Shown here piece after piece: positions 1 through 64,000 of a stretch of 64,000 bases of DNA (within the stretch, counting starts at the first letter, position 1; each line of letters starts with the position of its first letter). The notes beneath the pieces are model-generated. The model did not search any database. It saw only the letters and a program-made list of their open reading frames with translations, and had not been told where the DNA came from. The translations under genes and the position numbers were made by a program. Source of the DNA: Acidaminococcus sp. (GTDB lineage: Bacteria > Bacillota > Negativicutes > Acidaminococcales > Acidaminococcaceae); contig JAKVOM010000001.1 of NCBI GenBank assembly GCA_022482815.1, positions 1,240,001 through 1,304,000 of the forward strand, written 5' to 3'.

Positions 1-1367
1 GCCAGGGAGGCAAGATGGTGCTCCGCATTGAAGATACGGACCGCGACCGTCTGAAAAAAGATTCTGTATCCCAAATCATTACCAGCCTGAAGTGGCTCGG
101 CCTGAACTGGGACGAAGGCCCGGAAGTGGGCGGCCCGAAGGGACCGTATTTCCAGTCCGAACGCCTGGATCTTTATCGTAAGTACTGCCAGCAGCTCATT
201 GACGAGGGCAAGGCTTACTATTGCTTCTGCTCCGCTGAGGACCTTGCGGCCCAGCGCGAAAAGCAGCGTCAGCTGAAGCAGCCGTTCCATTATGCCGGTA
301 CGTGCCGCGATATCCCACCGGAAGAAGCGAAAAAGCGCGTAGCTGCCGGTGAACCCCATTCCGTACGCATCAAGATTCCCCGTGAAGGCACGATTTCTTT
401 CCATGATATGATTCATGGTGATATTTCCTTTAACGTCGATCAATACGATGATTTTGTTATCATGAAGAGCAACGGCATTCCGACCTACAATTTCGCTGTT
501 GTTGTCGATGACCATCTCATGGGCATGACCCATGTCCTGCGCGCCGAAGAACACGTTTCCAATACGCCGAAACAGCTCTTTGTCTATGAAGCCCTCGGCT
601 GGGAAGCACCGCAGTTTGGTCATATGCCGATGATCCTCGCTCCGGACCGCAGCAAGCTCAGTAAGCGCCACGGTGCAACGAGCGTTGAAGAATTCCGCGA
701 CAAAGGGTACCTGCCGGAAGCCATCATCAACTATCTGACCCTTCTGGGCTGGGCCCCCGGCACCGACGAAGAAATCTTCTCCCTGGAAGATACGGTCAAA
801 GTCTTTGATTTCAGCAAGATGAGCCAGAAGGCCGCGGTGTACGACGTGAAGAAGCTGACCTGGATCAACGGGCAGTACCTTTCCAGCCTACCGCTGGACC
901 GTATCGTCGACGCTGCTGTCCCGTTCTTTAAGGCAAAAGGCCTGGTCGATGACGAATATCTTGCTTCGCACAAGGAATATTTTGCTCATCTAGTCGACGT
1001 CGTCCGCGTCCGCGTAAAGACACTGGAAGAACTGGCAGACGGCTCTACCTATTTCTTCAAGGATGTGGGCAGCTACGATGAAAAAGGCGATGCCAAGCAC
1101 TTTAAGCCGGAAGCTGCCGACCTCCTGCAGAAATGCTATGATGCACTGGCTGCGCTCGAACCGTTTAACCTCGAGACGACGGAAGCCGCTTATAACAAGC
1201 TTGCCGAAGACCTCGGCCTGAAGCTTGGCAAGATTATCCATCCGACGCGCCTTGCACTGACCGGCCGTACGTTCAGCCCGGGCATGTTCGACGTCATGGT
1301 GCTGCTGGGTAAGGAAAAGACCCTGGAACGCATCCAGAAAGCAATCGCTTACATCAAGTCAAAATAA
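1..1367 (+). CDS. gltX: Glutamyl-tRNA synthetase (5' end missing)
   Basis: Charges tRNA-Glu with glutamate in the cytoplasm. The window opens inside the gene: the frame is open from base 3 and the first residues (QGGKMVLRIEDTDRDR) match the segment just after the class I HIGH region, so the true start and about 30 residues lie upstream. Visible are the Cys-bearing insert (CFCSAEDL...GTCR), the LRAEEH segment and the KLSKRHG version of the KMSKS loop, followed by the helical anticodon-binding region to the stop. ROK-kinase gene follows after 9 bp. Identification is secure; only the missing start limits it. Confidence 0.96.
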   Translation, partial: QGGKMVLRIEDTDRDRLKKDSVSQIITSLKWLGLNWDEGPEVGGPKGPYFQSERLDLYRKYCQQLIDEGKAYYCFCSAEDLAAQREKQRQLKQPFHYAGTCRDIPPEEAKKRVAAGEPHSVRIKIPREGTISFHDMIHGDISFNVDQYDDFVIMKSNGIPTYNFAVVVDDHLMGMTHVLRAEEHVSNTPKQLFVYEALGWEAPQFGHMPMILAPDRSKLSKRHGATSVEEFRDKGYLPEAIINYLTLLGWAPGTDEEIFSLEDTVKVFDFSKMSQKAAVYDVKKLTWINGQYLSSLPLDRIVDAAVPFFKAKGLVDDEYLASHKEYFAHLVDVVRVRVKTLEELADGSTYFFKDVGSYDEKGDAKHFKPEAADLLQKCYDALAALEPFNLETTEAAYNKLAEDLGLKLGKIIHPTRLALTGRTFSPGMFDVMVLLGKEKTLERIQKAIAYIKSK

Positions 1368-1376
1368 GGAGACATC

Positions 1377-2276
1377 GTGAAACCCATACTTTGTTTTGAT
1401 GTGGGGGGAACCTCCATTAAATACGGGCTCACGGATGACACACATCAAGGCAGGCTTCTCCATGCGGGAAGCCTGCCGAATGTTATCCGGAGCGAAGGAG
1501 CAGACGCTTTTGTCGCAAGTATCGCTGATATGGCGGTGAAGATGGCAGCAGAACAGCCTCTCGAAGGTATTGCCGTATCCCTCGCGGGCGTCGTAAACAG
1601 CAGCACCGGCCAGCTCGTTCGTCCTTCCCAGTATTTTCCGGGACTTACGCAGATTAATCTCGTGGATATTCTGGGGCAAAAGACAGGCCTTCCCGTGACC
1701 GTCGAAAATGACGTCAACTGTGCAGCTCTTGCCGAAGCAAAATTCGGAGCAGGGCGCGGCGCTGAAAACTTCCTGTGCCTGACGCTCGGGACCGGTATCG
1801 GCGGCGCCATCGTGACGGATGGCAGACTCTACCGCGGCAGCGGCTTTGCCGCCGGAGAATTCGGCCAGGCCAAGTTCGGAAGTGATTTCATTTGGGAAGA
1901 CTGGGCTTCCGTGACGGCACTATTGGCCGAAGCCAAAAAAGTTTGTCCTCAGGGTACCGAAAAATTGGACGGACGCGCTTTCTTCGCTAAAGTAGCAGAA
2001 GGCGACGAAGCGATGTGCAGCGTCCTTACGGAAATGGCCCGCCGCTGGGCCATCGGTCTTACGGCCCTCAGCTGGATCCTGAATCCCGACCGTATCGTCA
2101 TTGGAGGCGGTATTTCTGCTCAGCACGAATTAATGCAGCAATATCTCGGCGCAGCCCTTGATAAGGAAATGGAGCCGCTGCTGCGGAAGCAGACAAAAAT
2201 TTGCTTTGCAGAACTTGGAAATACGGCCGGAATGATAGGAGCCGCAGTATTTTTCAAAGAGCAGATGAAGCTGTAG
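1377..2276 (+). CDS. ROK-family sugar kinase or related protein
   Basis: A 299-residue ROK-fold protein, likely a cytoplasmic hexose or N-acetylhexosamine kinase. The N-terminal phosphate-binding loop FDVGGTSIKYG, the ENDVNCAALAE segment with the catalytic-type Asp, and the LTLGTGIGGAIV loop are all present. The usual ROK zinc site (His followed by CxCGxxGCxE) is absent: where it should follow, the protein reads AGEFGQAKFGSDFIWEDWAS, with Gln in place of the metal His. This occurs in some Firmicute ROK kinases, so it does not argue against kinase activity. The start is the ATG-like GTG/ATG region 9 bp after gltX, with AAGGAGA just upstream. Substrate not determined. Confidence 0.82.
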   Translation: MKPILCFDVGGTSIKYGLTDDTHQGRLLHAGSLPNVIRSEGADAFVASIADMAVKMAAEQPLEGIAVSLAGVVNSSTGQLVRPSQYFPGLTQINLVDILGQKTGLPVTVENDVNCAALAEAKFGAGRGAENFLCLTLGTGIGGAIVTDGRLYRGSGFAAGEFGQAKFGSDFIWEDWASVTALLAEAKKVCPQGTEKLDGRAFFAKVAEGDEAMCSVLTEMARRWAIGLTALSWILNPDRIVIGGGISAQHELMQQYLGAALDKEMEPLLRKQTKICFAELGNTAGMIGAAVFFKEQMKL

Positions 2277-2391
2277 AGTGATAGGAAAAGCTTGCAGACT
2301 GGATTTCCGGCAAATCCCGGATGCTCGCCTGCAGGACACAGGGAAAAGTAGGGTGGGAACCAAAAAAATTATCTTAATTCCTTTAAAACCG

Positions 2392-2420
2392 TTGACAAAA
2401 TGCGCACTCTCCTATATAAT
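2392..2420 (+). promoter_or_regulatory. Consensus sigma-70 promoter of the tRNA operon
   Basis: TTGACA at 2392-2397 and TATAAT at 2415-2420 are separated by 17 bp, a perfect consensus on all counts. It sits 35 bp before the first tRNA, as expected for a strong stable-RNA promoter. Confidence 0.92.
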
Positions 2421-2454
2421 ATCACTCGTGACCGTTTTCAAGGATTCACATGAT

Positions 2455-2529
2455 TCCCCGATAGCTCAATGGTAGAGCACTCGACTGTTAATCGAGTTGT
2501 TGTAAGTTCGAGTCTTACTCGGGGAGCCA
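2455..2529 (+). tRNA. tRNA-Asn (GTT)
   Basis: Acceptor TCCCCGA pairs with TCGGGGA. The anticodon stem CTCGA/TCGAG holds loop CTGTTAA, giving anticodon GTT. The CCA end is encoded. Confidence 0.96.
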
Positions 2530-2532
2530 GAT

Positions 2533-2607
2533 GGCCGGGTGGTCAAGCGGTTAAGACACCGCCCTTTCACGGCGGTATCGGGGGTTCGATTCCCCCCCCG
2601 GTCACCA
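2533..2607 (+). tRNA. tRNA-Glu (TTC)
   Basis: Acceptor GGCCGGG pairs with CCCGGTC with one G-T pair. Anticodon stem CCGCC/GGCGG carries loop CTTTCAC, anticodon TTC. CCA is encoded. It begins 3 bp after the tRNA-Asn. Confidence 0.96.
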
Positions 2608-2618
2608 TCTTTTTTTAT

Positions 2619-2694
2619 GGGCGCTTAGCTCAGCTGGGAGAGCGTCTGCCTTACAAGCAGAATGTCAGCAGTTCGATCCTGTTAGCGCCCACCA
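2619..2694 (+). tRNA. tRNA-Val (TAC)
   Basis: Acceptor GGGCGCT pairs with AGCGCCC. Anticodon stem TCTGC/GCAGA carries loop CTTACAA, anticodon TAC. CCA is encoded. Confidence 0.96.
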
Positions 2695-2712
2695 TTTTCT
2701 CTTGATGCACAA

Positions 2713-2789
2713 CGGGGCGTAGCTCAGGTTGGTAGAGCACCTGCCTTGGGAGCAGGGGGTCGTAGGTTCAAATCCTGTCGCTCCGACCA
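2713..2789 (+). tRNA. tRNA-Pro (TGG)
   Basis: Acceptor CGGGGCG pairs with CGCTCCG. Anticodon stem CCTGC/GCAGG carries loop CTTGGGA, anticodon TGG. CCA is encoded. Confidence 0.96.
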
Positions 2790-2797
2790 AATATCAT

Positions 2798-2871
2798 GCG
2801 GGTGTAGCTCAATGGTAGAGCCCTAGCCTTCCAAGCTAGTTACGTGGGTTCGATTCCCATCACCCGCTCCA
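2798..2871 (+). tRNA. tRNA-Gly (TCC)
   Basis: Acceptor GCGGGTG pairs with CACCCGC. Anticodon stem CTAGC/GCTAG carries loop CTTCCAA, anticodon TCC. CCA is encoded. Confidence 0.96.
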
Positions 2872-2884
2872 TTTTCATTTCTAT

Positions 2885-2961
2885 GGCCCTGTAGCTCAGC
2901 TGGATAGAGCAACGGCCTTCTAAGCCGTGTGTCGAGTGTTCGAATCACTCCAGGGTCACCA
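2885..2961 (+). tRNA. tRNA-Arg (TCT)
   Basis: Acceptor GGCCCTG pairs with CAGGGTC with one G-T pair. Anticodon stem ACGGC/GCCGT carries loop CTTCTAA, anticodon TCT. CCA is encoded. This is the last tRNA before the terminator. Confidence 0.96.
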
Positions 2962-2971
2962 ATATGAGAGT

Positions 2972-3000
2972 AACCTTCCCGATTTCGGGAAGGTTTTTTT
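2972..3000 (+). terminator. Rho-independent terminator of the tRNA operon
   Basis: AACCTTCCCGA pairs with TCGGGAAGGTT and is followed by a run of seven T, 11 bp after the tRNA-Arg CCA. Confidence 0.93.
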
Positions 3001-3168
3001 ATGCTCAAATTAAAAAAGAAAAAACTGCCTTGCCTTTTATTTTTTCAATTTGGAATCGTTTTTGCAGGGTAGAGCTGGTTATCATTCATGTTTTTGCTTT
3101 TTTCATGCTAAGATATAAATAACAAAATTTTGCAGAAAGCACGGAGTAAAAGTGCAAAGGAGCAGCAT

Positions 3169-3660
3169 ATGACCAAAGACGAGTGCCTTCAGTTTTTAAA
3201 AGAGAGAGTTCAGTTCAGTATGTACGAGCATCCTGCCGTTTACAATATGGAAGAAACTCATGCTCTTCATTTGCCCCACGAAGAACAGATTGCGAAGAAT
3301 TTATTCCTCCGGGATGATAAAAAACGAAACTATTATCTGGTAACCGTACACGGAAGCAGGAAAATCGACCTGAAAGCACTGCAGAAAGAAATCGGCTCGC
3401 GCCGTCTGACTTTTGCATCGGAAGCGGATCTGGAGCGGTATCTTGGTGTGAAACAAGGTGCTGTCACGCCGTTAGGTCTTTTAAATGACGCAGAGCATAA
3501 AGTAAAATTCTATCTGGACACGGAATTTCGGAATCAACTAATTGGTATGCATCCGATGGAGAATACAGCAACTGTATTTTTAGATGCGGAGGCATTGATG
3601 AGCCTTCTCAACGCTGCCGGCTGCGAAGGAAACTGGCTTTCCCTGCCTGCTGCTCTTTAG
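3169..3660 (+). CDS. YbaK/ProX-type aminoacyl-tRNA deacylase
   Basis: A 163-residue protein with the YbaK/EbsC fold, the family that hydrolyses mischarged tRNA (ProX removes Ala from tRNA-Pro in trans). Family-typical features seen are the N-terminal helix followed by EHPAVYNMEETHAL, the KNLFLRDDKKRNYYLVTV strand and the VTPLGLLNDAEHKV loop. This pattern fits ProX (PrdX) better than the INS-domain of ProS. The start at 3169 has AAAGGAG about 6 bp upstream; an earlier TTG at 3130 lacks such a site. It is the first gene after the tRNA operon and appears monocistronic. Confidence 0.85.
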   Translation: MTKDECLQFLKERVQFSMYEHPAVYNMEETHALHLPHEEQIAKNLFLRDDKKRNYYLVTVHGSRKIDLKALQKEIGSRRLTFASEADLERYLGVKQGAVTPLGLLNDAEHKVKFYLDTEFRNQLIGMHPMENTATVFLDAEALMSLLNAAGCEGNWLSLPAAL

Positions 3661-3745
3661 AAAGCAGCTTTGGCATGTTTTCGAATCGCTGGGCCTTATG
3701 TTATACTTACTATAACTTGTGCCGCTGTTAAAGGAGGAATTCCTG

Positions 3746-3895
3746 TTGCTGCTGTCTGATTATATGATGATTATCATGGCCTTTTTGGCAGGGTTTCGCT
3801 GGAATGATAAACGTAGTTTTGCCGTTTGGATTTGCTGTGCGATTTATGTAGTCATCCGGATTGTCCAAATAAAAAAAGCAAGAAAAAATAAATAA
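3746..3895 (+). CDS. Small membrane protein (49 aa)
   Basis: A short frame starting at TTG with AAAGGAGG ideally placed 8 bp upstream. The product has an acidic-hydrophobic N-terminus (LLSDYMMIIMAFLAG), a short polar loop FRWNDKRS, a second hydrophobic stretch (FAVWICCAIYVVIRIV) and a basic tail KKARKNK. This predicts two short membrane segments or one hairpin with the lysine tail inside. It ends 24 bp before the secreted protein at 3920 and probably shares its transcript. No family recognised; the strong ribosome-binding site and the ordered hydrophobicity are the evidence that it is real. Confidence 0.6.
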   Translation: MLLSDYMMIIMAFLAGFRWNDKRSFAVWICCAIYVVIRIVQIKKARKNK

Positions 3896-3919
3896 ATTCT
3901 TATTTCCAGGAGGGATGAT

Positions 3920-4969
3920 ATGATGAAAAAATCTATCGTATGGCTCTTAAGTGTGCTTTCTGTTATTTCCTTTGGATATCATGTGGAAGCAGCACAGCCT
4001 TCTTCCTCACAACAAGCGTCGTACCGTATGGCGAAACTGCCCTATGGAACGGGCACACGGTGGACGCTGGATAACTGCTTAGCCCTTCTGCGGCAGGATG
4101 ATAAAGGTGCCCGGGAATTTTTTAATGGCGGCGAAAAGAATTTGGCGCCCGATGGAAAATCCCTGATTGGCCGGACTTATTTTGTTCGTATTTTCGGTGA
4201 AGACCGTAAGGCTTATTCTCTCTATGGAGAAGACGGCCGGGTCGATGCGATTACGATTCCTTTGAAAAATCCGGACGCTTCTGTCTATCTTTCGAGTCTT
4301 GAAAGGATTTATGGAAAAGCAGACGTCATTAAGAACAGACCGGGCGAAGGCGGGTCTACTTACCACGCCTGGAAGCTGCCGGGAGCACTGCTGCGGCTTT
4401 ACCAGAATTACGGCTCCTCAGCATTGGAAATTGTTTGTGTACGGGTGAACTTATTGTACTCAGACCCTTCCGGAAATCAAAATTGGCTGCCAAAGGGCAC
4501 AAAAGAAGTGAAAGCAGAAACGCAGCCACTGTCAGTACTTGAAAACGCGATTCGCAAGTACTATGGGATTTCCGGGGACGCAAAGGAGAAAACACGGTAT
4601 CAATATAATTACGTGGACCTTGACGGCGATGGCAAAAAGGAAATCTTCGCAGTGGTTTCCGGTCCTTATACAAGCGGTACCGGCGGCGACTCGGCGCTAT
4701 GGGGACAAATTGAGAATGGTACTTTTAAAGTAAGACAGGCTTTTACCTTGATGCGGACGCCGATTCTTGTCAAGGAAAATTCCGGTTCAGGGGAGAAAAA
4801 TCTGATTTTGCGCCGCAGCGGAGGCGGTGCCCCTGCGGAAATTGTAGAAATGAGCCTTAGAAACGGGCAGTTCGTCCCGATCTCTTCGGCAGGATCCGTC
4901 AAACCAGATGAAGTGCTTCAAGGTACAGCCATTTTGTGCGGCGGAAAAAGCTTCGAGCTCCGTCAGTAA
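3920..4969 (+). CDS. Secreted protein of unknown function
   Basis: A 349-residue exported protein. The N-terminus MMKKSIVWLLSVLSVISFGY followed by HVEAAQ is a clear Sec signal peptide with cleavage near residue 25. The first half, around residues 60-150, is compact and charged; the second half contains YVDLDGDGKKEIF near residue 233, a DxDGDG calcium-loop-like motif as in FG-GAP or dockerin repeats, then a beta-rich tail. The start has AGGAGGG upstream, and a second ATG follows immediately. No enzyme motif is recognised. It is flanked by small unknown proteins, so context gives no function. Confidence 0.7.
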   Translation: MMKKSIVWLLSVLSVISFGYHVEAAQPSSSQQASYRMAKLPYGTGTRWTLDNCLALLRQDDKGAREFFNGGEKNLAPDGKSLIGRTYFVRIFGEDRKAYSLYGEDGRVDAITIPLKNPDASVYLSSLERIYGKADVIKNRPGEGGSTYHAWKLPGALLRLYQNYGSSALEIVCVRVNLLYSDPSGNQNWLPKGTKEVKAETQPLSVLENAIRKYYGISGDAKEKTRYQYNYVDLDGDGKKEIFAVVSGPYTSGTGGDSALWGQIENGTFKVRQAFTLMRTPILVKENSGSGEKNLILRRSGGGAPAEIVEMSLRNGQFVPISSAGSVKPDEVLQGTAILCGGKSFELRQ

Positions 4970-4982
4970 AAGAGAAAGCAGC

Positions 4983-5171
4983 ATGGATACAAAACAAGTG
5001 CTGGCATTTGCGAAAAAACATGGTTTTGACGGCATTATTCATCGGGGAAATCAGAATGGATTTGATGTATATGAGCCCTATTCCTTTGGCGGACCGGAAT
5101 GTTCACTCATTGTGAAACCGAAAAAAATATTGGTCAAGGGAAAAGAAATCATCATTACTGATGAAAAGTAA
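4983..5171 (+). CDS. Small hypothetical protein (62 aa)
   Basis: Starts 13 bp after the secreted protein, with only a weak GAGAAAG site, so it may be translationally coupled. The sequence runs KKHGFDGIIHRG...NGFDVYEPYSFGGPE and ends in basic strands LIVKPKKILVKGKEI. The GFDGIIHRG...FDVYEP pattern is reminiscent of the C-terminal edge of ADP-ribosyltransferase-like or phage-derived toxin domains, but this is only a resemblance. A decayed second copy of its 3' half lies at 5850-5976 in front of the intact reductase gene, so the gene was inside the duplicated segment. Confidence 0.5.
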   Translation: MDTKQVLAFAKKHGFDGIIHRGNQNGFDVYEPYSFGGPECSLIVKPKKILVKGKEIIITDEK

Positions 5172-5440
5172 AGAGGATAGCTGGGAAATTGAACCAAATA
5201 CGGACATTCTTGAACCCGGAAAGGCAGGAAAGGTGTTAGATATACTAAAAAATAAAGTCCTGCCGTGCTTCATTCTGCGATGCCGGATCTTGATGCCTAT
5301 CGGTGTACTGGAATCGACATGCCTTCGGGCGTATGGTCGTAATGGGAAAAGAACTTGGTATCCCAACGCCCTATAACGCGTTTGCTTACTATGTCATCAA
5401 AGCCTTGGAAGAAAAAAACGACGGAAAGTTTAATTATTGA
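5172..5440 (+). pseudogene. 3' remnant of ketopantoate-reductase-like gene
   Basis: Aligns with about 6690-6960 of the intact gene, with the last 120 bases nearly identical (for example GGGAAAAGAACTTGGTAT and TATAACGCGTTTGCTTAC). Single-base gaps near the start of the match break the frame and roughly the first 700 bases are missing. It directly follows the stop of the 62-aa gene. Confidence 0.85.
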
Positions 5441-5454
5441 ATAAAAATAGAAAT

Positions 5455-5490
5455 AAAAAGCCGGTTCAAAATGACAAACCGGCTTTTTAT
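5455..5490 (+). terminator. Terminator of the decayed reductase copy
   Basis: AAAAAGCCGGTT pairs with AACCGGCTTTTT. It corresponds to the terminator at 6981-7018 behind the intact gene. Confidence 0.8.
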
Positions 5491-5591
5491 AAGGAATAAC
5501 AAATAAACCTTTAGAAAATTTATATGCTAATGTCTTGACATGGCTACAATGGGCCTCAATCAGAATGGTTTACCGATATATGCCGTAAAAG

Positions 5592-5634
5592 TAACCTAAA
5601 TTTTCAGGATATATTCAATTTGTTTCAAGTCCAT
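5592..5634 (-). pseudogene. 5' remnant of the LysR gene
   Basis: The reverse strand from 5634 encodes the same first codons as the intact regulator (MDLKQIEYI), then is joined directly to its former 3' flank. About 900 bp of lysR are deleted. Confidence 0.8.
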
Positions 5635-5849
5635 AATATATCACCTCGCCTGTGCTCTTAAAAAAATAGAGAGCAAAACTAAATATTATCAATTTGTATT
5701 ATAATAAAACGTTCTATACAATAAAGTCAAAAGATCCGGAAAAGGAAGCAGTCGGGGAGACTTATTTTGTTTTTTTTTTGATTAATAATCAGAATATTAA
5801 GTTTTTTCTTTTTCTGAGTTATTCGTGCTGGTTTGTATTTTTTTGCTTT

Positions 5850-5976
5850 GTGAGAACTATAATGAATACGAAATGTATTGGCCGTGTGCCTTTATTGGAT
5901 AGGGATATTTTCTCGTTGTGAAACCAAAAAAGTCTTGTTCAAGGGAGAAAAACATAACCATTACGAAACAAATGTA
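5850..5976 (+). pseudogene. Remnant of the 62-aa gene
   Basis: Can be aligned without large gaps to the 3' part of 4983-5171. The clearest match is TTGTGAAACC, GTCAAGGG/TTCAAGGG and CATTAC. Similarity fades upstream. It supplies the leader just before the intact reductase ribosome-binding site. Confidence 0.6.
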
Positions 5977-5988
5977 AGGAGGTTAGCT

Positions 5989-6960
5989 ATGGAAATTCAA
6001 AAAGTGGCACTTATCGGTGCCGGTGGCATTGGAAGTTATTTGATCTGGGGCTTGGCTCCTCATTTGCAGGATCGGTTGTTTGTAATTGCGGATGGAAAAC
6101 GGGGGGATAAGCTTCGCCGGTACGGTATTACAATCAATGGAGAGAATTACCAGCTTCATGTTGCATCTGCCAAGGAAACAGGAATCATGGATTTGATTTT
6201 TGTAACCGTGAAATATGGCAGTTTGCCTAGTGTGGTTCCTTCCATTGAGAAAATGACAGGCAAAGATACCATGGTTATCAGCCTTATGAACGGGGTTGAT
6301 AGCGAGGAAATTATCGCAGACGCTATCGGAAGAGATCACCTGGTCGGATCCTTGCTGCGGATTGCCGCTCAGCGCAAGTCTCACTCTGATGGAGCAGATG
6401 AAGTAACGTTTAAGATTCCGGAAGGCATTCGTGGTCTGTATTATGGTAAACCGGAACCGCTCGACGCAGTCGGAAAGGCTCAGATGGAGGCGTTGGGATC
6501 ATTCTTTGCTTCAAGCCGCCTGCTGACACATATAAGTCATTCTATTTTGAGCGATATCTGGGCCAAGTATTTGTTCAATATCGGTCAAAACATTCCTCAG
6601 GCAATCGTAGGGTGTGGATCCGGTGCATATGGGGATTCAGAACACGTACGCTGGCTGAAAGAACATTTGGAAGAAGAAGTTGTTGCTGTTGCGAAAGCGA
6701 AGGGAATAAAACTGAATACGGCTATTCTTGAAGCCGGTACAGGCGGAAAGGGTGCCGGATATACTAAAAAAGAAAGTCCGGCTGTTCGTCATTCCACACT
6801 ACAGGATCTTGACGCCCATCGGCATACGGAAATCGATATGCTCTGCGGGCGTATGGTCGAAATGGGAAAAGAACTTGGTATTCCAACACCCTATAACGCG
6901 TTTGCTTACCATGTTATCAAAGCCTTGGAAGAAAAAAATGATGGAAAATTTGATTATTAA
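5989..6960 (+). CDS. Ketopantoate reductase-family oxidoreductase
   Basis: A 323-residue NAD(P)-dependent reductase of the PanE/ApbA family. The Rossmann loop ALIGAGGIGSYL is at residues 7-18, the middle holds LMNGVDSEEII, and the catalytic-type lysine lies in SDIWAKYLFNIGQN, followed by the C-terminal helical domain. The start has AAGGAGG 6 bp upstream. Biosynthetic PanE makes pantoate, but no panB or panC is nearby, so a role in reducing another 2-oxo acid for the adjacent catabolic island is equally possible. It lies convergent to lysR and has its own terminator. A broken duplicate lies upstream at 5172-5440. Confidence 0.85.
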   Translation: MEIQKVALIGAGGIGSYLIWGLAPHLQDRLFVIADGKRGDKLRRYGITINGENYQLHVASAKETGIMDLIFVTVKYGSLPSVVPSIEKMTGKDTMVISLMNGVDSEEIIADAIGRDHLVGSLLRIAAQRKSHSDGADEVTFKIPEGIRGLYYGKPEPLDAVGKAQMEALGSFFASSRLLTHISHSILSDIWAKYLFNIGQNIPQAIVGCGSGAYGDSEHVRWLKEHLEEEVVAVAKAKGIKLNTAILEAGTGGKGAGYTKKESPAVRHSTLQDLDAHRHTEIDMLCGRMVEMGKELGIPTPYNAFAYHVIKALEEKNDGKFDY

Positions 6961-6980
6961 ATAAGAAGAAAGATAGCAAT

Positions 6981-7018
6981 AAGAAGCCGGTTCGAGGTGA
7001 TGAACCGGCTTCTTTACA
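6981..7018 (+). terminator. Terminator between reductase and lysR
   Basis: AAGAAGCCGGTTC pairs with GAACCGGCTTCTT, 20 bp after the reductase stop. Symmetry suggests it serves both convergent genes. Confidence 0.85.
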
Positions 7019-7122
7019 AGTAATAACAAATGAACCTTAAGATAATTTATGTGCTAATGTCTTAGCATGGCTACAATGAGCCTCAATCAGAATGGTTTAC
7101 CGATATATGCTATAAAAATTAA

Positions 7123-8070
7123 CTATTTTTGATGGTGCATTGGCAAAAAATCTTTTTGCTCAAAATAGTTTTCAATCAATTTTTGATAATACATCATAGC
7201 TTTGCTGATATAGGTACCTTTTTTATAGGCAGTACACATTTCCCAAATCGGATCACCGGGAATCCGGAAAAAGGCAATTCTGTCTCTGCCTTTGTAATAC
7301 CCGGCAGACGTAATCGTGCAAGCAATTCCGCTTTCGACTATTTTGAGTAGAGCACGAATACTTTCTGATTCGAATAATACATAAGGGCGGATTTTTGCTT
7401 CTGCTAATATTTGGTCTAATTTTGCCCGTAGCGTTGTGCTTTTTGAAAGTAGTACAAAAGGAACATTTTTGATATCTTTGATCGGTAAATAGGGTAATTC
7501 ATCAATGGGCGTTTTGGGTGGAGCACTGCTTTTTGCCGCGATGGGATGGGAACGGGGGAGACATATCAAAAACGGTTCATAGCGAATATGTTTATAAGTT
7601 AATTCAGGAATTTTTTGGTCTTCAGACAGCGTTACAAGACCTAGATCTACATATCCCTGGGCAATTCTTTGCTGTTGTGTATGGACTCTCATTTCGGAAG
7701 GTTCCACAGTGATTCCAGGGAAGTGTTTATGAAAATCCGGATAGGTATTCACAAACATATCAAGGCCCCGCTCTCTCGAAAAAGTAAACGAAAAATGACC
7801 GGAGTTATTTTGAGCTAAATCATTGATAATGTTGTAAGCTTCTCGTTTTTCGAGCAACATTTGACTGCCGTACTTTATATAGACATTTCCTGCATCAGTC
7901 GGCGTAAGGTAACGTCTGTGACGGTAAAAAAGCTTAACACCCAGCTGATTTTCTAATTTTAACAATTGCTGGTTTAAAGTGGATTGTGTTACAAAAAGTT
8001 GTTCCGCCGCTTTAGTGATACTACCTACTTCCGCAATTTTCAGAATATATTCGATTTGTTTCAAGTCCAT
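7123..8070 (-). CDS. LysR-family transcriptional regulator
   Basis: A 315-residue LysR protein. The winged helix-turn-helix occupies residues 1-60 (IAEVGSITKAAEQLFVTQST, then LENQLGVKLFYR), followed by a two-lobed co-inducer domain. It is transcribed away from the hydroxyacid dehydrogenase/Kor island with a 305-bp divergent spacer, the usual arrangement for a LysR activator of that operon. The effector is unknown; a pathway intermediate such as a hydroxy- or oxo-acid is the natural guess. A deleted twin is at 5592-5634. Confidence 0.9.
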   Translation of the reverse strand: MDLKQIEYILKIAEVGSITKAAEQLFVTQSTLNQQLLKLENQLGVKLFYRHRRYLTPTDAGNVYIKYGSQMLLEKREAYNIINDLAQNNSGHFSFTFSRERGLDMFVNTYPDFHKHFPGITVEPSEMRVHTQQQRIAQGYVDLGLVTLSEDQKIPELTYKHIRYEPFLICLPRSHPIAAKSSAPPKTPIDELPYLPIKDIKNVPFVLLSKSTTLRAKLDQILAEAKIRPYVLFESESIRALLKIVESGIACTITSAGYYKGRDRIAFFRIPGDPIWEMCTAYKKGTYISKAMMYYQKLIENYFEQKDFLPMHHQK

Positions 8071-8375
8071 AAAATGTCACCTCCACATAGTTCTTAAAAA
8101 AAACGAGAGCAAAACTAAAAATTATCAATTTGAATTATAATAAAACGTTCTATACAATAAAGTCAAGGGGTAGGGGTCAGAGGTAGAATATAATTTTTTT
8201 GATTAGTCAGAGTTTTATATTTTATCTTTGAGCTTGTATATTTTAATTATATATTTACTTCGAGTCGGTATGTTGACAATTTATTAGAAAATTTTAACTT
8301 TTTTGCTTATTTTAAGCGCTGTCTAGTTTTGATAAAAATGCTTAAAAATTTATTTTGAAGAAAGAAGGAAACAAA
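8071..8375. promoter_or_regulatory. Divergent lysR / catabolic-island promoter region
   Basis: AT-rich 305-bp spacer. Its lysR-proximal 95 bp are duplicated at 5635-5726. TTGACA at 8273-8278 is a good -35 for the dehydrogenase, but no good -10 lies 17 bp on, consistent with an activator-dependent promoter. No binding site can be assigned with confidence. Confidence 0.5.
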
Positions 8376-9335
8376 ATGGGGTTTAAAGTTCTGATTCCGG
8401 AAGATATTACCGCGGCGGGTAAAGACTGTTTGAAGAGTTTAGGGTATACAGTCGAAGTAATGTCTAATCCAACCGAAGATAAGATTTGTGAGGCAGTAAA
8501 AGACTGCGATGCCATATTGGCAAGGAACTTTCCGTATACACGCAAAATTATGGAAGCGGGGAAGAAGTTGAAAGTTATTGCTCGTTATGGTGTAGGAACG
8601 GATAAAATTGATTTGCAGGCAGCAACAGAGTTAGGAATCCAGATTACGAACGCTCCTACTGCTAATACAAATGCGGTGGCTGAGCATGTAATTGCCCTTC
8701 TGCTGGCGTGTGCCGATCATATTCTTTATCAGGACGCTCAGACGAGAGCGGGGAATTTTAAATCTCGCGACATAACAAAGAGCTTGGAAATAAAGGGACG
8801 AGTGTTGGGATTAATCGGTTGTGGACGGATTGGACAGAGCGTTGCTGAAAAAGCCAGTAAGGGATTTGGAATGAAAGTGATCGGTTATGATGCTTTTATT
8901 CCCGAAGATAAATGGCCTAAGACAATCGAAAGAAGAGAAAATATGGAAGACTTGATCAGGGAAGCTGATGTAATTTCACTGCATGTCCCTAGAACCAAGG
9001 ATACCATGAATATGATTAATAAAGATAACATGAAGTTGATGAAGAAAACTGCTATTTTACTGAATTGCGCAAGAGGCGGAGTCGTTAACGAAGCTGATCT
9101 GTATGAGACCTTAAAAAACAAAGAGATTTTTGCTGCCGGAATTGATGTATTTGCTACTGAACCGGCTAGTAAGGATAATCCTTTGTTTACATTGGATAAC
9201 ATTACCGTAAGCCCGCATAATGCGGCTCTCTCGGTAGAAGCTATGGATCAAATGGGAATGGATGCGGCCCATGGTATTGATGATGTGCTTCACGGTCGGA
9301 AACCAAAGTACCCCGTCAATAAATTGGATAAATAA
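8376..9335 (+). CDS. D-2-hydroxyacid dehydrogenase (NAD)
   Basis: A 319-residue member of the D-isomer 2-hydroxyacid dehydrogenase family (SerA/LdhA/GyaR group), interconverting a 2-hydroxy acid and a 2-oxo acid. Seen are RYGVGTDKIDL, the NAD loop GLIGCGRIG, the catalytic Arg in NCARGGVVNE, the Glu in DVFATEP and the His in SPHNAAL. It lacks the ACT or ASB domains of long SerA proteins, so serine synthesis is not implied. The ATG at 8376 has AGAAGG upstream; an earlier TTG does not. It is the first gene of the island, just upstream of korD, so it may feed 2-oxo acid to the ferredoxin oxidoreductase. Confidence 0.9.
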   Translation: MGFKVLIPEDITAAGKDCLKSLGYTVEVMSNPTEDKICEAVKDCDAILARNFPYTRKIMEAGKKLKVIARYGVGTDKIDLQAATELGIQITNAPTANTNAVAEHVIALLLACADHILYQDAQTRAGNFKSRDITKSLEIKGRVLGLIGCGRIGQSVAEKASKGFGMKVIGYDAFIPEDKWPKTIERRENMEDLIREADVISLHVPRTKDTMNMINKDNMKLMKKTAILLNCARGGVVNEADLYETLKNKEIFAAGIDVFATEPASKDNPLFTLDNITVSPHNAALSVEAMDQMGMDAAHGIDDVLHGRKPKYPVNKLDK

Positions 9336-9414
9336 GTCAGAAATGGAGTTTTCTTTTTGCGATTGATGCTAATTTTTGTTGAAGATGTACAGTTTTAAGA
9401 AGAGAGGGTTGGAT

Positions 9415-9612
9415 ATGGGTAAAGAAATTAATATTAAGATCAACAGCAAGTTTTGTAAGCAGTGTGGTATCTGCTCAGCGCTTTGTCCTAAGCAGGTCCT
9501 TGAACAAGAAGTTGGTAAGGTTCCCGTAGTAGCTCACATTGAAAACTGCATAGGCTGCAAGCTCTGCGCGATGCGTTGCCCTGATTTTGCAATCGAAGTG
9601 GAGGTCAAGTAA
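9415..9612 (+). CDS. korD: 2-oxoacid:ferredoxin oxidoreductase delta subunit (2[4Fe-4S])
   Basis: A 65-residue ferredoxin-like subunit with two clusters, CKQCGICSALCPKQVL and CIGCKLCAMRCPDFAI, each CxxCxxCxxxCP. It carries electrons from the TPP-dependent active site to free ferredoxin. The ATG follows AGAGAGGG, and the stop abuts the start of korA. The order D-A-B-C is that of four-subunit 2-oxoglutarate or 2-oxoisovalerate oxidoreductases. Confidence 0.93.
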   Translation: MGKEINIKINSKFCKQCGICSALCPKQVLEQEVGKVPVVAHIENCIGCKLCAMRCPDFAIEVEVK

Positions 9613-10761
9613 ATGGGAAAGACAGAGAAAAGATTTATGGAAGGTAATGACGCCATTGTAGCAGGAGCTATCGCTGCTGGTGCAAGATTTTTTGCCGGGT
9701 ATCCGATTTCTCCCAGTTCAGAGGTTGCGAAGGGAGCTGCTAGAGAGCTTCCTAAGCACGGCGGCATTTATATTCAGATGGAAGATGAAATCAGTTCTAT
9801 GGCTGCCCTTTTAGGAGCCTCCTTAGCAGGTAAGAAAGCATTTACCGCGACGAGCGGCCCTGGTATTTCTCTGATGTCCGAAAACCTGGGCCTGGGTATT
9901 ATGTCCGAGCTTCCTTGTGTACTTTATGATGTACAGCGCAGTGGCCCGTCTACCGGCGCTGCTACCAAACCGGCTCAGGGCGACCTGATGCAGGCAAGAT
10001 ACGGAACTCACGGTGATCACAGCATTATCGCCCTGGCTCCTTCTTCTGTACAAGATTGCTATGACCTTTCCATCACTGCTTTTAATTTGGCTGAAAAATA
10101 TCGTACGCCGGTTATCTTCCTGGCTGATGAAGTTATCGGCCATTTGCGTGAAACGGTTGTGCTCCGCGAACCGGAACCTGGGGAAATTATCAATCGCAAA
10201 GCACCGGCTCCTGGTACGACTCAGAGTGATTTCAGACCCTACAATTATGAAGGCACCGAAGTTGCTCCTATGGTCGCGGTTGGTGACAGAAATTTATTGA
10301 TGAGAACAACCGGTTCTACTCACGATGAAAAGGGTGAATTCAGACCGACACCGGAAAATATTAATCGGGTTACTCATTTCCTGACGGATAAGATTGAAAA
10401 ACATGCTGATGAAATAGATATTACCCGGGAATATAAAACGGAAGATGCCGATGTTATTATTATCTCCTCTGGTTGTTCCGTACGCAGCTCTATGTCGGCT
10501 GTTGATGTGTTGAGAAGTGAAGGGATTAAAGCCGGCATGTTACAGCTCGTCACAGTATGGCCAATGCCGGAAAAGGCAATCCGTAAGGCCCTCAAGCAGG
10601 CTAAGACAGTCGTCGTAGCTGAATTAAATTTGGGACAGTTGGCCGGCGAAGTACGCAAATTCAATGATTATGGATGTCAGGTACTTCAGGCAAACCGTAC
10701 AGATGGTGTTTTGATCACACCTCAGCAGATTGTAGATGCCTACAAGGGAGGTAAAAAATAA
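9613..10761 (+). CDS. korA: 2-oxoacid:ferredoxin oxidoreductase alpha subunit
   Basis: A 382-residue alpha subunit holding the pyrimidine-binding and CoA-related domains. It opens with GNDAIVAGAIAAGARFFAGY followed by PISPSSE, and has ATSGPGISLMSENLG and DVQRSGPSTGAAT, all family hallmarks. Together with KorBCD it oxidatively decarboxylates a 2-oxo acid to acyl-CoA, CO2 and reduced ferredoxin. The substrate (2-oxoglutarate, a branched 2-oxo acid or another) cannot be read from these motifs. The stop overlaps the korB start by one base, indicating coupled translation. Confidence 0.93.
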   Translation: MGKTEKRFMEGNDAIVAGAIAAGARFFAGYPISPSSEVAKGAARELPKHGGIYIQMEDEISSMAALLGASLAGKKAFTATSGPGISLMSENLGLGIMSELPCVLYDVQRSGPSTGAATKPAQGDLMQARYGTHGDHSIIALAPSSVQDCYDLSITAFNLAEKYRTPVIFLADEVIGHLRETVVLREPEPGEIINRKAPAPGTTQSDFRPYNYEGTEVAPMVAVGDRNLLMRTTGSTHDEKGEFRPTPENINRVTHFLTDKIEKHADEIDITREYKTEDADVIIISSGCSVRSSMSAVDVLRSEGIKAGMLQLVTVWPMPEKAIRKALKQAKTVVVAELNLGQLAGEVRKFNDYGCQVLQANRTDGVLITPQQIVDAYKGGKK

Positions 10762-11576
10762 TGAAGACCTATAAGGATTACATGCTTTATAATAAACTGC
10801 CTCATACGTGGTGTGCGGGCTGCAGTCACGGTATTGTGCTCCAGTCCATTGCGTCGGTTCTGGCTGAATTTGGGTACGATAAGCATGATATTGCATTGGT
10901 AAGTGGTATTGGCTGCTTTGGCCGTGTTGATGACTACCTGGATATTAACTGTATGCATGTGACGCACGGGCGTGCTCTGGCTGCTGCTACCGGTGTCGCT
11001 CTTGGTAACCCTAAGCTGCACGTCCTGGTTACGATGGGTGATGGTGATGGTGCTACTATCGGCGGTAACCATTTGATTCATGCTGCAAGAAGAAACATCA
11101 ACGTTACAGCTATTGTATCGAATAACTACAATTACGGTCAGACCGGCGGCCAGTATTCTGCTACGACGCCGACTCATAGTATTACGGCCACTTCTCCCTA
11201 TGGTCATGTGGAACAAAATTTTGATCTGTGCAAGCTGGCAATAGCAGCCGGAGCTTCTTATGTCGGCAGAGCTACTGCTTACAATCCTGTACTGATGAGA
11301 AAGCTGATTAAAGAAGGTATGGAAGTCAAAGGGTTTTCTTTGATTGAAGTTATGTCCGCATGCCCGACTCACTATGGAAAATTCAATAAACTTGGCGAAG
11401 CTTCCCGTATGATGAAACTTATGAATGAACAAAGTGTGACGGTAGCTCAGGCTGCTAAGATGACTCCGGAAGAACTGAAAGGTAAGATCGTAGTTGGTTG
11501 CCTGAAGAATGAACCGCGCGACGATTATTATACGGAGTATGCTAAAATTATTGCTGCTCAGGAAGTAGAGGGATAA
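10761..11576 (+). CDS. korB: 2-oxoacid:ferredoxin oxidoreductase beta subunit (TPP-binding)
   Basis: A 271-residue beta subunit. The CAGCSHGIV motif near residue 19 and SGIGCFGRVDDY precede the thiamine diphosphate motif VTMGDGDGATIGGNHLIHA, with NYNYGQTGGQYS completing metal binding. This is the catalytic half of the Kor complex. It shares single-base overlaps with both korA and korC, so the subunits are made in a coupled way. Confidence 0.94.
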   Translation: MKTYKDYMLYNKLPHTWCAGCSHGIVLQSIASVLAEFGYDKHDIALVSGIGCFGRVDDYLDINCMHVTHGRALAAATGVALGNPKLHVLVTMGDGDGATIGGNHLIHAARRNINVTAIVSNNYNYGQTGGQYSATTPTHSITATSPYGHVEQNFDLCKLAIAAGASYVGRATAYNPVLMRKLIKEGMEVKGFSLIEVMSACPTHYGKFNKLGEASRMMKLMNEQSVTVAQAAKMTPEELKGKIVVGCLKNEPRDDYYTEYAKIIAAQEVEG

Positions 11577-12109
11577 TGATGAAAAAAGAAATCGTATTGA
11601 GTGGTGTCGGCGGTCAAGGGGTTGTTTCCATCGGTCAGGTGATGGGTATCGCTGCTTCTCTTTTTGAGGATAAATTAAATGCAACCATGTCCGCTTCTTA
11701 TGGTTCGGAAGCAAGAGGCACTTTTACAAAGACGGACGTAATTCTTAGTGATGGTGCCATTGGATATCCTAATATTGAAAAGCCCGATATTATTCTTTGC
11801 CTGGCGCAGGTTGCTTATGATCGCTATGTAGATAAGTTTGACGATGATACCTTAGTTTTTTATGATTCCGAACTAGTTAAAAAGGCTGAAAACGCTAAAG
11901 GAAAGCACATTGGGTTCCCTTATAGAGACAAAGCAATTGCACTGGGTAGTATTCAGAGTGCAAACTTTATCGCCTTGGGTACCATTGTTAAGGAAACGAA
12001 GCTGTTGAAACCTGAAGGAATTATGAAAGCTATTGAAAATTGGTTTGCCGGCAAGAATAAGGTGATTGCCTCTAACCAGAAAGCTTTTGAAGCAGGGCTG
12101 AAACTGTAA
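11576..12109 (+). CDS. korC: 2-oxoacid:ferredoxin oxidoreductase gamma subunit
   Basis: A 177-residue gamma subunit beginning LSGVGGQGVVSIGQVMG, the glycine-rich signature of this domain, and containing SYGSEARGTFTKTDVI. It completes the KorDABC complex. Two adjacent ATGs (11576, 11579) are possible starts; the first overlaps the korB stop. The dehydratase gene follows after 35 bp. Confidence 0.93.
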   Translation: MMKKEIVLSGVGGQGVVSIGQVMGIAASLFEDKLNATMSASYGSEARGTFTKTDVILSDGAIGYPNIEKPDIILCLAQVAYDRYVDKFDDDTLVFYDSELVKKAENAKGKHIGFPYRDKAIALGSIQSANFIALGTIVKETKLLKPEGIMKAIENWFAGKNKVIASNQKAFEAGLKL

Positions 12110-12144
12110 CGCTTTATCCTTTCCTTTAAAAGGAGATGAAATCC

Positions 12145-13836
12145 GTGGGCGATGAAAAAATGTTTTATAAAAATTACCGCAGCGGAATTTTAGTAAATGG
12201 CAGTGAAAGAAGCGGCCATCGCACATTGCTTTATAGCATGGGATTAGATGATCAGGATTTGCGCAAACCTATCATTGGGATTGCTAATTCTTTCAGCGAA
12301 CTTGTACCCGGTCATATCCACTTGCGTGAACTGGCTGCTTCAGTTCGTGAGGGCATTTTAGAGGCCGGAGGTATTCCGCGCGAGTTTGGGACTATTGCTA
12401 TTTGTGATGGTCTGTGTCAGGGTCATAGTGGAATGCGGTATTCCCTTCCCAGTCGGGACATTATCGCTGATTCGGTGGAGGCTGTTGTTCAGGGGCATCA
12501 GCTCGATGCAGTTGTCCTTATGTGTGCTTGCGATAAGATTGTTCCGGGGATGATCATGGCTGCAGCCCGGATTGATATTCCTGCCATCATAGTAACCGGT
12601 GGGCCGATGCTCCCGGGACATCGTGATGGCGATGATAACTTTGTCCAATGCAATATCAGGGAATGCGTCGGGGAGTATCAAATCGGAAAGATAAGCTATG
12701 AGAAACTCAAGGAGCTAGAGCTTGCTACAGCGCCCACCATTGGTTCTTGTGGAATGATGGGTACGGCCAATACAATGAGCTGCCTGGCAGAAGTGCTTGG
12801 TTTGACCTTGCCTCGTATGGGTACCAGCCCTGCTGTTTCGGCTGAGAAAAGGCGCTTAGCCAGAGAGTCGGGACGGCGTATTGTTGAGATGGTAGAGGAA
12901 CAGCTGAATGCACGTAAGATTTTGACCAAGTCGGCTCTTTTAAATGCGGTTAAGGCTGTTATGGCATTGGGTGCTTCGACGAATTCGGTGCTGCATTTGA
13001 TGGCTATCGCTCATGAAGCTGGTATCGATCTGGATTTGAAAGATTTTGACAGGATGAGTGAAGAGATTCCGTATCTTTGCAATTTAAGACCATCAGGAGC
13101 TTATGCAATGGCGGAACTTCATAAGAACGGAGGTATTCCTGCCGTACTCAAAGCGATTCAGGACAAAATTGACGATTCGGCTATCACGGTGACAGGACAT
13201 ACCGTTAAGGAAATTTTAGCGGAGCAACCACTTGTAGAAAATGACGTGATTTATCCGAGAAGTGCCCCGAAAAATAAAAAGGGCGGAATTGCCATTCTGC
13301 ACGGTAATTTAGCACCCGATGGAGCTGTTATTAAAGCTAGCGGAGTAAAGCCGTCTATGATGAAATTTAGCGGCAAGGCACGCGTATTTAACAGCATGGA
13401 GGAATCTATTGCCGCTCTTGAAGCTAATCAGGTTCATGCAGGAGAGGTAATAGTCCTTCGGTATGAGGGCCCTAAAGGTGGTCCCGGCATGCGTGAGATG
13501 TTTCTTGTGACAGCTCTTCTTGTTGGGCGCGGGATGGATGAAAGTACGGCGCTGATCACGGATGGACGATTCTCCGGCTCCACGAGGGGGCCTTGCGTCG
13601 GGCATATTTCCCCTGAAGCGGCTGCAGGCGGTCCTATCGGGCTTGTAGAAGATGGGGATATTATCCACATTGACATTCCAAATCGGACGTTGACGCTTGA
13701 AGTATCTGATGAAGAATTGGAAAAACGGAGAAAGAACTTTAAGCCGCTGATTAAACCATCTACCCCTCTTTTGAGAAAATATTCTTCTTTGGTATCGTCA
13801 GCGGATAAAGGAGCGATTCTGGAACCGAAGGAATAA
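12145..13836 (+). CDS. IlvD/Edd-family dehydratase
   Basis: A 563-residue iron-sulfur dehydratase of the dihydroxy-acid/phosphogluconate/aldonate dehydratase family. Cluster cysteines are seen in [29 protein letters not shown] and [12 protein letters not shown], and the C-terminal [15 protein letters not shown] is typical. Classical IlvD works in valine/isoleucine synthesis, but no ilvB, ilvC or leu genes are near. Embedded in a catabolic operon with a UxaA dehydratase, it is more likely to dehydrate an aldonic or related hydroxy acid to a 2-oxo-3-deoxy acid. The GTG at 12145 is preferred because AAAAGGAGA ends 9 bp before it; the ATG at 12136 overlaps that site. Confidence 0.85.
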
Positions 13837-13907
13837 CTATTCAAGAACAAGAGCAGAGTTTTCTGTAAGCTTGAATTCCGAGAGTTTAAGGTTTAGGTAA
13901 GCTCTTT

Positions 13908-13950
13908 ATGACTCCGGATGTTTCCGGATGTCCGGAGTCATTCTTTATTT
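13908..13950 (+). terminator. Terminator after the dehydratase
   Basis: ATGACTCCGGA pairs with TCCGGAGTCAT across a 12-base loop, followed by TCTTTATTTT. It divides the island into a Kor-dehydratase unit and a CoA-transferase unit, perhaps incompletely. Confidence 0.85.
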
Positions 13951-14033
13951 TGATAAAACATTTGATCATGTTATATTTGAGACAGTGGGACTATTAGATA
14001 TAGTTTCTTTTAAATTGGAATATACTACCCGCT

Positions 14034-14069
14034 ATTAACTTATTCGGGTAACGTACCGAATCAGTTAAT
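14034..14069. promoter_or_regulatory. Long inverted repeat upstream of the CoA-transferase gene
   Basis: ATTAACTTATTCGGGTA and TACCGAATCAGTTAAT form 16-base arms around ACG, with one mismatch and one extra base. No T-run follows, so it is not a simple terminator. It lies 70 bp before the start codon and may be a protein operator or a leader hairpin. Confidence 0.55.
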
Positions 14070-14139
14070 CTGTGAGGTTAAAGAGCAGTGCGAAGAGTCA
14101 GAGTTTACACTGCTGTGATAGATGAGGAGAGTAGGTAAT

Positions 14140-15459
14140 ATGCTGGAAAAGTACCGTAATAAAGTAAAGTCTCCTGCCGAAGCAGCCAAGGCTATTAAGA
14201 GCGGAGACTGGGTGGATTTTGGCTTTGGCAGCGGTTTCCCGGAACTCATGGATGCTGCCCTTGCCGCACGCAAGGATGAGCTGCATGATGTTAAAATTCG
14301 CGGCGGTCTGGTGTACCGTCCTGCCATCCAGGTTGTGGAATGCGATCCTGAGCAGAAGAGTTTCGAATATTTCAGCTGGCATCTTGGTGCCGCTGAACGG
14401 AAGTACTATACGGCCGGTCACATCCATTTTGTACCGATGATGCTGCGTCTGCTCCCTCAGATGTACCGTGAGTACCTGCATGTTGACGTTGCCTGCATTC
14501 CTGTTTCAAAACCGGATGAAAACGGGTACTGCGGGCTGGGACTTGCCAACTATTGCTGGAAGACTATTATGAAGAACGCCAAAACGGTCATCTTTGAAAT
14601 TAATGAACATATGCCGATGCTGCAGGGCGTAGATGGTTCACATCGTGTTTCCCTGGACGATGCCGATATTATCGTTGAAGGCGAACACGGTCCGCTGGCG
14701 ACCAACAATTATCGGACACCTTCCGAGGCAGATCTTAAAATTGCTGAAAATGTCGTTGCGGAGATCCCTGATGGTGCTACCCTTTCCCTCGGTGTCGGGA
14801 CAATTCCCTTTACCATCGCAGAAATCCTGGCAAAGTCTGACAAAACAGATCTTGGATGCCATACAGGTACCATCAGTGATGCGTTCCTGATGCTCTATAA
14901 GGCCGGTAAACTGACGAATAAGAAGAAAGAGCTCCGTACAGGGCTCTCTGATTGGAACCTCGTCAGCGGCTCCCAGGAGCTGTATGACTGGCTGCAGGCA
15001 GAACCGCAGCTCTTCTATCCGGCTGATCTGGATTTCATCCACAATCCACGGAATATGGAACAGATTTCTAATTTCATCAGTATCAATGGCGGTGTGCAGC
15101 TTGATTTGATGGGACAAGAGAATGCCGAGTCCGTCGGTACGCGCCAGCTTTCCGGCGTGGGCGGTCAGCTTGACTTTTTGGAAGGGGCCTTCCTTTCTCC
15201 GGGAGGGGCAGGCTATATCTGCATCAACTCTTCCCGCAAAGATAAAAAAGGCGAACTGCACTCCAATATTCTGGCAGCTATTCCGAGTGGTTCTGCTATT
15301 TCGGGTCCACGGGCCCTGATCCAGAATGTGGCTACGGAATACGGTATTGCTCACCTGACGGGCCTTTCCCTTAAGGAACGCGCCTATGCTATGATCAGTG
15401 TGGCACATCCGGCTTTCAGGGATGAACTAAAGGCGTATGCGGATGCCACTTTTAAGTAA
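14140..15459 (+). CDS. Acetyl-CoA hydrolase/CoA-transferase family protein
   Basis: A 439-residue member of the family that includes 4-hydroxybutyrate and butyryl-CoA:acetate CoA-transferases. Family segments seen are CIPVSKPDENGYCGLG, LSLGVGTIPFTIAEIL, NFISINGGVQLDL and the C-terminal SGVGGQLDFLEGAF. In the relatives I recall, the thioester-forming glutamate sits in a HTEMxSDG motif; here the same place reads HTGTISDA, with Gly243. If the alignment holds, this protein lacks the usual nucleophile. The ATG at 14140 has GAGGAGA 9 bp upstream; 14122 does not. It may process the acyl-CoA made by Kor. Confidence 0.85.
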   Translation: MLEKYRNKVKSPAEAAKAIKSGDWVDFGFGSGFPELMDAALAARKDELHDVKIRGGLVYRPAIQVVECDPEQKSFEYFSWHLGAAERKYYTAGHIHFVPMMLRLLPQMYREYLHVDVACIPVSKPDENGYCGLGLANYCWKTIMKNAKTVIFEINEHMPMLQGVDGSHRVSLDDADIIVEGEHGPLATNNYRTPSEADLKIAENVVAEIPDGATLSLGVGTIPFTIAEILAKSDKTDLGCHTGTISDAFLMLYKAGKLTNKKKELRTGLSDWNLVSGSQELYDWLQAEPQLFYPADLDFIHNPRNMEQISNFISINGGVQLDLMGQENAESVGTRQLSGVGGQLDFLEGAFLSPGGAGYICINSSRKDKKGELHSNILAAIPSGSAISGPRALIQNVATEYGIAHLTGLSLKERAYAMISVAHPAFRDELKAYADATFK

Positions 15460-15507
15460 TTGAGTGCAGCAGGTTTGCGAGACCCTGAGAATGGGGAGGT
15501 TATGACT

Positions 15508-16287
15508 ATGGAATTAGGTTTGAACGGAAAAGTCGTTGTCATAACGGGAGGTGGCAGCGGTATTGGTAAAGCTGCTGCGCTGGAGTTCCTTCGTGAGGGA
15601 TGTAAAGTCGCTGTTTGTGGACGTTCTCTTGCAAAATTAGAGAGTGCGCAGAAAGAGTTTCGTGAAAAAGGGTTTGACTTGATGATCCAGGTGGCAGACG
15701 TCACGGATTATTCTGCGCTGGAAGCATTAGCAGACAATGTGGAAGCAAAGTATGGACGGATTGATGTTTGGGTTAATAATGCTGGAGCTAATCAAATTAA
15801 GAGTTTGATGGATTATGATGTGGAAGAATTTCGTCATATGACTGATTTGATTTTAGTGTCTACGTTTTCCGGAAGTAAGATAGCCGCATTGCATATGAAA
15901 AAAAATAAAAAAGGCGTCATTCTGAATGCGTCCTCTTTTTCGGCTATTATTCCTAATGCCGGACGGGCTCCCTATAGTGCTTGCAAGGCTGCTGTATCTT
16001 CTTTGACAAGAACGTTTGCCGCCGAGCTTGCTGCAGATCATATTCGTGTCCTTGCCTACGTACCTGGAATGATAGCAACAGAAATCTCCAAAGCGAATAT
16101 TGAAAAAAATGGGGAACGTCTGATGAGTAACATTCCTATGCAGCGCTTTGGTGTACCGGAAGATTTGGCAAAGGTAATTGTCTTCTTGGCATCGGATTGT
16201 GCTTCTTATATGAACGGTGTCAATGTTGAAGTCACTGGTGCCAAGTACTGCGTACAGAATCCGTTATATGCGTATGGAAAAGGCTGA
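15508..16287 (+). CDS. Short-chain dehydrogenase/reductase
   Basis: A 259-residue classical SDR. The NAD(P) loop ITGGGSGIG is near residue 13, NNAGAN near residue 89, and the catalytic Ser and Tyr-x3-Lys lie in NASSFSAI and YSACKAAV. It probably oxidises or reduces a hydroxyl of the island substrate. GGGGAGG is 8 bp before the ATG at 15508; the ATG at 15502 is too close to that site. The gene lies 48 bp after the CoA-transferase-like gene. Confidence 0.9.
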   Translation: MELGLNGKVVVITGGGSGIGKAAALEFLREGCKVAVCGRSLAKLESAQKEFREKGFDLMIQVADVTDYSALEALADNVEAKYGRIDVWVNNAGANQIKSLMDYDVEEFRHMTDLILVSTFSGSKIAALHMKKNKKGVILNASSFSAIIPNAGRAPYSACKAAVSSLTRTFAAELAADHIRVLAYVPGMIATEISKANIEKNGERLMSNIPMQRFGVPEDLAKVIVFLASDCASYMNGVNVEVTGAKYCVQNPLYAYGKG

Positions 16288-16434
16288 TGAGAATCGAAAA
16301 AGGTTATTGAATCCTGATATTTATAGGTTTGTGACTTTTGAATATAAAAATTATTCTAAACTTTCTGGTAGCTTTTTTGAATGACAATGTTCTGCATTGG
16401 TTTCTCAACCCATTGAAGAGAAGGGGGCAGGGGC

Positions 16435-17946
16435 ATGAATCAGTATGTTGTGAAACTCAACTCGGAAGATAACGTTGCTATTGCAATTAAGGATATTCCA
16501 TCCGGAACAGAAGTATCGGAGGGTCTGGTTGCTAAAGACATGATTCCCCAAGCCCACAAGATAGCTCTGAAGGATATCAAAAAAGGTGGAGAAATCCGCC
16601 GGTATAACACCGTGATTGGTTATGCCAAGGAGGATATTCAGAAGGGACGATGGATCAGCCAGTTTATGGTCAGTCTTCCTAAAGCTCCCGGCTTGGATGA
16701 TATGGAATATGGTACACACATTGTGAAGGATTTGCCGGAGCCACCCGTTAAAAATTGGTGGGGATATCCGAACCCTAAGGGAGGGCCGGCCGGAACGAGA
16801 AATGTCCTGGGAATTATGACGACCGTTCAATGTGCCGTCGGAGTAGGTAAAGTGGCCGTTGAGCGGATAAAGAAAGAGTTGTTGCCTCAATATCCCAATG
16901 TGGATGATGTTGTTCTAATTAGTCATGAATACGGATGCGGTGTTGCAATCAACGCGCCAGAGGCGAAAATCCCTATCCGGATTTTACAAAATCTGGTCCA
17001 CCAGCCTAATTTTGGCGGACAGGTCATGGTTCTCTCTCTCGGTTGTGAAAAGCTTACTGTTGAAAGACTGCTTCCTCCGGAAGAAGTTAAACCGGAAAAC
17101 ATTGTCGTCTTGCAAGACCAGCACGGCTTTGAAAAAATGGTTGATGCAATTATGGAGATGGCAGAAAAGAAACTGGCTATTCTCAACCAAAGAAAACGTG
17201 TGGAATTGCCTTTAAGTGATCTTGTAGTAGGGCTTCAATGCGGTGGCAGTGATGCCTTTTCGGGAGTCACTTGTAATCCTAGCGCAGGTTATGCCTCAGA
17301 TATGCTGGTTAAAGGCGGGGCTACCGTGATGTTTTCTGAAGTAACGGAAGCGCGCGACGGAATCCATTTGTTAGCAGCAAGATGTATCAATCGAGAGACA
17401 CGAGATAAGATGGCTGCTGAAGTGAAATGGTATGATGAATACCTTAAAGAAGGTGCAGTAGATAGAGATGCTAATCCTACCCCGGGAAATAAAAAAGGCG
17501 GCTTAGCCAATATTGTCGAAAAATCAATGGGTTCTATTGCTAAATCGGGCACAGCGCCTATTTCGGAAGTGCTTGCTCCCGGAGAACTTCCATCTCAGCA
17601 TGGTCTGATATTTGCCGTAACGCCAGCTAATGATTTTGCTTGTGGAACTTGTCAGATGGCGAGCGGTATAGGAGTCCATGTGTTTATGACCGGGAGAGGA
17701 TCTACGTACGGCCTGCCTATTGTTCCTGTGATTAAGCTTTGCTCTCGTTCAGATTTGTGGGAAAAATGGCCGGACTTGATTGATCTCAATGCCGGACCTA
17801 TTGCCTTGGGAAAATCCACGATTGCCGAGATAGGGACTCAGCTTTTCAAGCTCATTATCGATGTGGCCAGCGGGAAGAAATCTTTAGCTGAGCAACACAA
17901 AATTTACAATGATCTTTGTGTTTTTAATCCGGCTCCTCTTACGTAA
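16435..17946 (+). CDS. UxaA-family dehydratase (altronate/galactarate dehydratase-like)
   Basis: A 503-residue protein with an N-terminal SAF domain (residues 1-75, AIAIKDIPSGTEV) and a C-terminal UxaA/GarD domain (GGSDAFSGVTCNPSAG, FACGTCQMASGIGVHVFMTG, SRSDLWEKWPDLIDLNAG). The length matches UxaA (about 495) and GarD (about 523), so both halves are fused as in sugar-acid dehydratases rather than split as in sulfolactate lyase SuyAB. The reaction would be dehydration of a polyhydroxy acid. Exact substrate unknown; no uronate isomerase or tagaturonate reductase is nearby. GAAGGGGGCAG precedes the ATG. Confidence 0.87.
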   Translation: MNQYVVKLNSEDNVAIAIKDIPSGTEVSEGLVAKDMIPQAHKIALKDIKKGGEIRRYNTVIGYAKEDIQKGRWISQFMVSLPKAPGLDDMEYGTHIVKDLPEPPVKNWWGYPNPKGGPAGTRNVLGIMTTVQCAVGVGKVAVERIKKELLPQYPNVDDVVLISHEYGCGVAINAPEAKIPIRILQNLVHQPNFGGQVMVLSLGCEKLTVERLLPPEEVKPENIVVLQDQHGFEKMVDAIMEMAEKKLAILNQRKRVELPLSDLVVGLQCGGSDAFSGVTCNPSAGYASDMLVKGGATVMFSEVTEARDGIHLLAARCINRETRDKMAAEVKWYDEYLKEGAVDRDANPTPGNKKGGLANIVEKSMGSIAKSGTAPISEVLAPGELPSQHGLIFAVTPANDFACGTCQMASGIGVHVFMTGRGSTYGLPIVPVIKLCSRSDLWEKWPDLIDLNAGPIALGKSTIAEIGTQLFKLIIDVASGKKSLAEQHKIYNDLCVFNPAPLT

Positions 17947-18031
17947 AAGTAGTTGCCTCGGAATTTCCTTTTGGTTAATTTAAGGATTCTTGTTAAATGA
18001 CAAAGGGCATGCAAGGATAGGAGTGATTGCA

Positions 18032-19072
18032 TTGTATTATTCTGTTCAAAAGATTAGAGAATATTGTGAAAAAGTGTGGGAAAAAGCGGGACTTTCCAAA
18101 GAAGATGCAGCAACTTGCGTTGATGTGTTGCTGGCGGCAGATATGCGTGGGCAGCGTACTCATGGTGTCACCCATATGAAGGATTACTGCGAGCGCCTGA
18201 AGAAAGGAACTGCAAATTCAGGCAGTCAGATGGAAATGAAACAGACTTCTCCAACTTCGCTGGTTGTTGATGCAAAGCATGGGGTTGGAATGGTGGTTGC
18301 TCCTCGTATTATGAAAAAATGCATCGAAGTAGCCAAGGGCTCTGGTGCATGTTTTGCTTCGGTACATAATGGCTGTCATTATGGCTTAGGTGCTTATTAT
18401 CCAATGATGGCACTGAAAGAAAATATGATTGCCTTCAGTTTTGCAAATACGCCGCCTTTGGTTGCACCATTTGGAGGAGCAGATCCTCTCTTGGGAACAA
18501 ATCCTGTTTCAATAGCAATTCCGGCTGGTAAACATCCGGATTTAGTGTTAGACATTGCAACGAGTATTGTCGCCAAAGGAAGGATTTCTCTGGCCTTGAA
18601 AGAAGGTCAAAAAATTCCTAAGGGATGGGCACTGGATAAGTACGGTGCTGATACAACTGATCCGGCAGCCGCCAATGTTGGTGCACTGCTTCCTTTCGGA
18701 GCTCATAAGGGGTATGGGATTATGTTGATCGTTTCCCTTCTTTCGTTTGCTCTTAGTGGTGCTGATATGGACATCAACCTTCCAAGGTTTTTTGAAAATA
18801 CTGATGCTCTGAGTAATATTGGGTATTTTATGGGTTGCATTGATATTGCGAAATATTGTAAGGTTGAGGATTTTAAAAAACGAGTCGATGCTATGTTTGA
18901 TCTTCTGAAGAATTGTCGCCCATCTGTTGGGTCGAAGGGTGTGTTGATTCCAGGTGAGATTGAATACGTCAAAACCCAAAAGGCGATGAAGGAAGGCATT
19001 GATCTTTCCGAAGCGACCCTTCGTGATTTTAAGGAGATGTCGGCAGAATATGGCGTCCCTTATGATTTTTGA
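18032..19072 (+). CDS. Ldh2/malate dehydrogenase-family oxidoreductase
   Basis: A 346-residue NAD(P)-dependent dehydrogenase of the malate/L-lactate/sulfolactate/ureidoglycolate family. Seen are the catalytic-type His in RGQRTHGVTHM, HNGCHYGLGAYY, the GTNPVSIAIP loop, DIATSIVAKGRI and FGAHKGYGIMLIVSLLS. It likely interconverts a hydroxy acid and its 2-oxo form. There is no good ATG: TTG at 18032 follows ATAGGAG by 8 bp and matches the usual family start. The neighbours (UxaA-like dehydratase upstream, Tct transporter downstream) fit a role early in hydroxy-acid catabolism. Confidence 0.87.
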   Translation: MYYSVQKIREYCEKVWEKAGLSKEDAATCVDVLLAADMRGQRTHGVTHMKDYCERLKKGTANSGSQMEMKQTSPTSLVVDAKHGVGMVVAPRIMKKCIEVAKGSGACFASVHNGCHYGLGAYYPMMALKENMIAFSFANTPPLVAPFGGADPLLGTNPVSIAIPAGKHPDLVLDIATSIVAKGRISLALKEGQKIPKGWALDKYGADTTDPAAANVGALLPFGAHKGYGIMLIVSLLSFALSGADMDINLPRFFENTDALSNIGYFMGCIDIAKYCKVEDFKKRVDAMFDLLKNCRPSVGSKGVLIPGEIEYVKTQKAMKEGIDLSEATLRDFKEMSAEYGVPYDF

Positions 19073-19197
19073 TTAAAAAAATAAGGAAGCTTTAATTGCT
19101 CTTAACATCTCAGACCGGAAAGGAGGGCAGCGGGGAATTTCGTCAGATGTCTGTATATAGAGAAACGTGTTAGATCAGAAAAAGGAGGAAATATGAA

Positions 19198-20208
19198 ATG
19201 AAACACAAGGTTTTAACTACTATGCTGGCATTAGCAGTCTTGGCAATGGGAAGTCTAGGATGCGGCGGAAATAACAATAAGCAAACCGCTTCCAAGAGCG
19301 GCGATGTAAAGTGGCCAACAAAACCGGTTCAGATTATTGTTCCTTTCTCCGCCGGTGGCGATACGGATTACAATGCCCGTATTATGGCTAAGTATCTGGA
19401 AAAGAAATTAGGTAAACCGTTTACGGTTACCAACGTCGTTGGTGGCGGCGGATCCATTGCAGATAACAGAGTTAAAAATGCTAATCCTGATGGATACACA
19501 ATTCTGGTTAACCATGTAACGCTTAACTTGTCCACCGCTTCCAAAGTTATTGATTTTAGCTTTAAGGATTATCAAATGGGTGGCGTGTTTGCTCAGCAGG
19601 CGAGCGATGTTGTTCTCGTGAGAGGAGATTCTCCTTGGAAGAGTGTTAAAGATTTGATTGAAGATTCCAAGAAGAATCCTAATAAATATAAGATCGCTGC
19701 TAATACGGGTACTTCTTCCCACTATGTGGCTATTTCTCTGCAAAATGCAGGGGCACAGCTCAACGTAGTCGACTCTGGTGGATCTGCTGACCGTATTGTT
19801 GCCCTCCTGGGTGGCCACGTCGATGTAATTCCGGCAGCATATCCTGGTGTAAGAGACTATATTAAGACTGGTAAATTTAAAGTACTGGCAACTTGTGCCG
19901 ATAAACGTTTGGATGCGCTGCCTGATGTGCCTACTCTGAAGGAAAGTGGTGTAGATTGCGTTTATTTCTATAACTACACGTTCTTCTTCCCGAAAGGAAC
20001 CGATCCGAAGATTGCTGAAAAGCTGAACGCAGCGGTTAAGGACATTGTAGCGAACGACAAGTCCTACGCACAAGAAATCGAAAAGGCATATATGCAGAAG
20101 CCTTTCTGCATGAGCATTGCAGATTCTGAAAAGTTCTGGCAGTCCAGTTATGATTCGATTATGAAGTTTGCTGATAAATTACAGGGGAAGGTTCAAAAGC
20201 AAAAATAA
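19198..20208 (+). CDS. tctC: Tripartite tricarboxylate transporter binding protein (TctC/Bug family)
   Basis: A 336-residue lipoprotein. The signal MKHKVLTTMLALAVLAMG ends in a lipobox SLGC, so the mature protein starts at Cys22. The Bug-family signature WPTKPVQIIVPFSAGGDTD begins the domain, followed by VVGGGGSIADNRV and PDGYTILVNH. It captures an anionic substrate outside the membrane for TctAB. Bug proteins bind carboxylates such as citrate, glutamate or sugar acids, and the ligand cannot be deduced here. AAAGGAGGAAAT precedes the start. Confidence 0.93.
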   Translation: MKHKVLTTMLALAVLAMGSLGCGGNNNKQTASKSGDVKWPTKPVQIIVPFSAGGDTDYNARIMAKYLEKKLGKPFTVTNVVGGGGSIADNRVKNANPDGYTILVNHVTLNLSTASKVIDFSFKDYQMGGVFAQQASDVVLVRGDSPWKSVKDLIEDSKKNPNKYKIAANTGTSSHYVAISLQNAGAQLNVVDSGGSADRIVALLGGHVDVIPAAYPGVRDYIKTGKFKVLATCADKRLDALPDVPTLKESGVDCVYFYNYTFFFPKGTDPKIAEKLNAAVKDIVANDKSYAQEIEKAYMQKPFCMSIADSEKFWQSSYDSIMKFADKLQGKVQKQK

Positions 20209-20236
20209 ATGATGTGTAACTGAAAAAGGAGCTATT

Positions 20237-20821
20237 ATGAGCGACAAGAGAAAGGAAATTTTGTCATCAGCTTTCTTTGCAGTTCTTTCTGTACTTTATT
20301 TTTGCGGGACTTTTTCCATCAGAAGTTATAATGCCTTTGGTGTGACGGTATTGTCATCTGCCAGTGTTCCTAGAGCACTGGCAGTGGCACTACTGGTGCT
20401 CAGTCTACTCCATATTTATTCTGTGATTAGTATGGATAAAAAAGCTAAAAATGCTAAAAATGCCGCTAAGGTGGAAACTTCAGAGGCAAAGACTGAGGAA
20501 AAGAAAGTCCACGGTGTAGATATTGAAAAAGAACTTGCGCAAGCTGAGAAAAACGAAAATGCAGGTAAAATCAACAATAAAGATGTTGTTTTAACGGTTG
20601 TATTTTTGATCCTGTATGTGATAGGTCTTACTTATTTGGGATTTATTATTTCTACTTTTATTTATATTGTGGCTCAATCGGAATTGATGACGTTAAAGGC
20701 GAAAAGAAAACAGGGCCTCATCAAGAGCATTATTTTAGCTGCAGTTGCTACAGCTGCCATCTATTTCCTGTTTAATAATTTGCTTTCACTCTTACTTCCG
20801 GTGGGCGTATTTGGAATTTAG
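20237..20821 (+). CDS. tctB: Tripartite tricarboxylate transporter small subunit
   Basis: A 194-residue membrane protein with four predicted helices: SAFFAVLSVLYFCGTF, ALAVALLVLSLLHIYSVI, then a charged Lys/Glu-rich cytoplasmic loop of about 55 residues, then VVLTVVFLILYVIGLTYLG and a C-terminal pair. This is the TctB topology, with an unusually long charged loop. AAAAGGAG precedes the ATG. It lies between tctC and tctA. Confidence 0.9.
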   Translation: MSDKRKEILSSAFFAVLSVLYFCGTFSIRSYNAFGVTVLSSASVPRALAVALLVLSLLHIYSVISMDKKAKNAKNAAKVETSEAKTEEKKVHGVDIEKELAQAEKNENAGKINNKDVVLTVVFLILYVIGLTYLGFIISTFIYIVAQSELMTLKAKRKQGLIKSIILAAVATAAIYFLFNNLLSLLLPVGVFGI

Positions 20822-20838
20822 ATTGGAGGGGACAACAG

Positions 20839-22335
20839 ATGACTGAGATGTTAATTCAAGGTGTTACAGCTGTTATATCCAATCCAATTTGTATCGCCTT
20901 GATTTTTTTCTGTACTGGGGTAGGCATCGTATTTGGCGCAATTCCTGGTTTAACGGCAACGATTGCAATCGCCATGATGTTGCCGATCACTTTTTCGATG
21001 GAAACTACGATGGGAATATCTACTCTGGTAGCCCTGTACATCGGGGGCATTTCGGGAGGACTGGTTTCTGCAATTTTGTTGAATATGCCGGGAACTCCTT
21101 CTTCCATTGCCACGTGTTTTGATGGACGTCCTATGGCTTTGAAGGGTGAAGGTGGTAAAGCCTTGGGTGTCGGAGTGGTATTTTCGTTTATTGGAACTGC
21201 TCTTGGTATTGCTGCCATGATATTCATTGCTCCTCCTCTGGCTGCAATCACCATTAAGTTTGGGGCATGGGAATATTTTACGGTAACGCTGTTTTCTCTG
21301 ACATTGATTGCTAGTTTGGCTGGCAAAGATATTGTCAAGGGCATCATTACTGCTATTCTTGGTATGATGTTTGCGTCTGTGGGGTTAGCACCCATTGATG
21401 GTGTCGAGCGGTTTACCTTTGGAAGTGTAGAACTTTCGTCAGGGTTTGCCATGTTGTCTGTCCTTGTGGGCCTTTATGCTATTTCTGAGGTTATGAAAAC
21501 TGCCGGTACGATGCAATCGGGTGAAGACTATGTAGCGACTAAATTCGAGCTAAAGGGATTTGGTTTTTCTTTAGCTGAATTTTTCAGCCAGATTAAGAAC
21601 GCAATCAGGTCTGCTCTTATTGGTATCGGGATTGGGATTCTTCCTGGTATTGGCGGAGGAACAAGTAATATTGTTTCCTATTCTATCGCTAAGAATCAGT
21701 CTAAGTATCCTGAAAAATTTGGGACAGGTATCATCGATGGTATAGTTGCTTCTGAAACAGCAAACAATGCGACCATCGGCGGTGCAATGATTCCGCTTTT
21801 AACCTTGGGCATTCCTGGTGATACGGCCACTGCTATGCTGCTGGGCGGCTTTATGATTCACGGAATTCAACCCGGTCCGCTGCTTTTTGAATCTCATGGA
21901 GATGTCGTCTATGGCGTATTTACAGCTATGATTCTTTCGTCGTTCTTCATGTTGATTTGGTCCTTTGGAGCCATGCGGCTGTTCATTAGAATCTTGAAGG
22001 TTCCCAAGAACTATCTGTTCCCTATCATCGTGGTGCTTTGCTCTGTAGGCTCTTTTGCTTTGGATAACCGAGTTTTTGATGCAGCTTCGATCATTCTTTT
22101 TGGTGTGATTGGCTACACATTAGAAAAACTGAAGTATCCGCTTCCTCCCTTTATTCTGGGATTTGTGCTTGGCGGCACTTTTGAACAGAATTTGCGTAGA
22201 GGGCTGCAGATCGGAAATGGGGACATATTCGACTTATTTAATTATCCCATTGCTGTCGTCTTCCTGGTGGCAACGATTATTTCCGTTTTCTTCTCCATCA
22301 GACAATTTAGAAAAAATGCGAAAGTTGCCAATTGA
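20839..22335 (+). CDS. tctA: Tripartite tricarboxylate transporter large permease
   Basis: A 498-residue permease with about 12 hydrophobic segments and TctA signatures: GAIPGLTATIAIAMMLPIT near residue 33, LNMPGTPSSIATCFDGRP, and GIGILPGIGGGTSNIVSY with ETANNATIGGAMIP in the second half. It forms the secondary-transport pore with TctB and is fed by TctC. GGAGGGG precedes the ATG. A terminator follows, closing the transport operon. Confidence 0.95.
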   Translation: MTEMLIQGVTAVISNPICIALIFFCTGVGIVFGAIPGLTATIAIAMMLPITFSMETTMGISTLVALYIGGISGGLVSAILLNMPGTPSSIATCFDGRPMALKGEGGKALGVGVVFSFIGTALGIAAMIFIAPPLAAITIKFGAWEYFTVTLFSLTLIASLAGKDIVKGIITAILGMMFASVGLAPIDGVERFTFGSVELSSGFAMLSVLVGLYAISEVMKTAGTMQSGEDYVATKFELKGFGFSLAEFFSQIKNAIRSALIGIGIGILPGIGGGTSNIVSYSIAKNQSKYPEKFGTGIIDGIVASETANNATIGGAMIPLLTLGIPGDTATAMLLGGFMIHGIQPGPLLFESHGDVVYGVFTAMILSSFFMLIWSFGAMRLFIRILKVPKNYLFPIIVVLCSVGSFALDNRVFDAASIILFGVIGYTLEKLKYPLPPFILGFVLGGTFEQNLRRGLQIGNGDIFDLFNYPIAVVFLVATIISVFFSIRQFRKNAKVAN

Positions 22336-22372
22336 GTCTGACCTTTTGGTGCTTGCGTGCTTTTAAAAGTAA

Positions 22373-22410
22373 GGGCAGTGTAATTGGATGAACACTGCCC
22401 CATTTTTAAA
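22373..22410 (+). terminator. Terminator after tctA
   Basis: GGGCAGTGT pairs with ACACTGCCC over a 10-base loop, then CATTTTTAAAA. The remaining 246 bp up to the VOC gene show no further clear signal. Confidence 0.85.
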
Positions 22411-22656
22411 AGAAGATTGCTGTATTTAATTACATAAGGTGGAAGCTTGCCTTCTTGCATAAATAAACTGAACTGATTCATATATGCCTTACATGAATTA
22501 CTACCATTTTAAATAAGAGCTGCTAAGTATGGAATTTTTAATTGTACTGCTGCAGAGAATTTATGGCATTATATTATACTGAGGGTCGTTAATTCATTTA
22601 AAGGAAAAGACAATATGATACTGTAAGTGGGTTTGCAGATTAAAAAGGTGTTTACT

Positions 22657-23010
22657 ATGAACAATTTAGTAAAATATCGTTTAAAACATATTGGAATTAA
22701 CTGTAAGAACGAAAAAGAAGCAAGAAAAATGGTTACTTTGCTTTGCTCGCTTTTCAATATGGAACCAGGTCCGGAGAATGAGTCTCACATTTTTGTATCT
22801 AACTGTTTTGAAGTTATGAAGCATGATAAGATTGGAAAATATGGACATATAGCACTTCAGACAGACGATGTTGAGCTTGCAATGAAGGATTTAGCGGCAA
22901 AAGGAATTCATTTTCAAGAGGATACAATTCGCCGTGATCGGGAAGGAAAGATTATCTTTATTTATCTCAAAGAAGATATTGGTGGGTTTTCTTTTCATTT
23001 GACAATATAA
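22657..23010 (+). CDS. VOC (glyoxalase-fold) protein, KDPG-aldolase-tail-like
   Basis: A 117-residue single-domain vicinal-oxygen-chelate protein. LKHIGINCKNEKEARK, NCFEVMKHDKIGKYGHIAL and YLKEDIGGFSFHL match, from memory, the C-terminal VOC domain that some Clostridia carry fused to KDPG/KHG aldolase. Here it stands alone. If the resemblance is right, it supports a 2-oxo-3-deoxy acid as an intermediate of the island. The start follows AAAGGTG. The catalytic role of this domain is not established. Confidence 0.7.
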   Translation: MNNLVKYRLKHIGINCKNEKEARKMVTLLCSLFNMEPGPENESHIFVSNCFEVMKHDKIGKYGHIALQTDDVELAMKDLAAKGIHFQEDTIRRDREGKIIFIYLKEDIGGFSFHLTI

Positions 23011-23040
23011 TTTTGTTCATTTCATACTTTCCTTTTTTTT

Positions 23041-23077
23041 CAACTCTGGACGGTTCTGTCGATACTGTCCAGAGTTG
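23041..23077. terminator. Strong hairpin between VOC and MBL genes
   Basis: CAACTCTGGACGGT pairs with ACTGTCCAGAGTTG, 14-base arms with one wobble. The T-run lies before rather than after it, so efficiency as a terminator is uncertain. Confidence 0.55.
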
Positions 23078-23134
23078 AATTTGTCATCATTGGAAGTACA
23101 TGACTTAATCTTATATCACAAAGGATATGTTATT

Positions 23135-23956
23135 ATGAAGTTGATAATGCTGATGGAAAATCGCGGTTCTGCCAACAGATCACTTATCAATGAATTTGGA
23201 TTCTCTGCTTATGTAGAATGTGATGATCTGAATATTTTGTTTGATTTTGGCCCCAATCTTGATACTCTTAAGAATGTACAGGCATTAAATATACACCTTG
23301 AGAAAGTTGATTACCTGATTGGGAGTCACGGACATTTTGATCATTCCGGGGGATATCCTGCGTTTTTAAGGGCAGGCTGCCATAAACCATTTATTACGGG
23401 TGAAGGATATTTCAATGAAAAATATTCTCTTGATGGTATCCGTGCTACCTATTTGGGGAATAGTTTTGACGAGAATCTACTGAGACGAGAAGGAATAGAG
23501 CACAAAGTTTGTAAGAAAGTTCTAAAGTTAAGTGAGACGGAATTTATAATGGGTGGCTTTAAAAGAGTATATGATTTTGAAATGATTCCGGATCGATTTT
23601 GTATACGAAATGGAAATACCCTTGTAAAAGATAATTTTGATGATGAAATCTGTTTTGTCCATAAAATGAAAGATGGTCTTTTTGTCCTGGTGGGCTGCAG
23701 TCATCCTGGAATTTTGAACATCCTTAGTTCTGTTAAGGAATATTTTGGAATGCCAATTATAGGTGTTGTTGGAGGAACACATTTAAAAGATGCCTCTGAA
23801 GATCGGATTCACCGCACAATTCAAGTCATTAAAAGCTTCGGCATCAGTTTTATTGGTTTTAATCATTGTACTGGGGAAAAATTTGAAAATCTTATTAAGG
23901 ATGAAACTAGTATCAAAGCAGTTCATTTGGGAACAGGTGATGCTTTGTTTATCTGA
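23135..23956 (+). CDS. MBL-fold metallo-hydrolase (COG1237 type)
   Basis: A 273-residue metallo-beta-lactamase-fold protein. The metal site SHGHFDHSGG (HxHxDH) is at about residues 69-78, with further His in VGCSHPGI, VGGTHLKD and GFNHCTGE. This layout fits the COG1237 group, often annotated as a methanopterin-related phosphate synthase, whose bacterial role is unclear. AAAGGAT precedes the ATG. It may belong to the catabolic island, but the hairpin upstream suggests a separate transcript. Confidence 0.8.
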   Translation: MKLIMLMENRGSANRSLINEFGFSAYVECDDLNILFDFGPNLDTLKNVQALNIHLEKVDYLIGSHGHFDHSGGYPAFLRAGCHKPFITGEGYFNEKYSLDGIRATYLGNSFDENLLRREGIEHKVCKKVLKLSETEFIMGGFKRVYDFEMIPDRFCIRNGNTLVKDNFDDEICFVHKMKDGLFVLVGCSHPGILNILSSVKEYFGMPIIGVVGGTHLKDASEDRIHRTIQVIKSFGISFIGFNHCTGEKFENLIKDETSIKAVHLGTGDALFI

Positions 23957-24131
23957 TTTATTTGTACTGAAGTCGGCGAGTATCTGTAATGAAGCTGCTC
24001 TATAAATTTATTTTTATTGCTTTTTAGTTGCCCATTTTTTGTTCTTTTGTTATAATTAGCGGGATAAAATCATTTGCTTCTGCCGCCGGGCAGACAGTTT
24101 CGGATGGATCGCGCCAGGCAGATTCGTCCTG

Positions 24132-24192
24132 ATACCGGATTTCGTGTCAATAGGCCTTTGAAGACACGGAATACCGGTATTTCTGTTTTTTT
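24132..24192 (+). terminator. Leader terminator (possible attenuator) upstream of the SMR gene
   Basis: A 17-18 base stem (ATACCGGATTTCGTGTC with GACACGGAATACCGGTAT) followed by TTCTGTTTTTTT ends at the ribosome-binding site of the exporter. A terminator in that place normally belongs to an attenuating leader. The 70 bp upstream are GC-rich and structured (GCCGCCGGGCAGACAG). I do not recognise a guanidine riboswitch consensus in it. Confidence 0.75.
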
Positions 24193-24207
24193 GGAGGGAA
24201 TTTGATT

Positions 24208-24522
24208 ATGCAGTGGATTTATCTTTTACTGGCAGGAATTTTTGAAATTACCTGGGCTGTGGCAATGAAGTATTCGGAGGGATTTTCCAGAATTTTGCCG
24301 AGTGTGATTACGCTTGTCTTTTACGTGATGAGCGCCATTTTCTTATCTTTGGCACTGCACAAGCTGCCGCTGGGAACAGCGTATGCCATGTGGACCGGAT
24401 TTGGTATTATCGGGACGAGTGTGCTCGGGGTACTGCTCTTTCATGAGACGATGACTCCGGCACACCTGGTTTGCGTTCTCCTCATTGCCGGCGGTATCGC
24501 CGGCTTAAAAATACTGGGGTAA
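24208..24522 (+). CDS. SMR-family exporter (SugE/Gdx-like)
   Basis: A 104-residue, four-helix small multidrug resistance protein. The first helix has the membrane glutamate in LLLAGIFEITWAVAMKYS, and GTAYAMWTGFGIIGTSVLG is typical of the family. KYSEGF and AMWTGFG favour the SugE/Gdx (guanidinium exporter) branch over EmrE. Such proteins work as antiparallel dimers in the inner membrane. The ATG at 24208 has GGAGGG 9 bp upstream. Regulation is probably by the terminator-bearing leader immediately before it. Confidence 0.87.
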   Translation: MQWIYLLLAGIFEITWAVAMKYSEGFSRILPSVITLVFYVMSAIFLSLALHKLPLGTAYAMWTGFGIIGTSVLGVLLFHETMTPAHLVCVLLIAGGIAGLKILG

Positions 24523-24593
24523 ACGCAACAATCTTTTGCCTCAAAGGACGGCACCGTTTATTTCTGATATTCTCGATGGCAGCCTTTGCCGGT

Positions 24594-24622
24594 TTGACTT
24601 TTTTCTCTGTGAAGTATAAAAT
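24594..24622 (+). promoter_or_regulatory. Promoter of the ThiE-like gene
   Basis: TTGACT at 24594-24599 and TAAAAT at 24617-24622, 17-bp spacing. It lies about 60 bp before the leader hairpin. Confidence 0.6.
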
Positions 24623-24680
24623 AAAAATGTTACAGTGCATGGCACGTTATAATTCAATAGTAAGACAAAGTGAGTGAACA

Positions 24681-24735
24681 GGGTTCACGAAGGGGAGCAC
24701 CACCGCGGGTGCTATTCTTTCGTGAGCCCTTTTTG
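24681..24735 (+). terminator. Leader terminator upstream of the ThiE-like gene
   Basis: GGGTTCACGAA pairs with TTCGTGAGCCC, with an inner AGCACC/GGTGCT stem, followed by five T. It ends 20 bp before the start codon, so it is either an attenuator or the end of an upstream transcript. No TPP-riboswitch motif is seen before it. Confidence 0.75.
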
Positions 24736-24755
24736 ATTTAAGGGGGATTATTTTG

Positions 24756-25379
24756 ATGGCTGCTTTTAGTTACGTGCTCTTGACGGACCGTAAACTTTAT
24801 TCCGAGCCGGTCCCCAAAGTCATTAGCCGGGCTTTAACACAGCTTCATCCCATGCCCGGTGCTGTCATTGTTAGGGAAAAAGACTTGCCTGAAACGGCTT
24901 ATGAAAAGCTTCTGGCAGAGGTAATGGCCGTTTGTGCTCCTTATGGTGTTCCCGTTCTTGCTCATGCTTTTCCGGATTCCTATGTCCGTCTTCATGCAGC
25001 TGGCGTACACATGCCGCTCTTTCTGTGGCGGGCTTATTCCAAAGTGCATCCGCAGCTCAAAATGCTCCTTTCTGAAAGCGGCAGAAAGGCTGCGGAACAT
25101 CCTTGTGGCCTTGGAATTTCAATTCATTCTGAGGCTGAAGCTTTGGAAGCACTCCATTTGGGCGCTTCTTATGTGACGGCCAGTCCGATTTTTCCTACCT
25201 CTTGCAAACCCGGTGCGACAGGAAAGGGAACAGCGTTTATTGCCCGGATTCATGAGCTGACCGGTCTTCCCGTGTATGCACTGGGAGGGCTGCAGTGGCC
25301 TGACGAGCGAGAAACTCAGTTCAAATTATGCGGGGCCGCCGGCGCCGTCGTCCGTTCCTTTGTCACTAAACTTATTTAA
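24756..25379 (+). CDS. ThiE/TenI-family protein (thiamine phosphate synthase-like)
   Basis: A 207-residue TIM-barrel protein with ThiE/TenI motifs: an N-terminal LLTDRKLY, VIVREKDLPE (the RxKD element), GISIHSEAEAL, SYVTASPIFPTSCKPG and a final VYALGGL. The GPxF phosphate loop of ThiE appears as SPIFPTSCKPG, closer to TenI-like members. It may therefore be a thiazole tautomerase or a divergent synthase. No other thiamine gene lies nearby and no TPP riboswitch is present. The start at 24756 follows AGGGGGA. Confidence 0.75.
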   Translation: MAAFSYVLLTDRKLYSEPVPKVISRALTQLHPMPGAVIVREKDLPETAYEKLLAEVMAVCAPYGVPVLAHAFPDSYVRLHAAGVHMPLFLWRAYSKVHPQLKMLLSESGRKAAEHPCGLGISIHSEAEALEALHLGASYVTASPIFPTSCKPGATGKGTAFIARIHELTGLPVYALGGLQWPDERETQFKLCGAAGAVVRSFVTKLI

Positions 25380-25561
25380 CGTAGAGACCGTGTTATGCTG
25401 CTGAAAGAGAAGCTATCTGCTAACTGCTAGCTGCAATCTGCCCTGATTTTCAGCTTAACTATCTGCCCGCACTGCGGTGCTACCCACTAATCACTATCCA
25501 CTTATCACCCACTTTATGGGTGATACTGATTTTGCATATATCTCATCTCCTTAATAAAACA

Positions 25562-25613
25562 CCGAAACCCGTCTTGAAGAAACGTGGAATCTTCAAGACG
25601 GGTTTCGGCGTTT
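25562..25613. terminator. Perfect 19-bp hairpin, probably bidirectional terminator
   Basis: CCGAAACCCGTCTTGAAGA is exactly complementary to TCTTCAAGACGGGTTTCGG across a 9-base loop, flanked by AAAACA and CGTTT. The rest of 25380-25685 shows only low-complexity CTATCTGC-type text that also occurs near 40270-40310. Confidence 0.75.
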
Positions 25614-25685
25614 AAGAAAAGAATTAAAGGATTTTATACTTCTTTTTCGAATTAACGTAATAATATCGGATGCGAGGTGAAAATA

Positions 25686-26114
25686 ATGGAAATCCGGGTC
25701 ATGACAATCAATGATTATGAGCAGGTAAACTTGCTTTGGCATGCTTCCAGCGGTATGCAGCTGCGGGAAATCGATGACTCCAGGGAAAAAGTAGCTAAGT
25801 TCCTGCGGCGGAATCCAGAAACTTCTTTTGTAGCCGTGGAAGATAAAATCGTAGGAGCTGTCCTCGCCGGTAATGACGGCCGGAGAGGGTATCTGTATCA
25901 TCTGGCCGTAGCTGAAAAGTTTCAGCACCGACATATCGGAACAGCTCTCGTCAAAGCTGCGGAAGCGGCACTTTTGAAAGAAGGCATTCCCAAGGTAGGC
26001 ATTCTGGTCTTCCGTAAAAATGATGAAGGTAATGCTTTTTGGGAAAAATTGGGGTACGTGGACCGGAGTCATCTCGTATATCGCAGCCGCGCACTTGTAA
26101 GGGAAGCCGAGTAA
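25686..26114 (+). CDS. GNAT-family N-acetyltransferase
   Basis: A 142-residue GNAT protein. Acetyl-CoA binding motif A reads LAVAEKFQHRHIGTALVKAAE, preceded by VGAVLAGNDGRRGYLYH and followed by VFRKNDEGNAFWEKLGY, the usual C-terminal strand-helix. The acceptor (small molecule, peptide or protein) cannot be inferred. GAGGTG sits 6 bp before the ATG at 25686. It is followed by the insertion-sequence region. Confidence 0.85.
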   Translation: MEIRVMTINDYEQVNLLWHASSGMQLREIDDSREKVAKFLRRNPETSFVAVEDKIVGAVLAGNDGRRGYLYHLAVAEKFQHRHIGTALVKAAEAALLKEGIPKVGILVFRKNDEGNAFWEKLGYVDRSHLVYRSRALVREAE

Positions 26115-26310
26115 AATTGATGTATAAGAGAGCTGTGAAAAATAAAAAGCGCTTTTTGCTTTTGGCCTATGGCATTTAGCCTCGTCTGTAACAGTGTGTT
26201 AAAGTTTTTGATTCAAACAAAATGTGATATAGAACCTGAAATTTAACAGTTAACCTAAATTTTTTCATTTAGCCTTGCCTTCGGCAGAGGGGTTCATCAC
26301 CCACCTCTTT

Positions 26311-26339
26311 TCGGAAGGCCCGATGTCATCGGGCCTTCC
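26311..26339. terminator. Palindromic hairpin at the left side of the IS110 element
   Basis: CGGAAGGCCCGATG pairs with CATCGGGCCTTCCG almost without a loop. There is no T-run. It could be a terminator-like target site, since IS110 elements often choose such sequences, or the tail of the preceding intergenic repeat. Confidence 0.45.
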
Positions 26340-26433
26340 GAACTTACTTTCCTCCCCCACTTCGTGGTCCTTCCTTGTATCATATGAATAAGGACTTTAC
26401 CTCCTTTTGGGGATAAAGTGCTACACTGTAAAA

Positions 26434-26585
26434 GATGCTGTGGATTGGTTAATGTCCTCCTACCGATAAACGGTTTTATGGAGATTCCGACCACAGCTCT
26501 TTGCAGCGATGTTAATAAGTTAGATACCGCCAGACGGTTTATATAGAACAAGGATACATGGCAAAGAGTTTGTGGACTCAGCATC
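26434..26585 (+). ncRNA. Candidate bridge RNA of the IS110 element
   Basis: Between the left end and the transposase gene two stem-loops with internal loops can be drawn. Loop 1: GCTGTGG (26437-26443) pairs with CCACAGC (26491-26497), enclosing CTCC/GGAG and CCG/CGG, with unpaired ATTGGTTAATGT on one side and ATTCCGA on the other. Loop 2: ACCG/CGGT at 26526-26538 inside ATGT/ACAT. GATGCTG and CAGCATC (26579-26585) could close the whole. This resembles the donor and target loops of known bridge RNAs. Folding was done by eye only. Confidence 0.45.
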
Positions 26586-26613
26586 ATATCTTTATCTTTG
26601 AGGAGGTCTTTTT

Positions 26614-27861
26614 ATGATCTACGTTGGAATTGATGTATCTAAGAGCAAACACGACTGCTGCATCCTTGATTCTGAGCATAAGGACGACTACGAGGAATTC
26701 ACGATCCCCAATACCCGGAATGGTTATGACCACCTGCTAAAGCGAATTTTTTCCTACAATCAATCGGTAAAAAATATAAAAGCAGGGCTGGAGGCCACCG
26801 GAGAGTATAGTGTGAACATCACCAGATTCCTGTTGAACAATGGCCTAGCAACCTGCGTTCTCAATCCTCTGCTGACGGATCAATACAGAAAGAGTCATAG
26901 CCTTCGCAAAACTAAAACCGATCGCATTGACGCACACTTCATTGCTTGCATACTTATGTCCGATTTAGACCTCAAGCCCTACGTACCCCAAGAATACCAC
27001 AATAAAGTCTTGAAGTCACTAACCAGGACTCGCTTTGGATGGGTTCATGAACGGTCTCTAAAAAAGCAAACCCTTACCCGTATAATTGATACTAGCTTTT
27101 CTGAACTTCCACAGTACATAAACCTGGATTCTGCTACCGCTCACGCTCTCCTTAAGGAGTATCCCACTCCCGAGAAAATGGCGAACGCAAATTTGAAACA
27201 CATGAAAGAAATTATCTACAAAACATCCAAAGGCAGGTTAAGTATGGATCTGGCTGAGCAGATTCGTAACGCTGCAAGGCATTCCGTAGGTCTGGGCAAA
27301 AGCGATATATCTACTGAAATTAATGTAGTGGAAACAATACACGATATTGAGGTAAAAAACGAACAAATTCAAAAAGTTGAGTCCAGAATTAAAAAACTGT
27401 TAGAGGAACGTAAAGAACCGTTACTTACAATCCCTGGGATTAGTATTGCTACAGGGTCCGCAATTTTAGGAGAAATTGGGGATTTCTCCAGATTTTCCTC
27501 CCCCGACAAGATACTGGCCTATGCCGGATTTGCGCCCTCTAAGAACCAGTCAGGCCGGCGGAGTGGAATAGGACCAAGTGCCCATATGGAGAAAAGAGGA
27601 TCACGATATCTACGTCATGCTCTCTTCAATGCGGCAAGATTCGTCTGCCAAAATGAACCAGCTTACAAAGAATATTTGGCAAAGAAATTAAGCGAAGGAA
27701 AACATTTCTATATAGCAATCTCTCACGTAGTTAAAAAGTTAGTACGTCTAATCTATGCACTTCAAACGAGAGGAATCCCATACAAAACACCTGCTCAATT
27801 AATGCTTCAAAGGCAGATAAATACTGGCTCCGATTCACAGGATTTTGCACTTGACATATGA
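26614..27861 (+). CDS. IS110-family transposase (DEDD recombinase)
   Basis: A 415-residue intact transposase. The RuvC-like N-terminal domain begins MIYVGIDVSKSKHD with Asp7, followed by Glu60 in AGLEATGEY and Asp103/Asp106 in KTDRIDAHFIA, which gives the DEDD set. A central coiled helix precedes the C-terminal Tnp domain with LLTIPGISIATGSAI and YAGFAPSKNQSGRRSG, where the catalytic serine is expected. GAGGAGG lies upstream. Nothing in the frame is broken, so the element may still be active. Confidence 0.95.
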   Translation: MIYVGIDVSKSKHDCCILDSEHKDDYEEFTIPNTRNGYDHLLKRIFSYNQSVKNIKAGLEATGEYSVNITRFLLNNGLATCVLNPLLTDQYRKSHSLRKTKTDRIDAHFIACILMSDLDLKPYVPQEYHNKVLKSLTRTRFGWVHERSLKKQTLTRIIDTSFSELPQYINLDSATAHALLKEYPTPEKMANANLKHMKEIIYKTSKGRLSMDLAEQIRNAARHSVGLGKSDISTEINVVETIHDIEVKNEQIQKVESRIKKLLEERKEPLLTIPGISIATGSAILGEIGDFSRFSSPDKILAYAGFAPSKNQSGRRSGIGPSAHMEKRGSRYLRHALFNAARFVCQNEPAYKEYLAKKLSEGKHFYIAISHVVKKLVRLIYALQTRGIPYKTPAQLMLQRQINTGSDSQDFALDI

Positions 27862-28045
27862 TAGTTAGTCTCCTTCCTAAAGGACGGAGGTGGCAGAGAA
27901 ATTCCAAACCTTACGGTTTGGCGTAACTTAGGCGACGTCGAAGAGGGTCTCCTTGGTCATTTTTCTTCCACAGGCGGGCTGCGGACTGATATGCTCCCCT
28001 TAAGACGGAGAAAAAAATTATGTCAATGTTTTAAGGAGGCATGTC

Positions 28046-28747
28046 ATGGTAAAGAACAATAATAAATTCATCTCTCCTGAGATTAAACTCAAAGCTGTCA
28101 AAGATATCCTTGAACACAAATCCAACACCTATCAGGTTGCCAAAAAGCTTGGTATCCGGCGGCAGAACGTTTCTCTTTGGGTAATGAATTACAAGAACGA
28201 GGGCGCAGAAGCCTTTTCCCCGAAAAAGGGAAAGAAAACCTATCCTGTTTCCCTTATGGAAAATGCCGCTAAGGATTATCTGGATGGTAAAGGCAGCTAC
28301 ATTCAAATCTGTAAGAAATACAAAATCCGTTCCCCCAGGGTTCTTGCAGACTGGGTTAAGCATTATAATATTCATGGAGAACTAGATTCTTACGCTTATC
28401 AAGAGAGATGTGATAAATCCATGAAAGGTAAGGCAAGTACCCTTGAAGAACGCTGCAAAATCGTCAAGGAATGTCTGGAATCCAACCGTGATTACCGTTC
28501 TGTAGCCGAAAAATACGGTTATTCCTATCGTCAGGTCTACAACTGGGTTAAACGCTATGAAAAGGATGGGAATTCAGGGCTGGCCAACCATCAGGGCAGA
28601 CCCAAGAAGAAACCATTGGATCCTTCCCATAAGGAAACAAAAGATGAGGAACTGGTGCGCCTGAGACAAGAAGTCAAGGATCTCAAATTGGAGAATTTGC
28701 TTCTAAAAAAACTGGACGAGTTGACGAAAAGGAATCGCTTTCGTTGA
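28046..28747 (+). CDS. IS3-family transposase OrfA
   Basis: A 233-residue DNA-binding subunit with two or three helix-turn-helix repeats (for example YQVAKKLGIRRQNVSLW and YRSVAEKYGYSYRQVYNW) and a C-terminal leucine zipper VRLRQEVKDLKLENLLLKKL. This is the IS150 type. Its stop overlaps the orfB start in the tetranucleotide TTGA, so OrfB is made by re-initiation or by frameshifting. No A6G slippery run is seen. AAGGAGG precedes the start. Confidence 0.93.
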   Translation: MVKNNNKFISPEIKLKAVKDILEHKSNTYQVAKKLGIRRQNVSLWVMNYKNEGAEAFSPKKGKKTYPVSLMENAAKDYLDGKGSYIQICKKYKIRSPRVLADWVKHYNIHGELDSYAYQERCDKSMKGKASTLEERCKIVKECLESNRDYRSVAEKYGYSYRQVYNWVKRYEKDGNSGLANHQGRPKKKPLDPSHKETKDEELVRLRQEVKDLKLENLLLKKLDELTKRNRFR

Positions 28748-29664
28748 CTCGTAATCGTAAGCAGTATGAAGCGATTCAAGAGGTTTGCGAGGAAAATGGG
28801 GCTTCCGTGCAAAAGTGTTGTGCTATCCTGCACGTTTCCCCCTCTGCCTACTATAGCTGGCGCAAGACGCCCCTTAGCCTGAATGAGCTCATAAACAAGG
28901 GGATCTGCTGCCATATTCTCAGGCTTCATATTAAATATCCTGAAGCGGGATACCGCATGATGGCTGATAAATTAAGGGAAGAATGCAACATCGATATCTC
29001 TGATAAACGGTGTTACCGTCTTTTTCGTAAGCTGCATATTCATTCCCAGATTAAATGGAGACCAAAAGGCTGCACCCATAGCCGTGTAGGCAAGAACAGT
29101 CCACGCAAAGCAGAGAACGTACTGAACAGGAAATTCCAGGCAGACATGCCTGACCAGAAGTGGGTGACAGATGTAACCGAATTCCGGCTTAACATTCCCG
29201 GCCCTGTCAGTGGAACTTATATTGTTGAACATCTCTATTTAAGCGCGATTTTAGATTTATATGACCATAGAATTGTGTCCTATGCGATTAGTGACCGTAA
29301 TGATACACCTCTTGTTATGGAGACTTTCAGGAAAGCCTTCAAACAGAATCCCAATGCACATCCATTGGTCCATACAGACCAGGGTTTTCAATATACAAGC
29401 AATGAATATCTGGAAATGGCAGAACAGCACAACTTGACAAGAAGTATGTCCAGAACCGGCAGATGCCTTGATAATGCCCCCATGGAAGGGTTCTGGGGTA
29501 TGATAAAGAGGGAAAGAATCTATATGCATACATACTACAGTGTCGAAGAACTGGAGTGGGACATCCGGGATTACATTCAATATTACAATACGAAGAGAAC
29601 GCAACGTAAACTGATGAGGATGTCCCCGATGGCGTACCACGATTTCTATGCCAATGCTGCTTAA
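28744..29664 (+). CDS. IS3-family transposase OrfB (DDE integrase)
   Basis: A 306-residue catalytic subunit. The HTH_21 region includes YPEAGYRMMADKLREE; the rve core has Asp in DQKWVTDVTEF, Asp in VHTDQGFQYTS and Glu in APMEGFWGMIKRE, the DD(35)E triad. It ends with YNTKRTQRKLMRMSP as in other IS3 proteins. The start is TTG at 28744 overlapping the orfA stop, or the protein is produced as an OrfAB fusion. Intact. Confidence 0.95.
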   Translation: MTRNRKQYEAIQEVCEENGASVQKCCAILHVSPSAYYSWRKTPLSLNELINKGICCHILRLHIKYPEAGYRMMADKLREECNIDISDKRCYRLFRKLHIHSQIKWRPKGCTHSRVGKNSPRKAENVLNRKFQADMPDQKWVTDVTEFRLNIPGPVSGTYIVEHLYLSAILDLYDHRIVSYAISDRNDTPLVMETFRKAFKQNPNAHPLVHTDQGFQYTSNEYLEMAEQHNLTRSMSRTGRCLDNAPMEGFWGMIKRERIYMHTYYSVEELEWDIRDYIQYYNTKRTQRKLMRMSPMAYHDFYANAA

Positions 29665-29763
29665 GAATATGTAAGGAATGATACATTTTTAAGCAGAATT
29701 TTGAAACGTTTTAGTCTCCGCTTGACGGGGAGCACACCAGACGGCGGGCTGCGGAAAGCGTGA

Positions 29764-29811
29764 AACAGGGGATGTGAAATAATGCGCATGCATTATTTCA
29801 CATCCCCTGTT
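29764..29811. repeat. Intergenic hairpin repeat, copy 1
   Basis: A perfect 21-bp stem starting AACAGGGGATGTGAAATAATG, loop CGCATG. The same core, TGTGAAATAATG, recurs at 40021, 48625 and 52003. It lies between the IS3 right end and the convergent 117-aa gene and probably terminates both. Confidence 0.85.
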
Positions 29812-29815
29812 TTAA

Positions 29816-30169
29816 TTAAAATGCGTCCTTGTGAATCAGCAGGAATGAACCGGCTGTGCAGGCCGGGCAGAAGCAGTAGGTGGCACCCTGGGCTTTTAGT
29901 TCACGGGCCTTTTTAGCAAACTGAGCGGCTGTATCTTTGCCCAGTGCTTTTTCACCGGCAGGAGACTCAAAGAACGGGATGACATGATCCAACGTAGAGA
30001 CGTCTTCTTCCAGCTCTTTTATGAGAGCTGCCGTTTTTTCTTTTTGAGCCGGCGTGCCCACGCTTTCCAGCCATGCCTTGCAGGCTGCCTTCAGTTCAGC
30101 GCAGCAGGTCGGTGCTTCCATTGTTTCCTTGACCTTGCTTTTCATCATTTCGAATGTCACTTCAGCCAT
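29816..30169 (-). CDS. Hypothetical Cys-containing protein (117 aa)
   Basis: A small soluble, largely helical protein. Cysteines cluster in two places: APTCCAELKAACKAW (residues 20-34) and YCFCPACTAG near the C-terminus, which could bind a metal or form disulfides. Between them are Lys/Glu-rich helices. No known family recognised. The ATG at 30169 follows GGAGGTG; an earlier GTG overlaps that site. It is divergent from the MoxR/VWA operon with a 240-bp spacer and its stop touches the hairpin repeat. Confidence 0.65.
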   Translation of the reverse strand: MAEVTFEMMKSKVKETMEAPTCCAELKAACKAWLESVGTPAQKEKTAALIKELEEDVSTLDHVIPFFESPAGEKALGKDTAAQFAKKARELKAQGATYCFCPACTAGSFLLIHKDAF

Positions 30170-30410
30170 ATTGTGCACCTCCAGTTATGATAAAACATTG
30201 TTCGTGCTATGGGAAAACAGAGGACTTTCTGTTTTCTCTATTATTATATCTCACAAATGCAGTTTCGAAAAAGAGGGTACCTGTCGTCATCGGCGGTATT
30301 TTTTTTACTCTGTATCTAAAGTTTCAGCGTAGCCAGATGGAAGCTTTTTCCCTTCCGCTGTGTTATACTATAAAGGCAATGTAAGTACTTTGGTAGGGGA
30401 TGGGTCACTT

Positions 30411-31328
30411 ATGTCACTTGATTTTTTGCGTAAAGAAGGGGTCAATGAAGACCTCATCAAAGGTGTAGAAGACTATCAGAAGAAATATCCGATTGCTGAA
30501 GAGAGCAAGCAAAGGATTCCGGTTCCGCATTTTCCTTTTTTCGGTAAAGAAGTCTGGGAAGATGCCTTGTCGGCACTTTTATGCGGACAGAACCTGCTTT
30601 TGGTAGGACCCAAGGCGACCGGCAAGAATGTACTCGCCGAGAATCTGGCCCAGACCTTCGGACGGCCTATGTGGAACGTCTCTTTCCATATCAATATGGA
30701 TGCGGCCGCGATGCTGGGAACGGATACCTTTAAGAACGGCCAGGTAGAATTTCGCCCGGGGCCTGTTTATCGCTGCGCTCAGGAAGGCGGATTCGGTGTC
30801 TTTGATGAAATCAATATGGCTCGTAACGAAGCCATGGCTGTACTGCACTCTCTGCTGGATTACCGCCGTACAATCGATATCCCCGGTTATGAAATGCTGA
30901 AGGTGAACCCTGCCTGCCGTTTTATAGCGACCATGAACTACGGGTATGCAGGGACACGGGAAATGAACGAAGCACTGATGTCACGCTTTGCTGTCATCAA
31001 GATGGATCCGATCAAGGAAGAACCGCTGACCCGTCTGATCCGTACCGAATTTCCAAGTATGAAGAAAGAGGCGGAGCAAGCCTTTGTTCAGATATTCCTG
31101 GATCTCGAAAAGAAGTGCAAAGAAGCGGAAATCTCCGATAAAGCACTGGATTTGCGCGGCCTCATCGATTCCCTGCATCTGATGCAGTCAGGCTTGGAAG
31201 CACATCGTGCCCTGGCAATGGGGATTACCAACAAATCTTTTGATGAATACGAACCGGCTTTGATTACCGATGTAATCAATCTGCATATTCCGGGAGAGTT
31301 CGAGCGCAAGGATATTTTTGAGGACTGA
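30411..31328 (+). CDS. MoxR-family AAA+ ATPase (CbbQ/NorQ-like)
   Basis: A 305-residue AAA+ ATPase. Walker A GPKATGKN is near residue 66, Walker B GVFDEINMARNEA near residue 127, sensor 1 FIATMNYGYAGTREM near residue 168, and an arginine-finger region ALMSRFAV. MoxR proteins act with a VWA partner to remodel or activate a target complex. The partner follows after 5 bp, making an operon. The target is unknown: no oxygen-, CO- or NO-related enzyme is close by. The ATG at 30411 is chosen because the preceding AGGGGA fits; homology starts soon after. Confidence 0.9.
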   Translation: MSLDFLRKEGVNEDLIKGVEDYQKKYPIAEESKQRIPVPHFPFFGKEVWEDALSALLCGQNLLLVGPKATGKNVLAENLAQTFGRPMWNVSFHINMDAAAMLGTDTFKNGQVEFRPGPVYRCAQEGGFGVFDEINMARNEAMAVLHSLLDYRRTIDIPGYEMLKVNPACRFIATMNYGYAGTREMNEALMSRFAVIKMDPIKEEPLTRLIRTEFPSMKKEAEQAFVQIFLDLEKKCKEAEISDKALDLRGLIDSLHLMQSGLEAHRALAMGITNKSFDEYEPALITDVINLHIPGEFERKDIFED

Positions 31329-31333
31329 TTGGT

Positions 31334-33064
31334 ATGGCGAAACGGAAATACGATTACAAAAGAAGACGGGCCCTGAACATCGTCTGGGATGTGTCAGGAG
31401 ATTACCGCTGTGACCCGGATTTCCTGTCTTTTACGCCGGAACACCACGAACCGAATCTGTATCTGAATGCGATTATCGGCCTGACGTATAAATATTACGA
31501 CATGAAGCTGCTCAAACAGCTTTTTGACGAATTGGCTACTTCTTCTATGGCAGACTTGTTTTCTGATTTGCTGTGGCTTGGCATGGAAGGCGTGGTTTAT
31601 CAGAAGGAGTTGCCGCATCGCCCTGTCCTGGCTTATCTGAGAAGGCAGCAGGCACTGAATTATTTTAACGGACCGCTGTCTATCCGTCATGGTGTGGCGC
31701 AGGAAATGCAGGCTGCCCGGTGGCATGAAGTATTGGGCGAAAAACCGAAACTTTTCGACCCGTGGGCGAAAGGGCTATATCAGGGACTGACGTTCGATCC
31801 CAATTGGACTACACAACAGATCTGTGATCATTTTCGGGCACTTACCAAGAAATATTTTGTCTCCCGGTTCCTCGTACGCGAAAGTCTGGAAAAGGTCATT
31901 ATCGGCAAAAATCTGGGTAAGTTTCTTTCCTTCCTCGTACCACAGTTTAAAAAACTGAACGAGTCGGATTTGAATTTCCAGGTCCGTAAACGGGATGCGG
32001 ACGACGTTATCGCCGGTAAAGAAGCTCACGATGGTTTGATGGCACTTTTGACGGGAGAAACTGCCGTCAAGAATTATCAATACATTGTGACCTGTTTCGG
32101 ATCTTCTATTTATAGTTCTTCGCAAATGCTGGACATCGAACGAACGTACTGTACAGGTCCTCATGAAGGATGTCATCTGCATTTTACCCGTGGTCGTCTC
32201 GGCAGCAAGGGAGCAACGGGAGAAGCTTCCCGCTGGCTGGTCAATGCCGCAAAGCAGCGGGCGCGCAACCTGAATTATTACAAGGAAAACAGCGAAGCCT
32301 ACCGCAAAAGTATTGCCCGGCTCGTGGCTCAGCTCCGCACGGCGCTGCAGCAGACCTATATGAAACTGCCCGTGCCGGCAAAGACAGGAGAATTGGTTCC
32401 TTCCTTGATTTGGCGGGGGCTTTACCTGGACGATGAACGCGTTTTCTACGGGAAAGAGATGCAGTATACGCCGGACTTTACTGTAGATATCATGCTGGAT
32501 GGATCCGCTTCCCGCGGTGAATACCAGCGCGTCATTGCAGCCCAGGCGTACGTAATTGCCGAAGCACTGCGTCAGTGCGGTATTCCTTACCAAATATATT
32601 CATTTTGTACCATTCGCGGTTATACGGTCATGACGGTTTATCAGACATACCGGGAAAAGAAAAAGAGTCTCAGTGTGTTTAATTACTGTACGACCGGATG
32701 GAACCGTGACGGCCTTGCACTCCGCGGAGCACGGCAGCTCATGGGTGATCTTTCCTCTTCAAAGAAAATCTTGATGATGCTGACGGATGCCTCTCCTAAC
32801 GATGACCGCCCGCTCCGTGACAGCGGAAACATTCTTCGTACGCACGAATACAAGGATGCACGTGCGATTGCCGATACAGCGGCGGAAGCAGCCTCTTTGC
32901 GGCGCGATGGTGTCCGCATCATCGGTCTTATCAATGACGAAATTTCCGGCGGCCTTGCCGAAGCAGAAAAAATCTTTGGCAAAGACCTGGTCCGGGTGAA
33001 GAAAATTGATAAAATGGCGGAAGGCGTCGGAAAAGCGCTCTGCCATCAAATTTCCACGTTCTGA
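31334..33064 (+). CDS. VWA-domain protein, partner of the MoxR ATPase
   Basis: A 576-residue protein with a long N-terminal helical region and a C-terminal von Willebrand A domain. The MIDAS metal site is complete: DGSASRG near residue 388, the Thr in TTGWNRDG near 454 and TDASPND near 484. This is the arrangement of CbbO/NorD/CoxE-type partners. It sits directly behind the ATPase gene and probably binds the substrate complex through the VWA domain. Cytoplasmic; no signal peptide. Confidence 0.88.
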   Translation: MAKRKYDYKRRRALNIVWDVSGDYRCDPDFLSFTPEHHEPNLYLNAIIGLTYKYYDMKLLKQLFDELATSSMADLFSDLLWLGMEGVVYQKELPHRPVLAYLRRQQALNYFNGPLSIRHGVAQEMQAARWHEVLGEKPKLFDPWAKGLYQGLTFDPNWTTQQICDHFRALTKKYFVSRFLVRESLEKVIIGKNLGKFLSFLVPQFKKLNESDLNFQVRKRDADDVIAGKEAHDGLMALLTGETAVKNYQYIVTCFGSSIYSSSQMLDIERTYCTGPHEGCHLHFTRGRLGSKGATGEASRWLVNAAKQRARNLNYYKENSEAYRKSIARLVAQLRTALQQTYMKLPVPAKTGELVPSLIWRGLYLDDERVFYGKEMQYTPDFTVDIMLDGSASRGEYQRVIAAQAYVIAEALRQCGIPYQIYSFCTIRGYTVMTVYQTYREKKKSLSVFNYCTTGWNRDGLALRGARQLMGDLSSSKKILMMLTDASPNDDRPLRDSGNILRTHEYKDARAIADTAAEAASLRRDGVRIIGLINDEISGGLAEAEKIFGKDLVRVKKIDKMAEGVGKALCHQISTF

Positions 33065-33085
33065 TAAGTTGGAAGGAGAATGGTC

Positions 33086-33580
33086 ATGCGCCTGTTTGTG
33101 GCAATACGTTTTAATCCGAGGATGCTCGGGGCGCTCAGTCTGCTGATGGACACGCTGAAACGCAGCGGCGTGCGGGGACGGTACACGTCGCTGAATCAGC
33201 TGCACCTGACGCTTGCCTTCATCGGGGAGACTGATAAGGATGCAGAGGCGCTTCAGGTCCTGCAAAGCGTGCCGGTACCTCAAATGACGCTGGAACTTGA
33301 TAAAATTGGTCATTTCGGGCAGCTGATTTATGTGGGACTCAAAGAAACACCGGAACTGATGGATTATGTCAAATCCCTGCGGGGAGCACTCAAAAAAGCG
33401 GATATTCCCTATGACGCCAAGCCCTTCAGACCGCATATCACACTTGTGCGGAAGGGAAGCCATATTCACCAGGCGGTCAAGGTTCCCATGGCAGCCATGG
33501 ATGTTGCCGCCGTATCCCTGATGAAATCGGAATTCACCGAAAGAGGGGTAAAGTATACGGAACTCGGGAGAAGTAAATAG
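33086..33580 (+). CDS. thpR: RNA 2',3'-cyclic phosphodiesterase (ThpR/LigT)
   Basis: A 164-residue 2H phosphoesterase. The two HxTx motifs are HLTLAF near residue 41 and HITLVR near residue 116, and the N-terminus RLFVAIRF is typical. It opens 2',3'-cyclic phosphates on RNA ends. The ATG at 33086 has GGAAGGAG 7 bp upstream. It lies 21 bp after the VWA gene and likely shares its transcript, ended by the terminator at 33597. Confidence 0.92.
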   Translation: MRLFVAIRFNPRMLGALSLLMDTLKRSGVRGRYTSLNQLHLTLAFIGETDKDAEALQVLQSVPVPQMTLELDKIGHFGQLIYVGLKETPELMDYVKSLRGALKKADIPYDAKPFRPHITLVRKGSHIHQAVKVPMAAMDVAAVSLMKSEFTERGVKYTELGRSK

Positions 33581-33596
33581 GAGAAAGAATAGGAAA

Positions 33597-33634
33597 CGGC
33601 CAGTGCCAGAATCGGCGCTGGCCGAAACTTTTTT
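33597..33634 (+). terminator. Terminator of the MoxR-VWA-thpR operon
   Basis: CGGCCAGTGCC pairs with GGCGCTGGCCG over a 5-base loop, followed by AAACTTTTTT. Confidence 0.92.
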
Positions 33635-33738
33635 GCGAAAGAAGGAACGCTAAGTCGGGACTTCAGTATACATGCGCTTTTATGATATAATGAGGGCAGG
33701 ATTTTTAACAGTAATGTAATCATTCAAGGAGGTGTCTT

Positions 33739-34434
33739 ATGAAATTTTTTGACGCTCGTTTAGTACGTATTGTGCAGGAAACCAGAGATATTTATAGTTA
33801 CATCCTGGAAATTCCTGAAGGATACACCTGGAAAGCCGGGCAGCATGCTGCTTTTCAGGTCAAGGGCTTTGCCCTTGATCCGAAAGACCGTGACACACGG
33901 ATTTTTACGATTGCCTCGGCTATGGAAGATGGATACCTGATGTTTTCCACACGTATTGGTGAAAAGCATACAAGTCTGAAAGAGGTACTGCTGCATCAAA
34001 TCAAACCGGGCGCTGTGATTGGCGTTGCGTCTCCGCTGGGATCTCTTGCCCTTGAACCGGATAAGTATAAAGGCATCCTTGCTGTGGCCGGCGGAATCGG
34101 AGTGACACCGGTTCGGGCCTTGCTAAGGGACTTCCTGGAACACCCTGCTGCGGGTTACGGTATTACTGTGGTTTATTCGGATAGTCACCAGGAATATGCC
34201 TATGCGGACTTTTGGGCAAAAGCACAAAAGAAGTTCCCCGGCCTGAATATGATTTTTGTGGCAGGGCGTGATCAGATGTCTGCCGCTGTCGACGAGTACG
34301 CACAGGCCCATGGCAGCGAATCTGAGTATCTCATTGCCGGTTCGCCTGCTATGAATAAGTCCTATACGGAACGTCTGGAGGCGCTTGGCATCAATAAGGA
34401 TGCAGTCAAGACCGACGTCTTCATGGGATATTAA
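33739..34434 (+). CDS. FAD/NAD(P) ferredoxin-reductase-fold oxidoreductase
   Basis: A 231-residue FNR-type flavoprotein. The FAD-binding part has TWKAGQHAAFQV, TRIFTIAS and the GAVIGVASPLGSL loop; the nucleotide half begins AVAGGIGVTPVRALLRDF. It lacks a ferredoxin or cytochrome domain, so it needs a separate electron partner. Probably a stand-alone NAD(P)H reductase for a ferredoxin- or flavodoxin-like protein. AAGGAGG precedes the ATG. It is monocistronic between a terminator and the valS leader. Confidence 0.85.
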   Translation: MKFFDARLVRIVQETRDIYSYILEIPEGYTWKAGQHAAFQVKGFALDPKDRDTRIFTIASAMEDGYLMFSTRIGEKHTSLKEVLLHQIKPGAVIGVASPLGSLALEPDKYKGILAVAGGIGVTPVRALLRDFLEHPAAGYGITVVYSDSHQEYAYADFWAKAQKKFPGLNMIFVAGRDQMSAAVDEYAQAHGSESEYLIAGSPAMNKSYTERLEALGINKDAVKTDVFMGY

Positions 34435-34496
34435 AAAATTGGCGGCCTCCGGGTGAAATTTCTCTGATTCATGTCCGGCACTTAAGGCTCTATCAA

Positions 34497-34525
34497 TTGA
34501 CTTTCCCTTGTTCAATTGATAAAAT
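34497..34525 (+). promoter_or_regulatory. valS promoter
   Basis: TTGACT at 34497-34502 and TAAAAT at 34520-34525, 17-bp spacing, immediately upstream of the T-box leader. Confidence 0.7.
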
Positions 34526-34531
34526 ATCTCT

Positions 34532-34764
34532 GTATATTGTAAAAGGCGATGAACGGAAGCAGTACAGTCCGCCGCGTTGCAGAGAGGATGCGCATTGGTG
34601 CAAGCATTCACGCAGGCAGCTGGAAGTCGTCCGGGAGCCGGCAGGGTGAATCCATGAGCCTTGCCCGTCCAGGCTCGTTACGCTGATGAAGGTGCCCAGG
34701 CAGCTGGGAAAATAGGTGGTACCGCGAACAACTCGTCCTATCAATGGGACGAGTTTATTTTTTT
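34532..34764 (+). promoter_or_regulatory. T-box leader of valS (Val specifier GTC)
   Basis: The transcript senses uncharged tRNA-Val and reads through when valine charging falls. The T-box AGGTGGTACCGCG is at 34714-34726, followed by the terminator AACTCGTCC/GGGACGAGTT and a T-run (34730-34764). Stem I begins GATGAACGGAAGCAGTA. Alignment with the two Met T-boxes in this window places the specifier at GTC 34626-34628 (GGAA-GTC-GTCCGGGAGC), a valine codon. Confidence 0.92.
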
Positions 34765-34786
34765 AAGGAGGTTTTGTTGGGACATT

Positions 34787-37441
34787 ATGGCAGAAGAAAA
34801 TAATATTCCCAAGGTTTATAACCCTGCGGAAGTCGAAAAGAAATGGTATGCATATTGGATTAAAAAAGGCTATTTCCATCAACCTGTAGATAAGAGCCGG
34901 AAACCATTCAGTGTGGTTATCCCGCCTCCTAATATTACGGGTAAGCTTCATATGGGCCATGCCCTTGATAATACCCTGCAGGATATTCTTGTCCGCTGGC
35001 ATCGTATGATGGGAGATAACACTTGCTGGCTTCCCGGTTATGACCATGCCGGTCTGGCTACGCAAATCAAGGTAGAAGAAGAACTGAAGAAAAAGGAAGG
35101 CCTGACTCGTTATGATCTGGGCCGTGAAAAATTCCTGGAACGTGTCTGGGCCTGGAAGGAAGAATATGGCGACAGAATTGTCACGCAGCTGAAATCCCTC
35201 GGTATTTCCTGTGACTGGGACCGTCAGCGTTTCACCATGGACGAAGGACTGTCCCGTGCGGTGCGTGAAGCTTTTGTCAGCCTTTATGAAAAGGGCCTTA
35301 TCTATAAGGGCACACGTATTATCAACTGGTGTGTCAACTGCCGTACGGCTCTGTCCGATGTAGAAGTTGAACACCAGGATGATCCGGGCCATTTGTGGTA
35401 TGTGAAGTACCCGATTGAAGGCGAAGATGGTAAATACCTGACGATTGCAACGTCCCGTCCTGAAACCATCCCCGGTGATACGGCGGTAGCTGTTAACCCG
35501 AATGATGACCGGTATAAAGATCTCGTTGGCAAACAGATCCGCCTGCCGATTATGGACCGCCTGATTCCTATTGTCGCCGATGACTATGTAGACGTTGAAT
35601 TTGGTACCGGTGCCGTTAAGATTACGCCGGCGCACGATCCTAACGACTACGAAGTCGGTCAGCGTCAGAAACTGCCTTCTATCACGGTTATCGGACTTGA
35701 TGGTAAGATGACCAAGGATTCCGGCAAGTATGAAGGCGAAGACCGCTATGAATGCCGTGAGCATATCGTCAAGGATCTGGATGATCTGGGCTTGCTCGTA
35801 AAGATTGAAGATGCTCCGCACTCCGTCGGCCATTGCCAGCGCTGCCATCATGTGGTTGAACCTCTTATTTCCACGCAGTGGTTTGTGAAGATGAAACCGC
35901 TTGCCAAAGCGGCCATTGAATGTGTGGAAGACGGCCGTGTTCAGTTTGTGCCGCCCCGCTTCACGAAGACCTATATCAATTGGCTGGAAAATATCCACGA
36001 CTGGTGCATTTCCCGTCAGATTTGGTGGGGTCACCGGATTCCTGTCTGGTATTGCGATGACTGCGGTGCCCAGGTGGCTTCCCGCACGGATCTTACGACT
36101 TGCCCGAAGTGCGGCAGCACGCATATCCATCAGGATGAGGATGCCCTGGATACCTGGTTCAGCTCCGGCCTGTGGCCATTTTCCACGTTTGGCTGGCCGG
36201 ACAAGACGGAGGAACTGGCACAGTTCTATCCGACGAGCGTCCTTGTTACCGGTTATGACATCATTTTCTTCTGGGTTGCCCGCATGATTACGATGGGTAT
36301 GGAATTCATGAAGGACATTCCGTTCCATCATGTCTTCATCCATGGCCTGGTCCGCGATGATCAGGGACGCAAGATGAGTAAATCCCTGGGCAACGGCATC
36401 GACCCTCTGGAAGTCGTCAATAAATATGGCGCCGATACGCTGCGCTTTATGCTGATTACGGGCAATACGCCGGGCAATGATATGCGCTTCTATTGGAACC
36501 GCATTGAATCGACCCGTAACTTTGCCAACAAGATCTGGAACGCCTCCCGTTTTGCACTCATGAACCTGGACGGCTATGATCCGAATGCTAAAAAGGCTCC
36601 GTATACGCTGGCTGATAAATGGATTCTGTCCCGCCTGCAGCATACAATCGCCGACGTGACGAACTTCCTAGGCAATTTTGAACTGGGTGAAGCCGGCCGT
36701 CTGATTTATGACTTCATCTGGGGTGAAGTCTGTGACTGGTATATTGAAATCATCAAACCGCGCCTGTATGGCAAAGTCAGCCCCGAAAGCCGTGCTACAG
36801 CGCAGGAAGTCCTGTGCCGTGTACTGACGGACGCCATGAAGCTGCTGCATCCATACATGCCGTTCATTACGGAAGAAATCTGGCAGCATCTGCCTCATGA
36901 AGGCGAAAGCATTATGATTGCCCCCTGGCCGAAAGCCGATGAATCTCTGATGGATGACGAAGCTGAAAAAGGCATGACGGCCATGATGGATGTCATCAAA
37001 GCTATTCGTAACATGAGAGCTGAAGTCAATGCGGCTCCCGGTAAGAAAGCACCGGCCATTGTTCTCGTGGAAGATGATCTGCGGGATACTTTTGCCAGCA
37101 ATGAAGACTATATTAAATTGCTGGGTACCGTGGATAAGCTGACGCTGGGCGCTATGGATGACGCAGTTCCTGAAAATGCCATGACGGCTGTAGTGACGGG
37201 TGCCAAGGTGTATCTGCCGCTGAAAGGCCTCATTGATGTGGATAAGGAACTGGCCCGCCTGCAAAAAGAACTGGACGGGGCAGAAAAGGAACTGAAGCGC
37301 GTGGAAGGCAAGCTGAATAACCAGGGCTTCCTGTCCAAAGCTCCGGCAGCTGTCGTTGAAAAAGAAAAGACCAAGAAGACGGAAGTGGAAAGCCGTCTGC
37401 AAGGCCTTAAGGAACGGATGGAAACCCTTCGCAAACTCTGA
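34787..37441 (+). CDS. valS: Valyl-tRNA synthetase
   Basis: An 884-residue class I synthetase that charges tRNA-Val. The HIGH motif reads PPNITGKLHMGHALDN near residue 47, the editing domain has TSRPETIPGDTAV, and the KMSKS motif reads RKMSKSLGNGIDP near residue 527. A C-terminal coiled coil (KELARLQKELDGAEKELKRV) is typical of ValRS. The ATG at 34787 follows AAGGAGG with a rather long 15-bp spacer. Controlled by the T-box leader. folC follows after 19 bp. Confidence 0.97.
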   Translation: MAEENNIPKVYNPAEVEKKWYAYWIKKGYFHQPVDKSRKPFSVVIPPPNITGKLHMGHALDNTLQDILVRWHRMMGDNTCWLPGYDHAGLATQIKVEEELKKKEGLTRYDLGREKFLERVWAWKEEYGDRIVTQLKSLGISCDWDRQRFTMDEGLSRAVREAFVSLYEKGLIYKGTRIINWCVNCRTALSDVEVEHQDDPGHLWYVKYPIEGEDGKYLTIATSRPETIPGDTAVAVNPNDDRYKDLVGKQIRLPIMDRLIPIVADDYVDVEFGTGAVKITPAHDPNDYEVGQRQKLPSITVIGLDGKMTKDSGKYEGEDRYECREHIVKDLDDLGLLVKIEDAPHSVGHCQRCHHVVEPLISTQWFVKMKPLAKAAIECVEDGRVQFVPPRFTKTYINWLENIHDWCISRQIWWGHRIPVWYCDDCGAQVASRTDLTTCPKCGSTHIHQDEDALDTWFSSGLWPFSTFGWPDKTEELAQFYPTSVLVTGYDIIFFWVARMITMGMEFMKDIPFHHVFIHGLVRDDQGRKMSKSLGNGIDPLEVVNKYGADTLRFMLITGNTPGNDMRFYWNRIESTRNFANKIWNASRFALMNLDGYDPNAKKAPYTLADKWILSRLQHTIADVTNFLGNFELGEAGRLIYDFIWGEVCDWYIEIIKPRLYGKVSPESRATAQEVLCRVLTDAMKLLHPYMPFITEEIWQHLPHEGESIMIAPWPKADESLMDDEAEKGMTAMMDVIKAIRNMRAEVNAAPGKKAPAIVLVEDDLRDTFASNEDYIKLLGTVDKLTLGAMDDAVPENAMTAVVTGAKVYLPLKGLIDVDKELARLQKELDGAEKELKRVEGKLNNQGFLSKAPAAVVEKEKTKKTEVESRLQGLKERMETLRKL

Positions 37442-37460
37442 TTGAAAGGAGAATGGCACC

Positions 37461-38756
37461 ATGGCAATGGATTATGCAGAGGCTCTCAGCTACGTACAAG
37501 GCCTCGGCAAATTTGGAATCAATCTGGGCATGGAACGTATCCAGGGGCTGGCCGAAAGACTGGGACATCCGGAACGTCAAATCAAGACGATTCACATTAC
37601 CGGGACCAACGGTAAGGGCAGTGTTGCCTCTTATCTGAGTCATATACTGACAGCAGCCGGAAAGAAAACCGGCTGTTACACCTCTCCGCATTTTGTGCGC
37701 TACAATGAACGGATGACGATAGACGGCGAAGAAATTTCTGATGCCGATTTTGCTGCCGTTACTGAAACAGTTAAGCAGGCTGTCGAAGCGTTCATGGCTG
37801 ACGGCGGTGAGCAGCCAACGCAGTTTGAAGTGCTGACAGCCATGGGGTTCCTGTATTTTGCCAGGAAACGCGTAGACTATGCTGTCATAGAAGTCGGCAT
37901 GGGCGGACTTTGGGATTCTACGAATATCATTATTCCGGAAGTTTCCGTAATCACCAATGTGACTTTGGAGCATACAGCGCGTCTGGGCAAGACCATAGCG
38001 GCTATTGCCGAACAAAAAGCGGGCATCATCAAGGAGGGCGTTCCCGTTGTCACTTCCTGCGAAGGAGACGCATTGAAAGTGGTGGCTGAAACGGCTGCTG
38101 CCAAGCACTGCCCCTGCTTCGAATGGGGGAGGGACTTCTCCTATACCGCGCTTAAGGGGTCAATGGATACGCAGGTCTTCCGTTATACAGCGGATGGAAA
38201 GGACATGGATGTGACCATTCATCTTGCCGGGGACCATCAGCTGATCAATGGGGCCGTGGCCGTCAAAGCTGCGGAAGTCCTTGCTGCAAAAAATCCGGCT
38301 ATTACGCAAAAGGCAATTTTGCGCGGGATGGCAGAAACAACGTGGCCTGGCAGGCTGGAATTGATTCATCATCATCCGGATGTGATTCTCGACGGGGCAC
38401 ATAACCCGTCGGGAGTAACCGTGCTGAGAAAGGCACTGGATGAATATTATCCTCATGCACACCGGATCTTTGTCTTTGGTATGATGGGGGATAAAGATGT
38501 CAGCAAGGTAGCTGATATTCTCTTCCGTGAGGAGGATACGATTTACACAGTGCAGGCTGATGACACGGCACGGGCGGAAAAGCCGGAAAAGCTGGCGGCC
38601 CGTCTGCACAAAAAGGCCGTTCCTGTGGATGATCTGGCAGCGGCTTTTAAGAAAGCACTGTCGGAAGCAGGTCCGGATGACGTCGTGCTCGTCTGTGGTT
38701 CACTGTACTTGATTGGGAATTTCAAGGGAATGGGCCTTGATCAGGTGATGGTATGA
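37461..38756 (+). CDS. folC: Folylpolyglutamate/dihydrofolate synthase
   Basis: A 431-residue Mur-ligase-family enzyme that adds glutamate to folates. The P-loop HITGTNGKGSVASY is near residue 48, followed by YTSPHFVRYNERM, the VGMGGLWDSTNII segment and the C-terminal LDGAHNPSG. AAAGGAG precedes the ATG. It is downstream of valS, a common Firmicute order, and its stop overlaps the next gene by 4 bp. Confidence 0.95.
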   Translation: MAMDYAEALSYVQGLGKFGINLGMERIQGLAERLGHPERQIKTIHITGTNGKGSVASYLSHILTAAGKKTGCYTSPHFVRYNERMTIDGEEISDADFAAVTETVKQAVEAFMADGGEQPTQFEVLTAMGFLYFARKRVDYAVIEVGMGGLWDSTNIIIPEVSVITNVTLEHTARLGKTIAAIAEQKAGIIKEGVPVVTSCEGDALKVVAETAAAKHCPCFEWGRDFSYTALKGSMDTQVFRYTADGKDMDVTIHLAGDHQLINGAVAVKAAEVLAAKNPAITQKAILRGMAETTWPGRLELIHHHPDVILDGAHNPSGVTVLRKALDEYYPHAHRIFVFGMMGDKDVSKVADILFREEDTIYTVQADDTARAEKPEKLAARLHKKAVPVDDLAAAFKKALSEAGPDDVVLVCGSLYLIGNFKGMGLDQVMV

Positions 38757-40009
38757 CCAATAAGCGAATTTTTCCCGAATCGTGGAATTTAAACCAGGTT
38801 CTTTACGGGCTGCTGGCGTTATATATGTTTGCGCTGCCGCTCTATCTTAAGGCTGCACAGGGCATATTCATTGTCATGCTCGTATTGAATGTAATTAACG
38901 TCATCAGGACGCGTCAGTTCTGGCCGGATGCTCATATTTCCAAGAAAATCAGCCGCCCGCTGTGGGGACTGTTTATTCTGAGCGGTCTCAGCATCATCTG
39001 GTCTCCTGACCCTGCCTTGTGCGGATATAACTGGCTGTATGTAGTGGGTCAGGAAGTAGGGATGTTCTACTTTATGCTGCGCTACGGCAGCACGGGGCGC
39101 CGTTCCTTGTTTCTCGTCAAAGTCTTCATGGTGGCAGCTGGGATTGTGGCAATTTACGGCATCTGGCAGTATTTTTACGGAGTGACCGTGCAGGATATTG
39201 AATGGATTGATCACTACGCATTCCCCACGATGACGCGTCGTGCCATTTCTACGCTGGAGAATCCGAATATCCTGGCAAGCTTCCTTGTCCTCACGGTTGC
39301 TTACAGTGAAGGGCTGTTCGGGCCGTTAAAGGGAGGCAAACGGAGAACTTCCCTTGTGATTATCTTCGTTGCGTCTGTAACGTGCCTCATGCTGACATTT
39401 TCCCGTGGTAACTGGATTGCTCTCTTTTTTGTCCTGTTTGTCTTTGCCGGAGCCTTTTATCATAAGGCAATCCTGCCGTTTGTAGGCGGCGGCCTGGGTG
39501 TGCTGTACCTTGGCTGGGACCAATTGGCAAACCGGATTATGTCTATCTTCTCTATTGAAGATACTTCGGCAGAACTGAGAGTGATGTATCTTGAAAGCGC
39601 TACATCGATGATTGAGGAGCATCCCTTCGGCGTCGGCTGGTATGGGTATCAATTTGAATTCCCTGACTACAACTGGGGCTACGTTGATCCTGAAGTAATT
39701 ATGTATCACAGTCACAATATCCTGACTAACGTGGCTGCCGAACTGGGTATTGTGGGGCTTATCCTGTTTGTCTATGTGATGTATCAGCTTATCAAGACGG
39801 CACGGCAGATTCGCCATCGCAAAGTTGATCCCTGGATTCGCGGCATGGCCTGCGGGTATATGGCTTCCATTGTCGGAATCTTCGTGGCCGGAATGACGGA
39901 CTATACGCTCTTTAATCTTCAGCTTGGTATTCTTTTCTGGATCTTTAATGCTATGCTGATAGCACTCGAAAGTATTACCAAGGATAACGAACCTATAGAA
40001 GAACCGTAA
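38753..40009 (+). CDS. O-antigen ligase/polymerase-family membrane protein
   Basis: A 418-residue membrane protein with about 11 hydrophobic segments and the Wzy_C-type core: LTFSRGNWIALFFVLFVF followed by a large loop with HPFGVGWYGYQFE and YHSHNILTNVAAELG, whose Arg and His are usual for ligases. Such proteins join or polymerise polysaccharide at the outer face of the inner membrane, in keeping with an outer-membrane Firmicute. No other glycan genes are adjacent, so the substrate is unknown. It overlaps folC by ATGA and is co-translated. Confidence 0.85.
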   Translation: MTNKRIFPESWNLNQVLYGLLALYMFALPLYLKAAQGIFIVMLVLNVINVIRTRQFWPDAHISKKISRPLWGLFILSGLSIIWSPDPALCGYNWLYVVGQEVGMFYFMLRYGSTGRRSLFLVKVFMVAAGIVAIYGIWQYFYGVTVQDIEWIDHYAFPTMTRRAISTLENPNILASFLVLTVAYSEGLFGPLKGGKRRTSLVIIFVASVTCLMLTFSRGNWIALFFVLFVFAGAFYHKAILPFVGGGLGVLYLGWDQLANRIMSIFSIEDTSAELRVMYLESATSMIEEHPFGVGWYGYQFEFPDYNWGYVDPEVIMYHSHNILTNVAAELGIVGLILFVYVMYQLIKTARQIRHRKVDPWIRGMACGYMASIVGIFVAGMTDYTLFNLQLGILFWIFNAMLIALESITKDNEPIEEP

Positions 40010-40020
40010 ATAATCATCAA

Positions 40021-40125
40021 GGGACTGTGAAATAATGCGTGTGCATGATTTCACAGTCCCTTTTTCACGCTTTCCGCCTCCAGCCGTCCGCTGACCGCAG
40101 TTCGTCTGTGGAAGCAAAATTGCCT
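40021..40125. repeat. Intergenic hairpin repeat, copy 2 (extended)
   Basis: GGGACTGTGAAATAATGC pairs with GCATGATTTCACAGTCCC, followed by five T, so it also ends the folC operon. The following TCACGCTTTCCGC...TCTGTGGAAGCAAAATTGCC is the reverse complement of the block at 51961-52000. The rest of 40126-40400 has CCGTCAGGTTGGGTATTCC (also near 46560) and CTATCTGCAAGCTGCTAACG text, but no gene. Confidence 0.8.
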
Positions 40126-40400
40126 TTCATTAAAACCAAACCGTCAGGTTGGGTATTCCTTTGGGAACTCCTTCCACGCAGTCGGAAGGATGAGCCACGA
40201 AGTGGCGGAAGATAGGTATCAATCCAATGCTACATGCCATAAGCAAAAGGCTAAATGCGTTTTTTATTCCCTCGCTATCGGCAGCTATCTGCAAGCTGCT
40301 AACGGCTATCTGCCCTTTAAAAATGGATTTTATTTTTTTAGAAGCTCTTATTGTGTGGGTTGCTAGCCGCATTGCGGATAGATACTCGGTGAGTCCAACT

Positions 40401-40440
40401 AAAAAATCTCCGTCCCCCTTCAGGGGAACGGAGATTTTTT
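40401..40440 (-). terminator. Terminator of the citDEF operon
   Basis: AAAAAATCTCCGTCCCC pairs with GGGGAACGGAGATTTTTT, 15 bp beyond the citF stop. A-run on one side and T-run on the other, so it may work in both directions. Confidence 0.9.
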
Positions 40441-40454
40441 ATACGAGGATGAGA

Positions 40455-42020
40455 TTAGATTTCAACATCCTTCTTTACTTGTCTTACGACATCCATGATG
40501 GAACCGTCACGAGCTTCAATGATACCGACAACACGGTCTTCGAATTGAACCGGATCCGGCTTGCCGACAATCTTGTAAGCCTGGTCACGAAGTTCTTCAA
40601 TCGTGCAGATTGGCAGATCGCAGCCCTTGGCAGCTTCGATGATGTCCTGACGTTTCGGGTTGATAGCGATACCATAATCGGTAACGACTACGTCAACCGT
40701 TTCGCCCGGAGTCGTAACAGTGGTGCAGTCTGTGCAGATAGCAGGGCTGCGGCCTTGCAGCAGCGGAGCAATAACGATAGTGCACTTTGCACCGGCAGCC
40801 GTATCAGGATGGCCGCCCTGAGCACCGGTGATGACGCCGTCGGAACCTACAACTACGTTAACGTTGAAGTGGGTATCAACTTCGAGAGCACCGAGGATTA
40901 CGAAGTCCAGCTTGTTGACATATGCGCCCTTGTTGAACGGATCAGCATACTGGGAAGTCGTGATTTCGTAATGGTTCGGGTTGGTCTTGATATCTTCGAT
41001 AGAATAGGTATCGAAGTCCTGGGTATCGGCAATCTTGTTGATCAGGCCTTCATGCTGCAGTTCGCAGATGGTCTGGGCAATACCACCCATAGCCACGCCG
41101 ATATGAACATTGTCGTTTCTCAGATGTTCAGCCAGATACTTGGTGGAAGCGATAGAAGCACCGCCTACACCGGTCTGATAGATGAAACCGTCTTTGTACC
41201 AGGGCATATGAACCATGAAGTCTGCAGCATACTTAGCCATCAGGAGCTTTCTCTGGTCAGTAGTCGGCTTAGCAGCACCGGTAGCAATCTTGCTCGGATC
41301 ACCGATGGCGTCAACCTTTACTACATAGTCAACGTTGGTCATATCAATGGAAGCCGGTACGTTCGGGAACGGAACCAGCGTATCCGTTACGATAACAACT
41401 TTGTCAGCATACTGAGCATCAATGGCTGCGTAACCGAGAACGCCGCAGTCACTGCCGGTAGCACTGCCCACAGCACGAGCGTTGCCCATGTCATCGGAGC
41501 AAGGAGCACCAATGAAGGCAATGTCAATATGGGTCTCGCCGGTTTCAACGGCGCGAACACGAGCACCATGACCACGCATGATAGCAAGGCCCTTCAGTTT
41601 GCCGTTGGAAATAGCCTGACCAATCGGTCCACGTACGCCGGAAGCCTGGATATTGGTAATCGTGCCGTCTTCAATCATCGGAACAATCGGAGCCTGAGCT
41701 TTACCGAGGGAGGAAGCGCAGATGGTGATATCTTTGATACCCATCTTGTGAACAGCTTCCATAACCATGTTGACGACGTAGTCCCCTTCACGGAAATGAT
41801 GGTGGAAGGAAAGGGTCATGCCATCATGGATACCGCATTTCTTCAGAACATCTTCAATGGAATCTACCACTTTGCTGTAATGGGGATCCATGACAGGAGC
41901 TACCGTGTGGGTAGCAGCCTTGTATTCAACGAGGTGTTTGGCAAAGCTGCCGCGGAAGACGTCTTTGCCGGTTGCCTTCAGGATCTCTTCAGGAATCTCT
42001 CTACCTACTGCATTCTTCAT
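40455..42020 (-). CDS. citF: Citrate lyase alpha subunit (citrate:acetyl-ACP transferase)
   Basis: A 521-residue CitF, which transfers the acyl-carrier of CitD from acetate to citrate before cleavage. Matching regions include LSFHHHFREGDYVVN, GVRGPIGQAISNG, and YQTGVGGASIAST near the middle and VVTDYGIAINPKR near the end. The length is normal for the family. The ATG at 42020 has AAGGGGGAT on the reverse strand. It is the last gene of citD-citE-citF and starts one base after the citE stop. Confidence 0.97.
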   Translation of the reverse strand: MKNAVGREIPEEILKATGKDVFRGSFAKHLVEYKAATHTVAPVMDPHYSKVVDSIEDVLKKCGIHDGMTLSFHHHFREGDYVVNMVMEAVHKMGIKDITICASSLGKAQAPIVPMIEDGTITNIQASGVRGPIGQAISNGKLKGLAIMRGHGARVRAVETGETHIDIAFIGAPCSDDMGNARAVGSATGSDCGVLGYAAIDAQYADKVVIVTDTLVPFPNVPASIDMTNVDYVVKVDAIGDPSKIATGAAKPTTDQRKLLMAKYAADFMVHMPWYKDGFIYQTGVGGASIASTKYLAEHLRNDNVHIGVAMGGIAQTICELQHEGLINKIADTQDFDTYSIEDIKTNPNHYEITTSQYADPFNKGAYVNKLDFVILGALEVDTHFNVNVVVGSDGVITGAQGGHPDTAAGAKCTIVIAPLLQGRSPAICTDCTTVTTPGETVDVVVTDYGIAINPKRQDIIEAAKGCDLPICTIEELRDQAYKIVGKPDPVQFEDRVVGIIEARDGSIMDVVRQVKKDVEI

Positions 42021-42021
42021 C

Positions 42022-42930
42022 TTATAAATCCCCCTTATAAACACCGGCTGCCTTAGCCAGGGCGATCGTTCTCTTAGCACCGTCATAGAAAGCGATATCC
42101 AGCATCTTACCATTGATGGTGAATACACCGATACCCATTGCTTTCTTGGTGTCGATTTCGCGAACTACGGCTTCAGCCCAACGGATTTGTTTTTCGGTCG
42201 GAGTGAACACTTCGTGGCAGATAGGAATCTGACGCGGGTTGATGATGGATTTACCATCAAAGCCCATGGTTCTGATCATTTCGACGTCCTTGCGGAAGCC
42301 TTCCATGTCGTCCAGATCGGTGTAAACGGTATCGAAGCACATCTTGCCGGTAGCACGAGCTGCGATAACCATTTGCTGACGGGCACCCATCAGTTCAACG
42401 CCGCTCTTGGAGATGGAGGTCTGCAGGTCTCTGGTGTAGTCGCCGCCGGAGAGAGCAACGCCAAACAGACGATCGGAAGCCTTGCAGATATCATAAACGT
42501 TCAGGATACCTTTCGTAGATTCGATAGCAGCCATAATCAAGGTAGAACCAACTTCACGATGGAATTCTTTTTCAGCTGCCGTAATGGCATCTTCAACAAT
42601 CTTGACATCCTGGGCAGATTCGCACTTGGAAATACGAATGGTATCAGCACCGCCTGCTACGCAGACACGGATATCTTCCTTCCAGTGCGGAGTTTCCAGA
42701 CCATTGATACGGACAACGCGTTCGCATCCATGATAATCAATTTCCTTCAGGGCATGGAACAGGGAATAACGGGCAGCATCCTTCTGGTTTTCAGCTACGG
42801 CATCTTCCAGATCCAGCATGATGGAATCGGGTTTATAAACATACGGATCTTTGATCAGGCTCGGTTTTTGTGCGTTCAGGAACATCATGGATCTTCTTAA
42901 ACGCTTGAAGTTAGGATTCGTGTTTGCCAT
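42022..42930 (-). CDS. citE: Citrate lyase beta subunit (citryl-ACP lyase)
   Basis: A 302-residue CitE that splits citryl-ACP into oxaloacetate and acetyl-ACP. Recognised from RSMMFLNAQKPSLIKD, the metal-site segment SIMLDLEDAVAENQKDAARY, VRINGLETPHW, ALSGGDYTRDLQ and GFDGKSIINPRQIP. Length is typical. It starts one base beyond the citD stop and ends one base before citF, indicating tight coupling. Confidence 0.97.
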   Translation of the reverse strand: MANTNPNFKRLRRSMMFLNAQKPSLIKDPYVYKPDSIMLDLEDAVAENQKDAARYSLFHALKEIDYHGCERVVRINGLETPHWKEDIRVCVAGGADTIRISKCESAQDVKIVEDAITAAEKEFHREVGSTLIMAAIESTKGILNVYDICKASDRLFGVALSGGDYTRDLQTSISKSGVELMGARQQMVIAARATGKMCFDTVYTDLDDMEGFRKDVEMIRTMGFDGKSIINPRQIPICHEVFTPTEKQIRWAEAVVREIDTKKAMGIGVFTINGKMLDIAFYDGAKRTIALAKAAGVYKGDL

Positions 42931-42931
42931 A

Positions 42932-43231
42932 TTATAAGACCTCCCAAGGATTCGGAGTATCCGGGTCCTCATTGATAGAACGGAATACAGCGCCTTCTAC
43001 ACGTGCTTTCAGTGTGCAGTCAAGTGCACCCTTGTCAACAACGGAAACCTTGGCGTTCTTAACGTCGAGTTTCTTCAGGGTATCCAGGACAACAGCCTTG
43101 ATTTGTCTGCCATACTGATGAATCACACTGCTTTCGATGGAGAGTTCAATGCCGTTCGTACCGGGTTCAACCGTAATCTGGGCATCAGAAGACTCAACAG
43201 TGCCAGCCATGGCTGCCTTCTTTAATTCCAT
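42932..43231 (-). CDS. citD: Citrate lyase acyl carrier protein (gamma subunit)
   Basis: A 99-residue acyl carrier. The prosthetic phosphoribosyl-dephospho-CoA attaches to serine in the N-terminal AGTVESSDAQI, about residue 14. The C-terminal segment VEGAVFRSINEDPDTPNPWE is typical. It is the first gene of citDEF, with GGAGG-type sequence upstream. citC, the ligase that acetylates the carrier, is not upstream as in enterobacteria and not in this window. Confidence 0.96.
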   Translation of the reverse strand: MELKKAAMAGTVESSDAQITVEPGTNGIELSIESSVIHQYGRQIKAVVLDTLKKLDVKNAKVSVVDKGALDCTLKARVEGAVFRSINEDPDTPNPWEVL

Positions 43232-43281
43232 GAAAATTCCTCCTTCGTTAAAACAAGAACTGTTTAGATTCTTACATACTG

Positions 43282-43340
43282 ATAGTAACACAGGAAAAAA
43301 TGGAAAACTAATATAAATAATGGTATAATCAGCATAAGAC
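43282..43340 (-). promoter_or_regulatory. citD promoter with conserved citrate box
   Basis: The block GAAAACTAATATAAATAATG...CATAAGA (43303-43340) is closely matched upstream of the citrate carrier at 51687-51724. In both places the -10 element TACTAT (reverse strand; 43282-43287 here) lies exactly 15 bp from the block. A likely LysR-controlled promoter. Confidence 0.7.
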
Positions 43341-43381
43341 TATTCTTATTTAAACACGAAAACCCGCACAGCATGCGGGGT

Positions 43382-43409
43382 TTGACGGATATCATTGTTT
43401 TCATAAATA
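43382..43409 (+). promoter_or_regulatory. Promoter of the lysR-citXG unit
   Basis: TTGACG at 43382-43387 and TAAATA at 43404-43409, 16-bp spacing. It points away from citD, sharing the regulatory spacer. A CCCGCACAGCATGCGGGG hairpin lies just before it. Confidence 0.55.
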
Positions 43410-43476
43410 TTGTGTAATTTAAACAACTCTTGAAACTGCGAAAATTTGCCATGAAAATGGAGGAGGGGAGTCAAGG

Positions 43477-44409
43477 ATGAACCTAAAGCATGCACAGTAC
43501 ATCATGGAAATTATTAAAGAGGGGAGCATCACTAATGCGTCTAAGGCGATGCACGTCTCTCAGCCGGCTTTGAGCCAGACCATCAAAGCGGTGGAAAAAT
43601 ATCTGGGAGCTCCTATTTTTCTGCGGAACACGAAACCAATCGTACTGACAGAAGCAGGCAAGAAGTATATAACCGCTGTCAAAAAGATTATTACCATTAG
43701 TACGAATTTACTTCATGAAGTAGCCGATATCCAGTATGAAGGTTACGGTACGCTGCGTCTCGGGATTCCTATTCAGCGCGCCATGCAGATGCTGCCTGAG
43801 GTTATGCCGATTTTTCGGCAGCGTTACCCCCATATCAAATTAGAAATCCAGGAAGCCGGCAGTAATATTACGGAAAAAGCAGTTCTTAACGGAGCCGTGG
43901 ATATTGCTGTTCTTACGACTACACCCAGTAATGATGAGCTGACTTATGACCTTGTAGAAACGGAAGATGTGGTGCTCGTTGCCAACAAGCTGACGATGCT
44001 GGCTCAGCGCATCGAACCGGGGACTCCGATTCATGTGACGGAAGCTAAAAATGAATCCTTCATTTCGATTACAGAGGGGCATAACGTGCGCCGCGTCCAG
44101 GATACGTTGTTTGACGTGTATGAGATGAAACCGAGCATCATTCTGGAAACATCCAGCATCGAAGTCGGAAAACGGCTGGTTGATAGTATGGAGGCTGTTT
44201 TTATCTGTCCGGATGTATATCTGGATGAATATTTCATGTCTCGGAATCACTGCGCCATTTATCCTCTTCTGGGCATCGCCAATAAGCGTTACTGCTACGT
44301 CTGCAGCCGCAAGGATGCTTACCTCAGCCCCTATGCACGGGCTTTTGTTGAATTGATTAAATCGCATGGCAAAAACGAGAGGGTATCGAAAGATCATGAA
44401 GAAAATTAA
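43477..44409 (+). CDS. LysR-family regulator, probable citrate regulator
   Basis: A 310-residue LysR protein. The helix-turn-helix is in residues 1-60 (IKEGSITNASKAMHVSQPAL, then VEKYLGAPIFLRN), followed by an effector domain with RLGIPIQRAMQMLPEVMP. It is divergent from citDEF and its 3' end overlaps citXG, so it is almost certainly the local citrate regulator, activating citDEF and probably the carrier at 50205. GGAGGGG precedes the ATG. Enteric citrate lyase uses CitAB instead, so the LysR control is a lineage trait. Confidence 0.9.
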   Translation: MNLKHAQYIMEIIKEGSITNASKAMHVSQPALSQTIKAVEKYLGAPIFLRNTKPIVLTEAGKKYITAVKKIITISTNLLHEVADIQYEGYGTLRLGIPIQRAMQMLPEVMPIFRQRYPHIKLEIQEAGSNITEKAVLNGAVDIAVLTTTPSNDELTYDLVETEDVVLVANKLTMLAQRIEPGTPIHVTEAKNESFISITEGHNVRRVQDTLFDVYEMKPSIILETSSIEVGKRLVDSMEAVFICPDVYLDEYFMSRNHCAIYPLLGIANKRYCYVCSRKDAYLSPYARAFVELIKSHGKNERVSKDHEEN

Positions 44410-45781
44410 TCCCGTTCCGCCCGAGCTGCGGGTCGAAGTGCCGGATATGCTGCGGGCCCGTGACGGCCGCGTGATGGCGCAGAAAAAATTGATTGAAAAA
44501 TATCATAAACCACTGCTGTTTTTTACGATGAATATTCCCGGTCCGCAAAAAGTCTCCCTGCTCGTTCGCCGCGGTTTTCTGGAAGGTGTGCGGCGGCTCG
44601 AATTGGCACTGGGAGAGGCCGGCATCAATATTGTTTATGAGAAGGTCATCAACTATAAGACCGGGTACGAAAAATATTATGTTCTTGATGGGGATCCGAA
44701 GGAAATCAAACGGATTTCTTCGGGCTTGGAAAATCAGGACCGGTTAGGGCGCCTTTTTGATATGGATGTTCTGGATGTAGACGGCAGAAAATTGTCCCGT
44801 ACGGAGCTGGGACTGCCGGGGAGAACCTGTTTTGTTTGCTCACAGCCGGCTCAGGCGTGTGCCCGCAGCAGGAAGCATACGGTTCCGGTCCTTGTAAGAA
44901 ATGTGCACCGGATCCTGGAGAATTTCATTCTTGATTCGGCGCAGATTTTTATGCGTGACGCCCTTGAAGGGGAGGTCGCTGCTACGCCAAAACCGGGGCT
45001 TGTGGACATGGATAACTCGGGAGCTCATAAAGATATGGACTGCCATACCTTTGCCCTTAGTACGGATGCTATTTTACCTTATCTGTGTCAGATGGCGGAA
45101 AAAGGCTGGCGCTGGGAAGGTTCGGGAGAAGAACTTTTTACGGCACTGCGTCCTACGGGAGCTGCCGCTGAAAAAGCGATGTTTCGGGCAACGAATAACG
45201 TGAATACGCATAAGGGCATCATTTTTTCGATGGGGCTTGTAGCCTCGTTTACGCTCTGGCACCTGGCCAGGGAAGGTTTCGTGGACAGCAAAGCAATCCT
45301 TGAAGACATCGGGAAAAGTGTTTCACCCGTTCTGGCTCAGGATTTTGCCAAGATAGACCCATATCATCCGCATACCCATGGAGAAATTCTCTATGTGAAG
45401 GAAGGCTGTCGCGGCATTCGCGGGGAAGCCATGGACGGTTTTCCTGCCGTTGAGGCTATCGGTCTGCCGGCGCTGCGCCAATATATGGCAGAGCACAGAC
45501 CGGCAAATGAGGCATATATACAGACTTTACTGCTCCTCATGAGCAAGGTAGAGGATACTAATATTCTGAGCCGCAGCAATCGCGAGACGCTGCGTTACGC
45601 ACAGCAGGCCGCTGCTGAAATCCTTAAGAAAGGCGGAGCTTTTACTGCGGAAGGAATTAAAGCAGTCTGGGAGCTTAACGATGATTTCGTGAAACGCAAC
45701 ATCAGTCCCGGAGGCTGTGCGGATTTGTTGATTCTATCCATTTTTCTGGCAAAGATGGAGTACTTGTTTGCAAGCAAATAG
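44396..45781 (+). CDS. citXG: Fused CitX-CitG: citrate lyase prosthetic-group synthesis and attachment
   Basis: A 461-residue fusion. The N-terminal part (residues 1-170) is CitX, the transferase that loads the prosthetic group on CitD, seen in FTMNIPGPQKVSLLVRRGF and LGLPGRTCFVCSQPAQACAR. The C-terminal part is CitG, which makes triphosphoribosyl-dephospho-CoA: EVAATPKPGLVDMDNSGAHK, ALRPTGAAAEKAMF, NNVNTHKGIIFSMG and SPGGCADLL. The ATG at 44396 overlaps the lysR end by 14 bp; an earlier ATG at 44366 lies deeper in lysR. It completes the set needed to mature citDEF except for citC. Confidence 0.94.
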   Translation: MKKINPVPPELRVEVPDMLRARDGRVMAQKKLIEKYHKPLLFFTMNIPGPQKVSLLVRRGFLEGVRRLELALGEAGINIVYEKVINYKTGYEKYYVLDGDPKEIKRISSGLENQDRLGRLFDMDVLDVDGRKLSRTELGLPGRTCFVCSQPAQACARSRKHTVPVLVRNVHRILENFILDSAQIFMRDALEGEVAATPKPGLVDMDNSGAHKDMDCHTFALSTDAILPYLCQMAEKGWRWEGSGEELFTALRPTGAAAEKAMFRATNNVNTHKGIIFSMGLVASFTLWHLAREGFVDSKAILEDIGKSVSPVLAQDFAKIDPYHPHTHGEILYVKEGCRGIRGEAMDGFPAVEAIGLPALRQYMAEHRPANEAYIQTLLLLMSKVEDTNILSRSNRETLRYAQQAAAEILKKGGAFTAEGIKAVWELNDDFVKRNISPGGCADLLILSIFLAKMEYLFASK

Positions 45782-45783
45782 GA

Positions 45784-45817
45784 AAGATCCCGAAATGATA
45801 GTTTACCGCTTCATTTC
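45784..45817 (+). terminator. Terminator after citXG
   Basis: AAGATCCCGAAATGA pairs with TTCATTTCGGGATTTTTT. The next 270 bp are AT-rich and show no gene. Confidence 0.93.
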
Positions 45818-46093
45818 GGGATTTTTTGTATATTTTTCGACAATAACGATGTGAAAGTTTGACTTGCTGCAAAAAGTTCCAAAGTATCGCAGACATATTG
45901 CTCGCCGGTTCAAAAATAATAATAAGAAAAAAATTAAGTCTTTTTCCGAATGGTATTTATAAATTTAATAATACTTATTTATACTGTGAATTAATGATAC
46001 TTATTCATAGTAAGAACGTAGGAAACGTAGACACAGAGCCGTTTTCTGGAAAATAATAGATTTATATGTAAAAAAATTGTTTGCTTTACAATC

Positions 46094-46121
46094 TTGAAAT
46101 TTTTCTAAAAAAGACTACAAT
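46094..46121 (+). promoter_or_regulatory. Promoter of the 78-aa gene
   Basis: TTGAAA at 46094-46099 and TACAAT at 46116-46121, 16-bp spacing. The palindrome CTACGGAGTTCCGTAG begins 4 bp after the -10 and so covers the expected start point. Confidence 0.7.
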
Positions 46122-46124
46122 ATG

Positions 46125-46185
46125 CTACGGAGTTCCGTAGGAATACATCGGCTTATTCGTCGATGATGGTAAGAAATATCTTACC
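46125..46185 (+). promoter_or_regulatory. Palindrome and two hairpins in the leader of the 78-aa gene
   Basis: Three perfect inverted repeats in 60 bp: CTACGGA/TCCGTAG (46125-46140), CATCG/CGATG (46146-46165) and GGTAAGA/TCTTACC (46168-46185). The first overlaps the predicted transcription start and looks like an operator. The other two lie in the leader, 47 bp before the start codon. No known riboswitch recognised. Confidence 0.55.
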
Positions 46186-46231
46186 GCAGCGGAATATTAT
46201 ATTTTCTATTTTGTGAGGGAAGGGATTTTCC

Positions 46232-46468
46232 ATGACGGAAAGAGATTACAAAAATGCAGCTGACAAGATTGCTGTCAATGCCCGTTATGATCAGGCAGTA
46301 AGAAAAGATGTAGATTACAAAGGACTTCGTGTTTTTGAAGGGGAAGGCCATAAGGGCGATGTGCTCGGCTATCCTCTGTTCATCCTGGCAGGAGCCGGTA
46401 AAGTAAGACGTGCCGACATTCATGAAACCTATGATATTATGGGAATGCTTACTCAGGAAGCAAAGTAA
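46232..46468 (+). CDS. Hypothetical protein (78 aa)
   Basis: A charged, soluble 78-residue protein: basic-acidic helices in the first half (ERDYKNAADKIAVNARYDQA), a glycine-rich turn (FEGEGHKGDVLGYPLFILAG) and a C-terminal RADIHETYDIMGML. No family recognised. GTGAGGGAAGGG precedes the ATG. It has its own promoter, a structured leader and a strong terminator, so it is a genuine and probably well-expressed single gene. Confidence 0.65.
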   Translation: MTERDYKNAADKIAVNARYDQAVRKDVDYKGLRVFEGEGHKGDVLGYPLFILAGAGKVRRADIHETYDIMGMLTQEAK

Positions 46469-46477
46469 ATAATTAGA

Positions 46478-46525
46478 AAAAAGACCGTGAAACGGTGATT
46501 GGTCACTGTTTCACGGTCTTTTTTT
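46478..46525. terminator. Bidirectional terminator between the 78-aa gene and metY
   Basis: AAGACCGTGAAACGGTGA pairs with TCACTGTTTCACGGTCTT over a 4-base loop, with A and T runs outside. The GTGAAA core resembles the dispersed hairpin repeat. The CCGTCAGGCTTGGCATTCC text after it matches 40140. Confidence 0.9.
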
Positions 46526-46630
46526 GTGCAGGTCGCTGGCTGTTTTCATTAAACCTAGCCGTCAGGCTTGGCATTCCTCAAACAAGGATATCTCTATATT
46601 CACCGGACATGGTAAAATATTCAGCATTTA

Positions 46631-47932
46631 TTATTTGGCGGCTTTTTCAAGAGCCTGTTCGATGTCGGCAATCAAATCATCAACATTTTCAAGGCCTACA
46701 GAGATACGAATCGTACCACTTGTAATACCAGCAGCTTTCAATGCTTCCGGTGAAAGCTGCTGGTGTGTTGTCGATGCCGGATGAACGAGGAGCGACTTGG
46801 AATCACCGACATTAGCAAGATCCGTAAAGATTTCAGCAGCATCGATAAATTTACGGGCTGCCTCATATCCTGCTTTCAATTCAAAGGAGAAAATGGAGCC
46901 CGTTCCTTTCGGGAAATATTTCTGAGCTAATTTGTAGTAGGGAGAGCTTGGCAAAGATGGATAATTGACTTTCGCAACAGCCGGATGATTTTCTAAGAAG
47001 GCCGCAATTTTTTGTGCATTCGATACATGACGTTCAATGCGGAGAGACAGTGATTCCAAGCCCTGGATAAGGAGCCATGCATTGAATGGGCTCAAAGAAG
47101 CACCGAGGTCACGGAGATACTTGGCACGAACACGAGTCACAAATCCGGCACCGGGAATATCCTTGCCAAAACTTAATCCACCATAGGCTTCATCTGGTGC
47201 GACGATTTCAGGGAAACGTCCTGAACCTTCCCAGTCGAAATCACCTTTTTCAACAATTAAACCACCTAAGGTGGTACCGTGACCGCCAATGAATTTCGTT
47301 GCCGAGTGAAGAACGACGTCAGCGCCGTGTTCAAGCGGACGGAACAAGTACGGTGTAGCAAAGGTATTGTCGACTAGAACAGGGATGCCGGCTTTATGCG
47401 CAATGTCTGCAATAGCTTCAAAATCAGGAATATTTACAGCCGGATTTCCCAAGCTTTCTAAGTAGAATGCTTTCGTTTTGTCTGTAATTAATGATGCAAA
47501 AGACTGCGAATCATCGGGATTAGCAAACTTGACATGAATGCCGAGATGCTTGAATGTGTCGGTAAACATTTCAACAGTACCGCCGTACAAGGTAGGAGCT
47601 GCTACGATTTCATCGCCGGCACCGGCTAAGTTAATGAGAGAAAGGGAAATCGCAGCGGCACCGGTTGCTGTTGCCAGTGCAGCAGTCCCACCTTCCAAAG
47701 CGGCAATTCGTTTTTCCAGAACGTCCCAAGTCGGGTTAGCTAAACGAGAATAAATGAAGCCTGGTTTACGAAGTGCGAATTGATCTTCCCCGTCTTGTGT
47801 GTTTTTAAAGACATAGGAAGTCGTCTGATAAATTGGTACATCCCGCGCACCCGTCGCAGGATCTGGTACCTGGCCGGCATGTTGTTGTAAGGTTTCAAAT
47901 TTGTAATTCTTTTTTGTGATGTCGATACTCAT
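46631..47932 (-). CDS. metY: O-acetylhomoserine sulfhydrylase (aminocarboxypropyltransferase)
   Basis: A 433-residue PLP enzyme that makes homocysteine from O-acetylhomoserine and sulfide. The PLP lysine lies in [51 protein letters not shown] and [19 protein letters not shown] are typical of the Cys/Met metabolism family. The length and the acetyl-type MetA nearby both favour MetY over MetB. It has a Met-specific T-box leader on the same strand, 54 bp before the start. Confidence 0.95.
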
Positions 47933-47985
47933 GATTCATTCCTCCGTTAATGATAATATGCAACTTAAATACGGTGTTGTAATAA

Positions 47986-48260
47986 AAAAGCTTCCGCCCC
48001 TTAACAAGGGACGGAAGCACCGTGATACCACCCAATTTCACTTAGGTCTCACGACCTAAGCCTCTTCAGGTACGCAGGCTGAAAGCCTTGAATACCATAG
48101 CACTGTAACGGGTGCGCCCGGACGGTCTAACTATTCGACCAATCTGCTCGGAGTCCATCTTCCACAAATTCTTGTGCGTTCTCTTTCACCATTTCGAGAA
48201 CTCTCTGTGCCACTCCTCTTTGTGTACTCTTCTCTTCATTGCAACACTATTAAGTTGATG
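47986..48260 (-). promoter_or_regulatory. T-box leader of metY (Met specifier ATG)
   Basis: On the reverse strand GGGTGGTATCACGG (48020-48033) is the T-box, followed by the terminator GCTTCCGTCCC/GGGGCGGAAGC and six T. The specifier is ATG at 48158-48156 in the context GGAAG-ATG-GACTCCGAGC, which lines up with the metA leader (GGAAG-ATG-GTCCCGGAGC). It senses uncharged tRNA-Met. Confidence 0.92.
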
Positions 48261-48265
48261 ATGTG

Positions 48266-48294
48266 AGTCTAGCATGGAAATAATGTCCTGTCAA
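48266..48294 (-). promoter_or_regulatory. metY promoter
   Basis: On the reverse strand TTGACA (48294-48289) and TAGACT (48271-48266), 17-bp spacing, just before the T-box leader. Confidence 0.85.
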
Positions 48295-48559
48295 CACAAA
48301 AGTTAACTTTTTTTAAAAAAATATTGAGAGTCTTAATAAAATGCGTTGCATCAGATGTATGATTAATGTACATATGTTTAAAATGTTACAACTAAAGAAA
48401 ATGAACATCGTATAAAATTGCCTGACGCAGGATTGTGTATTTTTAGCTGCTTATTGAAAGTAAGTCATATCATAGGAGAGAGAACGGCATTAGCGTGATT
48501 CACGTTTTTAATCGATGCGTTCTTTTTTATTTTTGTAAAATCAAAGAAAATGCCCTGGC

Positions 48560-48665
48560 AATTTTTCCATCACGGACGAGCGGCGGAATACGAACAGTGG
48601 CCGTAAAATAATACTGCACATTATTTCACAGCGGCTGTTATACTCTTTCTTTTTTGTTCCCATCC
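48560..48665. repeat. Intergenic hairpin repeat, copy 3 (degenerate)
   Basis: CAGTGGCCGTAAAATAAT pairs imperfectly with ATTATTTCACAGCGGCTG, preceded by GAGCGGCGGAATACG as in the other copies. The surrounding 48295-48560 stretch has an imperfect hairpin AGAACG...CGTTCTTTTTT near 48491-48535 but no gene. Confidence 0.65.
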
Positions 48666-48728
48666 AGCATTATTTTGTAATAGATTTTACACGATGTCCT
48701 TTTCCTCTCTTGTTCCTTCTTTTTTTTC

Positions 48729-48757
48729 TTGACGGCTGCTCCGAAGTATGCTAGAAT
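48729..48757 (+). promoter_or_regulatory. metA promoter
   Basis: TTGACG at 48729-48734 and TAGAAT at 48752-48757, 17-bp spacing, at the head of the T-box leader. Confidence 0.85.
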
Positions 48758-48763
48758 TCATCC

Positions 48764-49039
48764 AATTTCATTTCATAGGAAAACGCGATGAAGGGAAGAG
48801 TACTTTTGGCGCCTAGCCACAGAGAGCTCCCAAAATGGTGAAAGGGAGTGCAGACAAAGAAAGGAAGATGGTCCCGGAGCGGATTGGCTGAAAATTGCAG
48901 TAAGCCGTACGGATGTGCCCGTTATCGCACTGGGGAATCCGGCTGATGCCGCGTTCCCGAGAGACCTTGCCCAGCGGCAAGGTAAAGCTGGGTGGTACCA
49001 CGATGCTTTCGTCCCTGCAGGGACGGAAGCTTTTTTTTT
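48764..49039 (+). promoter_or_regulatory. T-box leader of metA (Met specifier ATG)
   Basis: The T-box TGGGTGGTACCACG is at 48989-49002, followed by the terminator GCTTTCGTCCC/GGGACGGAAGC and nine T. Stem I contains CACAGAGAGCTCCC; the specifier is ATG at 48868-48870 (GGAAG-ATG-GTCCCGGAGC). It reads tRNA-Met charging. Confidence 0.93.
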
Positions 49040-49059
49040 GCATGAAAGGAGTTTTTACT

Positions 49060-49983
49060 ATGCCTATTAAAATCGACGGGGGACTGTCCGCTGTGAACCG
49101 TCTCCGTGAAGAAGGAATTGTCACCATTGGAAAAGACCGCGCCATGACGCAGGATATCCGTCCTTTAAAGATTCTTATATTGAACCTTATGCCTCTTAAA
49201 AAACCGACGGAACTGCAGCTGCTGCGCCTTTTGGGAAATTCTCCCATTCAGATTGAGATTGATTTCTGCCGTCCTGTGTCCCGCGTCAGTACCCACACGG
49301 ATAATTCCTATTTGAATCGGGTTTACCTTGAATGGAACGACATCAAAGACCGTTATTACGATGGCTTCATCGTCACCGGAGCTCCTGTGGAAAAGATTGA
49401 CTTTGAGGATGTCGAATACTGGCCTGAACTTGTCCAGTACTTCGAATGGGCCAGGAGCCATGTCTTTTCCGTCCTCCACTATTGTTGGGGTGCCCAAGCC
49501 GGGTTGTACTATTACTATAAGGTTCCCAAGATCATGCTTCCGAAAAAGCTCTGCGGCATCTATTCCTATGGCCTGACAACAAGCTTCCATCCGCTCCTGC
49601 GTGGGTTTGACGACCGCTATTTTATTCCCCAATCGCGCTATACTCGTGTAGATGACCATAAGATTGACGCCGATTCACGCCTTGAGGTTTTGAGCCGCAG
49701 CGCCGAAAATGGTATCAACATTTGCTGCACGAGCGACATGCGCCACATCTTTGTCATGGGTCATTTCGAATACGACCGGAATACCCTGCAGGAGGAATTC
49801 GTCCGGGACAAGAACAAGGGTCTTGATCCGGAGCAGCCGAAATTCTACTATCCCGACAACGACAGCACTGAACAGCCCTGCTTCAAATGGTGCAGCTATG
49901 CCCACTTGTTTTACACCAATTGGGTTAATATGGTTTACCAGGAAACGCCCTACGACCTGCTGCAGCTGACCCGGAAAGAATAA
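49060..49983 (+). CDS. metA: Homoserine O-acetyltransferase (MetA type)
   Basis: A 307-residue MetA. The nucleophile is Cys142 in HYCWGAQAGLYY. Residue 111 is Glu (GAPVEKIDFED); in this family Glu111 is linked to acetyl-CoA use and Gly111 to succinyl-CoA, so the product should be O-acetylhomoserine, the substrate of the neighbouring metY. Catalytic His and Glu are in FVMGHFEYDRNTL. GAAAGGAG precedes the ATG at 49060. Regulated by its own T-box. Confidence 0.95.
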   Translation: MPIKIDGGLSAVNRLREEGIVTIGKDRAMTQDIRPLKILILNLMPLKKPTELQLLRLLGNSPIQIEIDFCRPVSRVSTHTDNSYLNRVYLEWNDIKDRYYDGFIVTGAPVEKIDFEDVEYWPELVQYFEWARSHVFSVLHYCWGAQAGLYYYYKVPKIMLPKKLCGIYSYGLTTSFHPLLRGFDDRYFIPQSRYTRVDDHKIDADSRLEVLSRSAENGINICCTSDMRHIFVMGHFEYDRNTLQEEFVRDKNKGLDPEQPKFYYPDNDSTEQPCFKWCSYAHLFYTNWVNMVYQETPYDLLQLTRKE

Positions 49984-50149
49984 GTATTCTTTTATGGCCC
50001 TTACGATGGATGGAGAAAAATTGTATATGGAGGAAAGCCCTGAAGGAAGCAGCTTCTGGCGTCTGGCCTGCGGCAGTGCGGAGTACGGCCTTGCGGCCAG
50101 AGTAAAATAATAAACAAAAAGATATTTTTAGGTATGACTAACAGGCTAC

Positions 50150-50182
50150 AAAAAAGCTCCACCCGAATGGATGGAGCTTTTT
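50150..50182 (-). terminator. Terminator of the citrate carrier gene
   Basis: AAAAAGCTCCA pairs with TGGAGCTTTTT, 22 bp beyond the stop of the reverse-strand carrier. It is symmetrical enough to stop metA transcripts too. Confidence 0.88.
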
Positions 50183-50204
50183 GTATTTCGGATTTTTGGA
50201 TTCC

Positions 50205-51536
50205 TTAGAGGTGGAACAGGCCGAGGATAGCACCGCAAGCCAGGGAGATCCAGGACAGTACCCAGAGTCTCGGAGCGCAGAACTTCAGCAGTTCCTTGAT
50301 TTCGATACCGGCAAGGCCGCAGGCCAGGAAGGTCGTAGCAGCATGCGGGGTAACCAGTACGCCGTAGTTCTTACCAATGAGCATTGCCATAGCCATGTCA
50401 TGAGGATCAACACCGAACTGTTGACCAACGCCGATAGCCAGAGGCAGCAGACCGAAGAAGTAGGAGTCGGTACCGAGCATCATGCCGATAGGTACTGCGA
50501 AGATACCGAAGATGTCCTGCAGGTGACCGCCAAGGGAGGTAGGAATAATAGCAATGAGCATTTGAGCCATAGCTTTCATCATACCGGTCTTGGACAGAAC
50601 GCCCAGGAATACGCCGGATGCGAGCAGAATCATCGGCATGGTCAGAGCCGTTGCAGCGTGCATCTTAATAGCACGTGCCTGGTCGGAAGCAGAATGGAAG
50701 TTAGCAATCAAAGCAATTGCCAGACCAAACATGAAAGCGGCATACATCGGAATCTTGGTGAAGCAGAGGAGACCGATAACGAAGAGGGTCAGGATGCCGT
50801 TGAACCAAATCATCTTCGGACGATACATGAAGTTCTTGTCGTCGTCATTCAGGGTATCATCGTTGGAGTTGGAGTTTTCTTCAGACAGTTCGGCAGCTTT
50901 GCCCGTCGGAACGAGGCCGGCACCACGGCGTTTTTCCATCATGCCCATATAAGCGGCAAAACCTATAAGAATAACAAGGCCAACACCCTGCAGAGGAATC
51001 AGTTCCTTCCAGAGATCGTTAACATCGACATTCAGGACAACGCCGGTACGAGCAACAGGACCGCCCCAAGGCAGGAGGTTCATGATGGACATAGCGGCAC
51101 CGATGATGCAGACGAGCACAACCGGGCGCATATGCAGTTTCTTATAGATTGGGAGCATAGCCGGAATCGTGATCAGCAGCGTGGAAGCCAGAGCACCATC
51201 AAGGTGGGAAATTACGGCGATGCAAGCCGTTGCTACCGTAACCATAACGATGTTGGAACCAGCCTTCTTAACCAGCCAGTTTACCATCGGGTCGAACAAG
51301 CCCATATCACCCATCATAGAGAAGTAAACAATGGAGAAAATGAACAGTACGGCCGTGGACCAAGTCTTGCCTACACCAGCTTTGACAAATTCAAAGATCT
51401 GGGCCGGAGTAAAACCGCAAATGAGAGCAGCTACAACCGGGACAATGACGAACAGAGGCACAGGGTTCGATTTGGAGCGAATCAGTGCCGCGACGATAAT
51501 GATTACCATCGCAAAACCAACAATACCTAACAGCAT
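50205..51536 (-). CDS. CitMHS-family citrate:cation symporter
   Basis: A 443-residue secondary carrier with about 12 hydrophobic segments. CitMHS-type motifs include AVISHLDGALASTLLITIPA, NLLPWGGPVART and KNYGVLVTPHAATTFLACG. It would import citrate, often as a metal complex, with a proton. A hydrophilic Asn/Asp-rich loop (SEENSNSNDDTLNDDDKNF) divides the two halves. The carrier lies 7 kb from citDEF but shares a conserved promoter block with it, so it is probably the citrate importer of this regulon. Confidence 0.9.
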   Translation of the reverse strand: MLLGIVGFAMVIIIVAALIRSKSNPVPLFVIVPVVAALICGFTPAQIFEFVKAGVGKTWSTAVLFIFSIVYFSMMGDMGLFDPMVNWLVKKAGSNIVMVTVATACIAVISHLDGALASTLLITIPAMLPIYKKLHMRPVVLVCIIGAAMSIMNLLPWGGPVARTGVVLNVDVNDLWKELIPLQGVGLVILIGFAAYMGMMEKRRGAGLVPTGKAAELSEENSNSNDDTLNDDDKNFMYRPKMIWFNGILTLFVIGLLCFTKIPMYAAFMFGLAIALIANFHSASDQARAIKMHAATALTMPMILLASGVFLGVLSKTGMMKAMAQMLIAIIPTSLGGHLQDIFGIFAVPIGMMLGTDSYFFGLLPLAIGVGQQFGVDPHDMAMAMLIGKNYGVLVTPHAATTFLACGLAGIEIKELLKFCAPRLWVLSWISLACGAILGLFHL

Positions 51537-51665
51537 TTTTCTACCCCCTTGTGTAGAGTGTCCGGGAATGGGGCGTTCCCTGCAACAGAAAAGATAATGA
51601 AATTACACAGCCATGATACCAGGTACGAGTAATCAGATGGCGCCCCAAACTTTTCTTTAGTACAA

Positions 51666-51724
51666 ATAGTATCATATGAAATATTTGAAAACTAATATAA
51701 ATATTGATATAGAAATCATAAGAT
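51666..51724 (-). promoter_or_regulatory. Citrate carrier promoter with conserved citrate box
   Basis: GAAAACTAATATAAATATTG...CATAAGA at 51687-51724 matches the citD box, and ATAGTA (51666-51671), the -10 read on the reverse strand, is again 15 bp away. It is 130 bp upstream of the carrier start. Confidence 0.7.
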
Positions 51725-51954
51725 AATGATTATAGAAGCCCTCAAATACGCATGGCATCAAGGTTTTTTGAATCTATTCAATTGTTACAATTTTACTTGT
51801 TTTGAGAAAAATTAAAAATGGAACATCTGGATTGTGATATCAGAATCGTATCTCAAGACCTTTAAGGAGTTACGACAAAAAAATAAAAAGACGCTTATGG
51901 CTTTTTGCCCAGCCTGCATTCAAAACGTCGTTTTGATAAATTCAAGTCAAAATT

Positions 51955-52046
51955 GCTTTAGCAATTTTGTTTCCACAGGCGGGCGGCGGAAAGCGTGAAA
52001 AAGGGCTGTGAAATAATGTGCACGCATTATTTCACAGCCCCTTTTT
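51955..52046. repeat. Intergenic hairpin repeat, copy 4
   Basis: TTGCTTTAGCAATTTTGTTTCCACAGGCGGGCGGCGGAAAGCG leads (in segments shared with copies 1 and 2) into the stem GGGCTGTGAAATAATG/CATTATTTCACAGCCC and CTTTTTC. It ends right at the potD stop and is probably the pot operon terminator. The preceding 51730-51950 shows no gene. Confidence 0.82.
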
Positions 52047-52048
52047 CA

Positions 52049-53113
52049 TTATTTTATCGTCTTTAATTCCGTCCAGAACTTATCGTAAATCGTAATCGCA
52101 TCGCCAATATCTGTCAGCCATTCGCCTTTGTTGATTTCATCAACGGCTGTCTTCAGCATCGGGTCATCCAGATATTCTTTGCTATGGAATTCGGCTGCCT
52201 TGGTGTTCGGATCATTGTAGCCGATATATTCATAGTTCTTGGCACTAACCTGAGGATCATAGAGGTAGTTGATAAATTCTTCTGCCAGTTCCTTATGCTT
52301 GGCGCCTTTCGGAATTGCCAGGGTATCTGCCCAGACGGTGGTACCTTCCTTCGGAATGACGAAAGCAATATCCGGATTATCCTTATGGGCAAAATAGGCG
52401 TCTCCTGACCACATGGTACCGATCCAGGCCTCTTCCGCAATGAATTTTTGCTTGATGCTGTCCGTATCGTAGGCAAGGACGTTAGGTGCTAAGGCTTTCA
52501 GGTCGTCAAAGGCTTCCCGAATTTGTCCTTCATCCTTGGAATTATTGGAATGACCATGCTTTTTCAGGGCCATGCCAAAAACTTCACGCGTATCATTCAG
52601 CAGGATGACACGGCCTTTGTATTCAGGGTTCCAAAGGTCATTCCAGGAAGTAGGCGCCGTCTTGATGTATTTGGGGTTATAAGCAATTCCCGTAATGCCC
52701 CATGTGTAAACTACGGAATATTCCCCTTTAGGATCATAGGCCGGAGTTTTCAGATTCTCCATGATACTTTCCGTATTAGGCAGTTTACTCTTGTCCAGTT
52801 TTTCCAAAAGGTCCAGCTTCGTCATGGTGGAAACCATATAATCAGAAGGTTGGATTACGTCATATTGAGCACCGCCGGCCTGAATTTTTGCCAGCAGTTC
52901 TTCGTTGTTGGCAAAAACATCGTAATTGACTTTGCAGTTATATTTTTTTTCAAAGTCTTTCAGTACTTCCGGGTTGAAGTTATCAGCCCAGCTGAAGATA
53001 TTGAGCACTTTCTGTTCTTCTTTTTTGCTTTCTTTCTGACCACCGCCGCACCCGGCAGCAAACAGAATAAGAAGGGAGAGAGACGCGGTGACAAGCAAAC
53101 GCCATTTTTTCAT
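52049..53113 (-). CDS. potD: Polyamine ABC transporter substrate-binding lipoprotein
   Basis: A 354-residue lipoprotein: signal MKKWRLLVTASLSLLILF then lipobox AAGCGGG. The mature domain begins LNIFSWADNFNPEVLKDFEK, as in PotD/PotF, with QPSDYMVSTMTKLDLLEKLD and YTWGITGIAYNPKYI. It binds spermidine or putrescine outside the membrane. It is the last gene of potABCD, 7 bp after potC. Confidence 0.95.
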   Translation of the reverse strand: MKKWRLLVTASLSLLILFAAGCGGGQKESKKEEQKVLNIFSWADNFNPEVLKDFEKKYNCKVNYDVFANNEELLAKIQAGGAQYDVIQPSDYMVSTMTKLDLLEKLDKSKLPNTESIMENLKTPAYDPKGEYSVVYTWGITGIAYNPKYIKTAPTSWNDLWNPEYKGRVILLNDTREVFGMALKKHGHSNNSKDEGQIREAFDDLKALAPNVLAYDTDSIKQKFIAEEAWIGTMWSGDAYFAHKDNPDIAFVIPKEGTTVWADTLAIPKGAKHKELAEEFINYLYDPQVSAKNYEYIGYNDPNTKAAEFHSKEYLDDPMLKTAVDEINKGEWLTDIGDAITIYDKFWTELKTIK

Positions 53114-53120
53114 CTAAACA

Positions 53121-53918
53121 TCAATCCTTTCCTTGAGAATGATATCCTTTCATTTGCAGAAGCTGCGAAATGACAATGAGAGAAACGGTAACACACATCA
53201 TGCATGTCGACAGAGCATTAATCTGAGGAGAGATACCACGTTTTACCATCGCATAGATGTAAAGCGGCAGCGTCGTGGAATCAGGCCCTGCCACGAAGAA
53301 GCTGATGACAAAATCATCAATGGAAAGTGTAAATGCCATCAAAGCACCGGCGATGACACCGGGCAGAATCATCGGAAACGTGATATACCGGAAGGACTGC
53401 CAGGGAGTGGCATATAAGTCACTGGCAGCTTCTTCGAGATCATCCCGGCTGCCTTCGAGGCGCGCACCTACGGTGATAATGACAAAAGATAAGCAAAATG
53501 TGATATGGGCTATGACGAGAGTCGGTTTGCCCAAAGGAATGCCTGTCTGCGAGAACAAAATCAGAAGTGAAAGCCCCATGACGATTTCGGGAATCAGAAT
53601 GGGCAGATAGAGCAGACTGTTCAGGAAGAGTTTACAGCGATACTGATAGCGATGCAGAGCAAGGGCTGCAAACGTCCCCATGACTGTTGAGACAACGGTC
53701 GTAATCGAGGCAATGATAAGGCTGTTGGTCAAAGCTTCCAGCACGCGGTCATTGCTCAGGAGGGACGTATACCATTTTAAAGTAAAGCCCGTCCAGACGG
53801 CATTGATGCGGGAAGAGTTGAATGAGTAGAGTGACAGGATCAGAAGAGGCAGGTAGAGAAAAGCGATTACGCAGAGCGTATACGCTGTCAATGTACCGCT
53901 ACGCCATGTGTTTTTCAT
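53121..53918 (-). CDS. potC: Polyamine ABC transporter permease
   Basis: A 265-residue permease with six helices and the EAA motif EAASDLYATPWQSFRYITFP. N-terminal LYLPLLILSLYSFNSS is characteristic of PotC. It overlaps the potB end by 20 bp and forms the channel with PotB. Confidence 0.95.
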   Translation of the reverse strand: MKNTWRSGTLTAYTLCVIAFLYLPLLILSLYSFNSSRINAVWTGFTLKWYTSLLSNDRVLEALTNSLIIASITTVVSTVMGTFAALALHRYQYRCKLFLNSLLYLPILIPEIVMGLSLLILFSQTGIPLGKPTLVIAHITFCLSFVIITVGARLEGSRDDLEEAASDLYATPWQSFRYITFPMILPGVIAGALMAFTLSIDDFVISFFVAGPDSTTLPLYIYAMVKRGISPQINALSTCMMCVTVSLIVISQLLQMKGYHSQGKD

Positions 53919-54759
53919 TGACCTGACCTCCTTTCTGCGCCTGAAGTGCCTTGTAATAAAGCAGAATCATGATAAGGGCCAGGAAGGCCAGAATAATTGA
54001 CAAGGCACTGCCGAAAGGCCAGTCACGGGCGGATAGGAATTGATTCTGGATGATATTACCGATGAGGGCACTTTTGGCACCGCCCATGATATCCGGAACA
54101 ACGAACATTCCGAGTGAAGAAATAAATACCAGGATGGAACCGGCAGCAACCCCCGGCATCGTAAGCGGCAGAGTTATCTTGCGGAAAGAAACGAGCGGTG
54201 TCGCACCAAGGTCGCTGGAGGCTTCAAGCAGGCGTTTATCCATCTGTTCCAGAGAAACATAGATAGGGAGGATCATAAAGGGAAGCAGGGCATACACCAT
54301 CCCGAGAAGCACGGCTGCGTCGTTGTACAGCAGTGTCAGTGGTTTTTGAATGAGCCCCAGATGGAGCAGCAGTGTGTTGACTACCCCCTGGGAACGCAGA
54401 ATAATCACCCAGGCGAAAGAACGAATCAAAAAGTTGATCCAGAAGGGAATCATAACTACGATGATTCCAAACTGCTGCCATTTCTTTGGCAAAATCATGG
54501 CAATCGTGTACGCAACCGGGTATCCCAGTGCAAAAGTTACAGCTGTTGTAATGATAGCAGTGACGATTGTTGTAACAAAAATACGAAGGTACAGTGGTTC
54601 AAAGAAACGAATGTAGTTGTGAAGTGTCCAATTGAAAACGACTTGCCCGTAAGCGGTGCGGGAGGCGAAGGAAACGACCACGACAATAATGAGCGGCAGT
54701 GCAAAGAAGAGCGTCAGCCAGCCCATTGCTGGTACAACCAGCCATTTTCCCCGTTTCAT
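53899..54759 (-). CDS. potB: Polyamine ABC transporter permease
   Basis: A 286-residue permease with six helices and the EAA loop [20 protein letters not shown]. The first part ([20 protein letters not shown]) is typical of PotB. It overlaps potA by four bases (ATGA). Confidence 0.95.
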
Positions 54760-55754
54760 TTTATCACCTTCACAGCATCTTTTTCATTCCAGCTGATGCC
54801 GACACGGTCGTCCGCTTTCCACCGTTTTCTGTCATCATAAAATTGATAAGCTGTGACCATCTGGTTTGTATTGTCCAAACGAATATAGACCTTGGTGATT
54901 GTGCCGGTAAAGAGAATTTCCACTACCGTCCCGTAATAGAAAGGAGCTGTTTCAGCCGCAGCCTCTTCTTCCGTGACATTGATATATTGCGGACGGATGG
55001 CAAGTACATGGTCCGGGTCATTTTCAATCGCAAAGAAATTATTTTCGCCGATGAAATTGGCAGCGAACTGACTCTTCGGGTTCTGATAAATCTTCGCAGG
55101 AGGATCATCCTGCTCAATGCGGCCGCCATTGACAATGATGACCCGGTCACTCATTGTCAGAGCTTCTTCCTGGTCATGAGTGACGTAGATGAACGTAATT
55201 CCGAGGCCTCGCTGCAGATTTTTAAGCTCCAGCTGCATCTTTTTTCTTAATTTATAATCCAGGGCCCCCAGCGGTTCATCAAGCAGCAGGACTTTCGGAT
55301 TGTTGACGACAGCTCTGGCGATGGCTACCCGCTGCTGCTGACCGCCGCTCATTTGCTGCGGCTTACGGTAACGGAGCTCTTCCAGCTGTGTCAGGTAAAG
55401 TACCTGGTTGATGCGCTTGTCTTGTTCCTCTTTGGGAACTTTTTTCATCATCAGACCAAAGCGGATATTCTCTTCTACATTCATGTGTGGAAAGAGAGCA
55501 TAATGCTGAAAAACCATGTTGACATTCCGTTTGTAAGGAGCCAGTTTCGTTACGTCTTCATTATCCAGGAAAATTTGCCCGGATGTCGGCGTTTCCAGGC
55601 CTGCAATCATGCGCAGAATCGTTGTCTTTCCGCACCCGGACGGGCCGAGCAGCGTGACAAATTCCCCATCCCCGATGGTCAGGTTCAAAGTGGGAATAAT
55701 CAAATTATGATCAAATTCTTTTGTAATACCCACTAACCGGATCATTTCTTTCAT
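54756..55754 (-). CDS. potA: Polyamine ABC transporter ATPase
   Basis: A 332-residue ABC ATPase. Walker A is GPSGCGKTT near residue 41, the signature [14 protein letters not shown], Walker [12 protein letters not shown] and the switch His in [10 protein letters not shown]; a C-terminal TOBE domain follows. It energises polyamine import through PotBC. ATG at 55754 is preferred, with AAAGG upstream; a second ATG lies 9 bp downstream. It heads the operon. Confidence 0.95.
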
Positions 55755-56104
55755 CTTTGGTATCTCACAACCTTTCTGGATTGGTTTAATCAATCAATAA
55801 AAACAATAAATCAGCTTATTATATCATGTTTCGATTGTCAACAAAACAATTTTGTGAAGAATCAAGTTTCAATTCCGAGCACCAATCTCTGGCCCCGTAT
55901 TCGCAGGACAAATTCGATAAAAAGGCAAGGACGTCCCAATGGAAAAATTGGGAAAAGAGGGTCGATTAGTCGATTAATTTTAAACCAATAAAAAAGGTTT
56001 TTGAAAGCAATCACGAATAAGTAATATATATATGTAGAAAATTTTCAAAAACAGCAGCGAAAAAGCTTTTTGCCGAATCGAAATGGTTCAGAAAGGATTG
56101 CGGA
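55755..56104. promoter_or_regulatory. Divergent spacer between potA and the HD gene
   Basis: On the reverse strand an extended -10, TGATATAAT (55826-55818), serves potA. For the HD gene TTGAAA (56001-56006) and TATATA (56025-56030) are candidate elements with 18-bp spacing. The middle shows no gene, hairpin or repeat. Confidence 0.5.
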
Positions 56105-57331
56105 ATGAGTGAGTTACAGGAACTGGCACTTCCTAAGGATTTAATTCAGTTTATCTTTGAAGCCGCTCATATCCAGCGCTGGAATGATCATATCCGGCCG
56201 CAGGGATTTACGGAACTGGATAAACAGGCACACAAAATGATGATCATGTACGTGCTGGCCCGTTATGAGGAACAAGATCATGGTGCTGTCCTGAATTGGC
56301 AGGTGCTGGTAGAAGGCGCCATCTTTGAATTCCTTCATCGTGTCGTGCTGACTGATATCAAACCACCCCTGTTTCATGAGCTGATGCGGGAAAGAGGCAC
56401 ACAGCTGAATGCCTGGGTGTATAAGGAACTGGTGAGGAGGGTACCTTCTCTTAAGGATAGTTCGTTCATGGAAAAATTCCGTGCTTATTTTGATGAGGAT
56501 CGGTACCGTTTGGAAAAACAAATTATTCGTGCTGCTCATTATCTGGCTACAGAATGGGAATTTCGCATTGTTTATCGGATGAATGGGGGTATCTTCGGTG
56601 TTGAGGAAATCAAGAGCGCCATCGCCGATGAAATCGAAGAACATTACAATCTGGCCGGCGTGCAAAAAATTGCCATGAACGGCAAAACCAGAAAATTTGT
56701 GGATTTGATAGGGAAACTTCGTTTTCAGAAACGCTGGTCCCAGTCACCCCGCGTGCCGGAAACTTCCGTCATGGGGCACGTACTGGTTGTCGCTGTGATG
56801 GGATATTTCTGTGCATCGGCACGGGGTGCCTGCCGGCAGCGAATCGTCAACGATTTCCTGGGCGGACTCTGGCATGACCTTCCGGAAGTACTGACGCGTG
56901 ATATTATTTCTCCAATCAAACGCTCTATTGAAGGTCTCGATGATTTAATCAAGGAAATCGAGGAACGGCAGATGAAAGAAATACTGCTGCCGCTTCTGCC
57001 TGACAACTGGCAGAGCGATATCCTGAACTTTACCATGCATGAGTTCAGGAACCGCATCCGTATTGACGGGAAAATTCATCTGCTCGACGGGGACATTCCG
57101 GAGCAGTACAACTTGGATGAGTATGATCCGATTGATGGTGAAATGTTAAAGGGCTGCGATCATCTGGCTGCTTTTATGGAGGCCTGGATCAGTATTCAAT
57201 GCGGGATTACGTCTTCCCATTTAACGAACGCTGTAGAGACTTTGCCTCAAAAATATAAGGGAAAAGTAATTGGCGGAATCCCGTTTGGAGCCATTTACGA
57301 ACAATTCAGACAACAGAAGGAAGCTAGATAA
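56105..57331 (+). CDS. HD-domain protein (YfbR-like phosphohydrolase)
   Basis: A 408-residue protein carrying two HD-like segments. The second half has GHVLVVAVMGYFCASARGA and FLGGLWHDLPEVLTRDIISP, the His-Asp pair of an HD metal phosphohydrolase, and CDHLAAFMEAW near the end. The first half, with FLHRVVLTDIKPPLFHEL, is less clear. Nucleotide or signalling-nucleotide hydrolysis is plausible but not shown. Appears monocistronic. Confidence 0.78.
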   Translation: MSELQELALPKDLIQFIFEAAHIQRWNDHIRPQGFTELDKQAHKMMIMYVLARYEEQDHGAVLNWQVLVEGAIFEFLHRVVLTDIKPPLFHELMRERGTQLNAWVYKELVRRVPSLKDSSFMEKFRAYFDEDRYRLEKQIIRAAHYLATEWEFRIVYRMNGGIFGVEEIKSAIADEIEEHYNLAGVQKIAMNGKTRKFVDLIGKLRFQKRWSQSPRVPETSVMGHVLVVAVMGYFCASARGACRQRIVNDFLGGLWHDLPEVLTRDIISPIKRSIEGLDDLIKEIEERQMKEILLPLLPDNWQSDILNFTMHEFRNRIRIDGKIHLLDGDIPEQYNLDEYDPIDGEMLKGCDHLAAFMEAWISIQCGITSSHLTNAVETLPQKYKGKVIGGIPFGAIYEQFRQQKEAR

Positions 57332-57403
57332 TTCGGGCTTCTTTCGCGTGTAAAAGCAAATTGTATACAAAATACAAAAAAATAAACTGTTAATTATGAA
57401 TCA

Positions 57404-57412
57404 TGTTATAAT
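57404..57412 (+). promoter_or_regulatory. Extended -10 promoter of gdhA
   Basis: TGTTATAAT, an extended -10 (TG-n-TATAAT), 43 bp before the gdhA start. No good -35 is seen. Confidence 0.7.
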
Positions 57413-57455
57413 AGGTTCGTAAGGGTTCAAGAAACTTTTTTAGGAGGCGCTACAA

Positions 57456-58694
57456 ATGAGTTTATTTGAAATGGCAAAAATCCCTATGGAGAAAGCTTCT
57501 AAACTGATCAACCTTGATCCGAATGCAGAAGCCGTTATTTCTCAACCGGAACGTACGGTTGAAGTCAGCATCCCTGTAAAGATGGATGATGGCCATGTAC
57601 AGGTATTCACCGGCTATCGTTCTCAGAACAGCACCATCCTTGGTCCTGCTAAGGGCGGCGTTCGTTATCATCAGAATGTTACCATGGATGAAGTTAAGAC
57701 CCTGGGCTTCTGGATGACCACGAAATGCGCAATTGCTGGTCTGCCTTATGGCGGCGGCAAGGGCGGCGTTATCGTTGATCCCCGCAAGGTTTCCAAGACT
57801 GAACTCGAAAAGATCACCCGCGGCTACATCGACAGAATTGCTCCGCTGATTGGTGAAAAGAAAGATATCCCGGCTCCTGATATGAACACCAACGCTCAGA
57901 TCATGGCTTGGATGTGCGATGAATTCTCCAAGATCAACTGCCAGTTTGCTCCTGGTTTCATCACCGGTAAAGCAGTAAGCATGGGCGGCTCCCTGGGCCG
58001 TACTTCCGCTACCGGCCGTGGCGTTATCACCGCTACCCTGGAACTGCTGAAACGCGAAGGTGTTAAACCGGAAGATGCAACGCTTGCTATTCAGGGCTTC
58101 GGCAACGTAGGTTCCTGGACTGCTAAGTGCGCAGCTGATAAAGGACTGAAGATTGTTGCTCTGTCCGATATCTCCGGCGGTATCTATGACGAAAACGGCC
58201 TGGATCCGTACAAGGTAGAAGCTTATGCTAAACAACATGATGGCCTGATTGCCGGCTATCCTGGTGCAAAAGCTATCCCGGGCGAAGAAGTTCTGCTGCA
58301 AAAAGTTACCGTTCTGATTCCGGCTGCTATGGAACTCCAGCTGACCGCTAAGAATGCTGAAAAAGTTCAAGCTAAGATGATTGTTGAAGCTGCTAACGGC
58401 CCGACGGATGCAGAAGCAGATGATATCTTCGAAAAGAGAGGTATCCCTGTGGTTCCTGACGTACTGGCTAACGGCGGCGGCGTAACCGTATCCTACTTCG
58501 AATGGGTACAGAACCTGTACAGATACTTCTGGAGCGAAGAAGAAGTTGTTGAAAGACAGGAAAAGATGATGGTTAAGGCCTTCGGTAACGTTTATGACGC
58601 TGCTAAGAAGTACAATACCACCATGCGTGTAGGCGCATACATCGTAGCCCTGAATGCTCTCGTTGAACCGATGAAGCTGAGAGGCATTATCTAA
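57456..58694 (+). CDS. gdhA: Glutamate dehydrogenase
   Basis: A 412-residue Glu/Leu/Phe/Val dehydrogenase that interconverts glutamate and 2-oxoglutarate plus ammonia. The active-site lysines lie in GPAKGGVRYHQ and YGGGKGGVIVD, APDMNTNAQIMAWM follows, and the Rossmann loop is IQGFGNVGSWTAK. Codons are strikingly uniform (CTG, GGC, AAG, GCT), a sign of very high expression. In an amino-acid fermenter this is the entry step to the hydroxyglutarate pathway, and it would also link to 2-oxoglutarate for KorDABC. A strong terminator follows. AGGAGGCG precedes the ATG. Confidence 0.97.
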   Translation: MSLFEMAKIPMEKASKLINLDPNAEAVISQPERTVEVSIPVKMDDGHVQVFTGYRSQNSTILGPAKGGVRYHQNVTMDEVKTLGFWMTTKCAIAGLPYGGGKGGVIVDPRKVSKTELEKITRGYIDRIAPLIGEKKDIPAPDMNTNAQIMAWMCDEFSKINCQFAPGFITGKAVSMGGSLGRTSATGRGVITATLELLKREGVKPEDATLAIQGFGNVGSWTAKCAADKGLKIVALSDISGGIYDENGLDPYKVEAYAKQHDGLIAGYPGAKAIPGEEVLLQKVTVLIPAAMELQLTAKNAEKVQAKMIVEAANGPTDAEADDIFEKRGIPVVPDVLANGGGVTVSYFEWVQNLYRYFWSEEEVVERQEKMMVKAFGNVYDAAKKYNTTMRVGAYIVALNALVEPMKLRGII

Positions 58695-58732
58695 TTGAAC
58701 CCTGTTACGGTCGTGTTGTAGAAAACACGGCG

Positions 58733-58770
58733 AGGAGGCATCGCCTTTGGGCGATGCCTCCTTGTTTATT
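58733..58770 (+). terminator. gdhA terminator
   Basis: AGGAGGCATCGCC pairs with GGCGATGCCTCCT over a 4-base loop, then TGTTTATT. Confidence 0.92.
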
Positions 58771-58793
58771 ATCACTTTTTCTTTAAAAAATTG

Positions 58794-58840
58794 AGAATCC
58801 CTCAATCTTGCTGTCTGCAAGGCTGAGGGATTCTTTCTTT
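58794..58840. terminator. Second hairpin after gdhA
   Basis: AGAATCCCTCA pairs with TGAGGGATTCT, then TTCTTTTTT. The stretch 58841-59129 after it has no gene; GGCTGCAGACTGCGGGCG near 59094 recalls the intergenic repeat family. Confidence 0.85.
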
Positions 58841-59221
58841 TTTGAGTTTAGTCTGTTTGTTAAATTTGCAGATGCAATAAAGGGCAGGCACGGCTTAATA
58901 TCCCGTTATGCAGTAGGCAGGTATGTTTTCATCAATTTAAAACCTGAGAGTTGCTGGTTCTCTCTGAGGAAGCTGGGTTTAGCACCATTGGTATTTGACA
59001 TATAGCTGCGCCTTCGGCAAAAGGGAAAACACTGGTTGGTACAATTGTATGAGAAACATCTGAGCAGTTTTTTCGCAGCGGCCTCTCAACTATCAGGCTG
59101 CAGACTGCGGGCGTCATAATGCGAAAAAAGGGGCTGTCGCAAGTGACCGATTTTTAATCCCTGAAATAACTTGCTAAAGGCCCCAAATTGCCTTACTTTT
59201 TAGTTGAATATGTTTTGAGAT

Positions 59222-59280
59222 GAAAAAAGGGCGCACGAAATTAAGCAACCCTAAGTTGCTTTTTTCGAGCGCTCTTTTTG
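59222..59280 (-). terminator. Internal terminator of the IS1182 element
   Basis: AAAAAAGGGCGC...AAGCAAC pairs with GTTGCTT...GCGCTCTTTTT; A and T runs on both sides. It ends the transposase transcript and blocks outside transcription. Confidence 0.8.
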
Positions 59281-59286
59281 TATCTT

Positions 59287-60915
59287 TTAGGCCTCTTTTT
59301 TCAGCGGATACAAGTGCAAATCCTCTTTGCCGTCTTGAACTTTGTGATGGACCTTCAGGACATTCCGTGCCATGGCACATATTCCCACTGTTACCAGGGC
59401 ATTTCCTTTGCCTCGGGTTTCTAATCTTCTGACGTTTAATGAATCCTTGAGATCCGCAAAGGCTCCTTCTGCCTGTATACTGCGGTTCATCCTCAGTTCC
59501 TTACCATATTCGGAAGTAATGTTCTTCAGGGATTCTGCCCTCAGTGCAGCAAAATTCTTCGAGACCACTAATTTCTTGTTTCTTTTCTCCATGGGTGTCC
59601 TGCAATTGTTCCCATGGATGCACTGTTCCTTGTAGGGACAACCGCTGCAGTCCTTACATTCGTAATATGTTTTCTCTGACACATATCCTGACCGGTTCTT
59701 TACCTGGGTTACTTTGCTGACTTTCAGCAGTCTCCTGCCTTTACAGATATACATGTCTTGATCAGGCAAATATGTCATGTTTTCTGCTTTGCCGATGTCG
59801 TTCTTATACTTTTTCCTCTTGCTTCTTTCATAATTGTTAGGCTTGATATATGAAGTATACTGATTCTTCTTCAGCCAGACCAAGTTCTCTTCGCTTTCAT
59901 AGCCTGCATCGGCTACAATGTTTGCAAATTTCTGACCGAAGTGGGCTTCAAATCCTTCAAGAAAAGGAATGAGTGTCCGCATGTCTGTTGGATGTGCACT
60001 TACATCTGCAAACAAGGTAAAACCGGAATTGTTTGCATATTGGACATTGTATCCCGGCTTTAAGGCGCCATTAAGCATGGCGTCTTCTTTCATCCTCATA
60101 AAGGTAGCATCCGGGTCTGTTTTGGCAAAGCTGTTCCGTTCCCCACAGATATGAAGCTGCTTCGTATACACCTTAAGCCGTTTGAGATAGTTAGCTAAAA
60201 TCTCATAGTACTTCTGTAGGATGGTCTTTCTTTTCCCACATCCGTGAACAAACTCGATTCCCTCAGCCCGCTTTATGACAAGCAGTTTTTTTAGGAGCTT
60301 CTTTAAATGACGGATGTGGAAAGTGTTTCCGTAACAGACCTTGATTCCGAAACGTTCCTCGATTTCGGGAACCAGTTGCTCCAGTTTCTCTATGAGTTTG
60401 TTCTGGCTGCCTAAGACTCTGTTTTTCCAAACAAATTTGTATTTGTTTGCCACAGATTCAATTTTTGTCCCATCGATGAACAGGCTATCCAGCGTGATGA
60501 ACCCGCGAGCCAGCAGCCATTTATCCATCTGAATCATGAGCTCCTTGATACATGGTTTTAGATGGAGGGAACAAAATCTTGCAATGGTTGCATTATCCGG
60601 AGCTTTTTTCCCATCTAAGAGGAACATGAAATGAGTGTCTCTTTTACAGGATTGCTCTATCTTACGCGAACCACGAATTCCTTCCATACATGCATAAATG
60701 ACGATTTCCAGCAGCTGAATTGGTGACGTTAATTTATTCTCGACATGAGAATACGTGTCATACAATGCCTTTACATCCATCCCTTCTACCATGGCACGCA
60801 CCAAGCGAACAGGATCGTCATTAGGGATTTGTACTTCAAAATTTAGAGGAAGAAAAAGTTGATAAGAACTGCCAATTTTTGTATAATCCTTTTGTGTAGG
60901 TTTCTTTTTTGGCAT
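59287..60915 (-). CDS. IS1182-family transposase
   Basis: A 542-residue DDE transposase. An N-terminal DUF772-like domain (GMDVKALYDTYSHVENKLTS, then GIRGSRKIEQSC) leads to the catalytic core: Asp in LFIDGTKIESVAN, Asp in VADAGYESEENLVW and Glu in QAEGAFADLKDSLN. A cysteine cluster CKDCSGCPYKEQCIHGNNC lies between the last two. Intact frame, so potentially active. The gene starts 18 bp inside the hairpin-protected right end. Confidence 0.95.
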   Translation of the reverse strand: MPKKKPTQKDYTKIGSSYQLFLPLNFEVQIPNDDPVRLVRAMVEGMDVKALYDTYSHVENKLTSPIQLLEIVIYACMEGIRGSRKIEQSCKRDTHFMFLLDGKKAPDNATIARFCSLHLKPCIKELMIQMDKWLLARGFITLDSLFIDGTKIESVANKYKFVWKNRVLGSQNKLIEKLEQLVPEIEERFGIKVCYGNTFHIRHLKKLLKKLLVIKRAEGIEFVHGCGKRKTILQKYYEILANYLKRLKVYTKQLHICGERNSFAKTDPDATFMRMKEDAMLNGALKPGYNVQYANNSGFTLFADVSAHPTDMRTLIPFLEGFEAHFGQKFANIVADAGYESEENLVWLKKNQYTSYIKPNNYERSKRKKYKNDIGKAENMTYLPDQDMYICKGRRLLKVSKVTQVKNRSGYVSEKTYYECKDCSGCPYKEQCIHGNNCRTPMEKRNKKLVVSKNFAALRAESLKNITSEYGKELRMNRSIQAEGAFADLKDSLNVRRLETRGKGNALVTVGICAMARNVLKVHHKVQDGKEDLHLYPLKKEA

Positions 60916-60932
60916 ATTTAAATTCTACACCA

Positions 60933-60962
60933 AGGCGCGGTCTCATTCAATGAGGCCGCGCC
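60933..60962. terminator. Hairpin upstream of the IS1182 transposase gene
   Basis: AAGGCGCGGTCTCAT pairs with ATGAGGCCGCGCCTT with one wobble and a 3-base loop. It sits between the right end and the start codon and would limit read-through from neighbours into the transposase. Confidence 0.75.
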
Positions 60963-61151
60963 TTGCTTTTACCTTGTTTTTGATACAAAAGGGGCCGTCG
61001 CAAAATGCGACAGCCCCTCGTTGAGAGTTTCCAAAGTCATGAGAGGCAGGCTCATGACTTTGACGGAAATAATTTAATTTGTAAAGAAAATTGGAGATGA
61101 GATATTTTTTCCGATTTCGTGCATATTGCGGTGGAGTAGGGTGCAGCGTAT

Positions 61152-62048
61152 TTAAAAAGATCTTTCAGAAATCGGTTGGTGAATCTTTTTAATGCCGTGC
61201 AGGGAATCAATTTTTAATTCCAGAATCATTCCTGCGAAAATAATGATAAGTCCCAGCATGACAATAGGTGCCGGATACTGTCCCAGGAGAAGTACTACCC
61301 AGAACGGCCCCAGAATAAGTTCCAACAGAGCGAGGAGGGAAGCTCTTTGTGCCGGGATTTTCTGTACCCCAAGATTATATAATCCATAACCAGCGGCTAC
61401 TTGTACAACACCCATTACAACCATAAGAATAGTTTCCTGCATTGACATGGTGAAAGCCCCGGAGATTTTCTGAGGGAAGAGCAGGAATACAACAAGTGCC
61501 GTAAAAAGATTGGCAAGGCTTGTCATTCCCAGCACGTTGGTCGTGGTAACTTTTTTGGAAGAAAGTGTCATACCCGCAAAAAAGATTCCTTCGGACGCGG
61601 CAATAAGATTTCCCAGAGAATTGGAGTCTCCCTGGCCTCCCGAAAGCATGAAGCAGAGTACGCCCAAAGCGATGACTGCGACCGGAAGTGCCTGTTTTTT
61701 GGAAAAGGAATGCTGATACAGGCAGGTCCCGAGGAAAATCCATATGGAAGCTGTGTACTGCATTCCTACACCGATTGCCGGCGAGGTCAGAGACAAGGCC
61801 AGGATAACGCTGAGGCAAAGCCCACAATAAGAAAGCAGATAGATGGGCAGCCATTTATTTTTGTTGATTTCCCGAATTTTTAAGAATGGAAGCAGCACCA
61901 GCCCGGCAATGAGGGAGCGGAGCCCACAGATAAGAAGCGGATCCAGCGTCAGATATTTGACGATTGGAGAATTGAGACTCCAGCAAAAAGCACCTGCCAG
62001 AACGAGTGCATTCCCTGAAAAGTGTAACTTTTGTTTCAATTTTCTCAT
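61152..62048 (-). CDS. DMT-superfamily (EamA) transporter
   Basis: A 298-residue membrane protein with ten helices in two EamA repeats: ALVLAGAFCWSLNSPIVKYL begins the first, GIFFAGMTLSSKKV the second, and LALLELILGPFWVVLLLGQ is typical. Probably an exporter of a metabolite or amino acid. The ATG at 62048 directly follows AAGGG, so spacing is poor and a nearby TTG could be used. It is divergent from tetR, with TetR-type operators between, so its expression is probably repressed by that regulator. Confidence 0.85.
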   Translation of the reverse strand: MRKLKQKLHFSGNALVLAGAFCWSLNSPIVKYLTLDPLLICGLRSLIAGLVLLPFLKIREINKNKWLPIYLLSYCGLCLSVILALSLTSPAIGVGMQYTASIWIFLGTCLYQHSFSKKQALPVAVIALGVLCFMLSGGQGDSNSLGNLIAASEGIFFAGMTLSSKKVTTTNVLGMTSLANLFTALVVFLLFPQKISGAFTMSMQETILMVVMGVVQVAAGYGLYNLGVQKIPAQRASLLALLELILGPFWVVLLLGQYPAPIVMLGLIIIFAGMILELKIDSLHGIKKIHQPISERSF

Positions 62049-62091
62049 CCCTTTTTTAAAAATTGAGTTTTTTGAAAATTCTTGTTGAAAT

Positions 62092-62177
62092 TCAATCAAG
62101 ATTAAAATATAATCATGATTGAAAAATTGCTTATCTGTATTATAGACAGTCTCGAGAAAAATGTCAATCATGATTGA
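62092..62177. promoter_or_regulatory. Palindromic operators for the TetR regulator
   Basis: TCAATCATGATTGA is a perfect palindrome at 62164-62177, 17 bp before the tetR start. ATAATCATGATTGA at 62109-62122 is near-identical and TCAATCAAGATTAA at 62092-62105 is a weaker third site. Spacing of the sites covers both divergent promoters. Confidence 0.75.
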
Positions 62178-62194
62178 AAAAAATAGGAGGGCCC

Positions 62195-62926
62195 ATGAAA
62201 GGAGAAGAAAAACTGATTTCCCATAAAGGAGAGGATATGACAATCCGGCAGAAAAGAACGCTCATATATTTTGTAGAAGCGACTAAACAGATTCTGCAGC
62301 GGGATGGTTTCCACGGACTTACTATTCGTACGATTGCTGAACAAGCCGGTTACAATTCAGCAACCCTTTACCATTATTTTGCAGACCTGGATGAGTTGAT
62401 TCTTTTTGCTTCTGTCGGATTTTTAAGGGATTATGTGATGCTGCTTCACAAACAAATCACGCCGCAGATGACTGCAATGGAAAAGTACCATACAATTTAT
62501 CGCTGCTTCAATGAGATCGCTTTTCAGTATCCGGAAATCTTTTACAATATGTTTTTTGGACCTCGTTCCGGTAATCTGGAAATGGTGATTAAAATATACT
62601 ATCAAGTTTTATATCCTGAAGAACTTGAAGGTATTCCGGATGCATCGACGAGGCGGATGCTTTTAAGAGGTACGTTGTTCGACCGCGACATGATCATTAT
62701 GGATGAGTTAGTTAATGAGGGCACTTTGCAAAAGGATAGGGTACCGCTCCTTTTGGATGCCATCATTTCGCTGCATGAGCGTTATATCCATCAAGCTTGC
62801 CTGCTGAAGGGTACGCTTGACATCAAAGCTCATGAGCAGCGCTTTGAAAAAACGTTTGATTTTATTCTGGATTTGGCCGTACATGTGAGGAGTGAGGATT
62901 CCTCGTTTTCAGGCCATCACAAGTAG
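62195..62926 (+). CDS. TetR-family regulator
   Basis: A 243-residue TetR protein. The N-terminal helix-turn-helix is ILQRDGFHGLTIRTIAEQAG and NSATLYHYFADLDELI (residues 32-72), followed by a ligand-binding helical domain. It lies between the divergent exporter and a YfcC-type carrier and is likely to repress both. AGGAGGG precedes the ATG at 62195. The palindromes just upstream are its probable binding sites. Confidence 0.92.
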   Translation: MKGEEKLISHKGEDMTIRQKRTLIYFVEATKQILQRDGFHGLTIRTIAEQAGYNSATLYHYFADLDELILFASVGFLRDYVMLLHKQITPQMTAMEKYHTIYRCFNEIAFQYPEIFYNMFFGPRSGNLEMVIKIYYQVLYPEELEGIPDASTRRMLLRGTLFDRDMIIMDELVNEGTLQKDRVPLLLDAIISLHERYIHQACLLKGTLDIKAHEQRFEKTFDFILDLAVHVRSEDSSFSGHHK

Positions 62927-62953
62927 AACAGGTTTTATGAAAGGAGTTTCGAA

Positions 62954-64000
62954 ATGAGTGAACATGATCAGGAAAAATCCAAGGGGCTGTCACTGCATGC
63001 CCTGAACCCGATGGTCCTTTTGGCCATTATCATGCTGCTCGCGTTTGTTGCTTCGTATATTGTTCCGGCTGGCGAATACGCCCGCGTAATGGATCCTGTA
63101 ATCAATAAGAAAGTAGTGGATCCGGCTTCGTTTCATTATGTAGAGCAGCACCCAGTCGGCATCTTCTATCTCCTCCAGTCTCTGACCCTGGGTCTTCAGA
63201 ATGCTACAGAAATTATTTCTTTCTTGTTTATTATCGGCGGTATGTTCGCCATTATGGATGCAACGGGAGCGACCGGTGCCGGCCTTTCCAATATTGTAAA
63301 GAAGATGAGGGGCCGCGAGCTGTTGATGATTCCGGTTTGCATGGTTCTTTTTGGATGCGGCTCCTGCTTTGCAGGCAACTTTGAAGAGTTCCTTGCTTTT
63401 ATGCCTCTCGTGATCGGGGTCTGTGTAGCTATGGGGTTTGACTCCCTGACGGCTATCGGGGTAGTCTTCTGTGCGGCTGCTTCCGGGTATGCCGGTGCCG
63501 TAACCAACCCCTTTACGGTCGGTGTGGCTCAGGGGATTGCAGGACTTCCGATGTTCTCCGGACTTGGCCTGCGGCTCGTATTGTTTGCCACTCTGATTAC
63601 CGTATCTATCCTTTATGTGATGTGGTATGCTCGTAAAATCAAAGCAAATCCGGAAGCAAGTACCGTCCATGAAGAAGATATGAAATATAACCAGCAGCTG
63701 GATATTGAAGAAATTCCGGTCATGACGACTCGCCACAAACTGGTATTGTTGATGTTTTTATTAACCATCATTGCCGTTATTGTAGGTGTTTTGAAATTCG
63801 ACTTTTATATTAATGAAATGGCAGGACTTTTCCTTGCATGCGGGCTGATCAGCGGCGTTATCGGCGGGTTGAAACCCGGGGAAATTGCCGATGCTTTTCT
63901 GAAGGGCTGCGGCAACCTTCTCTTCGCTAATATTGTCATTGGTATGTGCAACGGTGCTACGCTTATCATGCAGCAGGCACACATCATGGATACGATTATT
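62954..64000 (+). CDS. YfcC-family anion/amino-acid carrier (3' end missing)
   Basis: Open to the end of the window, 349 codons without a stop. A polytopic membrane protein: LNPMVLLAIIMLLAFVASYI then VPAGEYARVMDP are typical of the YfcC/DcuC-like C4-dicarboxylate anaerobic carrier group, and FLFIIGGMFAIMDATGATGA, GCGSCFAGNFEEFLAFMPLV and GYAGAVTNPFTVGVAQGIAG follow. A charged loop near residue 240 divides the halves. Substrates in the family vary (short-chain acids, arginine/ornithine) and are not readable here. AAAGGAG precedes the ATG, 27 bp after tetR; probably one operon. Confidence 0.88.
   Translation, partial: MSEHDQEKSKGLSLHALNPMVLLAIIMLLAFVASYIVPAGEYARVMDPVINKKVVDPASFHYVEQHPVGIFYLLQSLTLGLQNATEIISFLFIIGGMFAIMDATGATGAGLSNIVKKMRGRELLMIPVCMVLFGCGSCFAGNFEEFLAFMPLVIGVCVAMGFDSLTAIGVVFCAAASGYAGAVTNPFTVGVAQGIAGLPMFSGLGLRLVLFATLITVSILYVMWYARKIKANPEASTVHEEDMKYNQQLDIEEIPVMTTRHKLVLLMFLLTIIAVIVGVLKFDFYINEMAGLFLACGLISGVIGGLKPGEIADAFLKGCGNLLFANIVIGMCNGATLIMQQAHIMDTII

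Follow-up and report, generated by a model that had tools for sequence, protein, structure and literature searches.

Family I CoA-transferases are the textbook case of covalent glutamate catalysis. In citrate lyase alpha and malonate decarboxylase alpha, CoA is exchanged through a mixed anhydride, with no enzyme thioester.

In the family I enzyme AarC, the essential Glu294 is polarized and oriented by Asn347 (a number obtained by counting along the alignment), and the E294A variant is described as inactive (PMC4876117).

The nearest experimental analogue of the protein described here is ThnP, a Cat1 CoA-transferase in which G238 replaces the glutamate and which acts as an intramolecular CoA-transferase of anaerobic naphthalene degradation (PMC11659651). 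The tagged protein has a mass of 46.5 kDa, E269 is present and its locus tag adjoins that of ThnO. ThnP accepts no CoA from acetyl- or succinyl-CoA, and ThnP alone gave no reaction with its CoA esters (data not shown by the authors). The mechanism was left open between a shifted, distant Glu269 and an internal anhydride, and no intramolecular member of family I had been studied before, according to the same authors. As read from its name, the ThnP substrate is a substituted glutarate, with carboxyls three carbons apart. Another CoA-transferase family named in PMC11659651 carries out the same kind of reaction as the one proposed below, with an active-site Asp.

A family I protein with glycine at the catalytic column

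The window (the whole stretch of DNA that was analysed, 64,000 nucleotides) belongs to a genome placed in Acidaminococcus, since its close loci bear this genus name and genomes sharing their sequences are classed in the same genus. The protein of interest and its two key codons are as follows:

14140..15459, + strand: Glu-less Cat1/AbfT-type CoA-transferase, 439 aa; the frame is open from 14122
14866..14868, + strand: Gly243 codon, in the place of the catalytic Glu (AbfT Glu238 / AarC Glu294)
15040..15042, + strand: His301 codon; the residue stands where AarC has Asn347 (glutamate buttress, internal oxyanion hole)

By its domains and the predicted fold of the whole chain, this protein is a family I (Cat1/AbfT) CoA-transferase. 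Both AcetylCoA_hydro domains pass their cut-offs (PF02550, 77.0 bits; PF13336, 164.2 bits). The best NCBIfam match is TIGR03948, butyryl-CoA:acetate CoA-transferase, with 377.2 bits, below the curated cut-off of 674.8. The AF2 model (mean pLDDT 87.3, with residues 331-339 under 50) superimposes on AbfT (3gk7) over 428 residues with Z 48.3 and rmsd 1.9, and on 2oas with Z 49.2. The folds of citrate lyase alpha and malonate decarboxylase alpha score far under AbfT, at Z 22.5-25.2 (25.2 for 1xr4 and 23.6 for 5vit).

The preliminary description had claimed that the catalytic Glu is missing, and this was confirmed. The translation reads HTGTISDA at residues 241-248, and Gly243 falls on the Glu of HTE/HSE in all five phmmer alignments with solved relatives (3eh7, 3gk7, 9vag, 3d3u and 4n8h), so that it occupies the position of AbfT Glu238. 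The AarC-type paralogue of the same genome, L003, also has Glu in this column. Therefore, the Glu that forms the CoA thioester is not found at the family I column in the alignment, with Gly243 there instead.

The Asn that buttresses the Glu in AarC is likewise not found; in the alignment made by way of L003, AarC Asn347 corresponds to column 301, which is His in the window clade. Thus, both Glu294 and Asn347 of AarC (PMC4876117) are replaced within a shared family I fold. In comparison with AbfT and TIGR03948, the window protein keeps the fold and most motifs and differs in lacking the catalytic Glu, the Asn at 301 and the loop Gln. As the preliminary description also noted, NGGVQLDL and GGQLDF are both present. 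The Gly is not an isolated change: His301, Thr244 and Glu327 are peculiar or nearly peculiar to the clade, in which residue 216 is no longer the loop Gln.

Distribution, coupled residues and separate glycine lineages

A profile built from nine Gly proteins was run over 300 genomes of the class Negativicutes, and a second set of 397 genomes from the family of a Lachnospiraceae carrier was also searched, with the best four candidates per genome being scored. Among the 300, the Gly clade was found in nine, the window's own genome and the eight other Acidaminococcus drawn, at about 890-924 bits. The next match (473 bits) carried Glu, as did all 21 next loci fetched. In the Lachnospiraceae set, 13 of the 397 genomes carried it (505-849 bits); all 13 copies read CHTGTISDA, and Glu was read in 17/17 of the next-ranked loci fetched. 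Overall, CHTGT[I/L]SDA is kept in all nine of the Acidaminococcus drawn and in 14 genomes of the Lachnospiraceae type (these 13 and G301). One Lachnospiraceae-type copy, in G904, is split by a frame change.

A base error or a dying gene was ruled out, because none of the orthologues read, whether from Acidaminococcus or from Lachnospiraceae, departs from this Gly, and the motif thus persists in two groups of organisms; the earlier view that the gene is not decaying is thus supported. The same genome also encodes a Glu-bearing Cat1 paralogue (L002) besides L003. A tblastn search of plasmids gave 226 records, every one below 60% identity.

Further Glu-less Cat1 groups may exist among the lower-ranked matches of the genome searches. 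A further Glu-less Cat1 group was seen in a small class around G527 (L191-L193), with FFAMGID in place of the HTE motif and a Glu near +31 (TEILG). Seven open frames of 636-697 aa (L216, L217, L219, L221, L222, L223 and L226) have HTQ at the catalytic column and Asn at 301, and are probably fusion proteins.

The residue at column 301 changes together with the catalytic one. After thinning at 99% identity, 172 rows remained, of which 34 carry Gly, 131 Glu and seven Gln. Column 301 is His in 33 of the Gly rows and Gln in the other; it is Asn in 128, Tyr in two and Leu in one of the Glu rows, and Asn in all of the Gln rows. His301 is therefore present in 33/34 Gly proteins versus 0/138 others, and in 8/9 versus 0/62 after thinning at 70%. 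For these counts, near-copies were dropped, as were L003 (too divergent), fragments shorter than 330 residues (including the split G904 copy) and exact duplicates, and the FFAMGID group was kept out of the alignment. The Gly protein of L135 is the only one of the set with Gln, not His, at this column.

Other residues mark the window clade. Glu327 (within GQENAES) is found in all 22 of its rows and in 0 of the other 150; the clade also has Thr244 and Leu274, with Thr244 being common to ThnP-like proteins; and the loop Gln at 216 is replaced by Ser or Gly (Ser216 in the window protein). GGQ and TE(Y/F)G are kept in 23/23 clade rows and Asn316 in 21/23, the window protein being counted twice. A Glu at +31 occurs in nine of the 34 Gly rows, all from the other Gly lineage, and both Glu327 and the +31 Glu are missing from three Gly proteins (L116, L123 and L128).

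This other lineage comes from genomes drawn around a Syntrophaceae genome and is, by our reading, desulfobacterial (Desulfobacterota); its SH-aLRT support is 89 in a 121-row tree and 97 when ThnP-like rows are added. The Gly label requires two changes on the 121-row tree. Forcing all of the Gly rows together, with the trait columns masked, cost 121 log-likelihood units (p-AU 0.000169), and the same constraint with the ThnP-like rows added cost 117 units (p-AU 0.000169); these AU tests used quick trees and groups named after the first tree had been seen. A single Gly clade including the Desulfobacterota proteins was thus rejected. The Gly/His pair probably arose twice; formally, Gly could instead be ancestral, with Glu regained later in some branches.

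The ThnP-like proteins were found in a search of 389 genomes, where 30 loci were fetched: three read HTGTFSDG (L206, L211 and L214), 20 carried Glu and seven Gln. Fetched again with their surroundings as L228-L230, these three loci have His at column 301 and a 381-residue gene adjoining the Gly protein. In L229 and L230, the Gly is residue 238, the +31 Glu is residue 269 and the mass is about 46.7 kDa (a per-residue estimate); the best match of the L229 381-residue gene is glutaryl-CoA dehydrogenase (408 bits, cut-off 470). The three were taken as putative ThnP orthologues, with L229 and L230 matching the published description of ThnP in G238, E269, size and neighbour gene.

ThnP and the window protein share the Cat1 family and the Gly at the catalytic column, and the ThnP-like copies share with it HTGT and the His at the Asn347 column. 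In contrast, these copies keep the loop Gln and the Glu at +31, where the window protein has Ser216 and Leu274; they fall in a separate Gly clade, and ThnP differs from the window protein in pathway and probable substrate. As the window clade has Leu at +31, a role of Glu269 is not common to both lineages. The proposal of a different mechanism or substrate gains support from the conservation of the motif, the coupled second-site change and the intramolecular activity of a Gly238 relative (PMC11659651). The pairing suggests Gly plus His as a candidate two-residue signature of intramolecular CoA-transferases.

Gene neighbourhood and glutaconyl-CoA decarboxylase

The CoA-transferase lies within a run of genes on the same strand:

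8355..9335, + strand: D-2-hydroxyacid dehydrogenase, PGDH-like (below curated cut-offs)
9376..9612, + strand: small ferredoxin-like protein, a conserved module member (by eye, from its Cys pattern)
9613..10761, + strand: KorA, 2-oxoacid:acceptor oxidoreductase alpha
10761..11576, + strand: KorB, 2-oxoacid:acceptor oxidoreductase beta
11576..12109, + strand: KorC, 2-oxoacid:acceptor oxidoreductase gamma
12136..13836, + strand: IlvD/EDD-family dehydratase; the genome has three
15460..16287, + strand: short-chain dehydrogenase
16435..17946, + strand: galactarate dehydratase (GarD) type, 724.8 bits, just below the cut-off of 730.85
17990..19072, + strand: Ldh2-family dehydrogenase
19198..20208, + strand: TctC substrate-binding protein
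20237..22335, + strand: transporter subunits, probably TctB and TctA (assigned by eye on location and translated sequence)
22627..23010, + strand: VOC-type protein, weakly like methylmalonyl-CoA epimerase

A module of D-2-hydroxyacid dehydrogenase, ferredoxin-like protein, KorABC, IlvD, VOC protein and CoA-transferase recurs in L005, L006, L007 and L011, four of the eight Gly loci that were tested besides the window, and in L133, from the separate Gly lineage, KorABC stands directly before the Gly protein. This gene order supports the suggested link to an acyl-CoA made by Kor. The module dehydrogenases of the window and the other loci are 39-42% identical, and may not be one enzyme, compared with at least 62% for the remaining shared genes. 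GarD is downstream of the CoA-transferase in L006, L007 and the window, and L007 has a gntP-type permease (285 bits against a cut-off of 293) ahead of the module. The Glu-type loci L012-L018 gave no match to a window-operon gene besides the CoA-transferase (E 1e-10). A housekeeping role for the window IlvD was rejected, since the best-scoring of the three genomic IlvD-like genes lies elsewhere; the window copy passes the ilvD cut-off too.

The VOC gene has two weak NCBIfam matches, two weak PDB matches and no Pfam match. Four related Acidaminococcus loci have it between IlvD and the CoA-transferase, the window has it beyond the transporter, and its product is perhaps an epimerase-like partner of the Gly CoA-transferase. 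When 12 Lachnospiraceae stretches were compared with the reference genes, notable matches appeared in two, a transporter in L174 and the VOC protein in L177, with a weak LysR match in L170. The L177 VOC protein (L177:10271-10642) is encoded just upstream of the CoA-transferase and is 54% identical to the product of window 22627-23010. L174:3014-3973 encodes a KDPG-aldolase-like protein (by eye), a segment of which shows 37% identity to the VOC protein of the window. Elsewhere in the window, at 26614-29664, transposase-like frames were seen by eye in the translations, IS110-like at 26614-27861 and an IS3-like pair at 28046-29664.

Other Gly loci have different surroundings. In L010, a six-gene run precedes the Gly CoA-transferase on the same strand at a distance of about 0.4 kb, and comprises two CoA-transferase-like subunits, a carboxyltransferase-like alpha, an activase and two dehydratase-like subunits. 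The activase is above the TIGR00241 cut-off and the other five are below theirs; the run is an apparent gctA-gctB-gcdA-hgdC-hgdA-hgdB operon, named after the A. fermentans operon described in PMC3035267. These names are supported by the genome of the window, where a copy 71% identical to the decarboxylase gene (969394-971136) is closely followed by HGD-D dehydratase genes (972105-974563). L009 has a divergent GlcD-like dehydrogenase with EtfAB, and a glutamate symporter downstream.

The Gly gene of L008 follows an aldehyde dehydrogenase (best matches of acylating types, below cut-offs) and an Fe-alcohol dehydrogenase, and that of L004 is near a sulfopropanediol dehydratase (1472.7 bits, cut-off 1000); neither context gives an obvious C5 dicarboxylyl-CoA. 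The latter gene, L004:7455-9998 on an Acidaminococcus contig, encodes a glycyl radical enzyme of the (2S)-3-sulfopropanediol dehydratase (HpfG) type and is separated from the Gly CoA-transferase by a LysR-like gene, with a TRAP transporter and an Fe-ADH nearby. Judged from this gene set, sulfonate fermentation in Acidaminococcus is possible. At L135:428-3379, a Gly-type CoA-transferase comes directly after a methylmalonyl-CoA-decarboxylase-alpha-like carboxyltransferase.

Glutaconyl-CoA decarboxylase alpha (GcdA) co-occurs with the Gly clade. It is present in 9/9 Acidaminococcus, and true GcdA, with 63-100% identity to that of L010 over the main match, in 13 of 14 Lachnospiraceae carriers versus none of 40 non-carriers (Fisher p 1.3e-11, kinship ignored; the carriers are kin, and the counts are not independent). 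These non-carriers were the first listed: half of them (20) had no match at 1e-120 and the other 20 matched only at 403-462 bits; five of the latter had their motif read, and all had Glu. The best GcdA match among the 40 reached 28% (E 1.6e-29). A stop falls inside the GcdA match of G1075, G992, G747 and G904, and the match of G762 is partial.

In the 300 Negativicutes genomes, GcdA was found in 13, the nine Acidaminococcus and four others of the family, which are without the Gly protein (one of them, G243, is only 63% complete). No true GcdA was found in the carrier G301. The tie to GcdA is therefore neither necessary nor complete, and the Gly CoA-transferase looks like an accessory, not a fixed part, of the hydroxyglutarate pathway.

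Proposed reaction and its alternatives

From what was directly observed (the missing Glu, the His that goes with it, a Gly clade in each of two separate lineages, GcdA co-occurrence and gene order), we infer for the window enzyme an activity, a mechanism, a substrate and each of the pathway steps around it. We give an even chance to a substrate-assisted intramolecular CoA-transferase that moves CoA from one carboxyl of a C5 dicarboxylyl-CoA to the other, with 2-hydroxyglutaryl-CoA as the probable substrate. This family I enzyme would have abandoned the covalent glutamyl-CoA mechanism while retaining the GGQ and TE(Y/F)G motifs. Gly243 would make room, with the substrate's own second carboxylate filling the space of the Glu side chain and being oriented by His301 in place of Asn347. 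A cyclic anhydride would then arise by attack of this carboxylate on the thioester of the same molecule, with CoA rejoining at the other carbonyl, the net result being an intramolecular CoA shift.

The likely conversion would be from 2-hydroxyglutaryl-5-CoA to 2-hydroxyglutaryl-1-CoA. According to PMC8473912, the Hgd dehydratase acts by reduction of the carbonyl of the thioester, which gives way to the hydroxyl at C2; because it uses these two groups, CoA is needed, by our reading, on C1, where the carbonyl adjoins the C2 hydroxyl. In the aldarate route, GarD would yield 5-keto-4-deoxyglucarate and the IlvD homologue 2,5-dioxoadipate; Kor would convert this to 2-oxoglutaryl-5-CoA, as its action on an aldarate-derived 2-oxo acid would leave CoA on C5, and the 2-hydroxyacid dehydrogenase would give 2-hydroxyglutaryl-5-CoA. 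Some of the 5-isomer might also come from glutaconate CoA-transferase, which is a guess. The fuller proposal, that a second, separately evolved line with Glu-to-Gly and Asn-to-His changes is a 2-hydroxyglutaryl-CoA isomerase that brings aldarates via Kor into the hydroxyglutarate pathway with no acetyl-CoA spent, is tentative. In the open-access literature, no report was found of 2-hydroxyglutaryl-5-CoA or of a galactarate dehydratase in Acidaminococcus, and glutaconyl-1-CoA returned nothing but papers unrelated by title.

A relocated nucleophile is an unlikely alternative, in which the enzyme would still be a ping-pong CoA-transferase with Glu327 or His301 taking the acyl group or CoA. It fits the clade-wide, exclusive Glu327, the confinement of His301 to Gly proteins within the set and the +31 Glu of the other lineage. 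However, Glu327 is absent from that other lineage and, with L116, L123 and L128 having neither residue, no substitute Glu at 327 or +31 is common to the Gly proteins.

Distinctly less likely is an acyl-CoA hydrolase in which His301 activates water in the cavity vacated by Glu. A CtfAB E46D active-site mutant is named a hydrolase in the title of a PDB entry, so that minor alterations of the active site may lead to hydrolysis in this superfamily, and the adjoining Kor could supply a thioester for release. Against this, a thioester would be wasted in a fermentation operon, and ThnP alone gave no reaction with its CoA esters (PMC11659651). The non-classical hydrolase raised by the preliminary description thus found no positive evidence, with the nearest experimental analogue being a transferase.

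We consider it improbable that the protein is a non-catalytic CoA-ester binder or regulator: an essential residue is lost, as in the AarC variant called inactive (PMC4876117), and many Lachnospiraceae copies lie outside any evident operon, but the GGQ, TE(Y/F)G and Asn316 positions are kept and the change is coupled and parallels that of an active enzyme. Least probable of all is CoA exchange between separate molecules by way of an external mixed anhydride, with no thioester on the enzyme, in the style of citrate lyase alpha and malonate decarboxylase alpha, whose folds may be related but for which no lyase or acyl carrier partner is seen among the family-searched neighbours.

Under the intramolecular CoA-transferase reading, the window clade is a new, separate clade of a kind with one enzyme characterised in 2024; no mention of it was found in the open-access literature. 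The clade provides a natural second experiment, having Gly and His as in ThnP-like proteins in a separate clade without the +31 Glu, and it can for this reason help to discriminate a shifted Glu269 from an internal anhydride. The best family match here of such enzymes, for which the two residues are a candidate signature, is butyryl-CoA:acetate CoA-transferase. For the organisms themselves, the Gly CoA-transferase may be a possible missing step in the fermentation of glutamate and sugar acids in the gut.
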